NCBI RefSeq assembly: GCF_019059575.1
Contig: NW_024882732.1
Span: 124,001-188,000, forward strand
Direction of reading: 5' to 3'
DNA: 64,000 nucleotides
Source: Amphibalanus amphitrite
Lineage: Eukaryota; Arthropoda; Thecostraca; Balanomorpha; Balanidae
The position numbers and the translations under genes were made by a program. The notes below the pieces were generated by a model. It made no database searches. It was not told where the DNA came from and was given only the letters and a program-made list of their open reading frames with translations. Below, piece by piece: positions 1 through 64,000 of this stretch; within the stretch, counting starts at the first letter, position 1, and every line of letters starts with the position of its first letter.

Positions 1-810
1 GATATTCGTGGATATAGCTACAGACTGCGACATTCCAGTCTCACGGTGATAAAGGGCAGTGATATATCCTAACGGGTAGGGTGAAGCTGGGCAGGAAAAT
101 GTCTTTTGAGTCTTGAACGCGTTGTATTTTTCCATGAAATTGAATATATTAATCGGGTGACAAATCCTCCAGATTTTCCTCCAGAATCAAAAATCCTCCA
201 AACGCGAAATTTGTCCGCAAATAGAGTTCAAAATCCTCCAGATTTGCGGAAATCCTCCAAATCTGGCAGCACTGAACAGAATGACAAATTTGCATCACTT
301 GTAAATGCAGACATCAGCTGATGAGCGGAATTTAGTTGTCATGGAAACAAGCTACCAGATCTATGCCCGTAGGAAAAATTATTTTTCACTGAGTAAAAGT
401 ATTTTATTGTATTTTATTTTATTGTATTTTATTACCAGTGTTTGAAAACGAACTGTGAAAAAGTGGATGAATTATTTCAATCATGCCTGAAAAATGATCT
501 TTATTAACTGGAAGACTTATAGAATAGAGTGTTTTCACTATTTTTATTCAAATACTTTCCCCTTTCATAAATTCCAAGAACCGGCTTTTGAATACATTAC
601 TGACGCAGCTAAGCCATTTAGTGACGCTTTATTCTCGAGCGTTTGTATTTTTGTTATTTATGATGTTTACATATCTCTCGGGTGGTCGTGGTCTTTTTTT
701 CCTGTAATTTTTCATTATTTTCTTCATGAGTTTTTGTATACCTTGATTTCGTTCTATCCATCGCATCCGGCATTTTTTTATCGGCATTTTTTGCCCTGAA
801 GCAAGTTAAA
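1..810. other. Upstream flank of tafazzin, no gene seen
   Basis: No convincing coding exon is visible. Roughly 165-265 holds a degenerate direct repeat of the motif AATCCTCCAGAT. About 400-434 is an AT-rich microsatellite built from ATTTTATTGT units. The stretch should contain the promoter and 5' UTR of the tafazzin gene beginning at 811, but no core promoter element could be assigned. Confidence 0.4.
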
Positions 811-3800
811 ATGCTTCATAAAGAAGCTATCCCAGCATGGCCATTTGCTATCATGAAATCTCACCCATGGCTATGGAAACTTAGAAAAAGCTGCATTGTT
901 CCACCTGTTGGAGTACTGTCAAAAATATTTTTTGGTAAGTGCCCCTAGATGTTGCCTTGGTAAGGATGTAAGTAAATACAACTTGATAGGAAAATGTGCT
1001 CTTCTTTCCTTGTTATGTTTCTTATTTGCTCCCTTCTTGTCAGAGGTGGAGATGTCGGGGGATCGGGGAGGGGGTCAGGACCCCCCCCCCTGAAAACAAA
1101 TTACTGCTTTGTAAGTCAATGGTACTGCATCCAGCCTGCCTCCATCTGCCTGGCCTGGATCCCCGTGACATTTTGACAGATCTCCACCCCTGCTTCTTGT
1201 TCAACCCCTCAGCTGCTGCTTGTTTGCTATAATGCAAATAGCCTATGTGGTTAGAGCCAAAGGTCACAAATTTGATGTTGACTTTATGTGCAAATTACAT
1301 GAAAATTCCAATTGACCACTTAGGCTAACAGCTATTAGTGAAAAACTGCACATAGTTCAGCCTTTTTCCAAAAAGTGCTTAATTTTCAATATGTTGCACG
1401 CCATACTTGGTAGATTTTATGAGATATGTGGATGCAGATATTAATTTTTATGAATGCTTGCCTTATATTTTCAGAATACTTAAGCCGAAGCCAGGTATTT
1501 AACCGAGAGGCACTTTTGGAACTGGTAGGAAACAGAGCTGATGGCCAGGGCCTGGTCACTGTCTCCAATCACTACTCATGCCTGGATGAGCCTGTTCTGA
1601 ATGGTGAGCTGTCACTCTATACCTGACCAAGTAACATGTGTCATATGTGGATTTACTCTTGTTTTGCACAGTGTGGTTTGGCAGAAATAACTAGACAAAT
1701 TTTGTTGCAGCATATCTTTGTCCATTGCACTTCTTGTGGACTTTTTCATTGGGTGTGACCAGGGGGGTACGCTCCGGCTGTTTAGCATTACGAAAAATGG
1801 TGACAGACGTTTGTGGAGGATTGTCGACGAACTCTTGTTCCGCGAGCAGTACTTACACGCTAGCGGAAAATTCACCAATCAGCGCTCGGCAGTACTCGAC
1901 GCTGATTGGTCCGACGCTCGTGACGAAATTGCGGGGGACCGCAGTTATTCTCTATGGACCCGAATAGGCTTTTGGATTTCGGAGGAGTTTCTTTAAAATT
2001 ATATGCTGTTTGGAGCTGTTTTCGAGTTGAAATATATTTCTTATGACCGTTAGCTATATAATGACACCATAAAATCATGATTTTAATAAATATTACCGAT
2101 GTAATATCGGCCGAAAAGACATGCTGTCATGGCACGGACTGCCCTGCGGCTGATGTGGGGCCCCTAGTGCCAGCGTATGGTAATAATGGGTTGACGAAGG
2201 GTTATTGGAGAAACTTAGAGCCCCTTTAGCATTCAGTATAGGGTCATCAGAGGCCGGGAATGTCCATCAGGGGTCTGAGTAGGCCTGTCATAGGGGCATA
2301 CATGACACATCATGGCCCATGGGTCAATGTAGATCCATTAGGGGCCGTTGAAGGGCCATCATTGTTCAGCGTGGGCTCGCAATTACCTCTGATGGGCATA
2401 TGCCGTGCCCCGATGGACTAACGCTGGCCCCTGATGAACCATCACCAGCCCCTGATAGGTCTACAAAGCCCTCTGCTGGGTCCAAATTGGTCACTGATAT
2501 GCCCAAATGGGCCACTGAGATACCCGTACAACATCGGGCACATCCCCTGACTGCACCTGCTGGACCAATGCCGTCCCCTCATGGGCCCACCACAGCTCTT
2601 GAATGACCTTTTCAAGTCCCCTGAAGTGCCTTTATTGGCCTAAATGGCCCCTGATTGACTGATGTGGTCCCTATTGGTCCTATATGGCCCCCATGAGCCC
2701 TCAACGTCGGCCTAGACAGCCTTACATTATATGCCACTGGGCCCTGTTGGGTCAGCACCGGCCCCCGATAGGCTTGCACACTGGACCCACCGGGCCTATA
2801 CCGACCCATGAAGGGTCTATGTCGAACCCTCACGGACCTCCGATGACCACACGCCGACATGTGTGGCCCCATCAGCAGTGGTCCGTCTATCCCATGTACT
2901 TACGGTCTTTTTGGCCGATGTGACACCGGTAGTATATAGAATGTCATGATTAAATGTCGTTATTACACAGTCAAAAGTCACAGAAAGAATATCCAAGCTC
3001 AAAAATGGCCTCAAACCCAACAAAAACTGGTATAAATCCCCTTCAAAAGCCGTAAGTCTATTAAACGCCATAGGGGAATAGCTACAGTCCCCCGCAATTT
3101 CGTCACGAGCATCGGGCCAATCAGCGTCGAGTATTGCCGAACGCCGATTGGTCGATTTCCGCTAGCCTGTAAATGCTGCTTGCGGATATAGTTTTGAACA
3201 AGTGAGGGTCGCGGCTACTAATTATCGCTTGTCACCACTTTTTCGTCGGGAACGTTCTACCTGGTTTATATAGCCTTGGGTGTGACTAAGGCTTTGAAAT
3301 GCTAGATTAAGTTAGGCTAGGTCAGCTTTGGTTATGTCTTTATTCAATTTTTTCTGTTTTATTAAACAGCTATACAAATATTTGTAATAGAATCATTATG
3401 CAGGTGATGAGGTGACTTATGAAGACAGTGTAGTTTAGTGTAGATACCAAAACACTTCAATGAATTAAAATGGATCTCCTTGAATTCACCCAAGATGTGA
3501 AGCTCTCTTTAAAATTTGTCAAGTAAACACGGCCTTTCTTTCCCACCTGTTTTCTATGCTCTCACCTCTGGTCTTGGTCAGGAATGCTGAACTGGAGACA
3601 CCTACTGAGTCCTGATGTGATGCGGTGGTCGCCGGCGGCGCACGACATCTGCTTTACTCGTCCGTTCCATTGCTGGTTCTTCACATCAGGAAAATGTGTT
3701 CCTATTGTTCGCGGAGAAGGTGTTTATCAGGTATGTTTCACTAAAGTAAACTAGCTGCTCTAGAACATGATATGTGAGACAAGTAGTGAGATGTTAGTCA

Positions 3801-6024
3801 TAAATGACAAAGGTATTATTTTTACCTTTGGCCGTTCTCAGCTTTCGAGTAACATTTTTTTTTTTTAATTTAGCTCGAGCCTCGAATGTTTGAATGGACG
3901 GATTGACAGAGCCGAAGCCTACGCAAAGCAGAGCTTGTTGCGTAGACCCCGACCCCTACCGTCCGATCGCGCAATTCCGGGTAACAGGAGAATTTCGATG
4001 CCAAAGTTTTACCCGCGCCCCGCTGGGCTATTCAGCCATACGCAGATTCTGCCCCCCCCCCCTGTCTAACTTCCGAACCGATGGTCGTTGAAAGACGGGG
4101 GAAACGGCAATCGAAAGCTCTCAACGAGGCGGATCTTAAGAGCCCAAATTTTTTGCTTAAATAGGTCAGAGGTCAGGTCAAGGTCAGGTCAAGGGTACAA
4201 AATGCAAGTTTCTACAGTATCGGACTTGCACCGTAGTTACCGAAGAATGGACGGAGACTGATTGCCCAAAACGTGTTCTTAGGCTACCATGACAATATTC
4301 GTTGCTTACAATATCGTTCAAAGGTCAAGGTCAGGTCAGGTCACCAAAAACAAAATATAGAAAAGGGCATGTGCGACACATGTTTTATGGGTCAATTTAT
4401 TCATAGAATTCAATAGGCACACTCAATTAGTGATAAGGACCACCACTGGATGAATTTCAGGTCGAGGTCAGGTCAAGGTCAGGTCAAGTGAGGTCAAATT
4501 TTGAAGTTGATTTTTTAGGCCTAAAAAGGTGTTTATCTGATGCAGTTTTTCACGGCGAATCGAATGATGCTATTTTTGTTTCCGTACGAGGTCTAGAACT
4601 TTCAAAAAAATCATTAAAAATGTGTGTCGTGACGTCACAAAATTTTGAATAACTCCCACATTTGTTAACAGATTCTTCTAAAAATTGGTATGTAGGTGCA
4701 CATAGACCATTTCTCTGACATATATTCCGGTTTTTTCGATACACTCAAACTTTTGGATTTTAAAAGGTTTTTGAGAAAAAAAATTTGGGCCAAAATCCAA
4801 AATTTTCAAAAAACCGAGATAGCCATTTGATAGACAAAGTAGAATCACGTAACCTTTTTTTACGTCTTGATTACTTTAAAAATGAAGATGTTAGCGGCGT
4901 TTGAAATTTTGCCGTTTTTGAGGCGAAAATGGCGAACATGACGTCACTAAAACGTCATTTTCTCAAAAAAAAAATCTCGACGGATTTCGCTCAAATTTTC
5001 AGGGAACGTGTCAAATTGATGTATGATAAGGTACTGAAAGTTTGACGTCGCTGGCGTAACGCGTCGCGTTTAGAAGTTATTGGTGAAAAACGGGAGGGGG
5101 CAGATTCTGCCCCCCCCCCCCAGCGGGGCGCGGGTTAACGTGCCCTTCAAAGCCGGACACGGCCTACCCCACTCAACTGACTTCAACTGGCTGCGGCTGC
5201 TCCCACCAACCGCAGACCATCCCCGTCAGGAGCTTCAAATATCGAGCGCCGGAGCGACTCGAACCCGGGGCTCTCACTACCGGAAGTCCAGCGCTCTACC
5301 AACTGAGCTATGGGACAGGGAAACATACGTTAGGTAGAAGAAAAATGTCACTTTTGGTTCACGATGTAGCTATCTGCTTTAAGTAGTAAAGCGCAAATGC
5401 GAGTTGAAACTGAGACTGCTACGAATCAACTTGATCAATGGCAGTTACTTCTAGCAACAGCACATTGCGCCATTAATCAGGGATCGATCGGAATTCGAGG
5501 GGAAAGAATGCGTTCGCCGTTCGGTAGTACTGTCGGCGCCGCTAGTACGTCGATCGGACGGCATTGTGACTGAAATACAAATACCGTCTCCGTGACCCTG
5601 TGTGCACCGCTCTGTGTGTCGGCAGCGCGCCATGAACTTCCTGGTGGAGCGGCTGCGGCGCGGCGACTGGGTGCACCTATTCCCGGAGGGGCGCGTCAAT
5701 ACCGAACACGAGCACCTGCGGCTCAAGTGGGGCGTGGGCCGACTGGTGGCCGAGCCGGAGCGCACGCCCACCGTGCTGCCCTACTGGCACCTGGGCATGG
5801 ACGCGGCGCTGCCCAACCGGCCGCCGTACGTGCCGCGGCCCGGACAGACCATCACCGTGCTGGTCGGCCGGCCGCTGACGCTGGCGGCAGAGGTGGCGCG
5901 GCTGCGGCGGCGCGGCGCCTCCAGCCGAGAGGCGCGCCGCACCGTCACCGAGCGCGTGCAGGACGAGCTGGAGCGGCTGCGCAGCCGGGCCGAGCAGCTG
6001 CACGCCGCCCGTCTGGCCAGCTGA
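811..6024 (+). CDS. TAZ: Tafazzin, monolysocardiolipin transacylase, four exons
   Basis: Exons read 811-934, 1475-1603, 3582-3730 and 5626-6024. All introns are GT-AG, junction phases are 1, 1 and 0, and the product is 266 aa, close to the usual tafazzin length. Tafazzin remodels cardiolipin acyl chains on mitochondrial membranes. Exon 1 encodes the N-terminal membrane-associated segment (AWPFAIMKSHPWLWKL, then VGVLSKIF). Exon 2 carries the acyltransferase HX4D motif as NHYSCLDEP; family members usually have DDP there, so D to E at the second acidic position is a small oddity. Exon 3 gives MRWSPAAHDICFT and GKCVPIVRGEGVYQ. Exon 4 gives GDWVHLFPEGRVN, LRLKWGVGRLVAE and LPYWHLGMD, followed by a basic/acidic helical tail. 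Start: first in-frame ATG before the conserved N-terminal segment. Intron 1 contains a hAT MITE, intron 2 a 1.5 kb TIR element, intron 3 a SINE split by a TTAA MITE. The last exon is far more GC-rich than exons 1-3. Confidence 0.93.
1041..1192. mobile_element. hAT-type MITE with perfect 8-bp target duplication
   Basis: The terminal inverted repeats are CAGAGGTGGAGAT (left) and CAGGGGTGGAGAT (right, reverse complement). They are flanked on both sides by the identical octamer CTTCTTGT (1033-1040 and 1193-1200). An 8-bp duplication with termini beginning CAG is characteristic of the hAT superfamily. At 152 bp it cannot encode a transposase. It lies in tafazzin intron 1. A G-run/C-run hairpin (about 1057-1091) sits inside the left half. 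Confidence 0.85.
1760..3275. mobile_element. Non-autonomous TIR element with 11-bp target duplication
   Basis: The direct repeat TTGGGTGTGAC occurs at 1749-1759 and again at 3276-3286. Between them lie long imperfect inverted arms: about 1795-1945 and the complement of about 3085-3250 share GCTAGCGGAAA, CCAATCAGCG and GTGACGAAATTGCGGGGGAC in the same order. No transposase ORF is present; the centre is a degenerate GC-rich repeat. The long duplication hints at a Mutator-like element, but superfamily is inference. A diverged relative of one arm (CCAATCAGCGTC, then CTGCTTGCG) lies at about 35383-35452. Confidence 0.65.
2140..2925. repeat. Degenerate GGCCC-rich minisatellite
   Basis: This tract is dominated by short imperfect units of the type GGGCCATCAGGGGCC / GGCCCCTGATGG repeated with heavy divergence. 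It forms the interior of the surrounding TIR element. Several ORFs of 60-90 codons run through it on both strands, but their composition simply follows the repeat and none looks like a gene. Confidence 0.5.
3855..5327 (-). mobile_element. tRNA-derived SINE split by a TTAA MITE
   Basis: On the minus strand the segment starting at 5327 reads as a degraded tRNA: TAGCTCAGTTGGTAGAGC is a good box A and GGTTCGAGTCG a good box B. The acceptor and anticodon stems do not pair, so it is a tRNA-related head rather than a working tRNA. The body continues to 5139, is interrupted by a MITE (4012-5134), and seems to resume at 4011, ending in an A-run (plus-strand T-run about 3857-3868) expected of a SINE 3' tail. 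The continuity across the MITE is inference. Confidence 0.5.
4012..5134. mobile_element. TTAA MITE, piggyBac-like, AGGTCA-rich (copy A)
   Basis: Termini are CCCGCGCCCCGCTGGG on the left and the matching complement on the right. The right flank is TTAA and the left flank the near match TTTA. Each end carries a C-run preceded by the shared motif CAGATTCTGCCCCC. The interior has several blocks of tandem AGGTCA and TCAAGGTCA (about 4165-4200, 4320-4345, 4459-4495). No ORF of note. Located in tafazzin intron 3, inside a SINE. Confidence 0.75.
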
Positions 6025-7660
6025 CGGCCGACACCCGGTGGGTGGTATAGGCGCGGTCAAACGGACACGCACAGTGCAAATTCAGACTCCCTCCCCGAAT
6101 CGCAGTGTAATAGACATTTGTCGCGCGCTGAGCGATACCAGTCAACTAGAAACTACAACTCAAGACAAGTTGGAGCTACAATGCAAGTAGGTCTGTGCCA
6201 GTAGTCTTATTTTAATATTAAAGTTTAGAATAGTTGTGTGCTACTCTCATCTGAGCTACAGGATCACAGGTGATTACATGATTCCGGTTGCAGATACCAG
6301 GTAGATTTTTTTACAAGCATCGCGGTACTGTTCATGCCGTATTGAAAAGGTGAGTTAACATTGTAAGCTGCAATAGATGGCATGATCTTGTCTTGTATTA
6401 CACTGTTTAAACATATTAAGTCGGAAATGAATGGAATGATCAATGGCAGAATTCACGCGATATTTCGAAAAGAATGTAGGTATGGGTTCTTACGGACATG
6501 ACAAGACGGGAGGCGGAGCATGAGGAAATTTACCGTGTCCAAAGCTATTTTGCGAGCAAGACATGTCATTTAACCATTCACAGCATTATTGGCAACTTTC
6601 TCTAATCTCTGTCAAGGAAGTTGTTAACTCTTCAATACGAATTTCGAGTTTCCGCAGCAAGTAATGTGATCGTACGCCGAAAATGGGGAAATGGTCCATC
6701 GATCCATCATGAAGTGTGAACTTTGCAAGCAAGTTCCATCCGAACCTATGGGTGGTTATATAGTGAGGATTACCTTTGTTGTAGGCTCTGGTCTGGTCTG
6801 TGCTTTTCGAAAGTCGCGCCGCCGAGCCGTTACCCGACATATCATTCCAGATTAATTTGTCAAGTTATATGTTACCTATCTTCCCTTTCTGCACACGATT
6901 CAGGTTCAGACGCAAGAGATCTGTTTGGAACTTGCTGTCTTGCCAAAGTCTTGCCTACCTAAGCCCAAATAGTTGCTGCTCTGATAGTGGAGAAAGCAGC
7001 TGGTTCTGTCGGTGAGACGCTCGCATTTTTATTTGCTAGTCAATATTTGTTGTGTAAGTGGCGCAGCCGAGACAAAATAAGCTGGTGAACTTTGTAATAG
7101 GGTAACAGCAAGACAGTAATAGCCAAGGCCCTATATACCGTAATAGCCCATTTTTCAAGTAGGGCAACTGAGCTGTTCTGCGGGTTCAATAACAAAAATT
7201 CAAAAAATCAGGTGAGATCCCCTGCCATATAATCTGCAGTGAAGTTATTTTCAGTGGGTTGTGACAAGGCAGTATATACCAGTTGTGAAATGTGAAGACT
7301 TGCACTGACATGCTCAGGTGGGTTTGGCCGGATCTCTGTTTCTCTGCCTTTTTGTAAATATTTGTATTTTTGTAAATGAATTGAAATTGTAGAAACCACA
7401 AATGCACCGGTTTGTGATGTGACTTTCCATTTTTTCACTTTTTAGTCCCACTTTGCCCAGTTGAGTCGGCTGCCCCTGGGCCAGGGCCCTTCACTCATTG
7501 ACAGATAAACAAGAAAGCTGATTTTGAATCATTTTTTAGCATTATCTGTCATTTGCATGTCATCTGTTATTCTGTGCTTTCTGTAATTTTTCACATTTCT
7601 CCAGTAATTTTCTGCATTTCTTCATTTAAATACTTGAGTGAGGTTCTTGTCAGGCTATCT
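6025..7660. other. 3' flank of tafazzin, no gene seen
   Basis: This should include the tafazzin 3' UTR; a weak AT-rich signal (TTAATATTAAAG) lies near 6213. The remainder is unremarkable AT-rich intergenic sequence. Short ORFs here have no recognisable domain and no codon bias like the neighbouring exons. Confidence 0.4.
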
Positions 7661-8594
7661 CAGTTGGGCAAACTAGACCTTTGGAATCAAAATATGGAGG
7701 CATCAAAAGATTGATTCTTTTTGGGCATAAATGCAGACCATTTCTAACTTACCAATCACATAAAAATAAGAGAGTGTTTCAAGAAGGAGCATGCCTGATC
7801 TTGAACAGAAATGCTTGAACTATCTCCTAAGCAAAATAATATTGCTCCTATCAAAACAACTTAAATTCTATAGGTAGTGAAAGGCAATCAAGGAATTGAT
7901 TCACTTTAAACAGATAATCATAATATTGATTCCCCATCAGCTGGCTAATCATTATTTTGATTCACAGGTAATGTTAACAGATAGGCAACAATGACTTGCA
8001 AGAATACAGCATTTATCTTGCTAGTATTCTCATTTAGTGGTATCCTCAGCACCACAACTGATACCCATAGCATTGTTGTACTTTACCTTCACTACATTTG
8101 ATAACAATTCACAATTTTTAAATGTCAAGAATACAAAAACTGAAGCAACAGGTAAAAACCATATAAATGATAAAAAAGCACTACAACAATGATAATTAGG
8201 TGTTTAAAAATTTCATTTTGCCATTTTACACAAATACTGATTGGTTAGTATTTGATTCATGATACAAAAATAGCATACAGTGTGATTCCCTCAAAACAGC
8301 TTTTACGTGATGGACAGTGGCTCTGTCTTTTTCCCATTCACAAGGCCAAAGGGACAATTTCTTAGCTTTGAGGTAACACTTTTTGCAAACCTACCACATT
8401 TTTCAACCTTTTAAAAGAAAAATCTCACCGTCATGGGCCTTTTTTCAACCGTAACGATTCATTTGAAGTCAAAAGTGTACCCAAATGAATCAAAAAATTG
8501 ATTCCATGCCCATATTTGGTCATGGCTCCTCCCACCAGAATCAAATTATTGATGCCTCCATATTTTGATTCCAAAAGTCTAGTTTGCCCAACTG
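7661..8594. mobile_element. TIR element beginning CAGTTGGG
   Basis: A long inverted repeat of about 50 bp marks both ends: it begins CAGTTGGGCAAACTAGAC and continues through GGAATCAAAATATGGAGGC. The interior is AT-rich, with many TTGATTC/GAATCAA motifs and no coding capacity. A 4-bp match (ATCT) flanks both ends, weaker than the 8 bp expected for a hAT element, so the superfamily is undecided. Confidence 0.65.
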
Positions 8595-8680
8595 ATCTGT
8601 AAGAATCATGGTCAGGCTTTGTTTCTGTTTGTAACTTATCTTTTGAACTCAGTCTTTACCCATATTGATGTGGTACCTAT

Positions 8681-10574
8681 TAGGGTGTCTCGAAAAATAA
8701 AGTTGACATGCCTATAGCCCAAAACATTTGCAATCGAGTCTGCTGGTTTCGAAAATCGCAATTAGAAAATTATGAGCCATTGTCTTCAACAAGCGCAGTC
8801 GCGATTTCCAAAAGCTTGCACCTACTTTTCGGGCGTTGCAGTCTCCATTGGTTTTGCTTGGTGTTAGTGGCAGTAATAATACGGTGGTTTTCACGAAAGT
8901 CTCAGGCAGAGTTCGTGGGTGAAGAGTTTAAGCGTAGATTCAGGTCAGTAGTTAATTGACTTTATTTAGTGTAGACGTTGTCGATACACTTTTTAAAGTC
9001 ACGCCTGTAATGCGACCTTCGCTTCAGCGCAGCTAAACTCTGGACAAACCACGTCCGGCACCAGCCCATAATCTCAGTCGGAACTCGGACCAGACACGCT
9101 AGCGCCACAGACGCCTAGTCGACACTCGAGCCCCTCGAGCCCGACCGCGGCAGCAACACAGTGATAACTTTCGTCTGCTCTAACCATAATCATAGTACCC
9201 AAGCCACAATTGTGAGCCGTCTCGTGTCCAGAGCCTACTTGCCACTTGGCGAGGACGAGAACGACGCCCGCAGCCGCCTGGAGGCTTGGTGAGTTTCACC
9301 TCGAGGGGCTGCGGCCGCGCCAGTGTTGATTGAACTCTCGTGATGGTCATGTCGACTGTCGATGTATGCATTGGTGGTGAAGTTGCTCATTCATTCTCAG
9401 GCCATGGCAAAGCCCGGTCCAAGTACCCGTAACCAGACCGTGGTCCCGGTCCTGAATGTCCACCCAGCAGAGCTTCCTCCATCTCCAATGGTCTCTTACA
9501 CTGGCGGATCTGCAGGGAGGGGGCATTTAGGGCTATGCCCCCTCAAAGGCCTAAAGTGGCCTGTTTGCCCCCCCCAACGATAATGAAACATAGTTCAATC
9601 AGTGCGTGGCCCAGGAGCCGAGTTAAACAGGGGGTGTTTTACCACCTCCCGGCCCGCAAAGGTTGCGCCAAGCATCGACCCGGAGCGGGTTAACTGGTCG
9701 ACAAAAGCAATGTGAAGTGTTTATACAAAGTGATATAAAGGCATGGGTCGGGTGGGTTACCATTTCTATATTTTTTCTTTCTAATTAAAAAAAATGTTCA
9801 TCGTGTCAGGGCTGTGACGAAAAATAACTGGCCTAAATCCGATGAGAAAATAGGATTTGGGGTTACGCTAGGTTTGGCTCCTACCTACATGAGTTGCCCC
9901 CCCCAAAAAAAAATGCAAATCTGGATCCGCTAGTCTTCCTCGCACGCAGCTTCCGTGGAGAAGCGATGTTCTCCGATGATTCCTGAAGCAGAGGAATGCT
10001 GCTAGCGCAGAAGAGTGTCGCAGAAGCGTGTCGGCCATGACGGCCGATATCATTGTCAGCCGTGCGAAGTCAAGGCTCGACCTCCCACTTATCCGGACAA
10101 AAAATTGGAATGGAGTGCGCTCAAGAGCAAGACAGAAACGTAGAAAACGCCGTATATCATGTGTGTTGGCATTCTTACTGCATTTTACCTCGTCAGCGAC
10201 ATTGATATTAGCTTTTAGCATAACCTACTGTCAGCAGGATGATTATCACTCAGGTAGCAATTTTTGGATATGTTGCGCTAGGAAAGTGTTTTAGTAAATG
10301 TTTATGCAACAAATGTATTGATTCGTTGAAAGATCGCAAGCTGAAGCGAGAACGCATTTACACGGTTTACGTGAGAATAACACCGAAGAAAGCCTATGGA
10401 GACTGCAACGCCTGAAATTGTCAGGAAAGGGTTACAATAGACGAGGTGCGCTTGTTCTTAACATTAAATGAAATTTTTTTAATCATCATTTCATGTCATA
10501 ATAAGGCTAGATGCAAGTGGTTTTTGCTATAGGAAGTGAATTAATTTTTTTGACCCCACTTTCGAGACACCCTA
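8681..10574. mobile_element. Non-autonomous hAT element, TIR TAGGGTGTCTCGAAA
   Basis: The perfect 15-bp terminal inverted repeat TAGGGTGTCTCGAAA is flanked by the identical octamer GTACCTAT at 8673-8680 and 10575-10582. TAGGG termini with an 8-bp duplication are typical of hAT. The 1.9 kb interior has no transposase-like ORF. It carries at least one nested fragment (about 9500-9935). It ends 174 bp before the PIS-like coding start. Confidence 0.85.
9500..9935. mobile_element. Nested TE fragment inside the hAT element
   Basis: Ends resemble an inverted pair (GGCGGATCTG on the left, complement of a GCGGATCCAG end on the right). Within it, about 9605-9687 is a truncated end of the TTAA MITE family: the CCCAGGAGCCGAGTTA motif shared with the copies at 13336 and 19100, then GCGGG followed by TTAA at 9688-9691. 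About 9808-9905 matches the arm module of the hAT-like elements at 17884 and 47478 (CTGTGACGAAAAATA, GGCCTAAATCCGATGAGAAA). It is a patchwork, and the outer boundaries are uncertain. Confidence 0.45.
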
Positions 10575-10748
10575 GTACCTATGTAATTTGGCACCATACA
10601 AGCGAAATGTTTTGATTCATTGCTGAATCAAATCCATTATTATGGCTTAACTTTTCTATTTAATCAAAATATATTTGTTTTGAAACTTTTTGTCTCTCCA
10701 GACACAACACCAGAGACGAGACTCCGTGGGACGCACAGAGTCACAAGG

Positions 10749-11387
10749 ATGGTTTTGTCTCGTGAGGCACAGATCCTCCTCTATGTGCCAAATTTGATTG
10801 GCTATATTCGGCTGGCATGCCTTCTAGCCAGCTGGTGGTGCTGGGCAGAGCAGCCCGGACAGATGGTGCTGTTCTACGCTCTACAGGCCACTCTTGATGG
10901 TGTGGACGGCTGGGCAGCGCGCCGGCTTCAACAATGCTCCACGTTTGGTGCCTGGCTGGATGTAGTGTTGGACAATGTGGGTCGAACCATGCTCTGGTCG
11001 GTGCTGTTTGACTGGGGGTGGCTCGTCGCCTGCCTCGAGTGGCTGTGCTTTGTCTGTAACAGCGGCGCCGGCGGCCAGTGGAAGGCGGCCATTATCGCCG
11101 ACGGGCCGCCGCTCTGTCGCTGGGTGATGGCCGACGGCTTCAAGACGCGCTGGGGCGTGCTGGCCATCGGCGGCCTGCACGTGCTGCCCATCTGGCTGGT
11201 GGGCATGCGGCGCGGCCTGTTCGCGTCCACCGGTGGCCCACTCGGCTGGCTGCCGGCGCCGCTGGTCGTGGCGTGCCTGGCGCTGCTGGTGGTGGGCCGA
11301 CTGCTCTGCGCCCTCGTGGAGCTCTGGTGCATCCTGGCGCACGTGCGTGCCATGCTGCGAGAGGACACCGCCGCCGCCGCCAAGTGA
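10749..11387 (+). CDS. CDP-alcohol phosphatidyltransferase, phosphatidylinositol-synthase-like
   Basis: The 212-aa membrane protein is almost exactly the length of animal phosphatidylinositol synthase (about 213 aa). The N-terminus has LLYVPNLIGYIRL, the typical PIS opening. The full CDP-alcohol phosphatidyltransferase signature DGx2ARx8Gx3Dx3D is present as DGWAARRLQQCSTFGAWLDVVLD (two overlapping halves, residues about 53-75). Several hydrophobic helices follow. The central segment (about residues 95-140) lacks the serine/histidine/lysine stretch that follows the active site in classical PIS, so I call it PIS-like rather than PIS. An acceptor-like TCTCCAG at 10693-10699 precedes a 49-nt leader before ATG 10749, suggesting an upstream non-coding exon that I could not place. 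Reading could extend 5' to 10620, but that part is intron-like. GC content rises sharply along the gene. Confidence 0.8.
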   Translation: MVLSREAQILLYVPNLIGYIRLACLLASWWCWAEQPGQMVLFYALQATLDGVDGWAARRLQQCSTFGAWLDVVLDNVGRTMLWSVLFDWGWLVACLEWLCFVCNSGAGGQWKAAIIADGPPLCRWVMADGFKTRWGVLAIGGLHVLPIWLVGMRRGLFASTGGPLGWLPAPLVVACLALLVVGRLLCALVELWCILAHVRAMLREDTAAAAK

Positions 11388-12233
11388 GGCGCTGACGAGA
11401 TCGGCAGTGCCTGACCGTTGGCCGGAGTCACTGACCTGGGACGCTATTATTGGGTGAATAGATGTAGCTTTGTTATGCTGGGATTGTTAAATGAAATTTA
11501 AGTGCCTATCTTTAGGAGGCGTATATTATCAATGCGAATTTTGCAGATGCTTTGCTAGGTTGAACCGGCGTTATGTCAAGGGGCGAGCAGATAGTTTATA
11601 TACCATTTTATTTTGAGAATAACTTACCTGCTCATAATATGCTCTTATACTGAGTAGAATATCATTAATTGTCGAACATGCATCATATGGTTGGCGGTTG
11701 CAATGATTGCATCAACACTATGCATAATTATTGCATGTCGTATTGCATCAAGGAAAAGAGGACCGTTTAGGCACCAGCGGTACTAGCAGTTGTCGTGTTC
11801 GCCGTGATTCCGCAGCAAGGGTTGACGATGACATTCATATGTTATAGAAACCTATGCATTCGAGCGTAATATTACGTTTACAATGTGTTGATCAACTTCG
11901 AGGATCTAGGTTAGGTACATAATGCATTATTTAGCTTGGTTTATTATTACAAATCTGTTGAGCTCGATCAACACATGCGAGATTGAAAAGGTTTCGGCGT
12001 GTCGGCCGCTCAATTTTATTGTGATCATGCCGTCCAATTCCGTCAGCTGTGAAAGCCTCAACCCGTATTCGACAATAATGTGCGTTTACGGTGTGTAATT
12101 GTATTCCAGGTTGTGTTATGCATTCATATTTTACAAAAGGTTTATGTAAGGATGACAGTACATTCCCATTTCCCACAGATGTGTCAACATTCTTTTGTCA
12201 TCGAATTACTGGTGAACGTACAGCCCTCAGCAG
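11388..12233. other. 3' flank of the PIS-like gene, nothing recognised
   Basis: AT-rich intergenic sequence. No domain-bearing ORF, RNA gene or clear repeat boundary could be found. Confidence 0.35.
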
Positions 12234-12591
12234 ACTGCGTGGTAGGTATTCTTTTTTTGGAAAAACTGATGATAATAACCCAAAGGCTACGTAATGAGTC
12301 GGTCGGAACTCACTGCAAATAGATGCGCCATGCTCTACTCCTTCGATTGGGTCCATCATTAAGCAAAGTATAGGTACGCCTTGTGTGGCAATAAAATGCA
12401 AAAGTTTGTTTTGGGGGCAAATGAACTTTTTGGTTTTGGGGGCAAACTGGATGGAAAATAAATACGATGATAATGTCAATCTAAGGTGCGGAGTCTCATG
12501 CGTCTTGCTATTACGATTTCCGAGTGACCGATAGCATAGTATTTGCGTTATTTTCGGTTTTGTCGAAAAAAAAGAATACCTACCACGCAGT
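12234..12591. mobile_element. Short TIR element, ends ACTGCGTGGTAGGTATTC
   Basis: The motif ACTGCGTGGTAGGTATTC followed by a T-run occurs at the left end and in reverse complement at the right end, giving a 358-bp MITE-sized unit. No convincing target duplication is visible, so the class is unknown. Confidence 0.5.
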
Positions 12592-12740
12592 TTCCAGATG
12601 GCTGTACAAAGATAGCCGATACGTTTATTATGGCCAGTGTTATAATCAGTGAATGTTGACATTGAGCTGACTACCGCATGAATATCAACCAGTATAACGC
12701 CTTTTGGGGCGACAAACGGAGCGAGCGAGAGGGTGGGCCT

Positions 12741-13280
12741 TGCACGTGCGAAATTGCGAGGGGGTACCTCCAACTAACTTGTGCACGGCACCCTACTAAC
12801 TGGTCTCTAGCGATGTGCCAAATTTGGGCACAATCGGCCCAGCCGTTCTCGAGATCTGGAAGCGGCACCCTGCACGTGCGCACGTGCAAAATGGGTCCCA
12901 ACTGACTTGTGCACGGCACGCTACTAACCGGTCCCTAACCGTGTACCAAATTTGAGCGCAATCGGTCCAGCCGTTCCCGAGATCTGGAAACGACCCCTGC
13001 ACGTGCGCACGTGCAGCAGCACCCCAACTCTGGCACATGTATATGCAGTGCCTAGTGGGTGCCTACCTACATGCCAACTTTCAGCGCAATCGGCCAAGTA
13101 GTTACCGAGATTTTGCAACAATTACAAAAGTGACACCTCTTCGTTTTGCACGTGGCACGTGCATAAGGGGTCACCCACATGCATCGGGAATAGTGCAATA
13201 CTTGGTAGAAGGAATGAAGCTACCCTACAAAAATTACCGCATGTAACTCGGTCAAGTGGTTGCTGAGATATAAGCCTCGC
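12741..13280. repeat. Tandem repeat of about 130 bp with CACGTG palindromes
   Basis: Unit starts are recognisable at 12741, 12871, 12998 and about 13147. Units share GTGCCAAATTTG, CAATCGGCCCAGCCGTT and a GAGATCTGG-type block. Each begins with one or two copies of GCACGTGC, which contains the palindromic E-box CACGTG. Later units are diverged. A short run of GGCC repeats follows at about 13295-13312. Confidence 0.7.
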
Positions 13281-13335
13281 AAAAGCGTGACCACGGCCGG
13301 CCGGCCGGCCGCTCATACTCAGAAATTTCCGTTAA

Positions 13336-14513
13336 CCCGCGCCGTGCTGGGGGGGGGCGTTTTTACGCCCCCCCCCCTCAGGTTTTTCGCGAATATCTCA
13401 AAAACGGCGGCGCGCAGCGCCGCCATTTTTGGTACACGTGTTCCTACATCATTTCCGCACATGTGAAAATTTCAGACCTAGGCCGTTCAAGGTCAGGTCA
13501 CCAGGTCACGTCAAGTGACCTTACCTCAGAAAAAGTTCAAAGGCTCGCTATAGCTACACCGACTGAACGATCACTTTGAAACTTTCAGCGATTGATATGA
13601 GTAACAGTATGTATAAAATGTATATCTCGGATTTTTGATATCTGTGACCTAAGGTCAGGTCAATTTTGCGACCTCTCCATTATAAGTCAATGGGAGAAAA
13701 TTGAAATGCGCCTCTTTTGGACGAATATCGTTCAAAACGCTCTCAAACATCGGTTCATAGGTAAACATGACACACTGAATAGGAAAAATGCACCTGTGAC
13801 CCCTCTGTGTGCCCCTGAGGTCATCTCAGGTCATGAACGGTCGCCAGCAGTTTTTTGGCTATAACTTTTGATAGAGACGTGCTAGAGCGGTGAAAACACG
13901 TCAGATGTGTTCAGCTCGACGATACGGATCGACTGATATGCAACATGACCCTTTTCGGTCAGGTCATGACCTTGACCTGAGGTCAAATTTTCAAAATGAC
14001 CTTTCAAGGTCAACAAATAGTTCATTCGACGCGTATCGACGAGAGGAACACGATGCTGGCAAAAGTAATGTCATGGCGCTTATGAGTCAAAAGTTATTGA
14101 CGAAAAAACGTTTTTCGTAAAAACGGCTATTTTTGGAGTTTTTGCCCTCTGGAGGCTAAACCGTTGACCTGAGGTCAAATCTGAGAACATTACTCAGAAA
14201 GGTCTGTAAAAGGGCTATCGAATGCGCTTTTCCGCGGCGCTGTAGCTCTATCGGTTCCCGAGATAGCCGTTGGCAGTTTCCAAAATGTTGAAATAGTCAA
14301 CATTTTACCTTTGGTGACCTCTGGTGACCTGACCTTTGACCTGACCCAAAAAATGACCGAAGTGTTTTCGTCCTTATTTTTGACGCTCTTTCGATTGCCG
14401 CTTACCGCGTGTCGCTACGTGGCCCAGGAGCCGAGTTAGACGGGGGGGGGCGTGAAAACGCCCCCCCCCCCCCAGCACTCGGCGGAAAGTTCAGGCCACC
14501 AGCACGGCGCGGG
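13336..14513. mobile_element. TTAA MITE, piggyBac-like, AGGTCA-rich (copy B)
   Basis: Perfect termini CCCGCGCCGTGCTGG are flanked on both sides by TTAA (13332-13335, 14514-14517). Just inside each end lies a hairpin: a G-run, an inner stem (CGTTTTTACG on the left, CGTGAAAACG on the right) and a C-run. The interior carries many AGGTCA/TGACCT half-sites in clusters. It is clearly homologous to copy D (19100-20286), sharing for example GATACGGATCGACTGATATG. No coding capacity. Confidence 0.85.
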
Positions 14514-15124
14514 TTAATCTAAGGAAAGACTACGCTCGCTTCGCTCGCTCCGTAATAACCATATACCATGTCCATGGACCATGACGTCAACGCGTTTTGT
14601 ATCCTCGTCTTATGAACGGGCATGCCAGCCGCTTATGAGAACTTGTCATTGTGCCTTAGCCCTTAATCTACCGGCAAGGCAATGAGTGTTACTTGGGCTC
14701 ATATAGCGCTACATTGTTTCGGGGTCTTTTTTCGTTCAACTAGCTGGTCGGCGCTTACGATTGTAGTGTGCCTTGCCGCGTTGTTATCCCAGCAGCCTTG
14801 TGTCTTCTGTGACGGCTCAGAGTCGTGATGATCATGACAGTACGGCTTTCTGCGCAGTTCCGGCGCCAAGACTGACAGATGTCGCTCAAAACCGTTGCCA
14901 GTATAGCGCTCAGTATTTGTCATTCCGCCGGTGGCTATTCAGAAGAACTAAGAATATATGTGTGGATAAATTCAGTGAATCTTTGCTGTGCTATTGTTTG
15001 TGCCTGGCGCAGTTTGGCTCTGCATGTACGAGATATGTGGTGTGGAAAGTTCATGAGGGAAGTCAAACATCGATTTGTGTTGATGATAATTGACTGCGGC
15101 AGTGTTGGGCGTTGCACTTCTTAG

Positions 15125-15835
15125 CCCGCGCCCCGCAGGAAGGGGGGCCGAAACGGTTCCCCTGTCCTTTTCCGTCGATATCTCCTAAACGGCTGGAGAT
15201 ATCGCCACCAAACTTTCAGGACACCTCCGGGCATCAATTTTACACATTGTGACCTAAATTTTTCCAGAGGCTATGATAGGTTGGCCAAGTTTGGTTGGTT
15301 GGCCTGTTTGGCCTCGTTTTTTGGCCAAGTTATAGCGAAAAAAGTGTTCAAAAATGATGACGTCAAGTTTTCAAACTCAATTTTTGGCAATTATAGACCT
15401 CGTAGGGCAAAACAAAGACCACCATTAGACTCCCCGTGACGAGCTGCATCGAATCGATGCCCATTTTATGCAAAAATATCAAATTTGAAATTTGACCTAA
15501 TTTGACCTGACCTTGACCTGACCTTCACCAAAACGTGACCTAGGCTGGCCCCAAAGGCTTCTCACCCACATAATCGCATTTGTCATGTAAAATGGACCAT
15601 AAAACATGTATCACACGACACTTTCATATTGTGACCCCCGGTGACCTGACCTCGCTGTGACGTATCTGTTTGACGAACAATGTACCATCGATGGTTTTCA
15701 ATAAATTATCAATTTACTCGATTTCACAACACATTTCTTGAAATGCCTGTAAACGGTGAAAATTTTTGAAAATCGGCTAGTAAATTTCCGAGATCTCAGG
15801 GGGGGGGGGCGACCGATAGCCCTACGGGGCGCGGG
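15125..15835. mobile_element. TTAA MITE, piggyBac-like (copy C)
   Basis: The left terminus is CCCGCGCCCCGC and the right is its complement with one change (CCCGCGCCCCGT). The right flank is TTAA and the left flank TTAG. It contains TGACCTGACCTTGACC-type clusters near 15500-15535 and a G-run at the right end. Divergence is greater than in copies B and D. Confidence 0.7.
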
Positions 15836-15876
15836 TTAACGCACTACTCGTACATTAGTTCAGTTGATCATTGCTG

Positions 15877-16004
15877 TACAGTAGGTCTACAAAATAAGTC
15901 CCTCCGTATCCGGGCAGGTGGCGACTGAGTAGCGCTCAGGCGCTATGCCCGTTGGTGACCCACATACGGAGAGGACTTATTTAATAGTTTGTAGACCTAC
16001 TGTA
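15877..16004. mobile_element. 128-bp foldback MITE
   Basis: Both ends carry TACAGTAGGTCTACAAA in inverted orientation, and pairing continues inward (AAATAAGTCC against GGACTTATTT, CTCCGTAT against TACGGAGA). The whole unit can fold into one long hairpin with a GCGCTCAGGCGC loop region. The bases TA at both outer edges are compatible with a Tc1/mariner-type TA duplication, which is inference. Confidence 0.7.
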
Positions 16005-17560
16005 CGTTGTATGTAGATTAAATGGACCTCCGTTCCACTCTACAGACGGGAGTGTCTCGTCTGGACGGGCCACCTAGCCCAGTCCCCAGGGTAGTATACT
16101 AGCCGGTCGCTTTTACGGTTACTGGAGGGGCCTACCCAGGCTTACCCATGCACCTTTTGGATGAGTGAAACCGAAACACAACAGTGTGGTCTGATAAAGG
16201 ATGGGAAATGATTATTCCTGTTGAGAACTGATATCGCGTTGGGTCTGAATACATGGTTCGTCGGAAAAGTCATTTCATCCACAAAAGAAACGAAATATAC
16301 CATTCGAAAGCTGACGGTGAGCTGATTCCAAAAAATGTTTTTTTTTTTTTTTTACCAAAATCGTTCGATGGCCTTTTTCAAAAATTGCGTTTTTGTAAAA
16401 ACGTGATAATTTTTTATTCAACGAGCGGTCCAGGACACCCAGGACAGGACAATCATAGGCATGTTTTTTCGTTTTCGTGAAAGCTGAATGCCAAAAGAAC
16501 AATACCTATGTAGCGGAAAAAATATTATCAACTATTGATATGCGTCTCTCACAGCCGGCAACAAGGCGCAATCACACAAGTCAGTGTCATGATGGATCAA
16601 AGTAAGCCACACAAAAGCGTGAAATGACCCTTATCGACGCGAAGACCCGGCGCTAGGCCCGTCTGACCGGCCATGGAAGACGGCCTCTGACAGTGAAACC
16701 CCGCTAACTTTCCCTGTGTGGGCATTGAGCGCAGCGGGACGGAGCATAACCTGCATAAGAAAATGTAAATTCACCCTATTACCTACTGGTGGGGGTGGGG
16801 GGGGGGGGGCGAATCGGCCCCCACCTGTAGTTTTTTGCTCTCGACGGAAAACCACTCTAGCTTTGGGGCTTGAAATTTGGTGACTTTTCCTTACCATTCA
16901 TTGGGCACGTTGTGTCAAATTTTTGAGTTTCTAGCTTGCGCAGAGGCGTCTCCAAGACGAGTTTCTCGGGGGTAGTTTTGGCCCAGCCTTTATTGTTCCG
17001 ACCATTTGCCGCTAGGGAACGACTTACTTAGGTTTGTAATGGTGATCAAGGGCATCCCTCGTCATATGTATGCACCTAAAGACTATGTGACGTCATTCGA
17101 TACAATGAAAATATTGGAATAGGCGGACCCAGGTACCTGAGATTTGAGAAAGGGGGATTATCTCAATGTACTGCCCCCCGTCTTAGCATGCCTGAATCCG
17201 CCTATGCTTAAAACGTGTATTTTGTGCTCACGTTGCATATTTTACATGATATAGGTATGACATATCATGTCATAAGACACATGACATCAGACATGCCATA
17301 ACAAAAACTCAAAACATCATCCCAATTCCGAAGTTAGGTTACCTGAATCAGCCCATGATTTTTGAAATATCCAAAATGCCGGGATATGTATGATAGACCA
17401 GTTCATGAAGAAGGGTTCCCTGAAGTTTTAGCAAAATCGGTCAAAAAATAAAGAAGTTTTAGAATTTTTAGTGGTAATTAGTGTAAAACGCGATTTTTTT
17501 CGAAAACTTGTGCTTCCAGTACCCCCAATTTTGAACTTTTTTTTTTTACTTTTTATAACG
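16005..17560. other. Intergenic, one C-run MITE end, otherwise unassigned
   Basis: About 16785-16830 is a G-run/C-run structure like the subterminal hairpins of the TTAA MITEs, probably a broken end. No gene could be recognised. ORFs up to 88 codons lack domains. Confidence 0.35.
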
Positions 17561-17880
17561 AATCTGAAAGTTCACAATGAGAGCGATCGATCCACCCAAA
17601 TGCATGGGACCAACATCAAATCACATGTTTGAACGTTTGAAACCACGAGAAGCTTGCAAACGCGCGGCTAATGTGAGCCGACATACGCCGAATCGCGATT
17701 CCGGCCAAACATGGGTTCGAGAAATAGGTCACAGGTCAAAGGTCACTTGGTTCAGGGTCATTAAATTTTCAGAGTAGGTGTAAAATTGATCAACTCGAGG
17801 GTACTGAAAGTTTTGTCGCGATCGGCCGCTTTTTACGCGAGTTATTCGCGAAAAACCATGGGGGGGCCGGGGGGGTCCAT
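17560..17880. mobile_element. Remnant of an AGGTCA-type MITE subfamily
   Basis: The segment shares a long run of motifs with about 55585-55850 and, inverted, with about 59815-60080: ATGCATGGGACCA, GAGCCGACATACGCCGAATC, AGGTCACAGGTCAAAGGTCA and TTTTACGCGAGTTA. The right side ends in a G-run/C-run hairpin without the terminal TTAA, so it is truncated where the next element begins. Confidence 0.55.
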
Positions 17881-18229
17881 CAGCATAGGCGGCGGAACGA
17901 TTTGAGACAAGGGGGGGGGGGCACCAGCTCAAGGAGCCAAACCTAGGGTACCCCCAAATCCTGTTTTATCATCGGATTTAGGCCACTTATTTTTCGTCAC
18001 AGCCCTGACACGATGATTTTTTTTCAACTTTTTTTTTACTAAACGAAAATGGCAGTTCACCCCCGTATGTGTGGTTAACTTTAAGCTGATCCTCAAGTAC
18101 CTATGTGTTTGTCTTTTCCTTATTGTCATTTGATAAATTCCATTTATCCTACATGTATAAAATTCCCAAGAAGCCATCGCAGTACTTATCAGTGGCGAAT
18201 CCCAGGGGGAAGGTCACATGGGTCATGAC

Positions 18230-18410
18230 TTAGGGCCTGGGGTCACCACATGCCTGCCAGGAGCACCCCAGGCCTGACAGCCGACAGGGGCACCACAGGC
18301 CCGCCAGGGGTACCACAGGCCTAGCAGGGGCACCACAGGCCTGTCAGGAGCACCATCGGCCCAGCAGAAGCACTACAGGTCTTCTAGGGGCACTACAGAC
18401 CTGCAAGGGC
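18230..18410. repeat. 20-bp minisatellite GGGGCACCACAGGCCTGCCA
   Basis: Imperfect 20-bp units follow head to tail. The same array, inverted and longer, forms the middle of the element at 47478-49224; a few more units lie at 20690-20756 and 23295-23325, on either side of the LINE. Confidence 0.8.
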
Positions 18411-20689
18411 CATGGGTGGAGAACCTGCCCCGGCCACCCCGGCCGTGGCCGGGGTAACTTTCAGCCGACCCCGGCGCGGCCGGGGTAACCTTTTTCCACT
18501 TTTGTAAATCCTAAAAGCTGTCTCCATACGAAAAAACTGCCACCTATAAAAGTGTCTCTCATTGTTCTTATCTACCTTGAAAAGTTTGTGAAAATTTACT
18601 TTATTTTCATTTTGGAGCTTCTATGTTTTCAAATCTTTTCATCGCGGAGCCCGACAAGTTTCATCAAACAGAATTAAATCATATTTAAGGGCAGTTATCG
18701 TAAGATGGCACTGCAATAACATCACAAGACAGAACGAGGGTAATATCAGTGAGATAGAAGGACGAGCTGCTGGGGCTCAAGGCTCCCCCCACTTAATCCG
18801 CGCCAGGGTGGTGGCTCTATCGTAACACGTTGAGTCGAGAGGAGGGCGTTTCACGCTCCTTCTAACTCGGCTACTGGGCTACGAGGCGAGAAGCGGAACG
18901 ACGTTTGGAAGAGCGACAAACGTGATCAGAGAAATCTGGTCAGTGGTCATCTTTTAGGCGCAAGCACAATAATAAGCCCACCATAGATCATCAAAAGCCA
19001 AATTTCTCTGATTTTAGCGTTCTCCGACAACTTTTCTCACAGTTCATGAACATAACGGAACTAAAACACTGTAAACAAAACATTCGATAACTCGTTTAAC
19101 CCGCGCCCTGCTGGGGGGGGGGGGGGTGTTTGAACACCCCCCCCCTTGTGGTTTTTCGCGAATATCTCAAAAACGGCGGCGCCGTTTTTGGTACACCTTA
19201 TCATACATCAATTCTACACATGTTGTGAAAATTTCACACCAAGGTCATTCAAGGTCAGGTCACCAGGTCACTTGAAGTAACCTCACCTCATAAAAAGCTT
19301 CAATGTCTGTCATAGCTACACCGAGTGACCGATCGCTTTGAAACTTTCAGCGATTGCTAAGAGCAATAGCATGTACAAAATGTATATCTCAGAATTTTGA
19401 TATCGATGACCTAAGGTCAGGTCAATTTTGCGACCTCCCCATTATAAGTCAATGGGAGAAAATTGAAATGCGCCTCTTTTGGACGAAAGACATTATAAAC
19501 ACTCCCAAACACCGAATTACAAGTGGTTTAGACACACAGAACATGAAAATGGTGTCCGTGACCCTTGTTTATGCCCTGAGGTCATCTTAGGTCACGAATG
19601 GTATCTAACAGTTTTTCGCAAATAACTTTTGATAGAGGCATGCTAGAGCGATGAAAACGCCTTAGATGTGTTCAGCTCGACGATACGGATCGACTGATAT
19701 GCAACATGACCCTTTCCGGTCAGGTCATGACCTTGACCTGAGGTCAATTTTTCAAGTTGACCTTCCAAGGTCAAGTTATAGTTCATGCGATGCGTCTTGA
19801 CGAGAGGAACACGATGCCGGTAAAAGTAAGCTCGTACAAGGCTTGGGTCAAAAGTTATTGCAGAAAAACTGTTTCCGAAAAAATCGGCTATTTTTGCAGT
19901 TTTTGCCCCCTGCAGGCAAAACCGTTGACGTTAGGTCAAATCTGAGAGGATTATTCAGAAAGGGCGTTAATAGGGCTATCGAATGCGCTTTTCCGCGGCG
20001 CTGTAGCTCTATTGGTTTCCGAGTTATGCGTTGGCTTCTTGGAAATTTTCGACATTCGACCTGGAAATCGGCGAAATTTTGCCTTCAATGACCTCTGGTG
20101 ACCTGACCTTTGACCTGACCAAAAAATTGACCGAAGTGATTTCGTCATTATTTTTGACGCTCTTTCGAACGCCGCCTTCCGCGTATCGCTACGTGGCCCA
20201 GGAGCCGAGTTACAAGGGGGGTGTTCAAACACCCCCCCCCCCCCCCAGCAGGGCGTGGAAATCCAGGACCCCCAGCCGGGCGCGGGTTAAGACTCGGTCG
20301 CTAATAATATTTCAGGTGCGAGCTCAAATCAATAAGAGGGTTTAAACGGTCCAGTTTGACATTTTTGTGTGGGAAGGTTGCAACTTCCACGGAATAAGCT
20401 TTGCAAAGGGCATGATGACATTTTTAGCACGATCATCCAGCAAATTTGACCTGATGACCTGACCTGACACTAGGTGACATGCGTCCGAAATTTTAAGGCG
20501 TGTTGCAAAATTGTTGTTATAATTACATCAAAAGCCATTTTCCATAAAAACGTACAAACGGCCATCCATTATTCCATCAGCCACAGAATAGGGGTTTGTT
20601 GATAACCGTTAACAAATATTTGAGCATCATCGTCTCTCTGACTTTCGGTCGCCGGCCGGGGTAACTTTTTCAAACATTCTCCACCCATG
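18411..20689. mobile_element. TIR element with ends CATGGGTGGAGAA
   Basis: The 13-bp inverted terminal repeat CATGGGTGGAGAA/TTCTCCACCCATG sits within the 20-bp minisatellite. The subterminal GGCCGGGGTAAC motif is also inverted at the two ends. GGC flanks both sides, a possible 3-bp duplication but weak inside a repeat. More than half of its length is a nested TTAA MITE (19100-20286). The terminus resembles that of the hAT MITE at 1041, so hAT affinity is possible. Confidence 0.5.
19100..20286. mobile_element. TTAA MITE, piggyBac-like, AGGTCA-rich (copy D)
   Basis: Flanked by TTAA on both sides (19096-19099, 20287-20290), with CCCGCGCC at the left and GGCGCGGG at the right. Subterminal hairpins have a G-run, an inner stem of the TGTTTGAACA type and a C-run at both ends. 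It is homologous along its length to copy B. The interior holds AGGTCA/TGACCT clusters around 19250-19275, 19405-19420, 19720-19775 and 20090-20120. No coding capacity. Confidence 0.85.
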
Positions 20690-20756
20690 GGCACCAAGAG
20701 CCCTACCAGGAGCACTATCGGCTTCGCAGGGGAACCACCGGCTTCGCAAGGGCACC

Positions 20757-23257
20757 ATACATACATACATACATACATACATACATACATAAAGGTTTAT
20801 TTGACCACGTGACAGTCATCGACTGGTAAAAAGGCCGTACATGAGCTGTGCAATGGTGGCACCACATGAAGAAGTGAAAAGCATCACAACAATTAAAAAC
20901 ACAGTGCATTTCAAAAGAGCTCCGAACATATCTACGTGGGGATCACATCCTGTTCATTAGATCTATGAGTACAGGCACAGTGGACTTTTTATACCGCTCA
21001 GTTTTGGCCCGCGGTACGACAAACTTTCGCTGCCGGCGCAGAGGGCGCCTCACATTTGCCAGCTGCTCGCCCGGGTACAGTGGGTGGGCGGGGTTGGCGA
21101 GGATGTCGGCCGCCAGCTTGCAGAGGACAGCATCGCGACGCTCGCTCAGAGTCTCGAGGTTGAGGAGCTGGCAGGCAGAGGCGTAGTCGGTGTAGTTTTC
21201 GTATCCTATCATGATTTTGCAAGCTCTTTTCTGAACTTGCTCGATTGCTTGTGCTTGTTGCTGTGTCAGTCCCGTGTGCCACAGTTGAGAGCAGTATTCC
21301 AGACATGGACGAATGAAGCTGATGTAGACGGCGCGGATATCGCTCAGATCTGCATGGAACTGACGGAGGACTGTGAGCATGAACAGCCTGCGAGAGGCGT
21401 TTTTTGTGATATGATTTGTATTTGCCGTCCACTTTAAGTCAGAAGTAATATGGACTCCGAGAAGTTTCATGGTAGAGACGACAGGTACTGGCTCGTTGTT
21501 AATGATTACTGCGCCGTCCATATCCGTGTTGTGAGAGAAGTTGCAGATGAGTATATGACACTTTTTTCCGTTGATCTTCATGAGATTGTTCTCTGACCAT
21601 GTTTCCAGAGTGGATGCGGCCGTCTGGGCTTTCTGAAGGACAATGTTTGCATCTCTTGCAGGAGACAGGATGCCGATACTGAGGTCGTCCACATACTTCC
21701 ATCGATGATCTTCGGTAACTGCGCAGTCATTTATATGAGCCAAAAATGCAATCGGGGCGATTTTTGTCCCTTGGGGCGTTCCACACGTGGTAGTGAGCTC
21801 TGATGAGACAGGATTCGAGCCACCAAGTCGAACGACCTGTTTCCGCTCGTTGAGGAAGCTGGCTACTGTAGGCACGATGGAGGGACGAACTTTCTGGTCC
21901 AGTAGTTTCCTGAGCACGACATCATGGCTAACCAGGTCGAAGGCCTTGGAAAAATCGATCGCCAGGATGGCCGCAGCGTTTGAAGAGCTGTCTGTGTTCT
22001 TAGCCAGGAAGTCATATAGCGAGATCAGGTAATGTACTGTAGAGTAGCCTGGCCTGTTTCCGAACTGGTGTGGGTCAAGTGATGGGGTAATGTCAGCCAT
22101 GATCCAGGTTGTCAAAAATCCTTCAAAGATTTTGGAGAAGAGCGGGGTGAGTGAAATGGGTCTAAGATCGTTGAAAGAGGTTGGAGGGTTGACCTTGGGA
22201 ATGGGGGTGATGAAGGATAGCTTCCAAGCAGACGGAAATTTTCCGGAGGATAGCGAGGAGTTGAAGATGTGAGTGAGTGGCTGCGATAATTCGAAGGCAA
22301 ACTCCTTGACCAGCCGTGCTGGTAGCTCATTCGGTGTGGTGGAGATGTTGGAGCGGATGCTGCTCAGTTCCCTCTGGACGTCAGCTCGTCGGATGACCGG
22401 TGGGGGTGCGTCCGCCGGTAGGTAGGCAGGGAATTCCTCCAGGTTGAGTGCCGGCAGCTGGGATGAGATAGATGCGAAGTGCTGGTTGACCGCTTCCGCC
22501 AGCGTCCCACCAGTCTCATACTCAGCGAAGTTTAGCTGTTCGTTCTTTACTCGGCCGGTCAGACTCTTGATTTGACGGTACCAAGTAGCCGGCTTTGCTG
22601 TCCTCATTCCTCGTATTTTCCTGTCGTAGAATTCCGCCTTGGCTTTGCGGCACAGATGAGTGGCCTTATTTCGTAGATGTCGCCACCGGTCGGACATGCC
22701 CTCGAGTCGGAAAACTCTGTGCTTCTGGGCAATGGCGTGTCGGACGGTGGCGGTGATGTGAGGCTTCCCTCGATGTCGCACTGGCAATGTCTTGGTAGGC
22801 AGAAACCGGTCTAGAGCAGTGGAGAGCGTTGACTGCAGCACCGCCACCTGTTCATCGGGGGAAGACGCCTCATATACGGGGGTCCAGTCATGTGCTGTGA
22901 TCCACCTGCCGAATGCTCTAACTCCCGAGTCCGGCAGCATTCGCACGGTCGTTCGTTCCCTCGGTGTCGGCTGGATGGTGCGCGGTCGAGCGTGCACGAT
23001 GACGTGCTTGGAGCGCCCGAGGGGCGACAGCATCACAGGCTCGTGATAATAGTCACCCAGATCGGTCAGGATGAGGTCCAGAACTGAGTCCCCGTGCGTG
23101 GGGGCTGTTACAATTTGATGCAAACCATTGAGCCGGCAGAGGGACTCAACTGGAAAGCTGTTGAAATCACCGCAGATGATAAATCGAGGGCAGTCATACA
23201 GGGTACGGAGCTCATCAATGGCGAACTGAAGGTGCTCCTCGTATTTCACTAGGCAAT
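20757..23257 (-). mobile_element. 5'-truncated non-LTR retrotransposon (CR1/jockey group)
   Basis: On the minus strand it runs from about 23257 to a CATA/TATG microsatellite tail at 20757-20790. Short tandem-repeat tails instead of poly-A are typical of CR1/L2/jockey-group LINEs. The 5' limit was set by comparison with the hAT-like copy at 47478: the bases TTGTCAGGGGGCAGGG and beyond belong to that host element. About 150 bp of 3' UTR lie between the stop and the tail. The endonuclease N-terminal half is missing. Confidence 0.85.
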
Positions 23258-23291
23258 TGTCAGGGGGCAGGGTAGGTAGGGTAGGTACCAC
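20943..23291 (-). CDS. LINE endonuclease/reverse transcriptase ORF, 5'-truncated
   Basis: The open frame is 782 codons with no frameshift or stop. It begins with a C-terminal piece of the apurinic-type endonuclease (FIICGDFNSFP, VLDLILTDL). Reverse transcriptase follows: LRPISLTPLFSKIFE, then AIDFSKAFD with the first catalytic aspartate, CGTPQGTKIAPIAF, and the catalytic KYVDDLSIG (YVDD box). The C-terminal domain ends with QVQKRACKIM and a basic tail. The first dozen residues (MVPTLPTLPPDN) are encoded by the hAT-like element into which the LINE inserted, so the apparent start codon is fortuitous and the real protein is N-terminally incomplete. The intact frame suggests recent insertion. It is not a host gene. 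Confidence 0.88.
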   Translation of the reverse strand: MVPTLPTLPPDNCLVKYEEHLQFAIDELRTLYDCPRFIICGDFNSFPVESLCRLNGLHQIVTAPTHGDSVLDLILTDLGDYYHEPVMLSPLGRSKHVIVHARPRTIQPTPRERTTVRMLPDSGVRAFGRWITAHDWTPVYEASSPDEQVAVLQSTLSTALDRFLPTKTLPVRHRGKPHITATVRHAIAQKHRVFRLEGMSDRWRHLRNKATHLCRKAKAEFYDRKIRGMRTAKPATWYRQIKSLTGRVKNEQLNFAEYETGGTLAEAVNQHFASISSQLPALNLEEFPAYLPADAPPPVIRRADVQRELSSIRSNISTTPNELPARLVKEFAFELSQPLTHIFNSSLSSGKFPSAWKLSFITPIPKVNPPTSFNDLRPISLTPLFSKIFEGFLTTWIMADITPSLDPHQFGNRPGYSTVHYLISLYDFLAKNTDSSSNAAAILAIDFSKAFDLVSHDVVLRKLLDQKVRPSIVPTVASFLNERKQVVRLGGSNPVSSELTTTCGTPQGTKIAPIAFLAHINDCAVTEDHRWKYVDDLSIGILSPARDANIVLQKAQTAASTLETWSENNLMKINGKKCHILICNFSHNTDMDGAVIINNEPVPVVSTMKLLGVHITSDLKWTANTNHITKNASRRLFMLTVLRQFHADLSDIRAVYISFIRPCLEYCSQLWHTGLTQQQAQAIEQVQKRACKIMIGYENYTDYASACQLLNLETLSERRDAVLCKLAADILANPAHPLYPGEQLANVRRPLRRQRKFVVPRAKTERYKKSTVPVLIDLMNRM

Positions 23292-23520
23292 GGTCTTTCC
23301 AGGGGCACCAGCGGCCTAGCAGGGGTATCAGTCATCACATGAGCTGGAGCATGACTAACCAAAAATGAAGAAAATAATTAAAAAAACTGAAAATAGGGCA
23401 CATTGTGGCCGAAATCCCTTGAGGTTTTAATTTTGGGTATAGGTAGGGGCACCACTTCGATTTTCAAAAGGGGGCACGGTGCCCCGGTGCCGGGTGCCCC
23501 TCCCCGTTCCGCCGCCCATG

Positions 23521-23877
23521 GTGAGTGATGTAATTAACACTTTGGTTTCAGTTTTTTTTTTTCAGCCTGATGACTGAGTGCTGACCGACCTAAGTGAGCT
23601 CGGAGCGGGACAGTGCAGCAGCGTGAACATTGCATGATAGTATGATGTTTCATTGATATTCTGGAACCACTTGAAACAATGAAACCTATCAGTTATTACT
23701 TATTTAGTCAGTAATCATCCTGGAATGATACGCGGCAGCGCGGCAGTATGTATGTACTACACGTTATGGACGTAAAGTTTTAATGCAGCAATAAAAAGTT
23801 TACTCTTCTTGGCTACCAAATGCATATGGTTGCGTTCCATTCACCGCGCGACAGAGACAAAAGTTTCATCACTGCTC
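23521..23877. other. Unique flank between two transposons
   Basis: AT-rich single-copy-looking sequence with no gene. It ends in the octa/nonamer that was duplicated by the Foldback-like element. Confidence 0.35.
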
Positions 23878-23886
23878 ATTGTGGTT
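23878..23886. other. Left target-site duplication ATTGTGGTT
   Basis: Identical to 34971-34979 on the far side of the element. The sequences farther out on the two sides differ, as expected for genuine unique flanks. Confidence 0.85.
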
Positions 23887-24300
23887 ATGTAACGGAAGTT
23901 AGCAGGGATTCAGCAGGGGTTCAGCAGGGATTCAGCAGGGATCGACAGCCCCTACGATTTCGCTGAATTTTGGTGGAGAGATGCAGAATGGTGTCCTCTA
24001 TCGAAAATCCTAGTGCCAAAATGCGGGGAATCCATCAGGGGGGCCACAAATCCCAAAAAACAGTATGCCCTCAGGGCACAATCGACGAACTTTGAAAACC
24101 CTACTTCTAGCCGTCAAAACAGCTAAAAATGCACGACATTCGAAAGAGGACAAAATTTTACGTACAACGGTACCAAATTTAGGGGGCTAGCGCCCCCCTG
24201 AACCGAGCAAAACAGCTTCAAATATATGGGCCCGGGAGTATGCCCTCGGGGCATAAATAAACGTTTTCAACAATTTCAGGCCTATAACATCGACAAAATC

Positions 24301-27300
24301 CAGCAATATGCACATCATTGGAAAGAGCGTAATTTCCCAAACAAAAAACCCAAGTAACATTTTTCGATGGGGCCCACCTGGGGCCCACGGGACCCAATTG
24401 AAATTTGGGGCCCAATGGGGCGGCCCCTACGATTTTCTTCAAAATTTGCACAGACACTCTCCTGGGCCCCCTCTTCAATCTGGCTGAAGAAACCTACCGG
24501 GGAATCCAAAGGAAGGGGCCCAAAGAGGGCCCCAAAGAGGCCCTTTCTAAGTATTGCCCCTAATTTTGCGACCAACCCCGGCAATATGCACATCATTGGA
24601 AAGAGCGTAATTTCCCAAACAAAAAACCCAAGTAACATTTTTCGATGGGGCCCACCTGGGGCCCACGGGACCCAATTGAAATTTGGGGCCCAATGGGGCG
24701 GCCCCTACGATTTTCTTCAAAATTTGCACAGACACTCTCCTGGGCCCCCTCTTCAATCTGGCTGAAGAAACCTACCGGGGAATCCAAAGGAAGGGGCCCA
24801 AAGAGGGCCCCAAAGAGGCCCTTTCTAAGTATTGCCCCTAATTTCGCGACCAACCCCGGCAATATGCACATCATTGGAAAGAGCGTAATTTCCCAAACAA
24901 AAAACCCAAGTAACATTTTTCGATGGGGCCCACCTGGGGCCCACGGGACCCAATTGAAATTTGGGGCCCAATGGGGCGGCCCCTACGATTTTCTTCAAAA
25001 TTTGCACAGACACTCTCCTGGGCCCCCTCTTCAATCTGGCTGAAGAAACGTACCGGGGAATCCAAGGGAAAGGGGCCCAAAGAGGGCCCCAAAGAGGCCC
25101 TTTCAAAGTATTGCCCCTAATTTCGCGACCAACCCCGGCAATATGCACATCATTGGAAAGAGCGTAATTTCCCAAACAAAAACCCAAGTAACATTTTTCG
25201 ATGGGGCCCACCTGGGGCCCACGGGACCCAATTGAAATTTGGGGCCCTATGGGGCGGCCCCTACGATTTTCTTCAAAATTTGCACAGACACTCTCCTGGG
25301 CCCCCTCTTCAATCTGGCTGAAGAAACCTACCGGGGAATCCAAAGAAAGGGGCCCAAAGAGGGCCCCAAAAAGGCCCTTTCTAAGTATTGCCCCTAATTT
25401 CGCGACCAACCCCGGCAATATGCACATCATTGGAAAGAGCGTAATTTCCCAAACAAAAAACCCAAGTAACATTTTTCGATGGGGCCCACCTGGGGCCCAC
25501 GGGACCCAATTGAAATTTGGGGCCCAATGGGGCGGCCCCTACGATTTTCTTCAAAATTTGCACAGACACTCTCCTGGGCCCCCTCTTCAATCTGGCTGAA
25601 GAAACCTACCGGGGAATTCAAAGGAAGGGGCCCAAAGAGGGCCACAAAGAGGCCCTTTCTAAGTATTGCCCCTAATTTCGCGACCAACCCCGGCAATATG
25701 CACATCATTGGAAAGAGCGTAATTTCCCAAACAAAAACCCAAGTAACATTTTTCGATGGGGCCCACCTGGGGCCCACGGGACCCAATTGAAATTTGGGGC
25801 CCAATGGGGCGGCACCTACGATTTTCTTCAAAATTTGCACAGACACTCTCCTGGGCCCCCTCTTCAATCTGGCTGAAGAAACCTACCGGGGAATCCAAAG
25901 GAAGGGGCCCAAAGAGGGCCCCAAAGAGGCCCTTTCTAAGTATTGCCCCTAATTTCGCGACCAACCCCGGCAATATGCACATCATTGGAAAGAGCGTAAT
26001 TTCCCAAACAAAAAACCCAAGTAACATTTTTCGATGGGGCCCACCTGGGGCCCACGGGACCCAATTGAAATTTGGGGCCCAATGGGGCGGCCCCTACGAT
26101 TTTCTTCAAAATTTGCACAGACACTCTCCTGGGCCCCCTCTTCAATCTGGCTGAAGAAACCTACCGGGGAATCCAAGGGAAAGGGGCCCAAAGAGGGCCC
26201 CAAAGAGGCCCTTTCAAAGTATTGCCCCTAATTTCGCGACCAACCCCGGCAATATGCACATCATTGGAAAGAGCGTAATTTCCCAAACAAAAACCCAAGT
26301 AACATTTTTCGATGGGGCCCACCTGGGGCCCACGGGACCCAATTGAAATTTGGGGCCCTATGGGGCGGCCCCTACGATTTTCTTCAAAATTTGCACAGAC
26401 ACTCTCCTGGGCCCCCTCTTCAATCTGGCTGAAGAAACCTACCGGGGAATCCAAAGAAAGGGGCCCAAAGAGGGCCCCAAAAAGGCCCTTTCTAAGTATT
26501 GCCCCTAATTTCGCGACCAACCCCGGCAATATGCACATCATTGGAAAGAGCGTAATTTCCCAAACAAAAAACCCAAGTAACATTTTTCGATGGGGCCCAC
26601 CTGGGGCCCACGGGACCCAATTGAAATTTGGGGCCCAATGGGGCGGCCCCTACGATTTTCTTCAAAATTTGCACAGACACTCTCCTGGGCCCCCTCTTCA
26701 ATCTGGCTGAAGAAACCTACCGGGGAATTCAAAGGAAGGGGCCCAAAGAGGGCCCCAAAGAGGCCCTTTCTAAGTATTGCCCCTAATTTCGCGACCAACC
26801 CCGGCAATATGCACATCATTGGAAAGAGCGTAATTTCCCAAACAAAAAACCCAAGTAACATTTTTCGATGGGGCCCACCTGGGGCCCACGGGACCCAATT
26901 GAAATTTGGGGCCCAATGGGGCGGCCCCTACGATTTTCTTCAAAATTTGCACAGACACTCTCCTGGGCCCCCTCTTCAATCTGGCTGAAGAAACCTACCG
27001 GGGAATCCAAAGGAAGGGGCCCAAAGAGGGCCCCAAAGAGGCCCTTTCTAAGTATTGCCCCTAATTTTGCGACCAACCCCAGCAATATGCACATCATTGG
27101 AAAGAGCGTAATTTCCCAAACAAAAAACCCAAGTAACATTTTTCGATGGGGCCCACCTGGGGCCCACGGGACCCAATTGAAATTTGGGGCCCAATGGGGC
27201 GGCCCCTACGATTTTCTTCAAAATTTGCACAGACACTCTCCTGGGCCCCCTCTTCAATCTGGCTGAAGAAACCTACCGGGGAATCCAAGGGAAAGGGGCC

Positions 27301-28681
27301 CAAAGAGGGCCCCAAAGAGGCCCTTTCTAAGTATTGCCCCTAATTTCGCGACCAACCCCGGCAATATGCACATCATTGGAAAGAGCGTAATTTCCCAAAC
27401 AAAAAACCCAAGTAACATTTTTCGATGGGGCCCACCTGGGCCCACGGGACCCAATTGAAATTTGGGGCCCAATGGGGCGGCCCCTACGATTTTCTTCAAA
27501 ATTTGCACAGACACTCTCCTGGGCCCCTCTTCAATCTGGCTGAAGAAACCTACCGGGGAATCCAAAGGAAGGGGCCCAAAGAGGGCCCCAAAGAGGCCCT
27601 TTCTAAGTATTGCCCCTAATTTCGCGACCAACCCCGGCAATATGCACATCATTGGAAAGAGCGTAATTTCCCAAACAAAAAACCCAAGTAACATTTTTCG
27701 ATGGGGCCCACCTGGGGCCCACGGGACCCAATTGAAATTTGGGGCCCAATGGGGCGGCCCCTACGATTTTCTTCAAAATTTGCACAGACACTCTCCTGGG
27801 CCCCCTCTTCAATCTGGCTGAAGAAACCTACCGGGGAATCCAAGGGAAAGGGGCCCAAAGAGGGCCCCAAATAGGCCCTTTCTAAGTATTGCCCCTAATT
27901 TCGCGACCAACCCCGGCAATATGCACATCATTGGAAAGAGCGTAATTTCCCAAACAAAAACCCAAGTAACATTTTTCGATGGGGCCCACCTGGGGCCCAC
28001 GGGACCCAATTGAAATTTGGGGCCCAATGGGGCGGCCCCTACGATTTTCTTCAAAATTTGCACAGACACTCTCCTGGGCCCCCTCTTCAATCTGGCTGAA
28101 GAAACCTACCGGGGAATCCAAAGGAAGGGGCCCAAAGAGGGCCCCAAAGAGGCCCTTTCTAAGTATTGCCCCCAATTTTGCGACCAACCCCGGCAATATG
28201 CACATCATTGGAAAGAGCGTAATTTTCCAAACAAAAAACCCAAGTAACATTTTTCGATGGGGCCCACCTGGGGCCCACGGGACCCAATTGAAATTTGGGG
28301 CCCAATGGGGCGGCCCCTACGATTTTCTTCAAAATTTGCACAGACACTCTCCTGGGCCCCCTCTTCAATCTGGCTGAAGAAACCTACCGGGGAATCCAAA
28401 GGAAGGGGCCCAAAGAGGGCCCCAAAGAGGCCCTTTCTAAGTATTGCCCCTAATTTTGCGACCAACCCCGGCAATATGCACATCATTGGCAAGAGCGTAA
28501 TTTCCCAAACAAAAAACCCAAGTAACATTTTTCGATGGGGCCCACCTGGGGCCCACGGGACCCAATTGAAATTTGGGGCCCAATGGGGCGGCCCCTACGA
28601 TTTTCTTCAAAATTTGCACAGACACTCTCCTGGGCCCCCTCTTCAATCTGGCTGAAGAAACCTACCGGGGAATCCAAAGGA
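24301..28681 (+). repeat. Left array of the 278-bp unit, about 16 copies
   Basis: Copies recur every 277-278 bp; for example the motif GATGGGGCCCACCTGGGG starts near 24366, 24644, 24922, 25200 and 25478. Copies are nearly identical. A higher-order block of 1,111 bp (four units) repeats: shared rare variants lie at 25176 and 26287 (one A fewer), at 25243 and 26354 (CCCTATGG), and at about 25614 and 26725 (GGAATTCAAAG). The unit length is not a multiple of three, so the open frames of about 130 codons crossing it cannot continue and are not genes. Confidence 0.92.
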
Positions 28682-28690
28682 TGCCGTTGA
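28682..28690. other. Palindrome centre of the Foldback-like element
   Basis: The left array stops inside a unit (at ATCCAAAGGA), nine bases follow (TGCCGTTGA), and the right array starts at a different point of the unit (TCTTTCCAATGATG). The arms meet out of register and almost without a loop. Confidence 0.8.
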
Positions 28691-31600
28691 TCTTTCCAAT
28701 GATGTGCATATTGCCGGGGTTGGTCGCAAAATTAGGGGCAATACTTAGAAAGGGCCTCTTTGGGGCCCTCTTTGGGCCCCTTCCTTTGGATTCCCCGGTA
28801 AGTTTCTTCAGCCAGATTGAAGAGGGGGCCCAGTAGAGTGTCTGTGCAAATTTTGAAGAAAATCGTAGGGGCCGCCCCATTGGGCCCCAAATTTCAATTG
28901 GGTCCCGTGGGCCCCAGGTGGGCCCCATCAAAAAATGTTACTTGGGTTTTTTGTTTGGGAAATTACGCTCTTTCCAATGATGTGCATATTGCCGGGGTTG
29001 GTCGCGAAATTAGGGGCAATACTTAGAAAGGGCCTCTTTGGGGCCCTCTTTGGGCCCCTTTCTTTGGATTCCCCGGTAGGTTTCTTCAGCCAGATTGAAG
29101 AGGGGGCCCAGGAGAGTGTCTGTGCAAATTTTGAAGAAAATCGTAGGGGCCGCCCCATTGGGCCCTAAATTTCAATTGGGTCCCGTGGGCCCCAGGTGGG
29201 CCCCATCGAAAAATGTTACTTGGGTTTTTGTTTGGGAAAGTACGCTCTTTCCAATGATGTGCATATTGCCGGGGTTGGTCGCGAAATTAGGGGCAATACT
29301 TAGAAAGGGCCTCTTTGGGGCCCTCTTTGGGCCCCTTCCTTTGGATTCCCCGGTAGGTTTCTTCAGCCAGATTGAAGAGGGGGCCCAGGAGAGTGTCTGT
29401 GCAAATTTTGAAGAAAATCGTAGGGGCCGCCCCATTGGGCCCCAAATTTCAATTGGGTCCCGTGGGCCCCAGGTGGGCCCCATCGAAAAATGTTACTTGT
29501 GTTTTTTGTTTGGGAAATTACGCTCTTTCCAATGATGTGCATATTGCCGGGGTTGGTCGCGAAATTAGGGGCAATACTTAGAAAGGGCCTCTTTGGGGCC
29601 CTCTTTGGGCCCCTTCCTTTGGATTCCCCGGTAGGTTTCTTCAGCCAGATTGAAGAGGGGGCCCAGGAGAGTGTCTGTGCAAATTTTGAAGAAAATCGTA
29701 GGGGCCGCCCCATTGGGCCCCAAATTTCAATTGGGTCCCGTGGGCCCCAGGTGGGCCCCATCGAAAAATGTTACTTGGGTTTTTTGTTTGGGAAATTACG
29801 CTCTTTCCAATGATGTGCATATTGCCGGGGTTGGTCGCAAAATTAGGGGCAATACTTAGAAAGGGCCTCTTTGGGGCCCTCTTTGGGCCCCTTCCTTTGG
29901 ATTCCCCGGTAGGTTTCTTCAGCCAGATTGAAGAGGGGGCCCAGGAGAGTGTCTGTGCAAATTTTGAAGAAAATCGTAGGGGCCGCCCCATTGGGCCCCC
30001 AAATTTCAATTGGGTCCCGTGGGCCCCAGGTGGGCCCCATCGAAAAATGTTACTTGGGTTTTTTGTTTGGGAAATTACGCTCTTTCCAATGATGTGCATA
30101 TTGCCGGGGTTGGTCGCAAAATTAGGGGCAATACTTAGAAAGGGCCTCTTTGGGGCCCTCTTTGGGCCCCTTCCTTTGGATTCCCCGGTAGGTTTCTTCA
30201 GCCAGATTGAAGAGGGGGCCCAGGAGAGTGTCTGTGCAAATTTAGAAGAAAATCGTAGGGGCCGCCCCATTGGGCCCCAAATTTCAATTGGGTCCCGTGG
30301 GCCCCAGGTGGGCCCCATCGAAAAATGTTACTTGGGTTTTTTGTTTGGGAAATTACGCTCTTTCCAATGATGTGCATATTGCCGGGGTTGGTCGCAAAAT
30401 TAGGGGCAATACTTAGAAAGGGCCTCTTTGGGGCCCTCTTTGGGCCCCTTCCTTTGGATTCCCCGGTAGGTTTCTTCAGCCAGATTGAAGAGGGGGCCCA
30501 GGAGAGTGTCTGTGCAAATTTTGAAGAAAATCGTAGGGGCCGCCCCTCTGGGCCCCAAATTTCAATTGGGTCCCGTGGGCCCCAGGTGGGCCCCATCGAA
30601 AAATGTTACTTGGGTTTTTTGTTTGGGAAATTACGCTCTTTCCAATGATGTGCATATTGCCGGGGTTGGTCGCGAAATTAGGGGCAATACTTAGAAAGGG
30701 CCTCTTTGGGGCCCTCTTTGGGCCCCTTCCTTTGGATTCCCCGGTAGGTTTCTTCAGCCAGATTGAAGAGGGGGCCCAGGAGAGTGTCTGTGCAAATTTT
30801 GAAGAAAATCGTAGGGGCCGCCCCATTGGGCCCCAAATTTCAATTGGGTCCCGTGGGCCCCAGGTGGGCCCCATCGAAAAATGTTACTTGTGTTTTTTGT
30901 TTGGGAAATTACGCTCTTTCCAATGATGTGCATATTGCCGGGGTTGGTCGCGAAATTAGGGGCAATACTTAGAAAGGGCCTCTTTGGGGCCCTCTTTAGG
31001 CCCCTTCCTTTGGATTCCCCGGTAGGTTTCTTCAGCCAGATTGAAGAGGGGGCCCAGGAGAGTGTCTGTGCAAATTTTGAAGAAAATCGTAGGGGCCGCC
31101 CCATTGGGCCCCAAATTTCAATTGGGTCCCGTGGGCCCCAGGTGGGCCCCATCGAAAAATGTTACTTGGGTTTTTTGTTTGGGAAATTACGCTCTTTCCA
31201 ATGATGTGCATATTGCCGGGGTTGGTCGCGAAATTAGGGGCAATACTTAGAAAGGGCCTCTTTGGGGCCCTCTTTGGGCCCCTTCCTTTGGATTCCCCGG
31301 TAGGTTTCTTCAGCCAGATTGAAGAGGGGGCCCAGGAGAGTGTCTGTGCAAATTTTGAAGAAAATCGTAGGGGCCGCCCCATTGGGCCCCAAGTTTCAAT
31401 TGGGTCCCGTGGGCCCCAGGTGGGCCCCATCGAAAAATGTTACTTGGGTTTTTTGTTTGGGAAATTACGCTCTTTCCAATGATGTGCATATTGCCGGGGT
31501 TGGTCGCGAAATTAGGGGCAATACTTAGAAAGGGCCTCTTTGGGGCCCTCTTTGGGCCCCTTCCTTTGGATTCCCCGGTAGGTTTCTTCAGCCAGATTGA

Positions 31601-34555
31601 AGAGGGGGCCCAGGAGAGTGTCTGTGCAAATTTTGAAGAAAATCGTAGGGGCCGCCCCATTGGGCCCCAAGTTTCAATTGGGTCCCGTGGGCCCCAGGTG
31701 GGCCCCATCGAAAAATGTTACTTGGGTTTTTTGTTTGGGAAATTACGCTCTTTCCAATGATGTGCATATTGCCGGGGTTGGTCGCGAAATTAGGGGCAAT
31801 ACTTAGAAAGGGCCTCTTTGGGGCCCTCTTTGGGCCCCTTCCTTTGGATTCCCCGGTAGGTTTCTTCAGCCAGATTGAAGAGGGGGCCCAGGAGAGTGTC
31901 TGTGCAAATTTTGAAGAAAATCGTAGGGGCCGCCCCATTGGGCCCCAAATTTCAATTGGGTCCCGTGGGCCCCAGGTGGGCCCCATCGAAAAATGTTACT
32001 TGGGTTTTTTGTTTTGGAAATTACGCTCTTTCCAATGATGTGCATATTGCCGGGGTTGGTCGCAAAATTAGGGGCAATACTTAGAAAGGGCCTCTTTGGG
32101 GCCCTCTTTGGGCCCCTTCCTTTGGATTCCCCGGTAGGTTTCTTCAGCCAGATTGAAGAGGGGGCCCAGGAGAGTGTCTGTGCAAATTTTGAAGAAAATC
32201 GTAGGGGCCGCCCCATTGGGCCCCAAATTTCAATTGGGTCCCGTGGGCCCCAGGTGGGCCCCATCGAAAAATGTTACTTGGGTTTTTTGTTTGGGAAATT
32301 ACGCTCTTTCCAATGATGTGCATATTGCCGGGGTTGGTCGCAAAATTAGGGGCAATACTTAGAAATGGCCTCTTTGGGGCCCTCTTTGGGCCCCTTCCTT
32401 TGGATTCCCCGGTAGGTTTCTTCAGCCAGATTGAAGAGGGGGCCCAGGAGAGTGTCTGTGCAAATTTTGAAGAAAATCGTAGGGGCCGCCCCATTGGGCC
32501 CCAAATTTCAATTGGGTCCCGTGGGCCCCAGGTGGGCCCCATCGAAAAATGTTACTTGGGTTTTTTGTTTGGGAAATTACGCTCTTTCCAATGATGTGCA
32601 TATTGCCGGGGTTGGTCGCAAAATTAGGGGCAATACTTAGAAAGGGCCTCTTTGGGGCCCTCTTTGGGCCCCTTCCTTTGGATTCCCCGGTAGGTTTCTT
32701 CAGCCAGATTGAAGAGGGGGCCCAGGAGAGTGTCTGTGCAAATTTTGAAGAAAATCGTAGGGGCCGCCCCATTGGGCCCCCAAATTTCAATTGGGTCCCG
32801 TGGGCCCCAGGTGGGCCCCATCGAAAAATGTTACTTGGGTTTTTTGTTTGGGAAATTACGCTCTTTCCAATGATGTGCATATTGCCGGGGTTGGTCGCAA
32901 AATTAGGGGCAATACTTAGAAAGGGCCTCTTTGGGGCCCTCTTTGGGCCCCTTCCTTTGGATTCCCCGGTAGGTTTCTTCAGCCAGATTGAAGAGGGGGC
33001 CCAGGAGAGTGTCTGTGCAAATTTTGAAGAAAATCGTAGGGGCCGCCCCATTGGGCCCCAAATTTCAATTGGGTCCCGTGGGCCCCAGGTGGGCCCCATC
33101 GAAAAATGTTACTTGGGTTTTTTGTTTGGGAAATTACGCTCTTTCCAATGATGTGCATATTGCCGGGGTTGGTCGCAAAATTAGGGGCAATACTTAGGAA
33201 AGGGCCTCTTTGGGGCCCTCTTTGGGCCCCTTCCTTTGGATTCCCCGGTAGGTTTCTTCAGCCAGATTGAAGAGGGGGCCCAGGAGAGTGTCTGTGCAAA
33301 TTTTGAAGAAAATCGTAGGGGCCGCCCCATTGGCCCCAAATTTCAATTGGGTCCCGTGGGCCCCAGGTGGGCCCCATCGAAAAATGTTACTTGGGTTTTT
33401 TGTTTGGGAAATTACGCTCTTTCCAATGATGTGCATATTGCCGGGGTTGGTCGCGAAATTAGGGGCAATACTTAGAAAGGGCCTCTTTGGGGCCCTCTTT
33501 GGGCCCCTTCCTTTGGATTCCCCGGTAGGTTTCTTCAGCCAGATTGAAGAGGGGGCCCAGGAGAGTGTCTGTGCAAATTTTGAAGAAAATCGTAGGGGCC
33601 GCCCCATTGGGCCCCAAGTTTCAATTGGGTCCCGTGGGCCCCAGGTGGGCCCCATCGAAAAATGTTACTTGGGTTTTTTGTTTGGGAAATTACGCTCTTT
33701 CCAATGATGTGCATATTGCCGGGGTTGGTCGCGAAATTAGGGGCAATACTTAGAAAGGGCCTCTTTGGGGCCCTCTTTGGGCCCCTTCCTTTGGATTCCC
33801 CGGTAGGTTTCTTCAGCCAGATTGAAGAGGGGGCCCAGGAGAGTGTCTGTGCAAATTTTGAAGAAAATCGTAGGGGCCGCCCCATTGGGCCCCAAATTTC
33901 AATTGGGTCCCGTGGGCCCCAGGTGGGCCCCATCGAAAAATGTTACTTGGGTTTTTTGTTTGGGAAATTACGCTCTTTCCAATGATGTGCATATTGCCGG
34001 GGTTGGTCGCAAAATTAGGGGCAATACTTAGAAAGGGCCTCTTTGGGGCCCTCTTTGGGCCCCTTCCTTTGGATTCCCCGGTAGGTTTCTTCAGCCAGAT
34101 TGAAGAGGGGGCCCAGGAGAGTGTCTGTGCAAATTTTGAAGAAAATCGTAGGGGCCGCCTTATTGGGCCCCAAATTTCAATTGGGTCCCGTGGGCCCCAG
34201 GTGGGCCCCATCGAAAAATGTTACTTGGGTTTTTTTGTTTGGGAAATTACGCTCTTTCCAATGATGTGCATATTGCCGGGGTTGGTCGCAAAATTAGGGG
34301 CAATACTTAGAAAGGGCCTCTTTGGGGCCCTCTTTGGGCCCCTTCCTTTGGATTCCCCGGTAGGTTTCTTCAGCCAGATTGAAGAGGGGGCCCAGGAGAG
34401 TGTCTGTGCAAATTTTGAAGAAAATCGTAGGGGCCGCCCCATTGGGCCCCAAATTTCAATTGGGTCCCGTGGGCCCCAGGTGGGCCCCATCGAAAAATGT
34501 TACTTGGGTTTTTTGTTTGGGAAATTACGCTCTTTCCAATGATGTGCATATTGCT
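28691..34555 (-). repeat. Right array of the 278-bp unit, about 21 copies, inverted
   Basis: The same unit as in the left arm, reverse complemented. Rare variants again show duplication in blocks: an extra C at about 29998 and 32779 (2,781 bp apart, ten units), a G to T in the ACTTGTG motif near 29500 and 30890 (five units apart), and AAGTTTC instead of AAATTTC near 31391, 31669 and 33616. No coding capacity. Confidence 0.92.
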
Positions 34556-34970
34556 GGATTTTGTCGATGTTATAGGCCTGAAATTGTTGAAAACGTTTAT
34601 TTATGCCCCGAGGGCATACTCAGGGGCCCATATATTTGAAGCTGTTTTGTTCGGTTCAGGGGGGCGCTAGCCCCCTAAATTTGGTACCGTTGCATGTAAA
34701 ATTTTGTCGTCTTTCGAATGACGTGCATTTTTAGCTGTTTTGACGGCTAGAAGTAGGGTTTTCAAAGTTCGTCGATTGTGCCCTGAGGGCATACTGTTTT
34801 TTGGGATTTGTGGCCCCCCTGATGGATTCCCCGCATTTTGGCACTAGGATTTTCGATAGAGGACACCATTTTGCACCTCTCCACCAAAATTCAGCGAAAT
34901 CGTAGGGGCCGTCGATCCCTGCTGAATCCCTGCTGAACCCCTGCTGAATCCCTGCTAACTTCCGTTACAT

Positions 34971-34979
34971 ATTGTGGTT
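34971..34979. other. Right target-site duplication ATTGTGGTT
   Basis: Exact copy of 23878-23886. It is followed by unrelated sequence leading to TIMM29. Confidence 0.85.
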
Positions 34980-35881
34980 GTGTCTTGGGCGCTGTTCGGC
35001 GGCCGGCTAGCGCGCTAGCCCGCGCACACATACGTGCACGCAGGGGTAGCCAGTAACAGTTGGTAGCATTAGGCCAAATGGGCGCTCAAAAACTACTACC
35101 CCATAGGGTTTCCATGTTAAATCGACCTTTTTCAAGCGAGCCTCACACGTAAGCTAAAAGATAAAGTGCCAATATTATTGTGGGGAAAGGTAGCCTCAAG
35201 CTTCCTCTACAACCTTTTTATCTAGCGTTTTTCGATGCGGAGGCCATAACAGGTCCAAAAAGCATTGGGCGCTGTCCGAGGTACCAAAAGCCCCTCCATG
35301 AGAGCACAAGTTCCTGCGCATGCGCACATTGCCTCAACCCTGTACTGGCGTACATTAGTGATACTGTTCACGGACTCGGTCAGCCAATCAGCGTCCCCGA
35401 TTACATTAATAGATGTCGCTAGCATTACGTAAATCCTGCTTGCGAACACAATTTAAGAATGAAACAGCTGCGCCATTTCCGCCTTCCATTGATTCCTTCC
35501 ATCTTAGTATCAACTATACGCTTTTCAACTAACTTTAGACTATGTTTTAAACTATGGTCAGTAGGTTATTTCTGGTACATATAATTAAAAAATAACTGCT
35601 TTATGAATTTGGCTTTACTCGTCAGAATAGAATACTCTATTTTTTCCATATTCAAAAAATATATCAACTACCATTCTTCTCATTGGTCAATAGCCCGTTG
35701 CCGGGGCAACCAGCACGTATGTGAGCGCCGGCAAGAGTACTAGCCGTCCGCCGATCAGGGCTTTGGTTGTGTCCTGCAGTTGTGTGTCGTCGTGGTGTCG
35801 GATGATGTGGGGATGTGCTATTTAGATATTTATATGGATATATATTTGTGAATTTTGTTAGCATTTTAGTATATAATCCTT
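34980..35881. other. TIMM29 upstream region with a TE remnant
   Basis: This short interval should hold the TIMM29 promoter. About 35383-35452 resembles an arm of the TIR element at 1760-3275 (CCAATCAGCGTC, CGCTAGC, CTGCTTGCG). No TATA-type element could be assigned with confidence. Confidence 0.4.
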
Positions 35882-38341
35882 ATGTCGAAACTATTGACAC
35901 GGCTCAGGAACGGTCCTCTCGCGAGATGGGGTGAGTGATCTGCAGCTCTAGGAGGCATTACAATTTTGATAAAAACACATCTTGCTTTTCATTTTGCTTG
36001 CATAAAAAATGTTACTAAAGAAAATTCTAAATGAGGTGCTGTCTGAAAATATTAAGTGTTTTTTGTGCTATATGATCTCTTCTATTTTAATTTGGAATTG
36101 AATATGGACTCCGCAGTTTCTATTGACCACATTTATTTGAAGCAAAACATTCTTAAATTGGTAAATTTTAGGAGTTGGATTATGTCTTGCCAAAGGATTT
36201 TCATATTTTGTTAATGTCTTAAAGTGAAATGATTGCTGCATTGCATGTTAAGTACTAGTGTATTTTACTCTTAACCTGTACTTAAACCTCACAACTTTCA
36301 ATGGTTTGAATTTTAACCCGCGCACCGACGGGGGGGGGGGCGGATATGCGGGAAAACCGCGGCGCAAATTTGGTATGACTATTCCCTTATCAATTTTACA
36401 CATGGTGTGCAAGTTTGAACCTCCTACCTTTCAAGGTCAGGTCACCAGGTCACTTTGAATGACCCAACCTCAAGTCACTTTTTTGCAACTTTGTCACCGT
36501 GCCAGAGCTACAGTAGATGTCGGAGGCCTTTGAAAGTCGCAGGATGTTATTAGGTCATTAGTAGCTACAATTTGTATATCTTGGAATTTTGATATCGGTG
36601 ACCTAAGGTCAGGTCAATTTCGCGACCTCCCCATTATAAGTCAATGGGGGAAAAATCAACTCCCTGTTTTTACCACTAAAACGGGTCGGAATGGCCCCAT
36701 ATACCATACATGACTTCATATACGATCAACCTTCACTACCTTGAGGTCTGTTTTGCTGTTGGGCAGCTGTGAGGTCATGTGACGTCATCAAAGGTCACCA
36801 AAGGTTTTTGGCCAATAACTCCGTACAGGAACAAGATACAGACGCGTGGATGGTCTCATTGTGTTCAGCTCGTCAAGATGCATCGAATGATATACATGAT
36901 GACCTCGAGGTCACGTGACCTGAGGTCAACCTTTGACCTTGACCTTTCGAGGTCAACATATATATCATTCGATGCGGATTGACGAGAGGATCACGATGAT
37001 GCCCTTAGTTTGTTCCTATCTTGACTAATTCGAAAGTTATTCGAGAAAAACTCTCTCCATATTTAGCGCCGCCATTTTGACGTTTTCTACCCCTGTGACG
37101 TCAGCTTTGACCTGACCTGAAAATGACCTTCGTAATAATTGTAGATCTTGACCGTGCGTATCCGATGCCGTTTACCGCTTGTCGCTATCTTGCTTCGTTC
37201 TCGAGATCTCAGGGGGGGGCGGTCATCCGCCCCCCCCGTCGGTACTAAGTTGGCGCAGACCCCCGTCGGTGCGCGGGTAATAATAGTAATAGGTAGGTAG
37301 GTACTTCTTTTCCCCATCCTTCCTTTTTCTGCCTTTTGGGTGTCCCTGTTCCTTGCTGAATGTATGTTTCCTTTGCTGTATCTCTCATTGCTCAACCTTT
37401 CCTTTGGTATTACCTATGTGTGAATTTGATTGATGCCAATATAATACCATCACAATTCACAGACATATTGCTTGTAACTTGACATCAATATTACCTACCT
37501 ATGTAATTTCAGGGGCATACTGGAAGCAGCTTGGACAGGACTATGCTGAGGTTTTCCATGACACAGTCAAAGACATAAAAAGCCATCCTTTGAGATCATC
37601 TGTCCACATTGCTGGTGAGTTTTTTTTTTTTTTGCTGATATGAATAGCACATGAATTTTGATTATTTAGCAAGTGAAAAATATGCTGACTCATGCTCAGT
37701 TAACACATTGTTGATGGTTTATTTTAAAGTTTAGTAGTTCCTGAACAATTTGGCTTTGAACTCTTTAATAAGAAGGCTAGTGAATAGTGATGCTTTGTTC
37801 CAGTATGAACATATAATAAGTATTGGTATGAAGTAGCATTGACATTGGCTTACACTATTTTAGTTCACCTATGATTCTACCTCCCCTAATAATCCCATCT
37901 GTCTGGCTGCCAGGTACTGCCACGCTGCTGGTGGCCTGGAACACCAGTCCGGGCGACCAGCAGTTTTCTGACCAGCTGCTGGCCGCTGACGGCCGGCTGC
38001 GTCTGATCGCGCCGCAGCTGCGCCGGCCGGCCGCCGAGCGGCACGTGCGCCGGCTGCGTCAGCTGCAGGCCGACCGCCGGCTGCAGACGCAGAACCTGGG
38101 CCCGCTCAGCCTGCTCTGGGAGCGGCCGTACCCGGAGGGTACGGCGCTGCACGCCGCCCAGTGCGACTACCTGCGGCCCAGCCGGCTGGCCTTCCACGAG
38201 CGCGTGCTGGACGTGGGCGCGTTCGGCCGCTGGTGGCAGCTGTGGCGCACGATGCGGGACTATGACGTCAACGACAAGCTGTTCGCGGATAAGGCGCCGG
38301 TGGTGCCCGCAGAAGTAGAGGTGGCCACCGTCACCAAGTGA
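35882..38341 (+). CDS. TIMM29: Mitochondrial import inner membrane translocase subunit Tim29
   Basis: Three exons: 35882-35930, 37513-37614 and 37914-38341. Both introns are GT-AG and phase 1, and the product is 192 aa. Tim29 is a metazoan-specific component of the TIM22 carrier translocase of the mitochondrial inner membrane. The N-terminus (MSKLLTRLRNGPLARW) is basic, as for a mitochondrial targeting segment. Exon 2 encodes WKQLGQDYAEVFHDTVKDI, the conserved N-terminal helix. Exon 3 begins in the membrane helix (HIAGTATLLVAW across the junction) and carries QTQNLGPLSLLWE, then CDYLRPSRLAFHERVLDVG, FGRWWQLWRTMRDYDVND, the strongest family signature. Intron 1 harbours TTAA MITE copy E. The gene is convergent with the coiled-coil gene that ends at 39703. 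Confidence 0.88.
36317..37277. mobile_element. TTAA MITE, piggyBac-like, AGGTCA-rich (copy E)
   Basis: Left end CCCGCGCACCGACGGGG after TTAA (36313-36316). The right end is its complement, with flank TAAT instead of TTAA. G-run/C-run hairpin at the right end (GGGGGGGCGGTCATCCGCCCCCCC) and a matching G-run at the left. Dense AGGTCA/TGACCT clusters at about 36432-36455, 36598-36615 and 36900-36955. It lies in TIMM29 intron 1. Confidence 0.8.
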
Positions 38342-39702
38342 AAGCTACCCGTGTTTGCCTCATCGTGTCGTACTTGTTTCGATGTTGAAATGCAATAATG
38401 TTTATGTAGATAATATTGTCGTCTATGTGCCCGCAAAAAGGAATTGATCACATATTCACATACCGAGAAGACAATAGTTTTTTTTTTTTTCAGGACGATA
38501 GCATATAAAGACTGATGAATGTAATGCCAGTTGTATTGGAAGCTCGACACTTCACTAGTGTATACCAATTCGGCATCGCCGCATCATTAGGACGATCTAA
38601 TTGTGCGTTGGATCGCGTTATCGGAGCCAGCCAGCCCGACTCCACTTTGTGCACAGTCCACCCGCCACATGCGGCGGTGCAAAACGGGTGATTTCGTGCT
38701 CCGCCGTCGGCATGACAACTTCACCTACCGGTCGCTCGACGGCGCTGGCTCCACGGGCGAAAAACCCGCCGACAAAGGGACGGAACGACCACGGAAAGAC
38801 AAGGACGCTGCTCGTCCCCGGGACGGACAGCGACGGGAAGGCTGCGACGGACGGTACTCGTTGACATACGCTGACATCTTGTCTTATTTCCAAGGCAACA
38901 TCTCTAGCAGGTAGCGCAAGGGTGCAGTGCCACATTACGATCTACGGCACACCAATATCATATCAAAACACTGACTACAAGCTGACTATTGAGGAGGGAG
39001 GACGAGGCGAGTTGGGGTGTGAATCCTTCGAAAGCACAGCTGACTGCACTCCCCATCGTCAGACGCAATCTGAGACGTCACGCAGTGAGCGGGCTACAAG
39101 AGATCAGCCGAGACGGGCACGGCTTGATGCACTGAAACTGAAAAATGCTATCACAGACAATGACTAAGTAGTTGTGAAAGCATCGACTACAGGAAAAATG
39201 CTGTAGAGGACATATAGTGTCCTGTCAACACAATATTCAAGTCAAAAGCAAAGCAAATAATACCATCGTTTGCGAAGCAGGTTACGGGGCTAAAGAAATA
39301 TACACTCACATACACTCACACAACAGACGTTGAGAATTAATGTACAATTGAACAACCAAAAACATAATTCATCAAAATGTATAAACATGCAAAATGGTCT
39401 GTAATTACCTACAGACATGCCAAAGTGGATATCGATTCCACAATCAGTCACATTTACATTATAAAGAAATCTGAGACACGGCCAGTATACCGTTTCATGT
39501 ATAGAAAGATGTGTATAAAAATGAAAGATTTCGGCTTCCTTTGAGCTGTGGACGAACCCCGAACCCCGAGGTCCGCTCGCACTCCGACTAGCGCTCCGAA
39601 TGCCCGGTCCAATGAGCAGCACTCTGTACTGGCGGCAGGGGCTCCTCCTTGTCAGCCAGTGACCAGCTTTCTCTGAGTGTCGTCTGCCGCCGAGAGGCTC
39701 GC
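38342..39702. other. Convergent intergenic region
   Basis: Contains the 3' UTRs of TIMM29 and of the minus-strand coiled-coil gene. GC-rich ORFs around 38600-38930 on both strands show no domain and were not called. Confidence 0.4.
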
Positions 39703-42700
39703 TTAGCGCAGCTGCAGACCGCCCACGGCGGCGGCCAGCCCCGGCTGGGGGTCGTGGCCGCCGTGACCGTGCGGCAGCCAGCGTGGCACCGGTACCGGCG
39801 GGTGGCCGCGCGGCGCCGCCCCGTGCCCGGCTCCGGTGTACCCCGGGGAGTCGCCCGGGTACCCAGGGGAACCGTCAGGGTACGCCGGGCCGGACGGATA
39901 CCCCGGTGAGCTGCCCGGATATACCGGAGAAGCTGAACTGTCCAGCGGCGCCGACGGACTGAAGTCACTTGCAGAACTCATGGAGGAGTTTCGCCACCCG
40001 TACCTGCCAGAACGCAGGTGGTAAGAAAGCATACCTCGGTCCAACTCTGGAAGAACATCGTCGTGATAGAATCGCTGTCTCAAGAGAGAATGGAACCATG
40101 TCGGCCCAGAGATCAACAGAGCGTCCACAACAAGGGTGTCAGACGGACTGGATGAAAAAGAGCACAAGGCTGACTAACATTGCATGGTGCACCCTTGGGG
40201 AGGCGGGGGGGCATTACGTACCCCTGAGCGGCGCCGCAGCGACAGGGCGGCGTCCCGGCGGGGGCGGGGGCGGCGCTTTGGCGGCGGGTCGGGGTGCCGG
40301 CTGCGTACGGCGGCGGCGGCTCGGGCGGCACAGAGTCTGCCCGGCCAACCGCCGCCGCCGCTCCCGACTCGGGCGGACGGAGCAGCTCCCGCACCCTGCC
40401 GACACGCTGCTGACACCGCTGGGAACCTGAAACACAGGTCGTCCGGGGTCACTGACACCGGACTGACATAGCGAGCAGATGCCACCCACGTATCTTTGGC
40501 AACCCCCTCCTGATCCCCCACCCCCACCCAGCCCGGCAGGCCCCGACACGTCACCGATAAAAAGATCATAAACCGTCCACTGTGAAATTGCGGCCTTTGT
40601 AAAAACATCCGGCATTACGAACGCAGCATAGCTATGCACTAGAAATACAACACCGCAGCTGCCGTCTAGCAACTCCCTAATGGCGCGAGTCCACACTCAT
40701 CAAATGTGATATCTCGATCACCGTATAGGTTTCAGAACCTTCAAAGAAGAGCTAATTGGTCTTCCGAACCCCGCACGCGTACAGCAGTGGAAATAGTCCA
40801 GCCCGGCGCCACCTGATCCTCCCTGCGGCCCCGCCGCGGGCCGTACCGGTGAATTTGGCGGCGTGCAGGTGCTCGGCGTCGATGTCGGGCAGCTCGCTGA
40901 CGATGTCTCGGTGCGCGCTGAACACCAGCTGGGTCCGCTCGGCCAGCTGCAGGTAGGCGTCCGAGAGCGTCAGCAGGCCCTGCTTCAGACGCGCCATCTT
41001 GGCCACCTCGTTCTCCCGCGTCCGCTCCGTCACTGCCGGGGGATGGGCCGGGTCACATATCGGTTACTGCGGGGGGATGGGCCGGGTCACATATCCGTCA
41101 CTGCGGGGGGATGGGCCGGGTCACATATCCGTTCACTGCGGGGGGATGGGCCGGGTCACATATCGGTTACTGCGGGGGGATGGGCCGGGTCACATATCCG
41201 TCACTGCGGGGGGATGGGCCGGGTCACATATCCGTTCACTGCGGGGGGATGGGCCGGGTCACATATCGGTTACTGCGGGGGGATGGGCCGGGTCACATAT
41301 CGGTTACTGCGGGGGTCGGCCGAGTCATAAGTCACTGCCGGGGGATGACGCGGGCCACATAACGGTCATTGATCACTGCCCGGGAGTAATATACCGGTCA
41401 TTGTCATAAAACCATATTACGCTGGGGAGCCAACATTTTTCTTTCTTCTTTTGAATTTTGATTACTCTCCTGTTAGCGTCCTGTCAGCATAGCTAATAAT
41501 CATGGCTATGAAATACCGCAATTACTCTTTAAATGTCATTGGCATGGACCGGAAAGGACGTAGAAGATAAATTAAAACGTTTCACAATTCACACCTGGTT
41601 GTTTAATTGAGCAGATCGGGCCAACAAGATTTACCCAATACCCACCTTCGAATGGGCTGGGCATGTGCCGGGCCATATGTCAGAAAATGGTGTGTCATAA
41701 ATGGTGAATGCCGGGCGATATGCCGGCCGCTGATAAATAAATTAGCCACTGACTGGGGATATACTCAGCCATATATCGGCTCGGCCACTGCCGCCCGGAA
41801 AAATCGGTTATATGCCACCCACGGGAACATGTTCAGTAAACACTGGATGACTCGCCGGGTCATAGCCCGTCTGTTGCGGGGGATATACTGGGGCAGACTC
41901 AGTCGAACTCTGTTGACACGGATAAGTCAGAATCACAAGTCAGTTTATAATACAGCGCAGCGATATAAAAAGGACATGGGTTTAACATAACGTGGCCGGA
42001 AAAGGCAAAACCGTTCGAGATGGTGACGTATTTCACAGAACGTTGCCTCTAAGCTGCGGAACTTCGGACTGTGCGGAGAACTCTCGACTGCACTGGCTCA
42101 CCCTCGCTGAGCGCGGCGTTCTTGGCCCTCTCGGATGCAGTGAGTTTGAGCTCGGCCTGCTGCCGGTCGCCAGCGGCCGCCTTCTTCAGCTCGCGCCGGT
42201 GCTTGCTCTCCTTGGTCTCGCAGGCGGCGAGTTCCGAGCGGCAACTGTCCAGCTGCTCCTCACCCTCCAGAATCATCTCGAACTGGTACCGGAGCGCCTT
42301 CAGCTGGGCTGCCGGGGTGGAGCGCGTGAAGCGGACCATCAGGCGTAACTCGAGTGCAGCATATACAATAATAAAAGAGATGTAAACAATGATATCGTTT
42401 AAATGATCACAAGCATCCCATAGACAGTCAAAAAGTAACCGGTGCGAGCGACTTTAGCGAGTGTCATTTGAGCGAACGTCATTTGAGCGAACCATTTTCA
42501 GCGAATGGCAATTCAGCGATTATCAAGTTCAGCGATTATCAAATATAGCGATTATCAATTTTAGCGAAAGCTATGTTTCAGCGACATCTATTTCGTCGAC
42601 TACAATTTGAGCGACTGCCATGTTCAGCGAAACACTTCATCGTCCTGTAACGTTCTTTTTTTTGCGAGCGTATACGCGCGAATGTTTTCGGAATATCTCA

Positions 42701-45700
42701 TGGTTATCCGGAACTGGATGGCGAATGTCACGTCCAAAGACCTCAGACATTGAGCTCCAAATGTAATGCTACATTTCTAAACAATTCCAACGGTTCAATT
42801 TCACCCCCTGCTCTTTATATAATTTAACAAATAGAATAGTTATATTAAGTTTTGTCCAGACGGTACCTACTCATAGGCGGCGGAACGAAGGGGGGGGGGG
42901 GGTACCGGGGCACCGTGCCCCCCTTGATTTTGGCATTTTAACATTAGCCCTATGGGCGTTGCATGGAGAGAATGAGACCAAAAGTCGGCGGTGCCCCCCT
43001 TAAGGGTGCGTTTCACGCGTAACGCTATGAGAAACGTTTTTCGTAAATATGTAGAGCATCGTTGCTTCGATTGCCTTCGTTTTTGGATATGTTATGAAGG
43101 ACGTTAACCTCGTCATCACAGAGTGGTTACCGTTGTTCTGCAATCCACATATACTGAGCAATTGAGACAAACATATTGCAAAATCAAAATTTCAAACGAA
43201 TAGAACTCAATAAGGGATTGTCGTACGACTGTGATGTTTGCAGTTTTGGACTGAAGAGGTCAAGGAAAACATTTCCTAGCAAGCCTTTTTTCGAATTTTG
43301 TACTATGTTTTGCATGATACAATTTTCATCTTGCAGTGCATTGCATGAAAGCCATGACAACAATTTCAAAAATGTGGCTGCTAGGAATCATAAAGACATC
43401 GATTCTCTACACAATCTTATAGAGTTAATCATCATGGCATGCATCACTATGCAGTTCTATTCATTTGAAAGTCATTGCACAGCTAGTTCATAAAATCGCC
43501 GAGAGATGTCTCTGGCTGTATGGCCCGCGCGGTTCGACGGTCCCCTCGGCTCGTCACTCAGCGGCGTTTGTTGACACAGTGTCACACCCATTAGTTACGG
43601 CGCTCCGCTGGCGTGCGGCCGCCGTCGAGGTGCTCTGAACCCTCCCTGCTAAGTTTCGCCGTGACCAGACGGGTCGAAGACTCATCCCACGACCCACGAT
43701 CTATCCATTAGCGGCGCCTGCAGCCAGGCGTCTCCTATCGCGCGCCTCTCCCTCTTGATCGGGAGTAGGTACGCCGGGAAGAGCTTGTGAGAAACCGACA
43801 ACTTTGAAAGAAGTCAGTTTGTGTGAGTGGATTACGAACAGCGAACAGGTATATTTTGACAATAGGTATTTGACCTGACCTGGGCAGTCGGTAGGTACTG
43901 AACATAAATAATGAAAATAACCAGCAATACCTACAAATTCCATGGAGACATAGACCCTAAGTGACGTGAGACCAAATATCAGTTGACTGTTTATGTTAGG
44001 TATGTCAAAAATTCAAAACCCTCGTCCTGGCAGGGTATTTTTCATACCCCTCCCCCGGCGTTTCGAAACTAAGCGTCGTAGCTCGCTTCGCAACAAAGAG
44101 CAGTCGATTGCTCTCAACGAGCACCTAGTTAAGTCGCGATTGGTGGTATATTTTTTACCCTAATTCAATATTTGACTCAGTTATGACAGGTCAAAGGTCA
44201 AATTTCGGGGAAAGCTGCAATTATCCAAATTACTTAGCCAATATTGGCGAATCTATGAAAGATAGTGACATGAAACCTTCATGACCATGTTTCTCAACGA
44301 ATTAGCAACAAAATGAGGTAGGTATAATTGATTGCATTTCAGTCAAAATAGCGTCTCTAGAGATAGTTTTTCACGTATCACTTTTGAAGTAACACCTAAA
44401 GCTCGGCAAAAACTGCATAATAGCAATTAGCAGCATCGTGTCCTCTCGTAATTTCGCCTCGTATACATATGTGTTGACTTCGAAAGGTCAAGGTCAAAGG
44501 TTGACCTCGAGTCAAATAACCTTAAGCCTCCACACTGCACAATGGGACCGGAGCGAAAATTAGCGCGACATCGGTACTTTTTCGTATTTCGTGCCCACTT
44601 TTCACATGAAAAGGATGGTTGAATCTTAAAATGGTAGTCGGAGTACTTTCTAAGCAATTTCTGATTAATTTAATTAATTAATCATTAATGAATTCATTAA
44701 TTAATTGATTAATTAATCGGTTGACCTGCCCTGACCTCGACTCGGCTCGGTCACGTGATAAGACGGCAGCACCTGTCAGGCCTAGTCATGACGGCACCGG
44801 AAATTCCGATAAGCAAATAATGTAGCCACCAAAATCGTGAAGATGGGAATCTGATGGCCTACATGACTATATAACAAATTAATTACGGGTCAGAAAAGTG
44901 TATCAGAAACTCCGATAGAAGGTACGGATATGTCCGGACAAAACTTTAATATAGTTGGTACTTGGCAACCTTGTTCCATTCCTGCGGTTCTGTTACTCGC
45001 GGCTCCCGGCCGCGGCGACCTGGAGTAAAAAAATGCCCCTCATTTTCGCTGCCGCAGGCTGACGCAGCTAAATTATACATTTTTTGAAAGGCAATTGATT
45101 GGTAAACACCATATTGATAAAAGAACAGCGGGACCTAGCGGGACTTTTTATATCGGCATTCCAGAATATCTATAACAGTAAAATTAACTCACAATTTTAA
45201 AAGCACCAAAAAAACTTAACATTTGAAGCGTATTTATATATTCCGCTATGAGTTTTTTCTTCCATCGTGTAGCCCATGGTCTAAACTATCAGGTTAGACG
45301 TCGAAAATATTGATAAAGCCGTCTAATATACATTTTTTTTTGCCTACATTAGCTGCTATTTTTCTCCGTACGAAAACGGGTCTACGATGCTTGGCACAAA
45401 ACTTTGTGTTTGGGCTGATGTGGCGCGGACGCTGTACACTATGGACGAAAAATATTTGCAGATTCGTGGTCCATGGACATTTCTGAACTACGTGACACAG
45501 TTTAACTCAATTTGGGAATGGTCGCCAAATCCACCAATGTCGCGCTAATTCCGGCCGCGGTCCTATCGTGCACTGGTGGGGGTATTTTTGCCCCCCCCCC
45601 CATATCTCCGAAACTATTGGACAGATTCGCAAAACTCAAACGGCGTTCGAAAGCCCTGTTGCCTTGATAAAATTAATTTCATTGACCACAGGGTCACTGA

Positions 45701-48700
45701 TGACGTCACAGGTCAGGTCAAAGTTAAAATGTTTCACCGTTCACGGGCCTTCTAGAAAATGCGTTATAACATTGAATAAAAGGCATTTTATCGAAAATTA
45801 TCGACAAAGCGTCGGTTGCCTAGTACAGATGTTGCTAAAAGACGTCACTGATACCAGGTCAGGTCACACAGGTCAGGTCACCAAGGGTTAACACATGAAC
45901 CAAACTTTGCTAGGGCCTGTGATGCATGTTTTGTGACCAATTTTTCATTTCCAACGCAATGGTTTTGGTTAGACGACCATGAGGAACGGTTTAGGTTACT
46001 TTCTGGTAGAGGTTAGGTCAAGGTCTGGTAAAAAAGGTCAAATTTCGACGTTGAAACTTTTGCATAAAAAGGTTACCTATTTCGATGTACTTCATCACGG
46101 GGAATCCAATCGGTCGCAAAACGTCCTCAATTTTGCGACCTATACACACGAACTCGATATACGACACGCTGACGTTTTGTGTACAATTCGAAAGCTCCGA
46201 CCCGAACGATTTCTTGGGGGACAAAGTCCGGATGAACTGATAAGATTCCGAGGCATACAAGTTGTAGCTACCAATGGCCTTATTACATCAAGCACTGCAA
46301 CTTTCAAAGGACTCGGGCATCTACTGTAGCCCTGAAGCGGTGACAAAATTGCAAAGAAGGTGTTTTATACAGCATATTCTTCTGTACCTTCTGATGCGAT
46401 GGTCCGGTACTATACAGTGTAGCTCATGATGCTGATAGCGCAATAACCCGAGTTTCGAGCATCTAGGATATACCTGAACTGGGTGACCTAAACTTCTGAG
46501 ACCGGGGTTCCACAATTTCATACACGATGAGAAATTGATGTATGATAAGCTATGCCAAGTTTCACGGCGCTTATGCGAGCAAAAAAAAAAAACTTGCAAG
46601 TTTAACACACAAAAAACGCCCAATTTCCCCAAGCGCGGATTAATGAAGCTAACACTATGAATGTGACTGAAGCTGCTTTCCTGTACCTCATTCTGTTAGC
46701 CCTTTCATTTTTCCGGTCTTTCCCTATCCGTGTGTGTCGGCGCGGGTTCGGCCCAATGTGGTTCGACTGAGAGCACGACATCTGGTCCTTTCGCCCGGCC
46801 TGACTGGCGCGGCGGACCCGTGCCACTCCTCCCCGAACTCGCGGGGCGCTGATGGGGAGGGGCGGCCCGGCAGTCGAACCCCTCTGCGCTAACAGATGGA
46901 TGGACAGGGGAAATGTGATACTTGTCCTATGACAGCAAACCGGCGTTCAGCGCTAGGGCCATCTACTGGTCTAGAAACGTATCTCTATGTCAGCAAGATC
47001 CTCGCCAGGTGGTGTAAAGGTCGCGTAAAACGCACCCTTAATTGAAGGTGTTCCGCCGCTACTGAACGGTAGCCAATCCATTGTATTTAATTTTGTCTTT
47101 ACCTCTGGTGGATTACAAACTGTTAGGTGTTATCATGACGTATGATATAAAACAAAAATTTAAAAACTAAACGTTGCAAGATCAATGATTTAACGTTGCG
47201 AAATGAGGCCTGATATTTTTGTGGTTTCAGGTTTCCAACAAGATTACTAGAACAAGATAACAGATTTTCAAGCTTTAAAACATTTTTTTTATTTTGTCGC
47301 GCGCAGCTTGAAGCATGACACAAAGCAAACGGGTATTCAAAGGGCAAGAATTTCCGAAAAGTAGAAATGATTGACTTTCGTCGCGTTCGGTTTCGCTGTA
47401 ACTGTATTCGCTCAATTGGTCTCCCATTGACCACCATATATTCGCTCAATCTGGTTTCGCTGATTCTGGTCCTCGCTCATAGGCGGCGGAACGGGGGGGG
47501 GCACCGGGGCACCGTGCCCCCCCTTGAATTCTGCAAGGGGGGCACCAATAGCAAGGTGCCCCCCTTAAATTTGATGTATTAGTACCAGGAGCAGATTCGG
47601 GAAAACTCCAAGGGAAGGGTCATGAATCGAAGTGGTGCCCCTACCTATACCCAAAATGAAAACCTCAACGGATTTCGGCCACTTAATTTTGGTGGTGCCC
47701 TATTTTCAGTTTTCTATTTTCTTTATTTTTGGTTAGTCGTGTGATGACTGGTGCCTCTGCTAGGCCGCTGGTGCCCCTGGAAAGATTGTGGTACCTACCT
47801 ACCCTGCCCCCTGACAAGCCCACGGTGGGCCCTGGGTGCCATGGGTCCTAACAGGCCCGTGGTGCCCCTGACAGGCCTGTGGTGTCCTTGCTAGGCCTGT
47901 GGTGTCCCTGGGCCTTGGCAGGTCTGTGGTGCCCCTGGCGAGCCTGTGGTGCCCCTGTTAGAACGCAGGTGCCCTTAACAGGTTTGTGGTGCCCCTGACA
48001 ATCCTAAAGTGCCAACGACAGGCTTGTGGTGCCCTTGACAGGCCCATGGTGCCCTTGCGAGGCTGGTGGTTCCCCTGCGAAGCCGATAGTACCCCTGGCA
48101 GGCCTCTGGTGCCCCTGGCAGGTCTGTGGTGCCCCTGGAAGACCTGTAGTGCTTTTGCTAGGCCGATGGTGCTCCTGACAGGCCTGTGGTGCCACTGACA
48201 GGCCCGTGGTGCCCCTGCTAGGCCTGTGGTACCCCTGGCGGGCCTGTGGTGCCCCTGTCGGCTGTCAGGCCTGTGGTGCTCCTGGCAGGCATGTGGTGAC
48301 CCCAGGCCCAAAGTCATGACCCATGTGACCTCCCCCCTGGGATTCGCCACTGATTAGTACTGCAATGGCTTCTTGGTAATTTGATACATGTAGGATTAAC
48401 CCTCGCCAGGCGAGGGCCTTTTCCATAACACGGACGGCGAGGGGGGAGGGTTGGTACGACCCCCCTCGCGATTGGCTCCTATGGCACTTAGAAACGACAA
48501 ATTTACAGGGTAGGTGGGTCCATGGGAGATCTCGCCCCTAGGAAAGTTTGGTGACTCTAAGTCAATATTTAGGGGGTTTTGGGGGTATGAATGCAAAAAT
48601 TTTGCTTAAACATGTTAAAAAAATTTCGCTTATAACTTTTTACCTAGCAAAGATAGAGCAAAAATAAAAGCACCAGTGAGCTCAGGACGTCAGTGCGCAT

Positions 48701-51700
48701 CGAATGGTATACTTTGTTACCAATTTTAGTGAACTTTGGAATTCAGTTGCCGCTAAGCTAGTCCAATTTTCCCCTGACCTTGTACCGGTTTTTGTGACCT
48801 GGTGACCTGACCTGAAATGACTGGGACTTCAAATTTTCAGGAAAGGTGCGAAAATGTTGCCCCAGAAGGTATGCCAAATTTGGCGGCGCTACGCGCCGCC
48901 GTTTTTACGTTATTTGCGAAAAACTTTGGGGGGTTGCATCAACCCCCCTCGTCGGGCGAGGGTTAATGGAATTTATCAAACGAGAATAAGAAAGAGACAA
49001 ACACATAGGTACTTGAGGATCAGCTTCAAGTTAACCACACATACGGGAGTGTTCTGCCATTTTCGTTTAGTAAAAAAAAAAATAGAAAAAAAAATCATCG
49101 TGTCAGGGCTGTGACGAAAAATAAGTGGCCTAAATCCGATGAGAAAACAGGATTTGGGGGTACCCTAGGTTTGGCTCCTTGAGCTGGTGCCCCCCCCTTG
49201 TCTCAAATCGTTCCGCCGCCTATGTCCTCGCTTACGTTGATAATCACTGTGATTGAATTCGCCGACTTGACAATCGCTGAAAAAGTCAATCGCTTAAAGG
49301 TAGTGTGCCAGCTTTCTTGGACCGTATGGAGTTAATGGCCCAGATAAGGAGAACCGGATTTTTATAACTTATCCATACCTTCAAAACTCATGGAAACGTC
49401 TTAAATTCTTCAAATTTTGAGTACCCCAGTGCGAAATTCGCCCCGACGGGTTGTCGGTCGTACCCCAACCACATTTCACACCACTATGAACAATAAATGC
49501 ACACACTGAAATCGCTATTACCGATATGCTCATCCAATCAAGTTTCGATAAACCCGTTCATCATCATCTCCTGCGGTTTCGAACACGCCTGTTAGGTGGC
49601 TTCTGATGCTCGTCGAGGTCGGAATTTCCAAATACGCGTGGTGCGTCGGGCCGCGCGCTCTGACTTCGGCCAAGAAAAATGCGTCAGCTGATCATTGTCA
49701 TTTCTGCCACTTGCGTGTGGTGAAATGGGGTCATAACTTATAAGACGGCTTTTTCATATCAATTATTTTACATAAAATCATATTTCAAACCATAAATAAT
49801 GTTCGACAGCCAAATAAAAGAAACAATACCAATACGGGTTTACAAAGCATGGATGAAGGAGAACCTGGATTGGAAACTAACAGCTGATTGCGTTCCCTTC
49901 GGTAAGTGCCCGAGGGCACGCGCGGCGGCAGCGGGAGCCGCGTCTGCCGCGCATTCACTGGCGCCGCGTAAGCGTTCACCGGCGCCGCGTAAGAGAAAAA
50001 CACTAGAAATGGCCCTCTTTTTCAAGGTCGCCTGTATTCGGCCCTCGTGTACGACTTTTGTGCGAAACGGACAATAATAGTTTTGGTCTCATTCGATAGC
50101 CTGATCAATTTTGTCTGTCGTAAATAGCTTCTAAACCTAAAAATAAATCCGCATAGCGGTCTAATACCCATTTCAAAACATGCCGCCCCGCGTCCCCCAT
50201 AGACCGTAATGCTTAAAGGAAAAGGGCCACCTTTAACATGGGGATTGAAACTGAAATAGCCATCTTGTAGCCCGTGTCCGAAAACCTAACTGTTTACCTC
50301 CTTACGGCCGATTTTGGCCTCCATTCGTAGTTATCGGCAATTTTAAAAGAAAATACGCCAGGAATGCGTCCTTATCCCAGGAATGCGTTCTTATCCGACA
50401 ATACAGCCACCCGCGGCGAGGCTTTGGTTTTTTACCAATCAGCTCCAACCAGCTCAGCTTTAACCAATCAGCTTATCTGACACAATCCGACGAGTCTGTC
50501 TTCTGAACGCTGATTGGCTTGAGTGTGACGTCATCGCTAAGCCATCATACAGTAGGTGCCGTAGAGAGTATCAACATGGTACCAATATGTTAAATAGTTT
50601 TAAATACTTTTTCGCGAATTGTGCACTTCTGGCACCAGTTTTAAAAAGAAAATGAAAAATAATAATGTCAAAATGAAAAACAACGATATCTTCATATTTC
50701 ACGAAGGTGGCCCTTTTCCTTTAACGGCGGGAGTTTCCAGTCCCGATACTTACCGAACGCTAGGTGGCAGGTCGATCGCCCGGAACGCTGCCCGTAATGT
50801 TGAAGGAATAGGAGTTTCCTATCCAGGTTCTTTCATCCATGGTTTAAGGCTCGACATTGTGTTGTCTACGATTAGACAGCTGATAACTCATTCCCGTACG
50901 TCGTATTATGGTCGTAACACTATAATGACCTTTGCTTATTGTCACAAGTGCGCCGCATTCGCGATTGTTGCCCGACGCCTGTTTGCAGGTGAGCCCACTA
51001 CAGTTGTTATACATATCTAAAAACCGATAAACTTTTAGGCGAAAAAGGCACTATTCCAGGCCCATTTTCGATTTTTTTGCGATATTAGGTAAAAACAGAA
51101 GCTTCTTATCCTAGGAAAAATAAAATGGGAAATCTTTCAAAGGTGGCACACTACCTTTAAATTGATAATCGCTGAAAATGTTTCGCTCAAATGTCGTTCG
51201 CTGAAATGACGCTCGCTCAGGTGTCGCAGAACCAAAAGTAACAGCCTTGAGCTAAAGAGCGTCCGGTGAGTTTCACTCTAGACCACCGACACTAAACATT
51301 CCCGGTGGTCTATTGTTCGAGCCGGGCAGCGTTTCGTCGGCTAATGATCGCCCGGTCATTATTGTGTTCTGGCAGGCAGCACGGGGAGGGGAGAGTACCA
51401 AAGCGTGACGATGAGTCATCAACACATGAATCGCCTGACGCGAAACGAAACACCCCGACACGCCGGTCTCTTCGTCCTCATGGCCGTCCTTTACATACCT
51501 AGCTCTCAAGGCACGGGGACATAGTTATTAGTTGGTCGGAAACATTCCAGAATGGCAAGGCATCACCATTGTGGCACCACGTCACCTCTCTCTCCCGGTA
51601 CAGCCACTACACTCCCCGGCCAGGCCGAACGCTCACCATTGAACTCGGTCTGCACGTCGGCGTAGATGGCGGTGAGCTCGGCCAGCAGCTGTGCCACCTC

Positions 51701-51869
51701 CTGGACGGCGCGGTTCTCGTCCCGCAGCGACCAGCGCACCAGGTCCTGCGCGGCGCGATTCTGCGCCGCCACCAGGCCGCGCTGCGCGGCGCGCACCGTG
51801 CGCAGCTCAGAGATGAGTAGCTGCAGCTCCGAGTGGCGGCTGCTCAGCGTGCGCAGCCGCACACCGCCC
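39703..51869 (-). CDS. Coiled-coil, possibly BAR-type protein, C-terminal exons
   Basis: Five minus-strand exons join in frame: 51869-51637, 42308-42102, 41032-40847, 40426-40222 and 40003-39703 (stop). Junction phases are 1, 1, 1, 2; all introns are GT-AG. The visible part is about 376 aa; the first exon is entered in phase 2, so the N-terminus lies upstream and was not found. The first three exons are charged heptad-rich helices (LRTVRAAQRGLVAAQ, LLAELTAIYADVQTEFN, then ALRYQFEMILEGEEQLDSCR, ARLKQGLLTLSDAYLQLAERT), the pattern of the second half of a BAR domain; BAR identity is inference. The last two exons are low-complexity: Pro/Ala-rich (SVPPEPPPPYAAGTP) then tandem YPG-type repeats (YPGSSPGYPS, YPDGSPGYPG). 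The 9.3 kb intron after the first exon consists almost wholly of the nested transposon at 42440-51233. Confidence 0.6.
41031..41401. repeat. 34-35-bp minisatellite at an intron 3' splice site
   Basis: About eight good units of ACTGCGGGGGGATGGGCCGGG plus TCACATATCCGTT-type tails, then two or three degenerate ones. The first unit overlaps the acceptor of the 41032-40847 exon, so on the minus strand every good unit repeats a CCCCCCGCAG acceptor sequence. Confidence 0.85.
44025..44790. mobile_element. AGGTCA-type MITE remnant
   Basis: Begins with an ACCCTCGTCC end and a GTATTTTTCATAC stem flanked by short G and C runs, like the TTAA MITE ends. Includes AGGTCAAAGGTCAA and AAGGTCAAGGTCAAAGGTTGACC blocks, and TGACCTGCCCTGACCTCG near 44722. 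The right end is not recognisable. Confidence 0.45.
44665..44720. repeat. AT-rich palindrome (TTAA/ATTAAT)n
   Basis: Repeated TTAATTAAT on both sides of TGAATTCA forms an almost perfect inverted repeat. It offers many TTAA targets. Confidence 0.6.
45570..46050. mobile_element. Second AGGTCA-type MITE remnant
   Basis: A G-run/GTATTTTTGC/C-run structure at about 45573-45601 marks one end. AGGTCAGGTCAAAG, CAGGTCAGGTCACACAGGTCAGGTCACC and GGTTAGGTCAAGGTC clusters follow. The other end is uncertain. Confidence 0.45.
47740..48290. repeat. 20-bp minisatellite of the hAT-like family
   Basis: Imperfect units of GGTGCCCCTGGCAGGCCTGT, the reverse complement of the array at 18230-18410. Because 20 is not a multiple of three, the frame rotates with period 60 bp and yields collagen-like spurious ORFs on both strands. 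Confidence 0.85.
48400..48962. mobile_element. TTAA MITE, CCCTCGCC type (copy F), with empty-site paralogue
   Basis: Ends CCCTCGCC and GGCGAGGG are flanked by TTAA at 48396-48399 and 48963-48966. The surrounding ACATGTAGGA...TGGAATTTATCAAA is found uninterrupted (inverted) at about 18131-18160, where the target is TTTA. This shows directly what was inserted and that a single 4-bp site was duplicated. It contains AGGTCA/TGACC motifs near 48775-48815 and G/C runs at both ends. Confidence 0.88.
49298..51156. mobile_element. 1.9 kb TTAA element with TIR AGGTAGTGTGCCA
   Basis: AGGTAGTGTGCCA at the left and its exact complement at the right, bordered by TTAA (49294-49297, 51157-51160). The outer sequence on both sides is the AGCGA-rich founder element. 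It has no transposase-like ORF; the longest frame (about 50619-51020, 133 codons) has no recognisable domain. Confidence 0.7.
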
Positions 51870-52809
51870 CTGCAGGCCGCATGACTGGTCAGCAGAGCTC
51901 TGTTCGGTCGCTGTTTTTATATCAGCGTGCTGTCGGTTTTCCCCACATAAGGAAGTTATTGCTGGCGCCTGGCGCTTCATGGCCTCTCATTGATCTAACG
52001 AATAGACCACTTGAATTTGACCAATGAGGAGCCAAGAAGTAGCAGCATGCTCACAGCCTACTGGTAAATAAACGGGGGGAAAAGTGCTAACAGAACTCGG
52101 GACAGCCACATGATTACCCTATACATGTCATTGGCTAGGACTTGACAGGAGATACAAGAAAAACTAAAACATTTTACAGCAAATGGTTCAATTGGGCAGA
52201 CAAGGCCAATATGGTTTACCCACCTTCGAAAAACTTTGCTGGCCTTGTCCATGTCAAGTTGCTTGTAAATAGGCACTTACAGCCCACAGGGAACTAGGCA
52301 ACGGTTGAATGAACAGTAGGTCATAACATGCCAGAACATTTTTTTTCAAGTTCACCTACCAGAGGAAATGGTGTAAACTGTAAATTGTTCCTGTGCCCAT
52401 GAATCTGAGAAATCAATCAGAAAGATAGCCTATTGAGCCATCAAACGCCCCTTTCCTTGGCACTGTGGCTCTATCAGCTTCCAAGTTATACATCATTTGT
52501 TTGTTGAAATTCGATCTAAAAATCTGTGATTACCAGTAAATTATGCTGTCAATGAATAATTTGTGTGCCTAAGTTAATCTCACTCAATTTGTGTAAAATT
52601 AGACAATGATTTGAGTGAACAATAATAACTAACCCTCCTCGGTCAGGGTCGGTAACGTACGACCGTGCGAGACACCCGCTCCTCACCAAGAGTACTTTAT
52701 GAATAACCCTATATATGGCCTTGCTAATAACTATCAGTTTTTTCGCAGTCCAGAAGAAATAACCAAACTGAAAATACACACGGTTAGAGCTTTACATACA
52801 AAACACATA
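51870..52809. other. Intron or upstream region of the coiled-coil gene
   Basis: Expected to contain, or lead to, the missing 5' exons on the minus strand; none could be recognised. AT-rich. Confidence 0.35.
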
Positions 52810-53265
52810 GGGCCTGTTCCAGCGCCTCCAGAAACCTCCAGAAAGCTCCAGAAAGCTCTAGAATCCTCCAGAGAGCATTCCAGCGCCTCCAGAAAGCTCC
52901 AGAAAGCTCTCGCCGAAGCTCCAGAAACCTCCAGTAGCCTCCAGAGGGTTGGGAGGTCCAAATTTCTCTGGAGGCTCTGGTCTACAATTATGGCGCACAT
53001 GTGACAATCACGAATGTAAACAAAGGACTTAAGACTGATTATTTTACAACTTGAAAGTAAAGAAAATTACATTGCTATAATATTGTTAATCTTTCTTTAT
53101 AAAATTGAAAGCAAATTTTGCGTTTCAAGAGAGAACAATCGTCATTCTTTTGGTATCTGTGATGCCAATCTCCAGAAATCTCCAGATTGCGTTCCAGCGC
53201 CTCCAGTGAAACCTCTGGTAGAGCCTCCAGTCAAGAATTTCTACTGGAGGCGCTGGAACAGGCCC
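52810..53265. mobile_element. 456-bp MITE with TIR GGGCCTGTTCCAGCGCC
   Basis: A 22-bp perfect inverted terminal repeat (GGGCCTGTTCCAGCGCC plus TCCAG). ATA lies on both sides, a possible 3-bp duplication. GGGCCTGTT-type ends with a 3-bp AT-rich duplication suggest PIF/Harbinger, but this is inference. The interior is a run of CTCCAGAAAG units (about 52823-52940), so the element is itself minisatellite-like. Confidence 0.65.
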
Positions 53266-55400
53266 ATAACTCCATTACACACAATCATACAGATCATAGA
53301 CACAAAGCGTATTTACAAATTGCAACCGAGCTCCGCCGTGGGGTAAGGTGGGCAGGGGTTTTCGCACTACGGCTGCGGTTGAACTACCGTCTGTGGTAGA
53401 AACTTCAGGGCGATGGCGCGTTTCATACGAAATGTGGCGCAATGTTTGTTTGCTTCTGAACTTCTACTGTTATTGCTGTGAATTCTTGAAGTGGGAGTGT
53501 TTCAATAACAATTTGTGGATTATTTGAGTTTCTTTATATAAACATAAAATAGTATTATGAAACATTGTGTGGAAACTGCAAATACTGATATGATCAATTA
53601 CTTAGTTTGGGAATTGATACACATTTTGTAGAGATTTGTCTGACAAATGGTGTAACAAACCTCAAGCATATCATGATCTGAAGCTGTTGCAACAAATCAA
53701 AATTGCTTTGTTGGAAAGACTGGAGCATGGTTCAAGATGATGTGTAAAAATTCAAGATTTGTGGGAAAGCTTGTGACTGTAGAACGGAAACAGTTCTATA
53801 TGATGGCTCAATCAAACATGGAAATGGACGACAAAAGTAGAGTTTCATCATTCAGCATGTGAGAATAACTTCATAAATTCACAATTCTTGTAGTATTTCA
53901 TTCTTCTTATGTACAGTTATAGGTGTTGTTAGGGTATTTGAAATTCATTGTGTCAGTCGAGATATAGATGGATTGCGGACAAATTTTAGAATCATTGCAT
54001 GGAAGCTAGGTACCTATAAGGTACTTGTTCGGTAGAAAGTTATTGATGAATGCCATGAGAAGGTTTTTTATGATTTAATATATGGTCGTTGTTGTGCCTA
54101 CAAAAATGCAAGCTTACTAGCAACTAGTTTCTGAATCAAATCGAAAGTATTTGCCATGAATGTAAATATGTACCTGCAAAGTATGTCAATAAATTTGTGT
54201 GTTGTTGACCAGAGAGCTTTATCATCTGGGCATTTATGTCGCTTCTTGCATTAGGTGTTAAGCATAGTAATTACGGATGAACTTTGTGCCAATATCTTCA
54301 TTCTTCAATGCACAATGTATGTAGCATGTCTACAACCCTCACTGATCCTAGCTATAGGCATTTGGCACCAGCAAGACCAAGGGCATGAACTTCACAGTTG
54401 CTCAACCTTTTGTCATGTACCACCAGTCACTTTTTTACTTAGGTGCACATAGCAGTGCACACAACAGTCAACAGTCAGGAGTAATTATTGAATATCACAT
54501 TTATTATACATCACTTGTCAAACAAGAGCATGATGACACACATTTTGACAAGCAATCATGGTAGTGTTTCAATAAGTTGGACAGTCATCTCCCTGGGCGT
54601 CATTTTTCCAGGAAGGTATGTACCTCTGCACTCTGCAGGTGTTGTGGTAGGCTAGGTTGAACTGGGTCAAGTTAGGCGAAGTAAGGTGGTTAGAACCCGG
54701 TCGGACCGTAAGGCCTGGTGAGGTTGATTTTTAACTTTCATTCTAATTTGACATAACCTATTACCTATGTTTTTGCTCCAGCCTGAATTTCATTATGTAA
54801 TGAGTTAATTTTGCTTTGTTTTTATCTGTCTTGTTTTGTGTTTTTGTCCCTTTTATTTTGCCCCATAGGCAAGGGTGGAGCTTTTCCAGGGAAGGTGGTG
54901 GAGCATGATTGGAGGCGCTCAACCAGACGGCATAGGAGGGCACGGTTTCTGAACGCGCACTGATGCCTGATTCAAGCCACGCTGTCTTCATGCGTGGCGG
55001 CGCGCTACTTAAAAGTCCCTAAAAGAACGGGAAGTGATGCCGATAGAACCTTCAATCATTCTGGGCTAACGCTTATGACTTGGAAAAAGTCGCGATCCCA
55101 ATTCAATCGAAAACCTGTGGGCTCTTGTTCAGCAGGAGGTGTATGAAGAGCCACCCGCCATAAGCACTGCTCAACCGCAGGCACAGGTTTAGACGGCGTT
55201 GGTCCGCATCAAAGCCAGTGTGCTGGAGAATCCATTGGCTGAAATGCTCCAGAACATTCGCCACTGTGTGGGTTCCTCATTTCCTCTCTGACTGTCCTTT
55301 GAAACCACTCAGATATGCAGAAACCAACGAGGTGAGTAAACTGTGTTTTTATGAAAGGTGGCTACAAGCTCAGTTAAAAGAAAAAGTACCAGATTGTTTT
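53266..55400. other. Intergenic AT-rich region
   Basis: No gene recognised. The piece about 53309-53340 (GCGTATTTACAAATTGCAAC, CGAGCTCCGCCGT) recurs inverted at about 56012-56046, probably two ends or two copies of one repeat. Confidence 0.4.
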
Positions 55401-55499
55401 GCTTTTACAGCGGGATGAAAGGTGTCTGGATAATTTCGTTACACCCGCTGTGATGTTCAAATGGTTGCTAAATTCGAAATCAGCTCCAAAAACTAGCCT

Positions 55500-55860
55500 A
55501 GAAACATGTAATACTCGAAAAAGTGAACCGAGGTCATCAAAGGTCATTGAGCTGACCTGACCTTCAGGTGACCTTGACACCTACCCTAATGCATGGGACC
55601 AGCATCATATCACATGTTTCAACGCTTGAAACCACGTGAAAACTGCAACCGCGCGGCTAATGCGAGCCGACATACGCCGAATCGCGATTCGGGCCAAACA
55701 TGGTCTCGAGAAATAGGTCACAGGTCAAAGGTCATTTGGGTCAGGGTCATGAAATTTTCAGGGTAGGTGTAAAATTGATAAAATCAGGGGTATTGAAAGT
55801 TTTGTCGCGATCGGACGGTTTTTACGCGAGTTACTCGCGAAAAACCGATAAAGCGCACCC
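55500..55860. mobile_element. AGGTCA-type MITE remnant, same subfamily as 17560
   Basis: Shares ATGCATGGGACCAGCATCA, GAGCCGACATACGCCGAATC, AGGTCACAGGTCAAAGGTCA and TTTTACGCGAGTTA with the remnant at 17560-17880. Terminal TTAA boundaries are not visible. Confidence 0.55.
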
Positions 55861-58324
55861 AAAAAGGCAGAAATATGCACATGCGATATCCTATACTGCG
55901 AAAAAAGGTGCATCATTTTCGAACGTCGCCGACAAATTGTAATTACCCTAAGCTCAGGCAGATGTATGGTAGAAAATCCCCCAAGTGAAATACACTACGG
56001 CGGAAATAAAATACCCTACGGCGGAGCTCGGTTGCAATTTGTAAATACGCAGACACAAAACACCACACACACCACACACCACCCACACACAAAGAAAATC
56101 TCATCAGTGAATCATGTGAGTGAAAATCAAGCACTCTTTGAAGTCTCATGACGTCATAGGAGACAGAAAGCCTGCCATAAAGGGCTTGGGCGGTCAGAGG
56201 CGAAATATTCTTTGGATATTCAAGCATATTTTTCACCTTTTGCTTTTCTTTCCGAAAAAATTATGTCCATTGAGTTGAGTAAATTTTCAGGAAGCCTGAT
56301 GGAAAGTTTTGCTTGCTGAAAGCTAGAAATCTGCCTCTTGAATGTTCTTCAATTTTCGAGGAAAAAGTGTCATTTCAGCGAAATAATTTGGTGAAGAGAT
56401 TCGCTATTATTAATGGGAGATAAATTTCTTTAAAATTTAAAACTACAAAAAAACTATAAAACCAAATTAAAAAAATATTTTGCAGTTGATTAGACAACTA
56501 ACTTTTCACATGGATCGCTTCTTTTGTCTTCCTTGCGCCAAAACTACCCTCGGTGTTTCGTGGGCGCGCGCTTGCCAGCAGCAACTTGCCACCGTGCGGC
56601 TGCTGGATTGTTTGCAATTGAATCAACGCCGACGCCCCTGCCAACCCTGAAGGTTTCGTACGTCGGTCGTCCCTTTTTCCTGTGAGTCTTTCAGTATTTT
56701 TATCATTTAATAATGCATATCAATTTCATAATTGGCATTATTGTTGTTTCCAGACCAGCAAGCTCTAACTGGTTTCGTGCACTGTTCCCAGCTCAAACTG
56801 TGCCAGTGCAGACGGCACTTATCGCCTTGGCGCGAACTTTTATATAGCCTTGGTGCAAGCTATCTGCTTTAAACGCTAACACTAGTTACGATGATATTTG
56901 TTTGAATGACTGCCTACAGGCCAAGGAGAAAATCGTTGAGTGACTGTGAGGGCAGTCAATAACTGGAACGGTTTGCTTCAAACAGTCTTTGTCGCAGCCA
57001 CTATCGAGCAGTTCAAATCAACATTGGATTCCCACTGGGTAAATACATGGTACCTGATAGGAGTTAGAAAGGTCTAAAAGGTCATGAGCATGATGAGGAC
57101 GATTCTCTACAGGGTAATTTGCCTCTAAATTCTGATCAGATTAAGGTACCTACCTTAAGTAAGGTAAGAACTGCTATCTTGTTGCATTGATTTTTATCAA
57201 ATGTTTCTGTTAAATTGAGCTTTAAGGAAACATTTTACTTATTCATTCAATGATTACCTACCTCATGCTTTTGCAGCCAGATTAGATTGCAAAGCATCAC
57301 AATGCGATGCAATGTGATGGTGGTCAAAGGGGTAGCCCTTGTATGGGCACAATCTTGATCTAGACAAAAACTCAGTGGTGTAGAGGCACTCATTCTCTGT
57401 GCATTGTGATGACAATTAACTGTGTTGTGGTGCAGATTTTGCATGGAGTGGTGTTGGCACACACTTGGCACTGAGGTGAACCACGCTCTTGATGTATTGT
57501 TGTCTAGGAAACTTATATGTGAGAGAATAGTGTATGACTATGGACACAAAATAAACTTTGTAGTCAGCACGCCCTCAGCCCTAAAGCCCCAACAAGCAAA
57601 CAAGAGGCAATTAGTGTTGGCCACTGAGTATATTTGACAGTTGTTTTTGCACCATTTTGTGCCATCCAAATTCAGATGTGCTTAACTGCTTAAGTGTATT
57701 GCACTCAGTCACAAAAATGAATCACTAGTGTCACTCAAAAAGGTATCAAATCATAAACAGGCATCAATCACATAGCAAAGTTAAGTCTCAACCACCTGGC
57801 ACCTACATTTTGTGATCACATGTGTCTGTGTGTGTGTGGACAGGTGCATAATTCCAATTGGATTGGTGTGGTGCAGATTGATCACCCTAGCTATGTGGCT
57901 TGTGATTTGTTGCCATGCTGTGCAACCTGGCAGTCAGGATCTTAGCACTTCTTTACATAGCCAGTTTGCAAAGAATGCCAATTTGGACCAGATGTTGTCA
58001 GTGCTAGGACTTGCTGTTGTATACAGGGCAACTTTAGTGCGCTGTGGTGCTGATGTGGACTTTGAATGAAGTACATGTGGTAGCACAAACTTGCAAGAGT
58101 GCTGAACTCTCTTCTGGCAGGTGTCTACTGTCCAGTCAGTATCTGAAGGAATTGACAGTGTGAATGGGCTTCAACTTCCTATGACTTGAATTATTGATGT
58201 AAGATTCTTATTTCACAATCAAGAATCTGATTATAAATGAGGCAGCTAATTACAGGTCATGCAGATTTGTCCAGTTTTTTTTTTGTGTGAACATCACATA
58301 TGATTGTGCTGCTTATGTGGTTTC
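55861..58324. other. Intergenic region with CA/GT microsatellites
   Basis: About 56048-56092 is a CA-rich microsatellite on the plus strand, and about 57821-57840 a GT microsatellite. No coding region with domain or codon signal could be supported. Confidence 0.4.
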
Positions 58325-58328
58325 TTAA

Positions 58329-59225
58329 CCCTCGCCCGCACATGCCATTTTCCCATCCTAGAACGCACATGTGGTTGCCACCCCCCCGCGCCATTTCGTT
58401 CCTGTTGGAGATAGAGCTTAGCGGTAAAGACTAAAAAGATTCTTTGGGAAGAGACGAATCCAATGATACCCAGTTTTACCTTCTCAGGTCAGTCATTGAC
58501 CTTCCAGGTCAGGTCAAACTAAAAATGTTGCTGTTTTGGGTCACCGTTGGATATCAAGTGCGCTGCTTATCAAATACCGATGACGATGCTGTTTTCTGGT
58601 GCCAAGCCAGCTAGAACCTCTTTGTCACACTACCCGACCAGAATTTTGCGGCTGAGGTCATTTCAGGTCAAGTTAGGTCAAGGTCAATTATATGTGTTTG
58701 TATGTCTGTGTGTGTCTGTGTGTATACTGATGTGTGCACCGATTGTTTTTGGGTCCATATTACATGAAATCATGATCTGAGAAGCTTTTACCAAAAATGC
58801 AGTCAAAAAACTTCAAAAAAAGTAAATTCAGCTTGCCTAAAACGCAATTATCTTAGATGACCTAGGTTGACCTTGACCCTGACCTTGACCCCTGTACATC
58901 GTCGAACAACGTGTTCCATGATAGGTGGGAGGTAAGACTGGCAAAAAAGGCCGAAATCAGGGTGTCAAAAGCTCGCAAGGCCCATGGCAAACGCAAGATG
59001 TTGAGAATTGGCCATTTGGGTCATGACATGACCTGAAAAACAAGGTCATATCTCTGAAACCAAAAATCACGGAAACTTGAAATTTTCAGTGAACATCAAG
59101 AAAGGATAGAGGAGCAGCTATACGAAAAATCAGCCTTCTAGCGCTAAAAATGTTGAGTGCAGAGCAGAAAGACTACCTAAAGGGGGGGGGGGTGGCAACC
59201 CCCCCCCCCCATGTGCGGGCGAGTA
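58329..59225. mobile_element. TTAA MITE, CCCTCGCC type (copy G)
   Basis: The left end CCCTCGCCCGCACATG follows TTAA (58325-58328); the right end is its complement with small changes, followed by TTAA (59226-59229). A G-run/GGTGGCAACC/C-run hairpin lies at the right end. AGGTCA clusters at about 58485-58515 and 58655-58690; TGACCTTGACC series at about 58858-58892. A GT microsatellite (about 58690-58730) is internal. Confidence 0.8.
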
Positions 59226-59773
59226 TTAAGGAGTAGGATTGTTGCATATACTTTGTGTTATTATGGCAAAAGTTTATGCTTTGTTTTTGGTCAACTCCCT
59301 TCAGCTAGATATCTGTTGGTGATTGTGAGCATGTGGGCACAGAAGTAGACCTTGGAACTGTCCAATGAAGAATATTTCCATTAGACATCCTTTCACCAGT
59401 TTCCTGTGAATGTTTATCCAGTCTGCTATTTTGTTCCAGTATGATCATTTTGCTCAAAACTGCAGTCTTTTTTTAATTGCTAAGTGCTTCCATGGACCAT
59501 GAGGCATGAGTCCACGAGATGCTGTTTCTAGGTTGCAGTATTCTTTTTCTTTATAAGAGTAAACATTGAAACAGTCATCAGACAACTGGTTTCGACTTAT
59601 GACAAGTCACTGCATGATGGCAGGCGGCAGCTTACATTAATGAAGTTGTATGATTGAGTGACCATGACAAGGAGTGGAAGTAGCGCATCACCATTCCTTT
59701 TAGCTCAAAGTGCTGTTGACATTTTTGCTGGGACTGCTGGGAAATCTGCTGGGACATTTTTGCGAAAATTGTC

Positions 59774-60140
59774 TTCGTTAACCCTCGCATGTGAAGGGAG
59801 GGGGGTCGGATGGACCCCCCGTGGTTTTTCGCGAATAACTCGCGCAAAAAGCGGCCGATCGCGACGAAATTTTCAGTTCCCTCGCGTTAGTCAATTTTAC
59901 ACCTTCTTTTAAAATTCCATGACCCTGACCCAAGTGACCTTTGACCTGTGACCCATTTCTCGAGGCCATGTTTGGCCGGAATCGCGATTCGGCGTATGTC
60001 GGTTCGCATTAGCTGCGCGTTTGCCGTGGTTTCAAACGTTCAAACATGTGATTTGATGTTGCTCCCATGCATTAGGGTGTATGTCAAGGTCACCTGAAGG
60101 TCAGGTAAGGTCATTGATCTTTATTGACCTCGGTTCACTT
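59774..60140. mobile_element. TTAA MITE, one end only (subfamily of 17560 and 55500)
   Basis: TTAACCCTCGCATGTG with a G-run/GGATGGACC/C-run hairpin forms a proper left end. The following 300 bp are the complement of the remnants at 17560 and 55500. No right end is recognisable after about 60140. Confidence 0.6.
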
Positions 60141-61097
60141 TTTTCTTTATATTCCGCCATCCATTAACAGATAACCAGGAGTGCCCCCACCGCAGTCCCA
60201 GCGACGCACAGAACCTTACGTTAACCCAGAAAACATAAAGAGAATTATTGTTCGTTTTTTATGTTCGACCCTCACTGTAAACATCTTTTTGGAAACAGCA
60301 CGCTGAATTACTGAGAAAATTGGTTAACACACTTTGTAATAGAGATATGAACTAATATTTTCAAAATAAGTTTCTAACACCGATTATATACTGTTACGTT
60401 AAACGCCGTGCGATTTATTAATTAGTTCGGTTATACTTCCTGACAAGTCCTCGATCCTTGTGGGGTTGCAAATACCGGGCTGCGAGTCTGGGAAAAAGGA
60501 GCCAGGCTGGAGCCAGGTGGAAATAATTTTGATACAATTGATCGTCTGCGAAATCACTGTGCGCCAACGAGTTTTCTCAGTAATTCAGCTACCAATTCTC
60601 GTGCTGTGTTAAAAAGACGTTTACAGTGAGGGTCGAACGTCGAAAAACGAACTATAGTCGTGGCACTCCCTGCCAAGAAAGTGAAATAAACAAAAAAAAA
60701 ACTGATACCATGCAAACAGTATTTACGCCAAATCCAGCAATGACTGACCGCTATACCGATGCTACTCCATAGGACCACATACATATCCAAAAAGCAAGCA
60801 TGCAATTTAGGAAAATGATATGCAAGTGAGTAGATTCGCATGCACAAAGCAATGTAAGCACCACTTTCCCAACAACATAGGAACAACCTTGCCATTGTAA
60901 AGTCAGATGCCTTTCTAATGAACTGATGCTTTCCGTCATGGTGTCGGGCGTATGTGGACCAGCGTGCTCATGTGACATGCATGTATTGCGTGCTGTGAAG
61001 TGAGCTGATCGGTATGTGTGCAGGCACGGCGGCAGGACACATTGCCAGCGGCGCGGGTGATGCGCTGAGCGCGGCCGACGGCGCCGACTGAGCAGCC
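60141..61097. other. Upstream region of the LEM gene
   Basis: No gene recognised. A possible acceptor (TGTGTGCAG at 61015-61023) before the coding start suggests a 5' non-coding exon boundary. Confidence 0.35.
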
Positions 61098-64000
61098 ATG
61101 CTGAGCGATGCCGAGCTGCGAGATGAACTGGTGCGACTGGGCGCCAATCCGGGGCCCATCACTGCCTCCACCAGACACATCTACCAGAAGAAACTCATGA
61201 AGCTGCTCGATGCCAGCAAGTCGGCCAGCAATGGCATCAGTCAGGTGGGTGTGTGACCCGCCCGAGATGGGTCCGGGCGGCCAGCCACTTGGTAGACGAT
61301 TCGGGCAGAGTTGACAGCCAGAGACGAACAGCCTGCTCACTGCTGTATGTCTCAGCCTACTGATGCCCTGGCTCGTGCGATTGCTGCCAGCTAAAAACAC
61401 TTATGCTGCCCATCATAGCACCGATTTAACCCTCGCCGGACCTATTGGATTTTTACATACGCGCCGGCCGAGGGGGGGGGGGGGCGGTTACGACCCCCTC
61501 GCCGTTTCGCCCCTGGCGGAGCTAGCGCGTCGCGAAAAAAAACGAGCGTGTGCGCCGTTACAAGACGCAGAGATTGGTACCCGATTTTAAGGTCCTAGGT
61601 CAACCGGTGACCTCTGAGGTCAAGTCAAGTGCCCCAAGATACGGTTCAGTTTTTGGTGAATAACTTCGCAAAAAACGGCCGCAGAGCCGCGATTTTGGCA
61701 GCATCGTGTTCGCCTCGCTCAGGCGCTTCAAATGCTATACTTTTTGTTTGGGTCAGGTCAACTTAGGGTGTTGACCTCAGGTCACGGTCAGGTCAGCGCC
61801 CCCAGGTCACGAAGTTGGTCGAAAGAGGTCATGTCGCACACCATTCGATTCGGCAGGTCTTCTTGAGTCCATTGGTGGCTTTCCCGACTCGCTAGCTCAA
61901 TTTCATCGGGAGTTATTGACGAAAAAATAATATGACCATAATGACGTCATAAATGACGTCACGCAAGGTCAACATTGCAAGTGACGCATCTAACCTTGCA
62001 AGAAGTGGATCAAATCACGATTCTGTGTGCTTGAGATAGTTGGAGATCGTTCCCGGCGTCAGAATAGCAGTTTTTATTTTTCCCCATTGACTTATAGTGG
62101 TGAGGTCACGAAAATGACCTGACCTCATATGACCTTTAGGAAAAATCCGAGATAAACAAGCTGTGAGACTCGTAATGGATACTAGATCCTGCAAGTTTCA
62201 TTTCCCTGTGAAAGCTCCCCTGGCAGTGAGGGCGTTGCGAAGTTGCGACATCTGAAAACCGTGTAGAGGTTCACTTATGACGTCATAGGTCAGTGACCTG
62301 ACCTGACCCAAAAATGTTGTTGGTGTCAAAAGATCCGGCTTGAATCAACGGTCAGGTATGCCAAGTTTCAGCTCTCTATCGCCAGCTTGCTCGGAGCTAT
62401 CGCGGAAAAACCCTATGGGGGGCGGCACTCGCCCCCCCCCCCTCTCGGCCGGCGAGGGTTAATTGACGGCTTTCCTTTATGAAATTTGTCGCAACGATGT
62501 ATTTATAAACTTAATTTTTCCCATTTCTGACCATTCAAAAAATGTTTCGTAATGTGGGCTTGCGTCTTTTCATGCATCTCATCTTGTTATTCTGGTTGTA
62601 TATTGTGGTTGTATATCTTAGGAAAAATGAAATTTGCTAATCAGGATTTATTTAAACAATTGTTTTATTTTCCTGAATTAGTATATGTTTGCTTGCGTTT
62701 GCAGTCGGTGGCTCCTGATGTGCCGTCCAACGGCCACGAGCAGACCGACGAGCTGACGGACTCTCAGCTGAGGCAGCAGCTGCAGCGACTGGGACACAAC
62801 CCGGGACCCATCTCGCCGGGTACCCGGGGGCTCTACCTGAAGAAGCTGGCCAAACTGCGGGCCTCCGCCACTGCGGATGTCAATGGGCACGGCCTGCTGG
62901 CGGTGGCGGACGGTGTCGGTGCCGCCCGGCGCCCGCGGCCGCCCCCGGCGCGCCAGCCTGAGCCCGAGCCGGCCGAGTTCTCTGAGCCGATGGACGAGGT
63001 CGATCAGATGGACGACTCAGAGACGGCCGCCTTCGAGATGGACGAGTCTGATCCGGGCGCGTTTGGGACGGACGACTCGCTGGCCTCCCAGAGTCCGGTG
63101 GAGCTGGGGTTCGGCGCGGCGGTCGCCGGACGGTATGACTCGCCGGCCGCTGGACGGTATGACTCGCCGGCCGCTGGACGGTTTGACTCGCTGTCGGAGG
63201 CGCACCGGCCGGCCGGCCGCAGCCCGATGCTGGACGCGGATCCACCGCAGCAGCCGGCCGGCTGGTCGTACCGCTTGGGCCGGAGCCCGCTGTTTGGAGA
63301 AAACTCGGCGCCGACACCGCCCGCTCGCAGAGCGATGTTCAGAGAGGACCCGGCCCCGCCGCCGACTCCGCCGATCCAGAACTCGCTGTTCCGCGAGGAG
63401 CCAGCGCCCACCAGCCGCGGCTCTGTACCGCCGGAGGACCCTCTGGAGGCGGTGCGCAGCCGCTACCGGCCGGAGTCGCTCGGCCGCACCCGCCTCTATC
63501 CAGAGACGCTGTACCCGCGCGGCGCGGGCACTCGTCTGCCGGAGCGGCGCCCGACGCCGGCGGCCGCCTCCGACTGGCGCGCCGACCCGAGTCCGGTGAC
63601 GCGCGCCGAGCAGCCGCCGGCCGAGCGGCCCGGCTCGCTGCGCCAGCGGGTGGCCGCCTGGTGCCGGCCGGCCGCGCCGCCGCCGCGGCCACCGCCGGCC
63701 GCCGCCGACTACGACACGTGCTCGGACAGCGAGCCGGAGGAGGCGGACGACACGCCGCCGCCACCGCCCTCGCTGACGCCCAGCCAGCAGCTGCAGGCGT
63801 TCCGGCGCCGGATGGCGGCCGGCGGCAGCGCGGCTGCGCTCTCCGAGCGGAACCAGGCCGGCTTCCAGTCGGCGCCGGCGCACGCTCATGGCGCCTCCCA
63901 CCTGGTGCCCTACTGCATCCTGCTGGTGGCCGTGCTGTTTTTCGGTCTGCTCGGACTGTCATACCTGCGGCTGTCGAGGACCGACGAGGCGGGCGCTATG
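61098..64000 (+). CDS. LEM-domain inner nuclear membrane protein, tandem LEM motifs, partial
   Basis: Exon 1 is 61098-61244 (49 codons, phase 0 GT donor) and exon 2 starts at 62705 after GCAG and stays open to the window end (432 codons), so at least 481 aa. LEM domains bind the chromatin protein BAF at the nuclear lamina. Residues about 2-38 are LSDAELRDELVRLGANPGP plus ITASTRHIYQKKL. Residues about 66-101 are LTDSQLRQQLQRLGHNPGP plus ISPGTRGLYLKKL. Both match the canonical LEM pattern including GPI and TRxxYxKKL. A long acidic, Pro/Arg-rich, probably disordered region follows, with a tandem GRYDSPAA repeat (about residues 193-210). Residues about 449-470 (LLVAVLFFGLLGLSYL core) are a transmembrane helix. 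The gene is probably LAP2/emerin/MAN1-like; what follows the helix would decide. Start: the ATG just before the first LEM motif. Confidence 0.85.
61430..62458. mobile_element. TTAA MITE, CCCTCGCC type (copy H)
   Basis: Ends CCCTCGCCGG and CCGGCGAGGG flanked by TTAA (61426-61429, 62459-62462). The G-run/CGGTTACG/C-run hairpin at the left is matched by a C-run at the right. AGGTCA/TGACCT clusters occur at about 61590-61630, 61750-61805, 62100-62135 and 62280-62310. It forms most of the LEM gene's first intron. Confidence 0.85.

What the first reader, a model, noticed from the sequence alone, without database searches (positions are those of the whole stretch)
23887..34970. An 11 kb Foldback-like transposon built of about 37 copies of a 278-bp satellite in two inverted arms
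Seen: perfect 9-bp duplication ATTGTGGTT outside; inverted termini over 400 bp; about 16 and 21 head-to-tail 278-bp units in opposite orientation; about 9 bp between arms; no ORF that could be a transposase. Known: Drosophila Foldback elements have long TIRs made of tandem repeats and 9-bp duplications. Inference: this is a non-autonomous Foldback-type or Mutator-like element whose TIRs grew into satellite arrays, mobilised as a unit. Such a structure links satellite DNA birth and transposition.
Basis: partly seen in the sequence, partly recalled or inferred. Interest (0 to 1): 0.92.

Follow-up and report, generated by a model that had tools for sequence, protein, structure and literature searches.

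The report
Satellite-armed foldback transposon family in barnacle
This 11-kb stretch of a barnacle genome is one copy of a repeated inverted-repeat DNA element whose two arms are short end domains followed by head-to-tail copies of one 278-base satellite repeat, and because nearly all copies checked sit between their own short target duplications, the satellite most likely spreads as a transposon, moved by a transposase that was not found.

Summary
The element is 23887-34970 (11,084 bp) between perfect 9-bp duplications: two 416-bp end domains (10 differences), 15 full units plus 211 bp in one arm, 21 full units plus 24 bp inverted in the other, and 9 bp between them.

The host is the acorn barnacle Amphibalanus amphitrite or a very close relative. 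In its 807.6-Mb assembly the 21-bp end motif occurs 210 times, against 1 for the reversed pattern. Of 38 inverted tip pairs, 2.1-15.8 kb long, 30 have exact 9-bp and 4 exact 10-bp duplications, all 34 different; mispaired flanks gave 0 of 1,260. All 30 termini fetched abut the same unit in the same phase.

Two copies at unrelated sites match unit by unit along left arms of 22 and 20 units and share a nested insert. Two others share one palindrome centre yet are 4.9 and 15.6 kb long. So long arrays travelled with the element, and arm length changed too.

No transposase of its own was found; a Mutator type is likely but unproven. Closest known: Tetris of Drosophila virilis. New variant of a known kind.

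The parts
23878..23886 (.). left target-site duplication ATTGTGGTT
   Evidence: exact match to 34971-34979
23887..24302 (+). left end domain, 416 bp, with an 11-bp minisatellite at 23901-23942
   Evidence: 10 of 416 differences to the right end domain; matched elsewhere in the genome in 40 of 40 candidates scored, 214 found
24303..28681 (+). left satellite array: 15 full 278-bp units plus 211 bp
28682..28690 (.). 9-bp filler at the palindrome centre; joins unit position 211 to unit position 24
28691..34554 (-). right satellite array, inverted: 21 full units plus 24 bp
34555..34970 (-). right end domain, 416 bp, inverted
34971..34979 (.). right target-site duplication ATTGTGGTT

Best explanation
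The element belongs to a multi-copy barnacle family of inverted-repeat DNA elements whose arms are a 416-bp end domain plus head-to-tail 278-bp satellite units, and it most likely moves by cut-and-paste with a transposase supplied by some other element. Shown: shared ends, shared unit and phase, distinct 9-10 bp target duplications, lengths of 2.1-15.8 kb, and arrays that match unit by unit between unrelated sites. Inferred: (1) the unit arose by tandem duplication of part of the end domain and may repeat transposase-binding sites inward; (2) each palindrome centre formed when an original core was lost, probably through incomplete gap repair after excision, which joined the arms at arbitrary points of the unit; (3) unequal exchange or slippage then lengthened and shortened the arms; (4) a Mutator-type transposase moves it, judged by duplication length alone (my odds for that step about 0.55).
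For: Exact TSDs in 34 of 38 tip pairs, all different, control 0 of 1,260. Tip found 99+111 times, control 0+1. 30 of 30 fetched termini abut the unit at the same junction. C1437 and C1745: unrelated left and right flanks, identical left end domains, left-arm units 1-6 equal with 0-1 difference, further blocks in the same order, a shared 489-bp nested insert and one difference in 960 bp of centre. C545 and C398: 2 differences in 433 bp of centre, same 14-bp filler, 4.9 against 15.6 kb, each with its own TSD. Eight centre types in ten elements read across the centre. End domain and unit related: local score 47.2 against at most 39.2 in 500 shuffles.
Against: No transposase with these ends was found: 0 of 111 PF10551 places lie inside the 38 tip pairs, and the 30 of 111 loci held contain no end domain or unit. 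Four pairs lack an exact TSD (C216, C162, C1745; in C67 a 9-bp match is displaced by 5 bp), so one of the two unit-by-unit copies, C1745, is itself without a TSD. The right arms of C1745 and C1437 are not clearly collinear. Arms of the window copy are slightly but significantly differentiated (6 of 2,000 shuffles). The three shared blocks are not significantly depleted of variants (2 of 31 variable positions, P=0.11). No empty site was seen, because that search did not complete.
Confidence: 0.9

Rival explanations
1. Short-armed elements transpose and the long arrays grow only afterwards in place (the order suggested for Tetris), with exchange between copies making arrays at different sites look alike.
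For: Array turnover is recent: 25 private variants in 36 units against about 120 expected if units were as old as the 2.4% divergence of the end domains. Same centre with arms of very different length. Nearest neighbours of a unit lie in the same element in 27% of cases against 8% by frequency.
Against: C1437 and C1745 share order and variants of left-arm units at unrelated sites, plus a nested insert and identical end domain; exchange would have had to copy the whole left half.
Confidence: 0.12
2. A dispersed satellite that acquired end domains by chance, spread by segmental duplication or extrachromosomal circles, without transposase.
For: The unit is homogeneous genome-wide: its consensus over 253 units from 24 sources equals that of the window copy. 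Circles are a known route for satellites (recalled).
Against: Exact, all-different 9-10 bp duplications in 34 of 38 pairs; of 30 flanks of 1.5 kb only one pair matches throughout (C504/C368, apparently one locus on two contigs) and one shares 327 bp at 84%.
Confidence: 0.02
3. Palindrome or array artefact of assembly.
For: The assembly holds at least one locus twice (C504/C368), and array lengths in assemblies can be wrong (general knowledge).
Against: Unequal arms with arm-specific variants and TSDs in 34 of 38 pairs on many contigs.
Confidence: 0.02
4. Same kind of element, but moved by a non-Mutator enzyme such as a P-type transposase, as in Galileo.
For: Foldback structure does not name the enzyme: Galileo has foldback-like TIRs and a P-superfamily transposase (PMC3573991; PMC3688188; passages). 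No Mutator core was found in the family.
Against: 9-10 bp duplications fit Mutator-like elements: Tm1, with a Phantom-type Mutator transposase, has mostly 9 bp (PMC3169594, passages); P-type duplications are 7-8 bp (recalled).
Confidence: 0.4

Closest known systems
Tetris, foldback transposon of Drosophila virilis and D. americana (PMC4079207; passages read)
   Same: Non-autonomous; external end domain, then tandem repeats of about 220 bp; TSDs of 8-10 bp; a 37-bp stretch shared by end domain and repeat, from which the repeat is thought to derive; repeats also form satellite arrays.
   Different: No sequence comparison was made. Tetris complete copies: three found, TIRs up to 1,735 bp, with a middle domain. 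Here: arms of 4.8 and 6.3 kb in the window copy, no middle domain in the ten elements read across the centre except a nested insert in two, and 34 of 38 tip pairs with exact TSDs. Tetris authors suggest that larger arrays may disrupt transposition; C1437 and C1745 speak against that here.
Galileo (P superfamily, Drosophila; PMC3573991 and PMC3688188, passages read)
   Same: Foldback-like TIRs with internal tandem repeats (about 210 bp in subfamily F); different repeat numbers in the two TIRs; long-TIR copies lack the transposase ORF; transposase DNA-binding domain binds sites repeated in the TIR, the first about 70 bp from the end.
   Different: Up to three internal repeats and TIRs of about 1.26 kb; here arms of dozens of units. 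Its known transposase is P-type; none is known here.
Tm1 Mutator/Foldback family of root-knot nematodes (PMC3169594; passages read)
   Same: Composite TIRs with variable numbers of tandem repeats, TSDs of 8-10 bp, mostly 9, non-autonomous members.
   Different: Repeats of about 14 bp; one member type encodes a Phantom-type Mutator transposase; elements of about 1-2.6 kb.
Drosophila Foldback (FB) elements (recalled)
   Same: Long inverted ends made of tandem repeats, 9-bp TSDs.
   Different: Short repeats of about 10-31 bp (recalled) instead of a 278-bp satellite unit.
Helentrons with satellite-like arrays in Pacific oyster (PMC7492417; search listing and start of abstract only)
   Same: Tandem repeats dispersed by a non-autonomous mobile element.
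   Different: Helitron-type elements make no TSD and lack long inverted arms (recalled); here both are present.

Membership tests
Foldback-like structural class | long inverted termini containing tandem repeats | tested here: met
   4.8-kb inverted arms of 278-bp units; same in the other nine elements read across the centre
Foldback-like structural class | target duplication of about 9 bp | tested here: met
   30 of 38 exact 9 bp, 4 exact 10 bp, 4 without an exact one
Foldback-like structural class | mobile family: several copies at unrelated sites | tested here: met
   210 tips; 34 different TSDs
Tetris | sequence similarity to Tetris TIR-FD or TIR-220 | not tested
   no Tetris sequence was compared; only the architecture was
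Tetris | repeat related to the end domain | tested here: met
   local score 47.2 against at most 39.2 in 500 shuffles
Mutator/Phantom superfamily | 9-11 bp target duplications (range partly recalled) | tested here: met
Mutator/Phantom superfamily | MULE transposase encoded between these ends | tested here: inconclusive
   111 PF10551 places in the genome, 0 inside the 38 tip pairs; 30 loci held contain neither end domain nor unit; more than half of the 210 tips were not listed
P superfamily (Galileo) | P-type transposase with THAP domain between these ends | not tested
   no search made for that family
P superfamily (Galileo) | 7-8 bp target duplications (recalled) | tested here: not met
   9 or 10 bp in all 34 exact cases

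The most novel reading that the evidence does not exclude
A satellite DNA that is itself a transposon: the 278-bp unit is a transposase-docking module descended from the element's own end, arms of dozens of modules are favoured because they capture a foreign transposase, and the satellite spreads as whole 2-16 kb palindromes instead of by exchange within heterochromatin.
Probability: 0.3. Interest if true: 0.86.

Novelty: new variant of a known kind. Interest (0 to 1): 0.7.

Why it matters
The link between transposons and the birth of satellites is usually argued from fragments. Here one genome holds dozens of TSD-flanked copies with the same ends and the same unit but different array lengths, some of which can be compared unit by unit. 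That makes two open questions measurable: whether long tandem arrays can transpose (C1437 and C1745 speak for it) and how fast arrays grow and shrink between transpositions. The family is also a dispersed source of multi-kilobase palindromes, structures known to provoke rearrangement (general knowledge); three of the 38 pairs lack any TSD and are candidates for recombination products.

Tried and rejected
Searches of the end tip and the unit motif in viral contigs and of the unit motif in prokaryote genomes found nothing, as expected for a barnacle sequence. Relatives of the neighbouring reverse transcriptase in viral contigs: none confirmed. Rfam: no match in the window. ARAGORN: no tRNA.

Candidate autonomous core, rejected: C92 (14,087 bp, exact TSD) holds 6.2 kb that is not array and has a 585-codon open frame. 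I took it for the family's transposase until units were seen to resume in the same orientation and phase beyond it, with its own 22-bp inverted ends; it is a separate transposon nested in the left arm. The 489-bp middle of C1745 and C1437 likewise proved to be an insert within the inverted array. A non-array stretch in C484 (from about 204,094) stays unexplained.

Assembly artefact: rejected because of unequal arms, arm-specific variants and exact TSDs. Segmental duplication: rejected for the 30 loci with 1.5-kb flanks, where only C504/C368 matched throughout and C104 (two sites) shared 327 bp at 84% (plus strand only). Variant-free shared blocks as evidence of binding sites: not significant.

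Script one search stopped with an error after its first part; the rest was redone.

Full report
What is there. Window positions 23887-34970 hold an 11,084-bp element between perfect 9-bp duplications ATTGTGGTT (23878-23886, 34971-34979). Each end begins with ATGTAACGGAAGTTAGCAGGG and contains an 11-bp minisatellite; the 416-bp end domains (23887-24302; 34555-34970 inverted) differ at 10 of 416 positions. Inside lie 15 full 278-bp units plus 211 bp in one orientation and 21 full units plus 24 bp in the other, joined by 9 bp (28682-28690). Full units differ on average by 4.1 positions within the left arm, 2.9 within the right and 3.7 between arms. Aligned from the outside, the arms match at 98.6% over 4,795 bp. 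The 9 bp is not a hairpin loop: the units on its two sides are out of phase, and the tightest pairings found leave loops of 140 nt (80% identity over 800 nt) or 206 nt (88%).

History of the arrays in this copy. The left arm repeats a pattern every four units (lag 4 p=0.0015; 0.035 over 8 lags); the right arm has no significant lag (0.23 over 12) but has a 658-bp exact match at a distance of ten units. The arm consensuses differ at one position, and two variants occur together in units of both arms (L04, L08 and R20), yet the arms are slightly differentiated overall (6 of 2,000 shuffles reach the observed value). Private variants number 25 in 36 units, about a fifth of the 120 expected if the units were as old as the divergence of the end domains. 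Inference: the arrays turned over after the ends diverged.

Where the unit came from. The end domain contains, in order, three blocks found in the unit: GCCCCTACGATTT, CGGGGAATCCA and ATGCACnnCATTnGAAAGA. The local alignment scores 47.2; 500 dinucleotide shuffles reach at most 39.2 (mean 24.0) and the reverse strand 20.6. Inference: the unit is a duplicated, diverged part of the end domain, as proposed for Tetris. The unit holds GGGCCC six times (2,000 shuffles: mean 0.76, maximum 4); meaning unknown.

Host. An ORF at 10620-11387 is 99% identical, over 83% of its length, to Amphibalanus amphitrite LOC122378999 and 70% to a Pollicipes pollicipes protein. The window is contig C1235, 124001-188000, of an 807.6-Mb assembly of 2,644 contigs.

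The family. The unit was found on 12 contigs (40 of 121 candidates scored); nine of these have tips nearby in the lists, and three lie beyond the listed part, so no free satellite array was seen, but the test is incomplete. The end domain matched in full or lacking one base in 40 of 40 scored candidates, of 214. The 21-bp tip, with up to 2 mismatches allowed, occurs 99 + 111 times against 0 + 1 for the reversed pattern; only the first 100 places are listed. All 30 termini fetched with flanks abut the unit at the same junction: for 16 left ends units were aligned inward, for 14 right ends the 15 adjoining bases were read, one with a mismatch; whole units were taken from 12 of the right-end loci.

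Target duplications. I took all 34 neighbouring inverted tip pairs under 16 kb among the 100 listed places, plus C995, the window element, C1745 and C1437: 38 pairs, 2,128 to 15,835 bp long. Exact duplications: 30 of 9 bp and 4 of 10 bp, all 34 different. None in C216, C162 and C1745; in C67 the 9-bp match TCCTTTGTG is displaced by 5 bp. Left flank of one element against right flank of another, for the 36 pairs: 0 of 1,260 exact matches of 8-10 bp. The other 32 listed tips were not followed as pairs.

Arrays travel. C1437 (12,892 bp, TSD TTTGAGGCG) and C1745 (11,765 bp, no TSD) have left flanks without similarity over 1.5 kb and right flanks without a match. Their left end domains are identical. 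Left arms have 20 and 22 full units. Units 1-6 of one equal units 1-6 of the other with 0-1 difference; C1745 then has a block resembling units 3-6 again, its units 12-18 match 7-13 with 1-3 differences, and its last two equal 19 and 20. Both carry the same 489-bp insert in the inverted array next to the centre, and 960 bp around the centre differ at one position. The plainest account is one ancestor with a left arm of about 20 units, moved at least once, then altered by a tandem duplication and losses. The right arms, 14 against 20 full units, are not clearly collinear.

Centres. Ten elements were read across the centre. They join unit positions 211|9 bp|24 (window), 174|14 bp|245 (C545 and C398), 219|2 bp|94 (C2), 66|about 0|131 (C67), 35|about 0|25 (C163), 119|3 bp|16 (C137), 36|about 0|164 (C53) and 184|about 0|11 (C1745 and C1437): eight types. 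C545 (4,879 bp) and C398 (15,620 bp) share 433 bp of centre with 2 differences and the same filler; their two innermost right units are identical, the two innermost left units differ by 4 and 1. Inference: the centre marks a lineage, formed once by loss of a core and end-joining, and arm length changes quickly afterwards.

Age and amount. Of 31 end domains compared, the 29 outside the window copy lie within 3 differences of the consensus; 5 of 8 left-right pairs are identical, the window pair differs by 10. The set was chosen by similarity to the window's left end and so leans to young copies; C67's ends match the window's left end at only 97.6 and 96.4%. Mean length of the 38 elements is 8.8 kb; times about 105 elements this gives about 0.93 Mb or 0.11% of the assembly, a rough figure that counts nested inserts and loci held twice such as C504/C368.

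Which enzyme. The 9-10 bp duplications fit Mutator-like elements such as Tm1 (PMC3169594, passages). The genome has 111 PF10551 places, 14 of them in open frames of 440-520 codons without a stop, but none lies inside the 38 tip pairs and the 30 loci held contain no end domain or unit. Galileo shows that foldback structure alone does not name the enzyme (PMC3573991; PMC3688188; passages).

A trap met on the way. C92 contains a 585-codon open frame that I first took for the missing transposase. It belongs to a 6,233-bp transposon with 22-bp inverted ends (21 of 22) nested in the left arm; see the things noticed.

In print. Tetris (PMC4079207, passages) already linked a foldback element to satellite birth. 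Searches for foldback-satellite links or for this kind of element in barnacles listed, by title and start of abstract, no paper that describes it; (amphitrite, barnacle, genome, foldback) returned none. The library holds only open-licence papers. The original Phantom paper was not held.

Noticed in passing
contig C92 330458-336690 of the host genome (loci L136, L137, L138): A 6,233-bp DNA transposon with ends CGTAGCGCCCAGAYTGCGGCCA (21 of 22) nested in a satellite arm. It encodes a 585-aa protein identical to A. amphitrite LOC122370995, 38% identical to a sea-spider (Pycnogonum litorale) protein, with no Pfam family over its cut-off. Its predicted fold (pLDDT 69, pTM 0.54) matches RAG1 (11) and Transib (1) in all 12 PDB hits at E<=0.001 (best 2.9e-8, TM 0.33), so it looks like a RAG1/Transib-type transposase of an unclassified family.
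   Followed up: partly
window 34985-35763: A likely older element right beside the insertion: 49-bp inverted ends and GGTTGTGTC on both sides; the satellite element's target overlaps this duplication.
   Followed up: partly
window 13332-14517, 19096-20290, 36389-37001: Repeat pair 82% identical over 1.2 kb, with a third relative at 67%.
   Followed up: no
window 18235-18409 and 47847-48307: 20-bp minisatellites, lying in longer segments repeated in inverted orientation at 88-93%.
   Followed up: no
window 20943-23291: Reverse transcriptase frame of 782 codons on the minus strand; nearest relatives unnamed contigs at 79-87%, named ones in amphioxus, crinoid and sea urchins at 34-40%.
   Followed up: no
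window 24303-34554: GGGCCC six times in each consensus unit against 7 in 52.9 kb of the rest of the window.
   Followed up: no
C484 from about 204094 to beyond 205300 (L135): Non-array, GC-rich, internally repetitive stretch inside a TSD-flanked 15.8-kb element.
   Followed up: no
window 10620-11387, 37871-38341, 62531-64000: Host gene pieces: CDP-alcohol phosphatidyltransferase, Tim29 and a LEM-domain frame.
   Followed up: no
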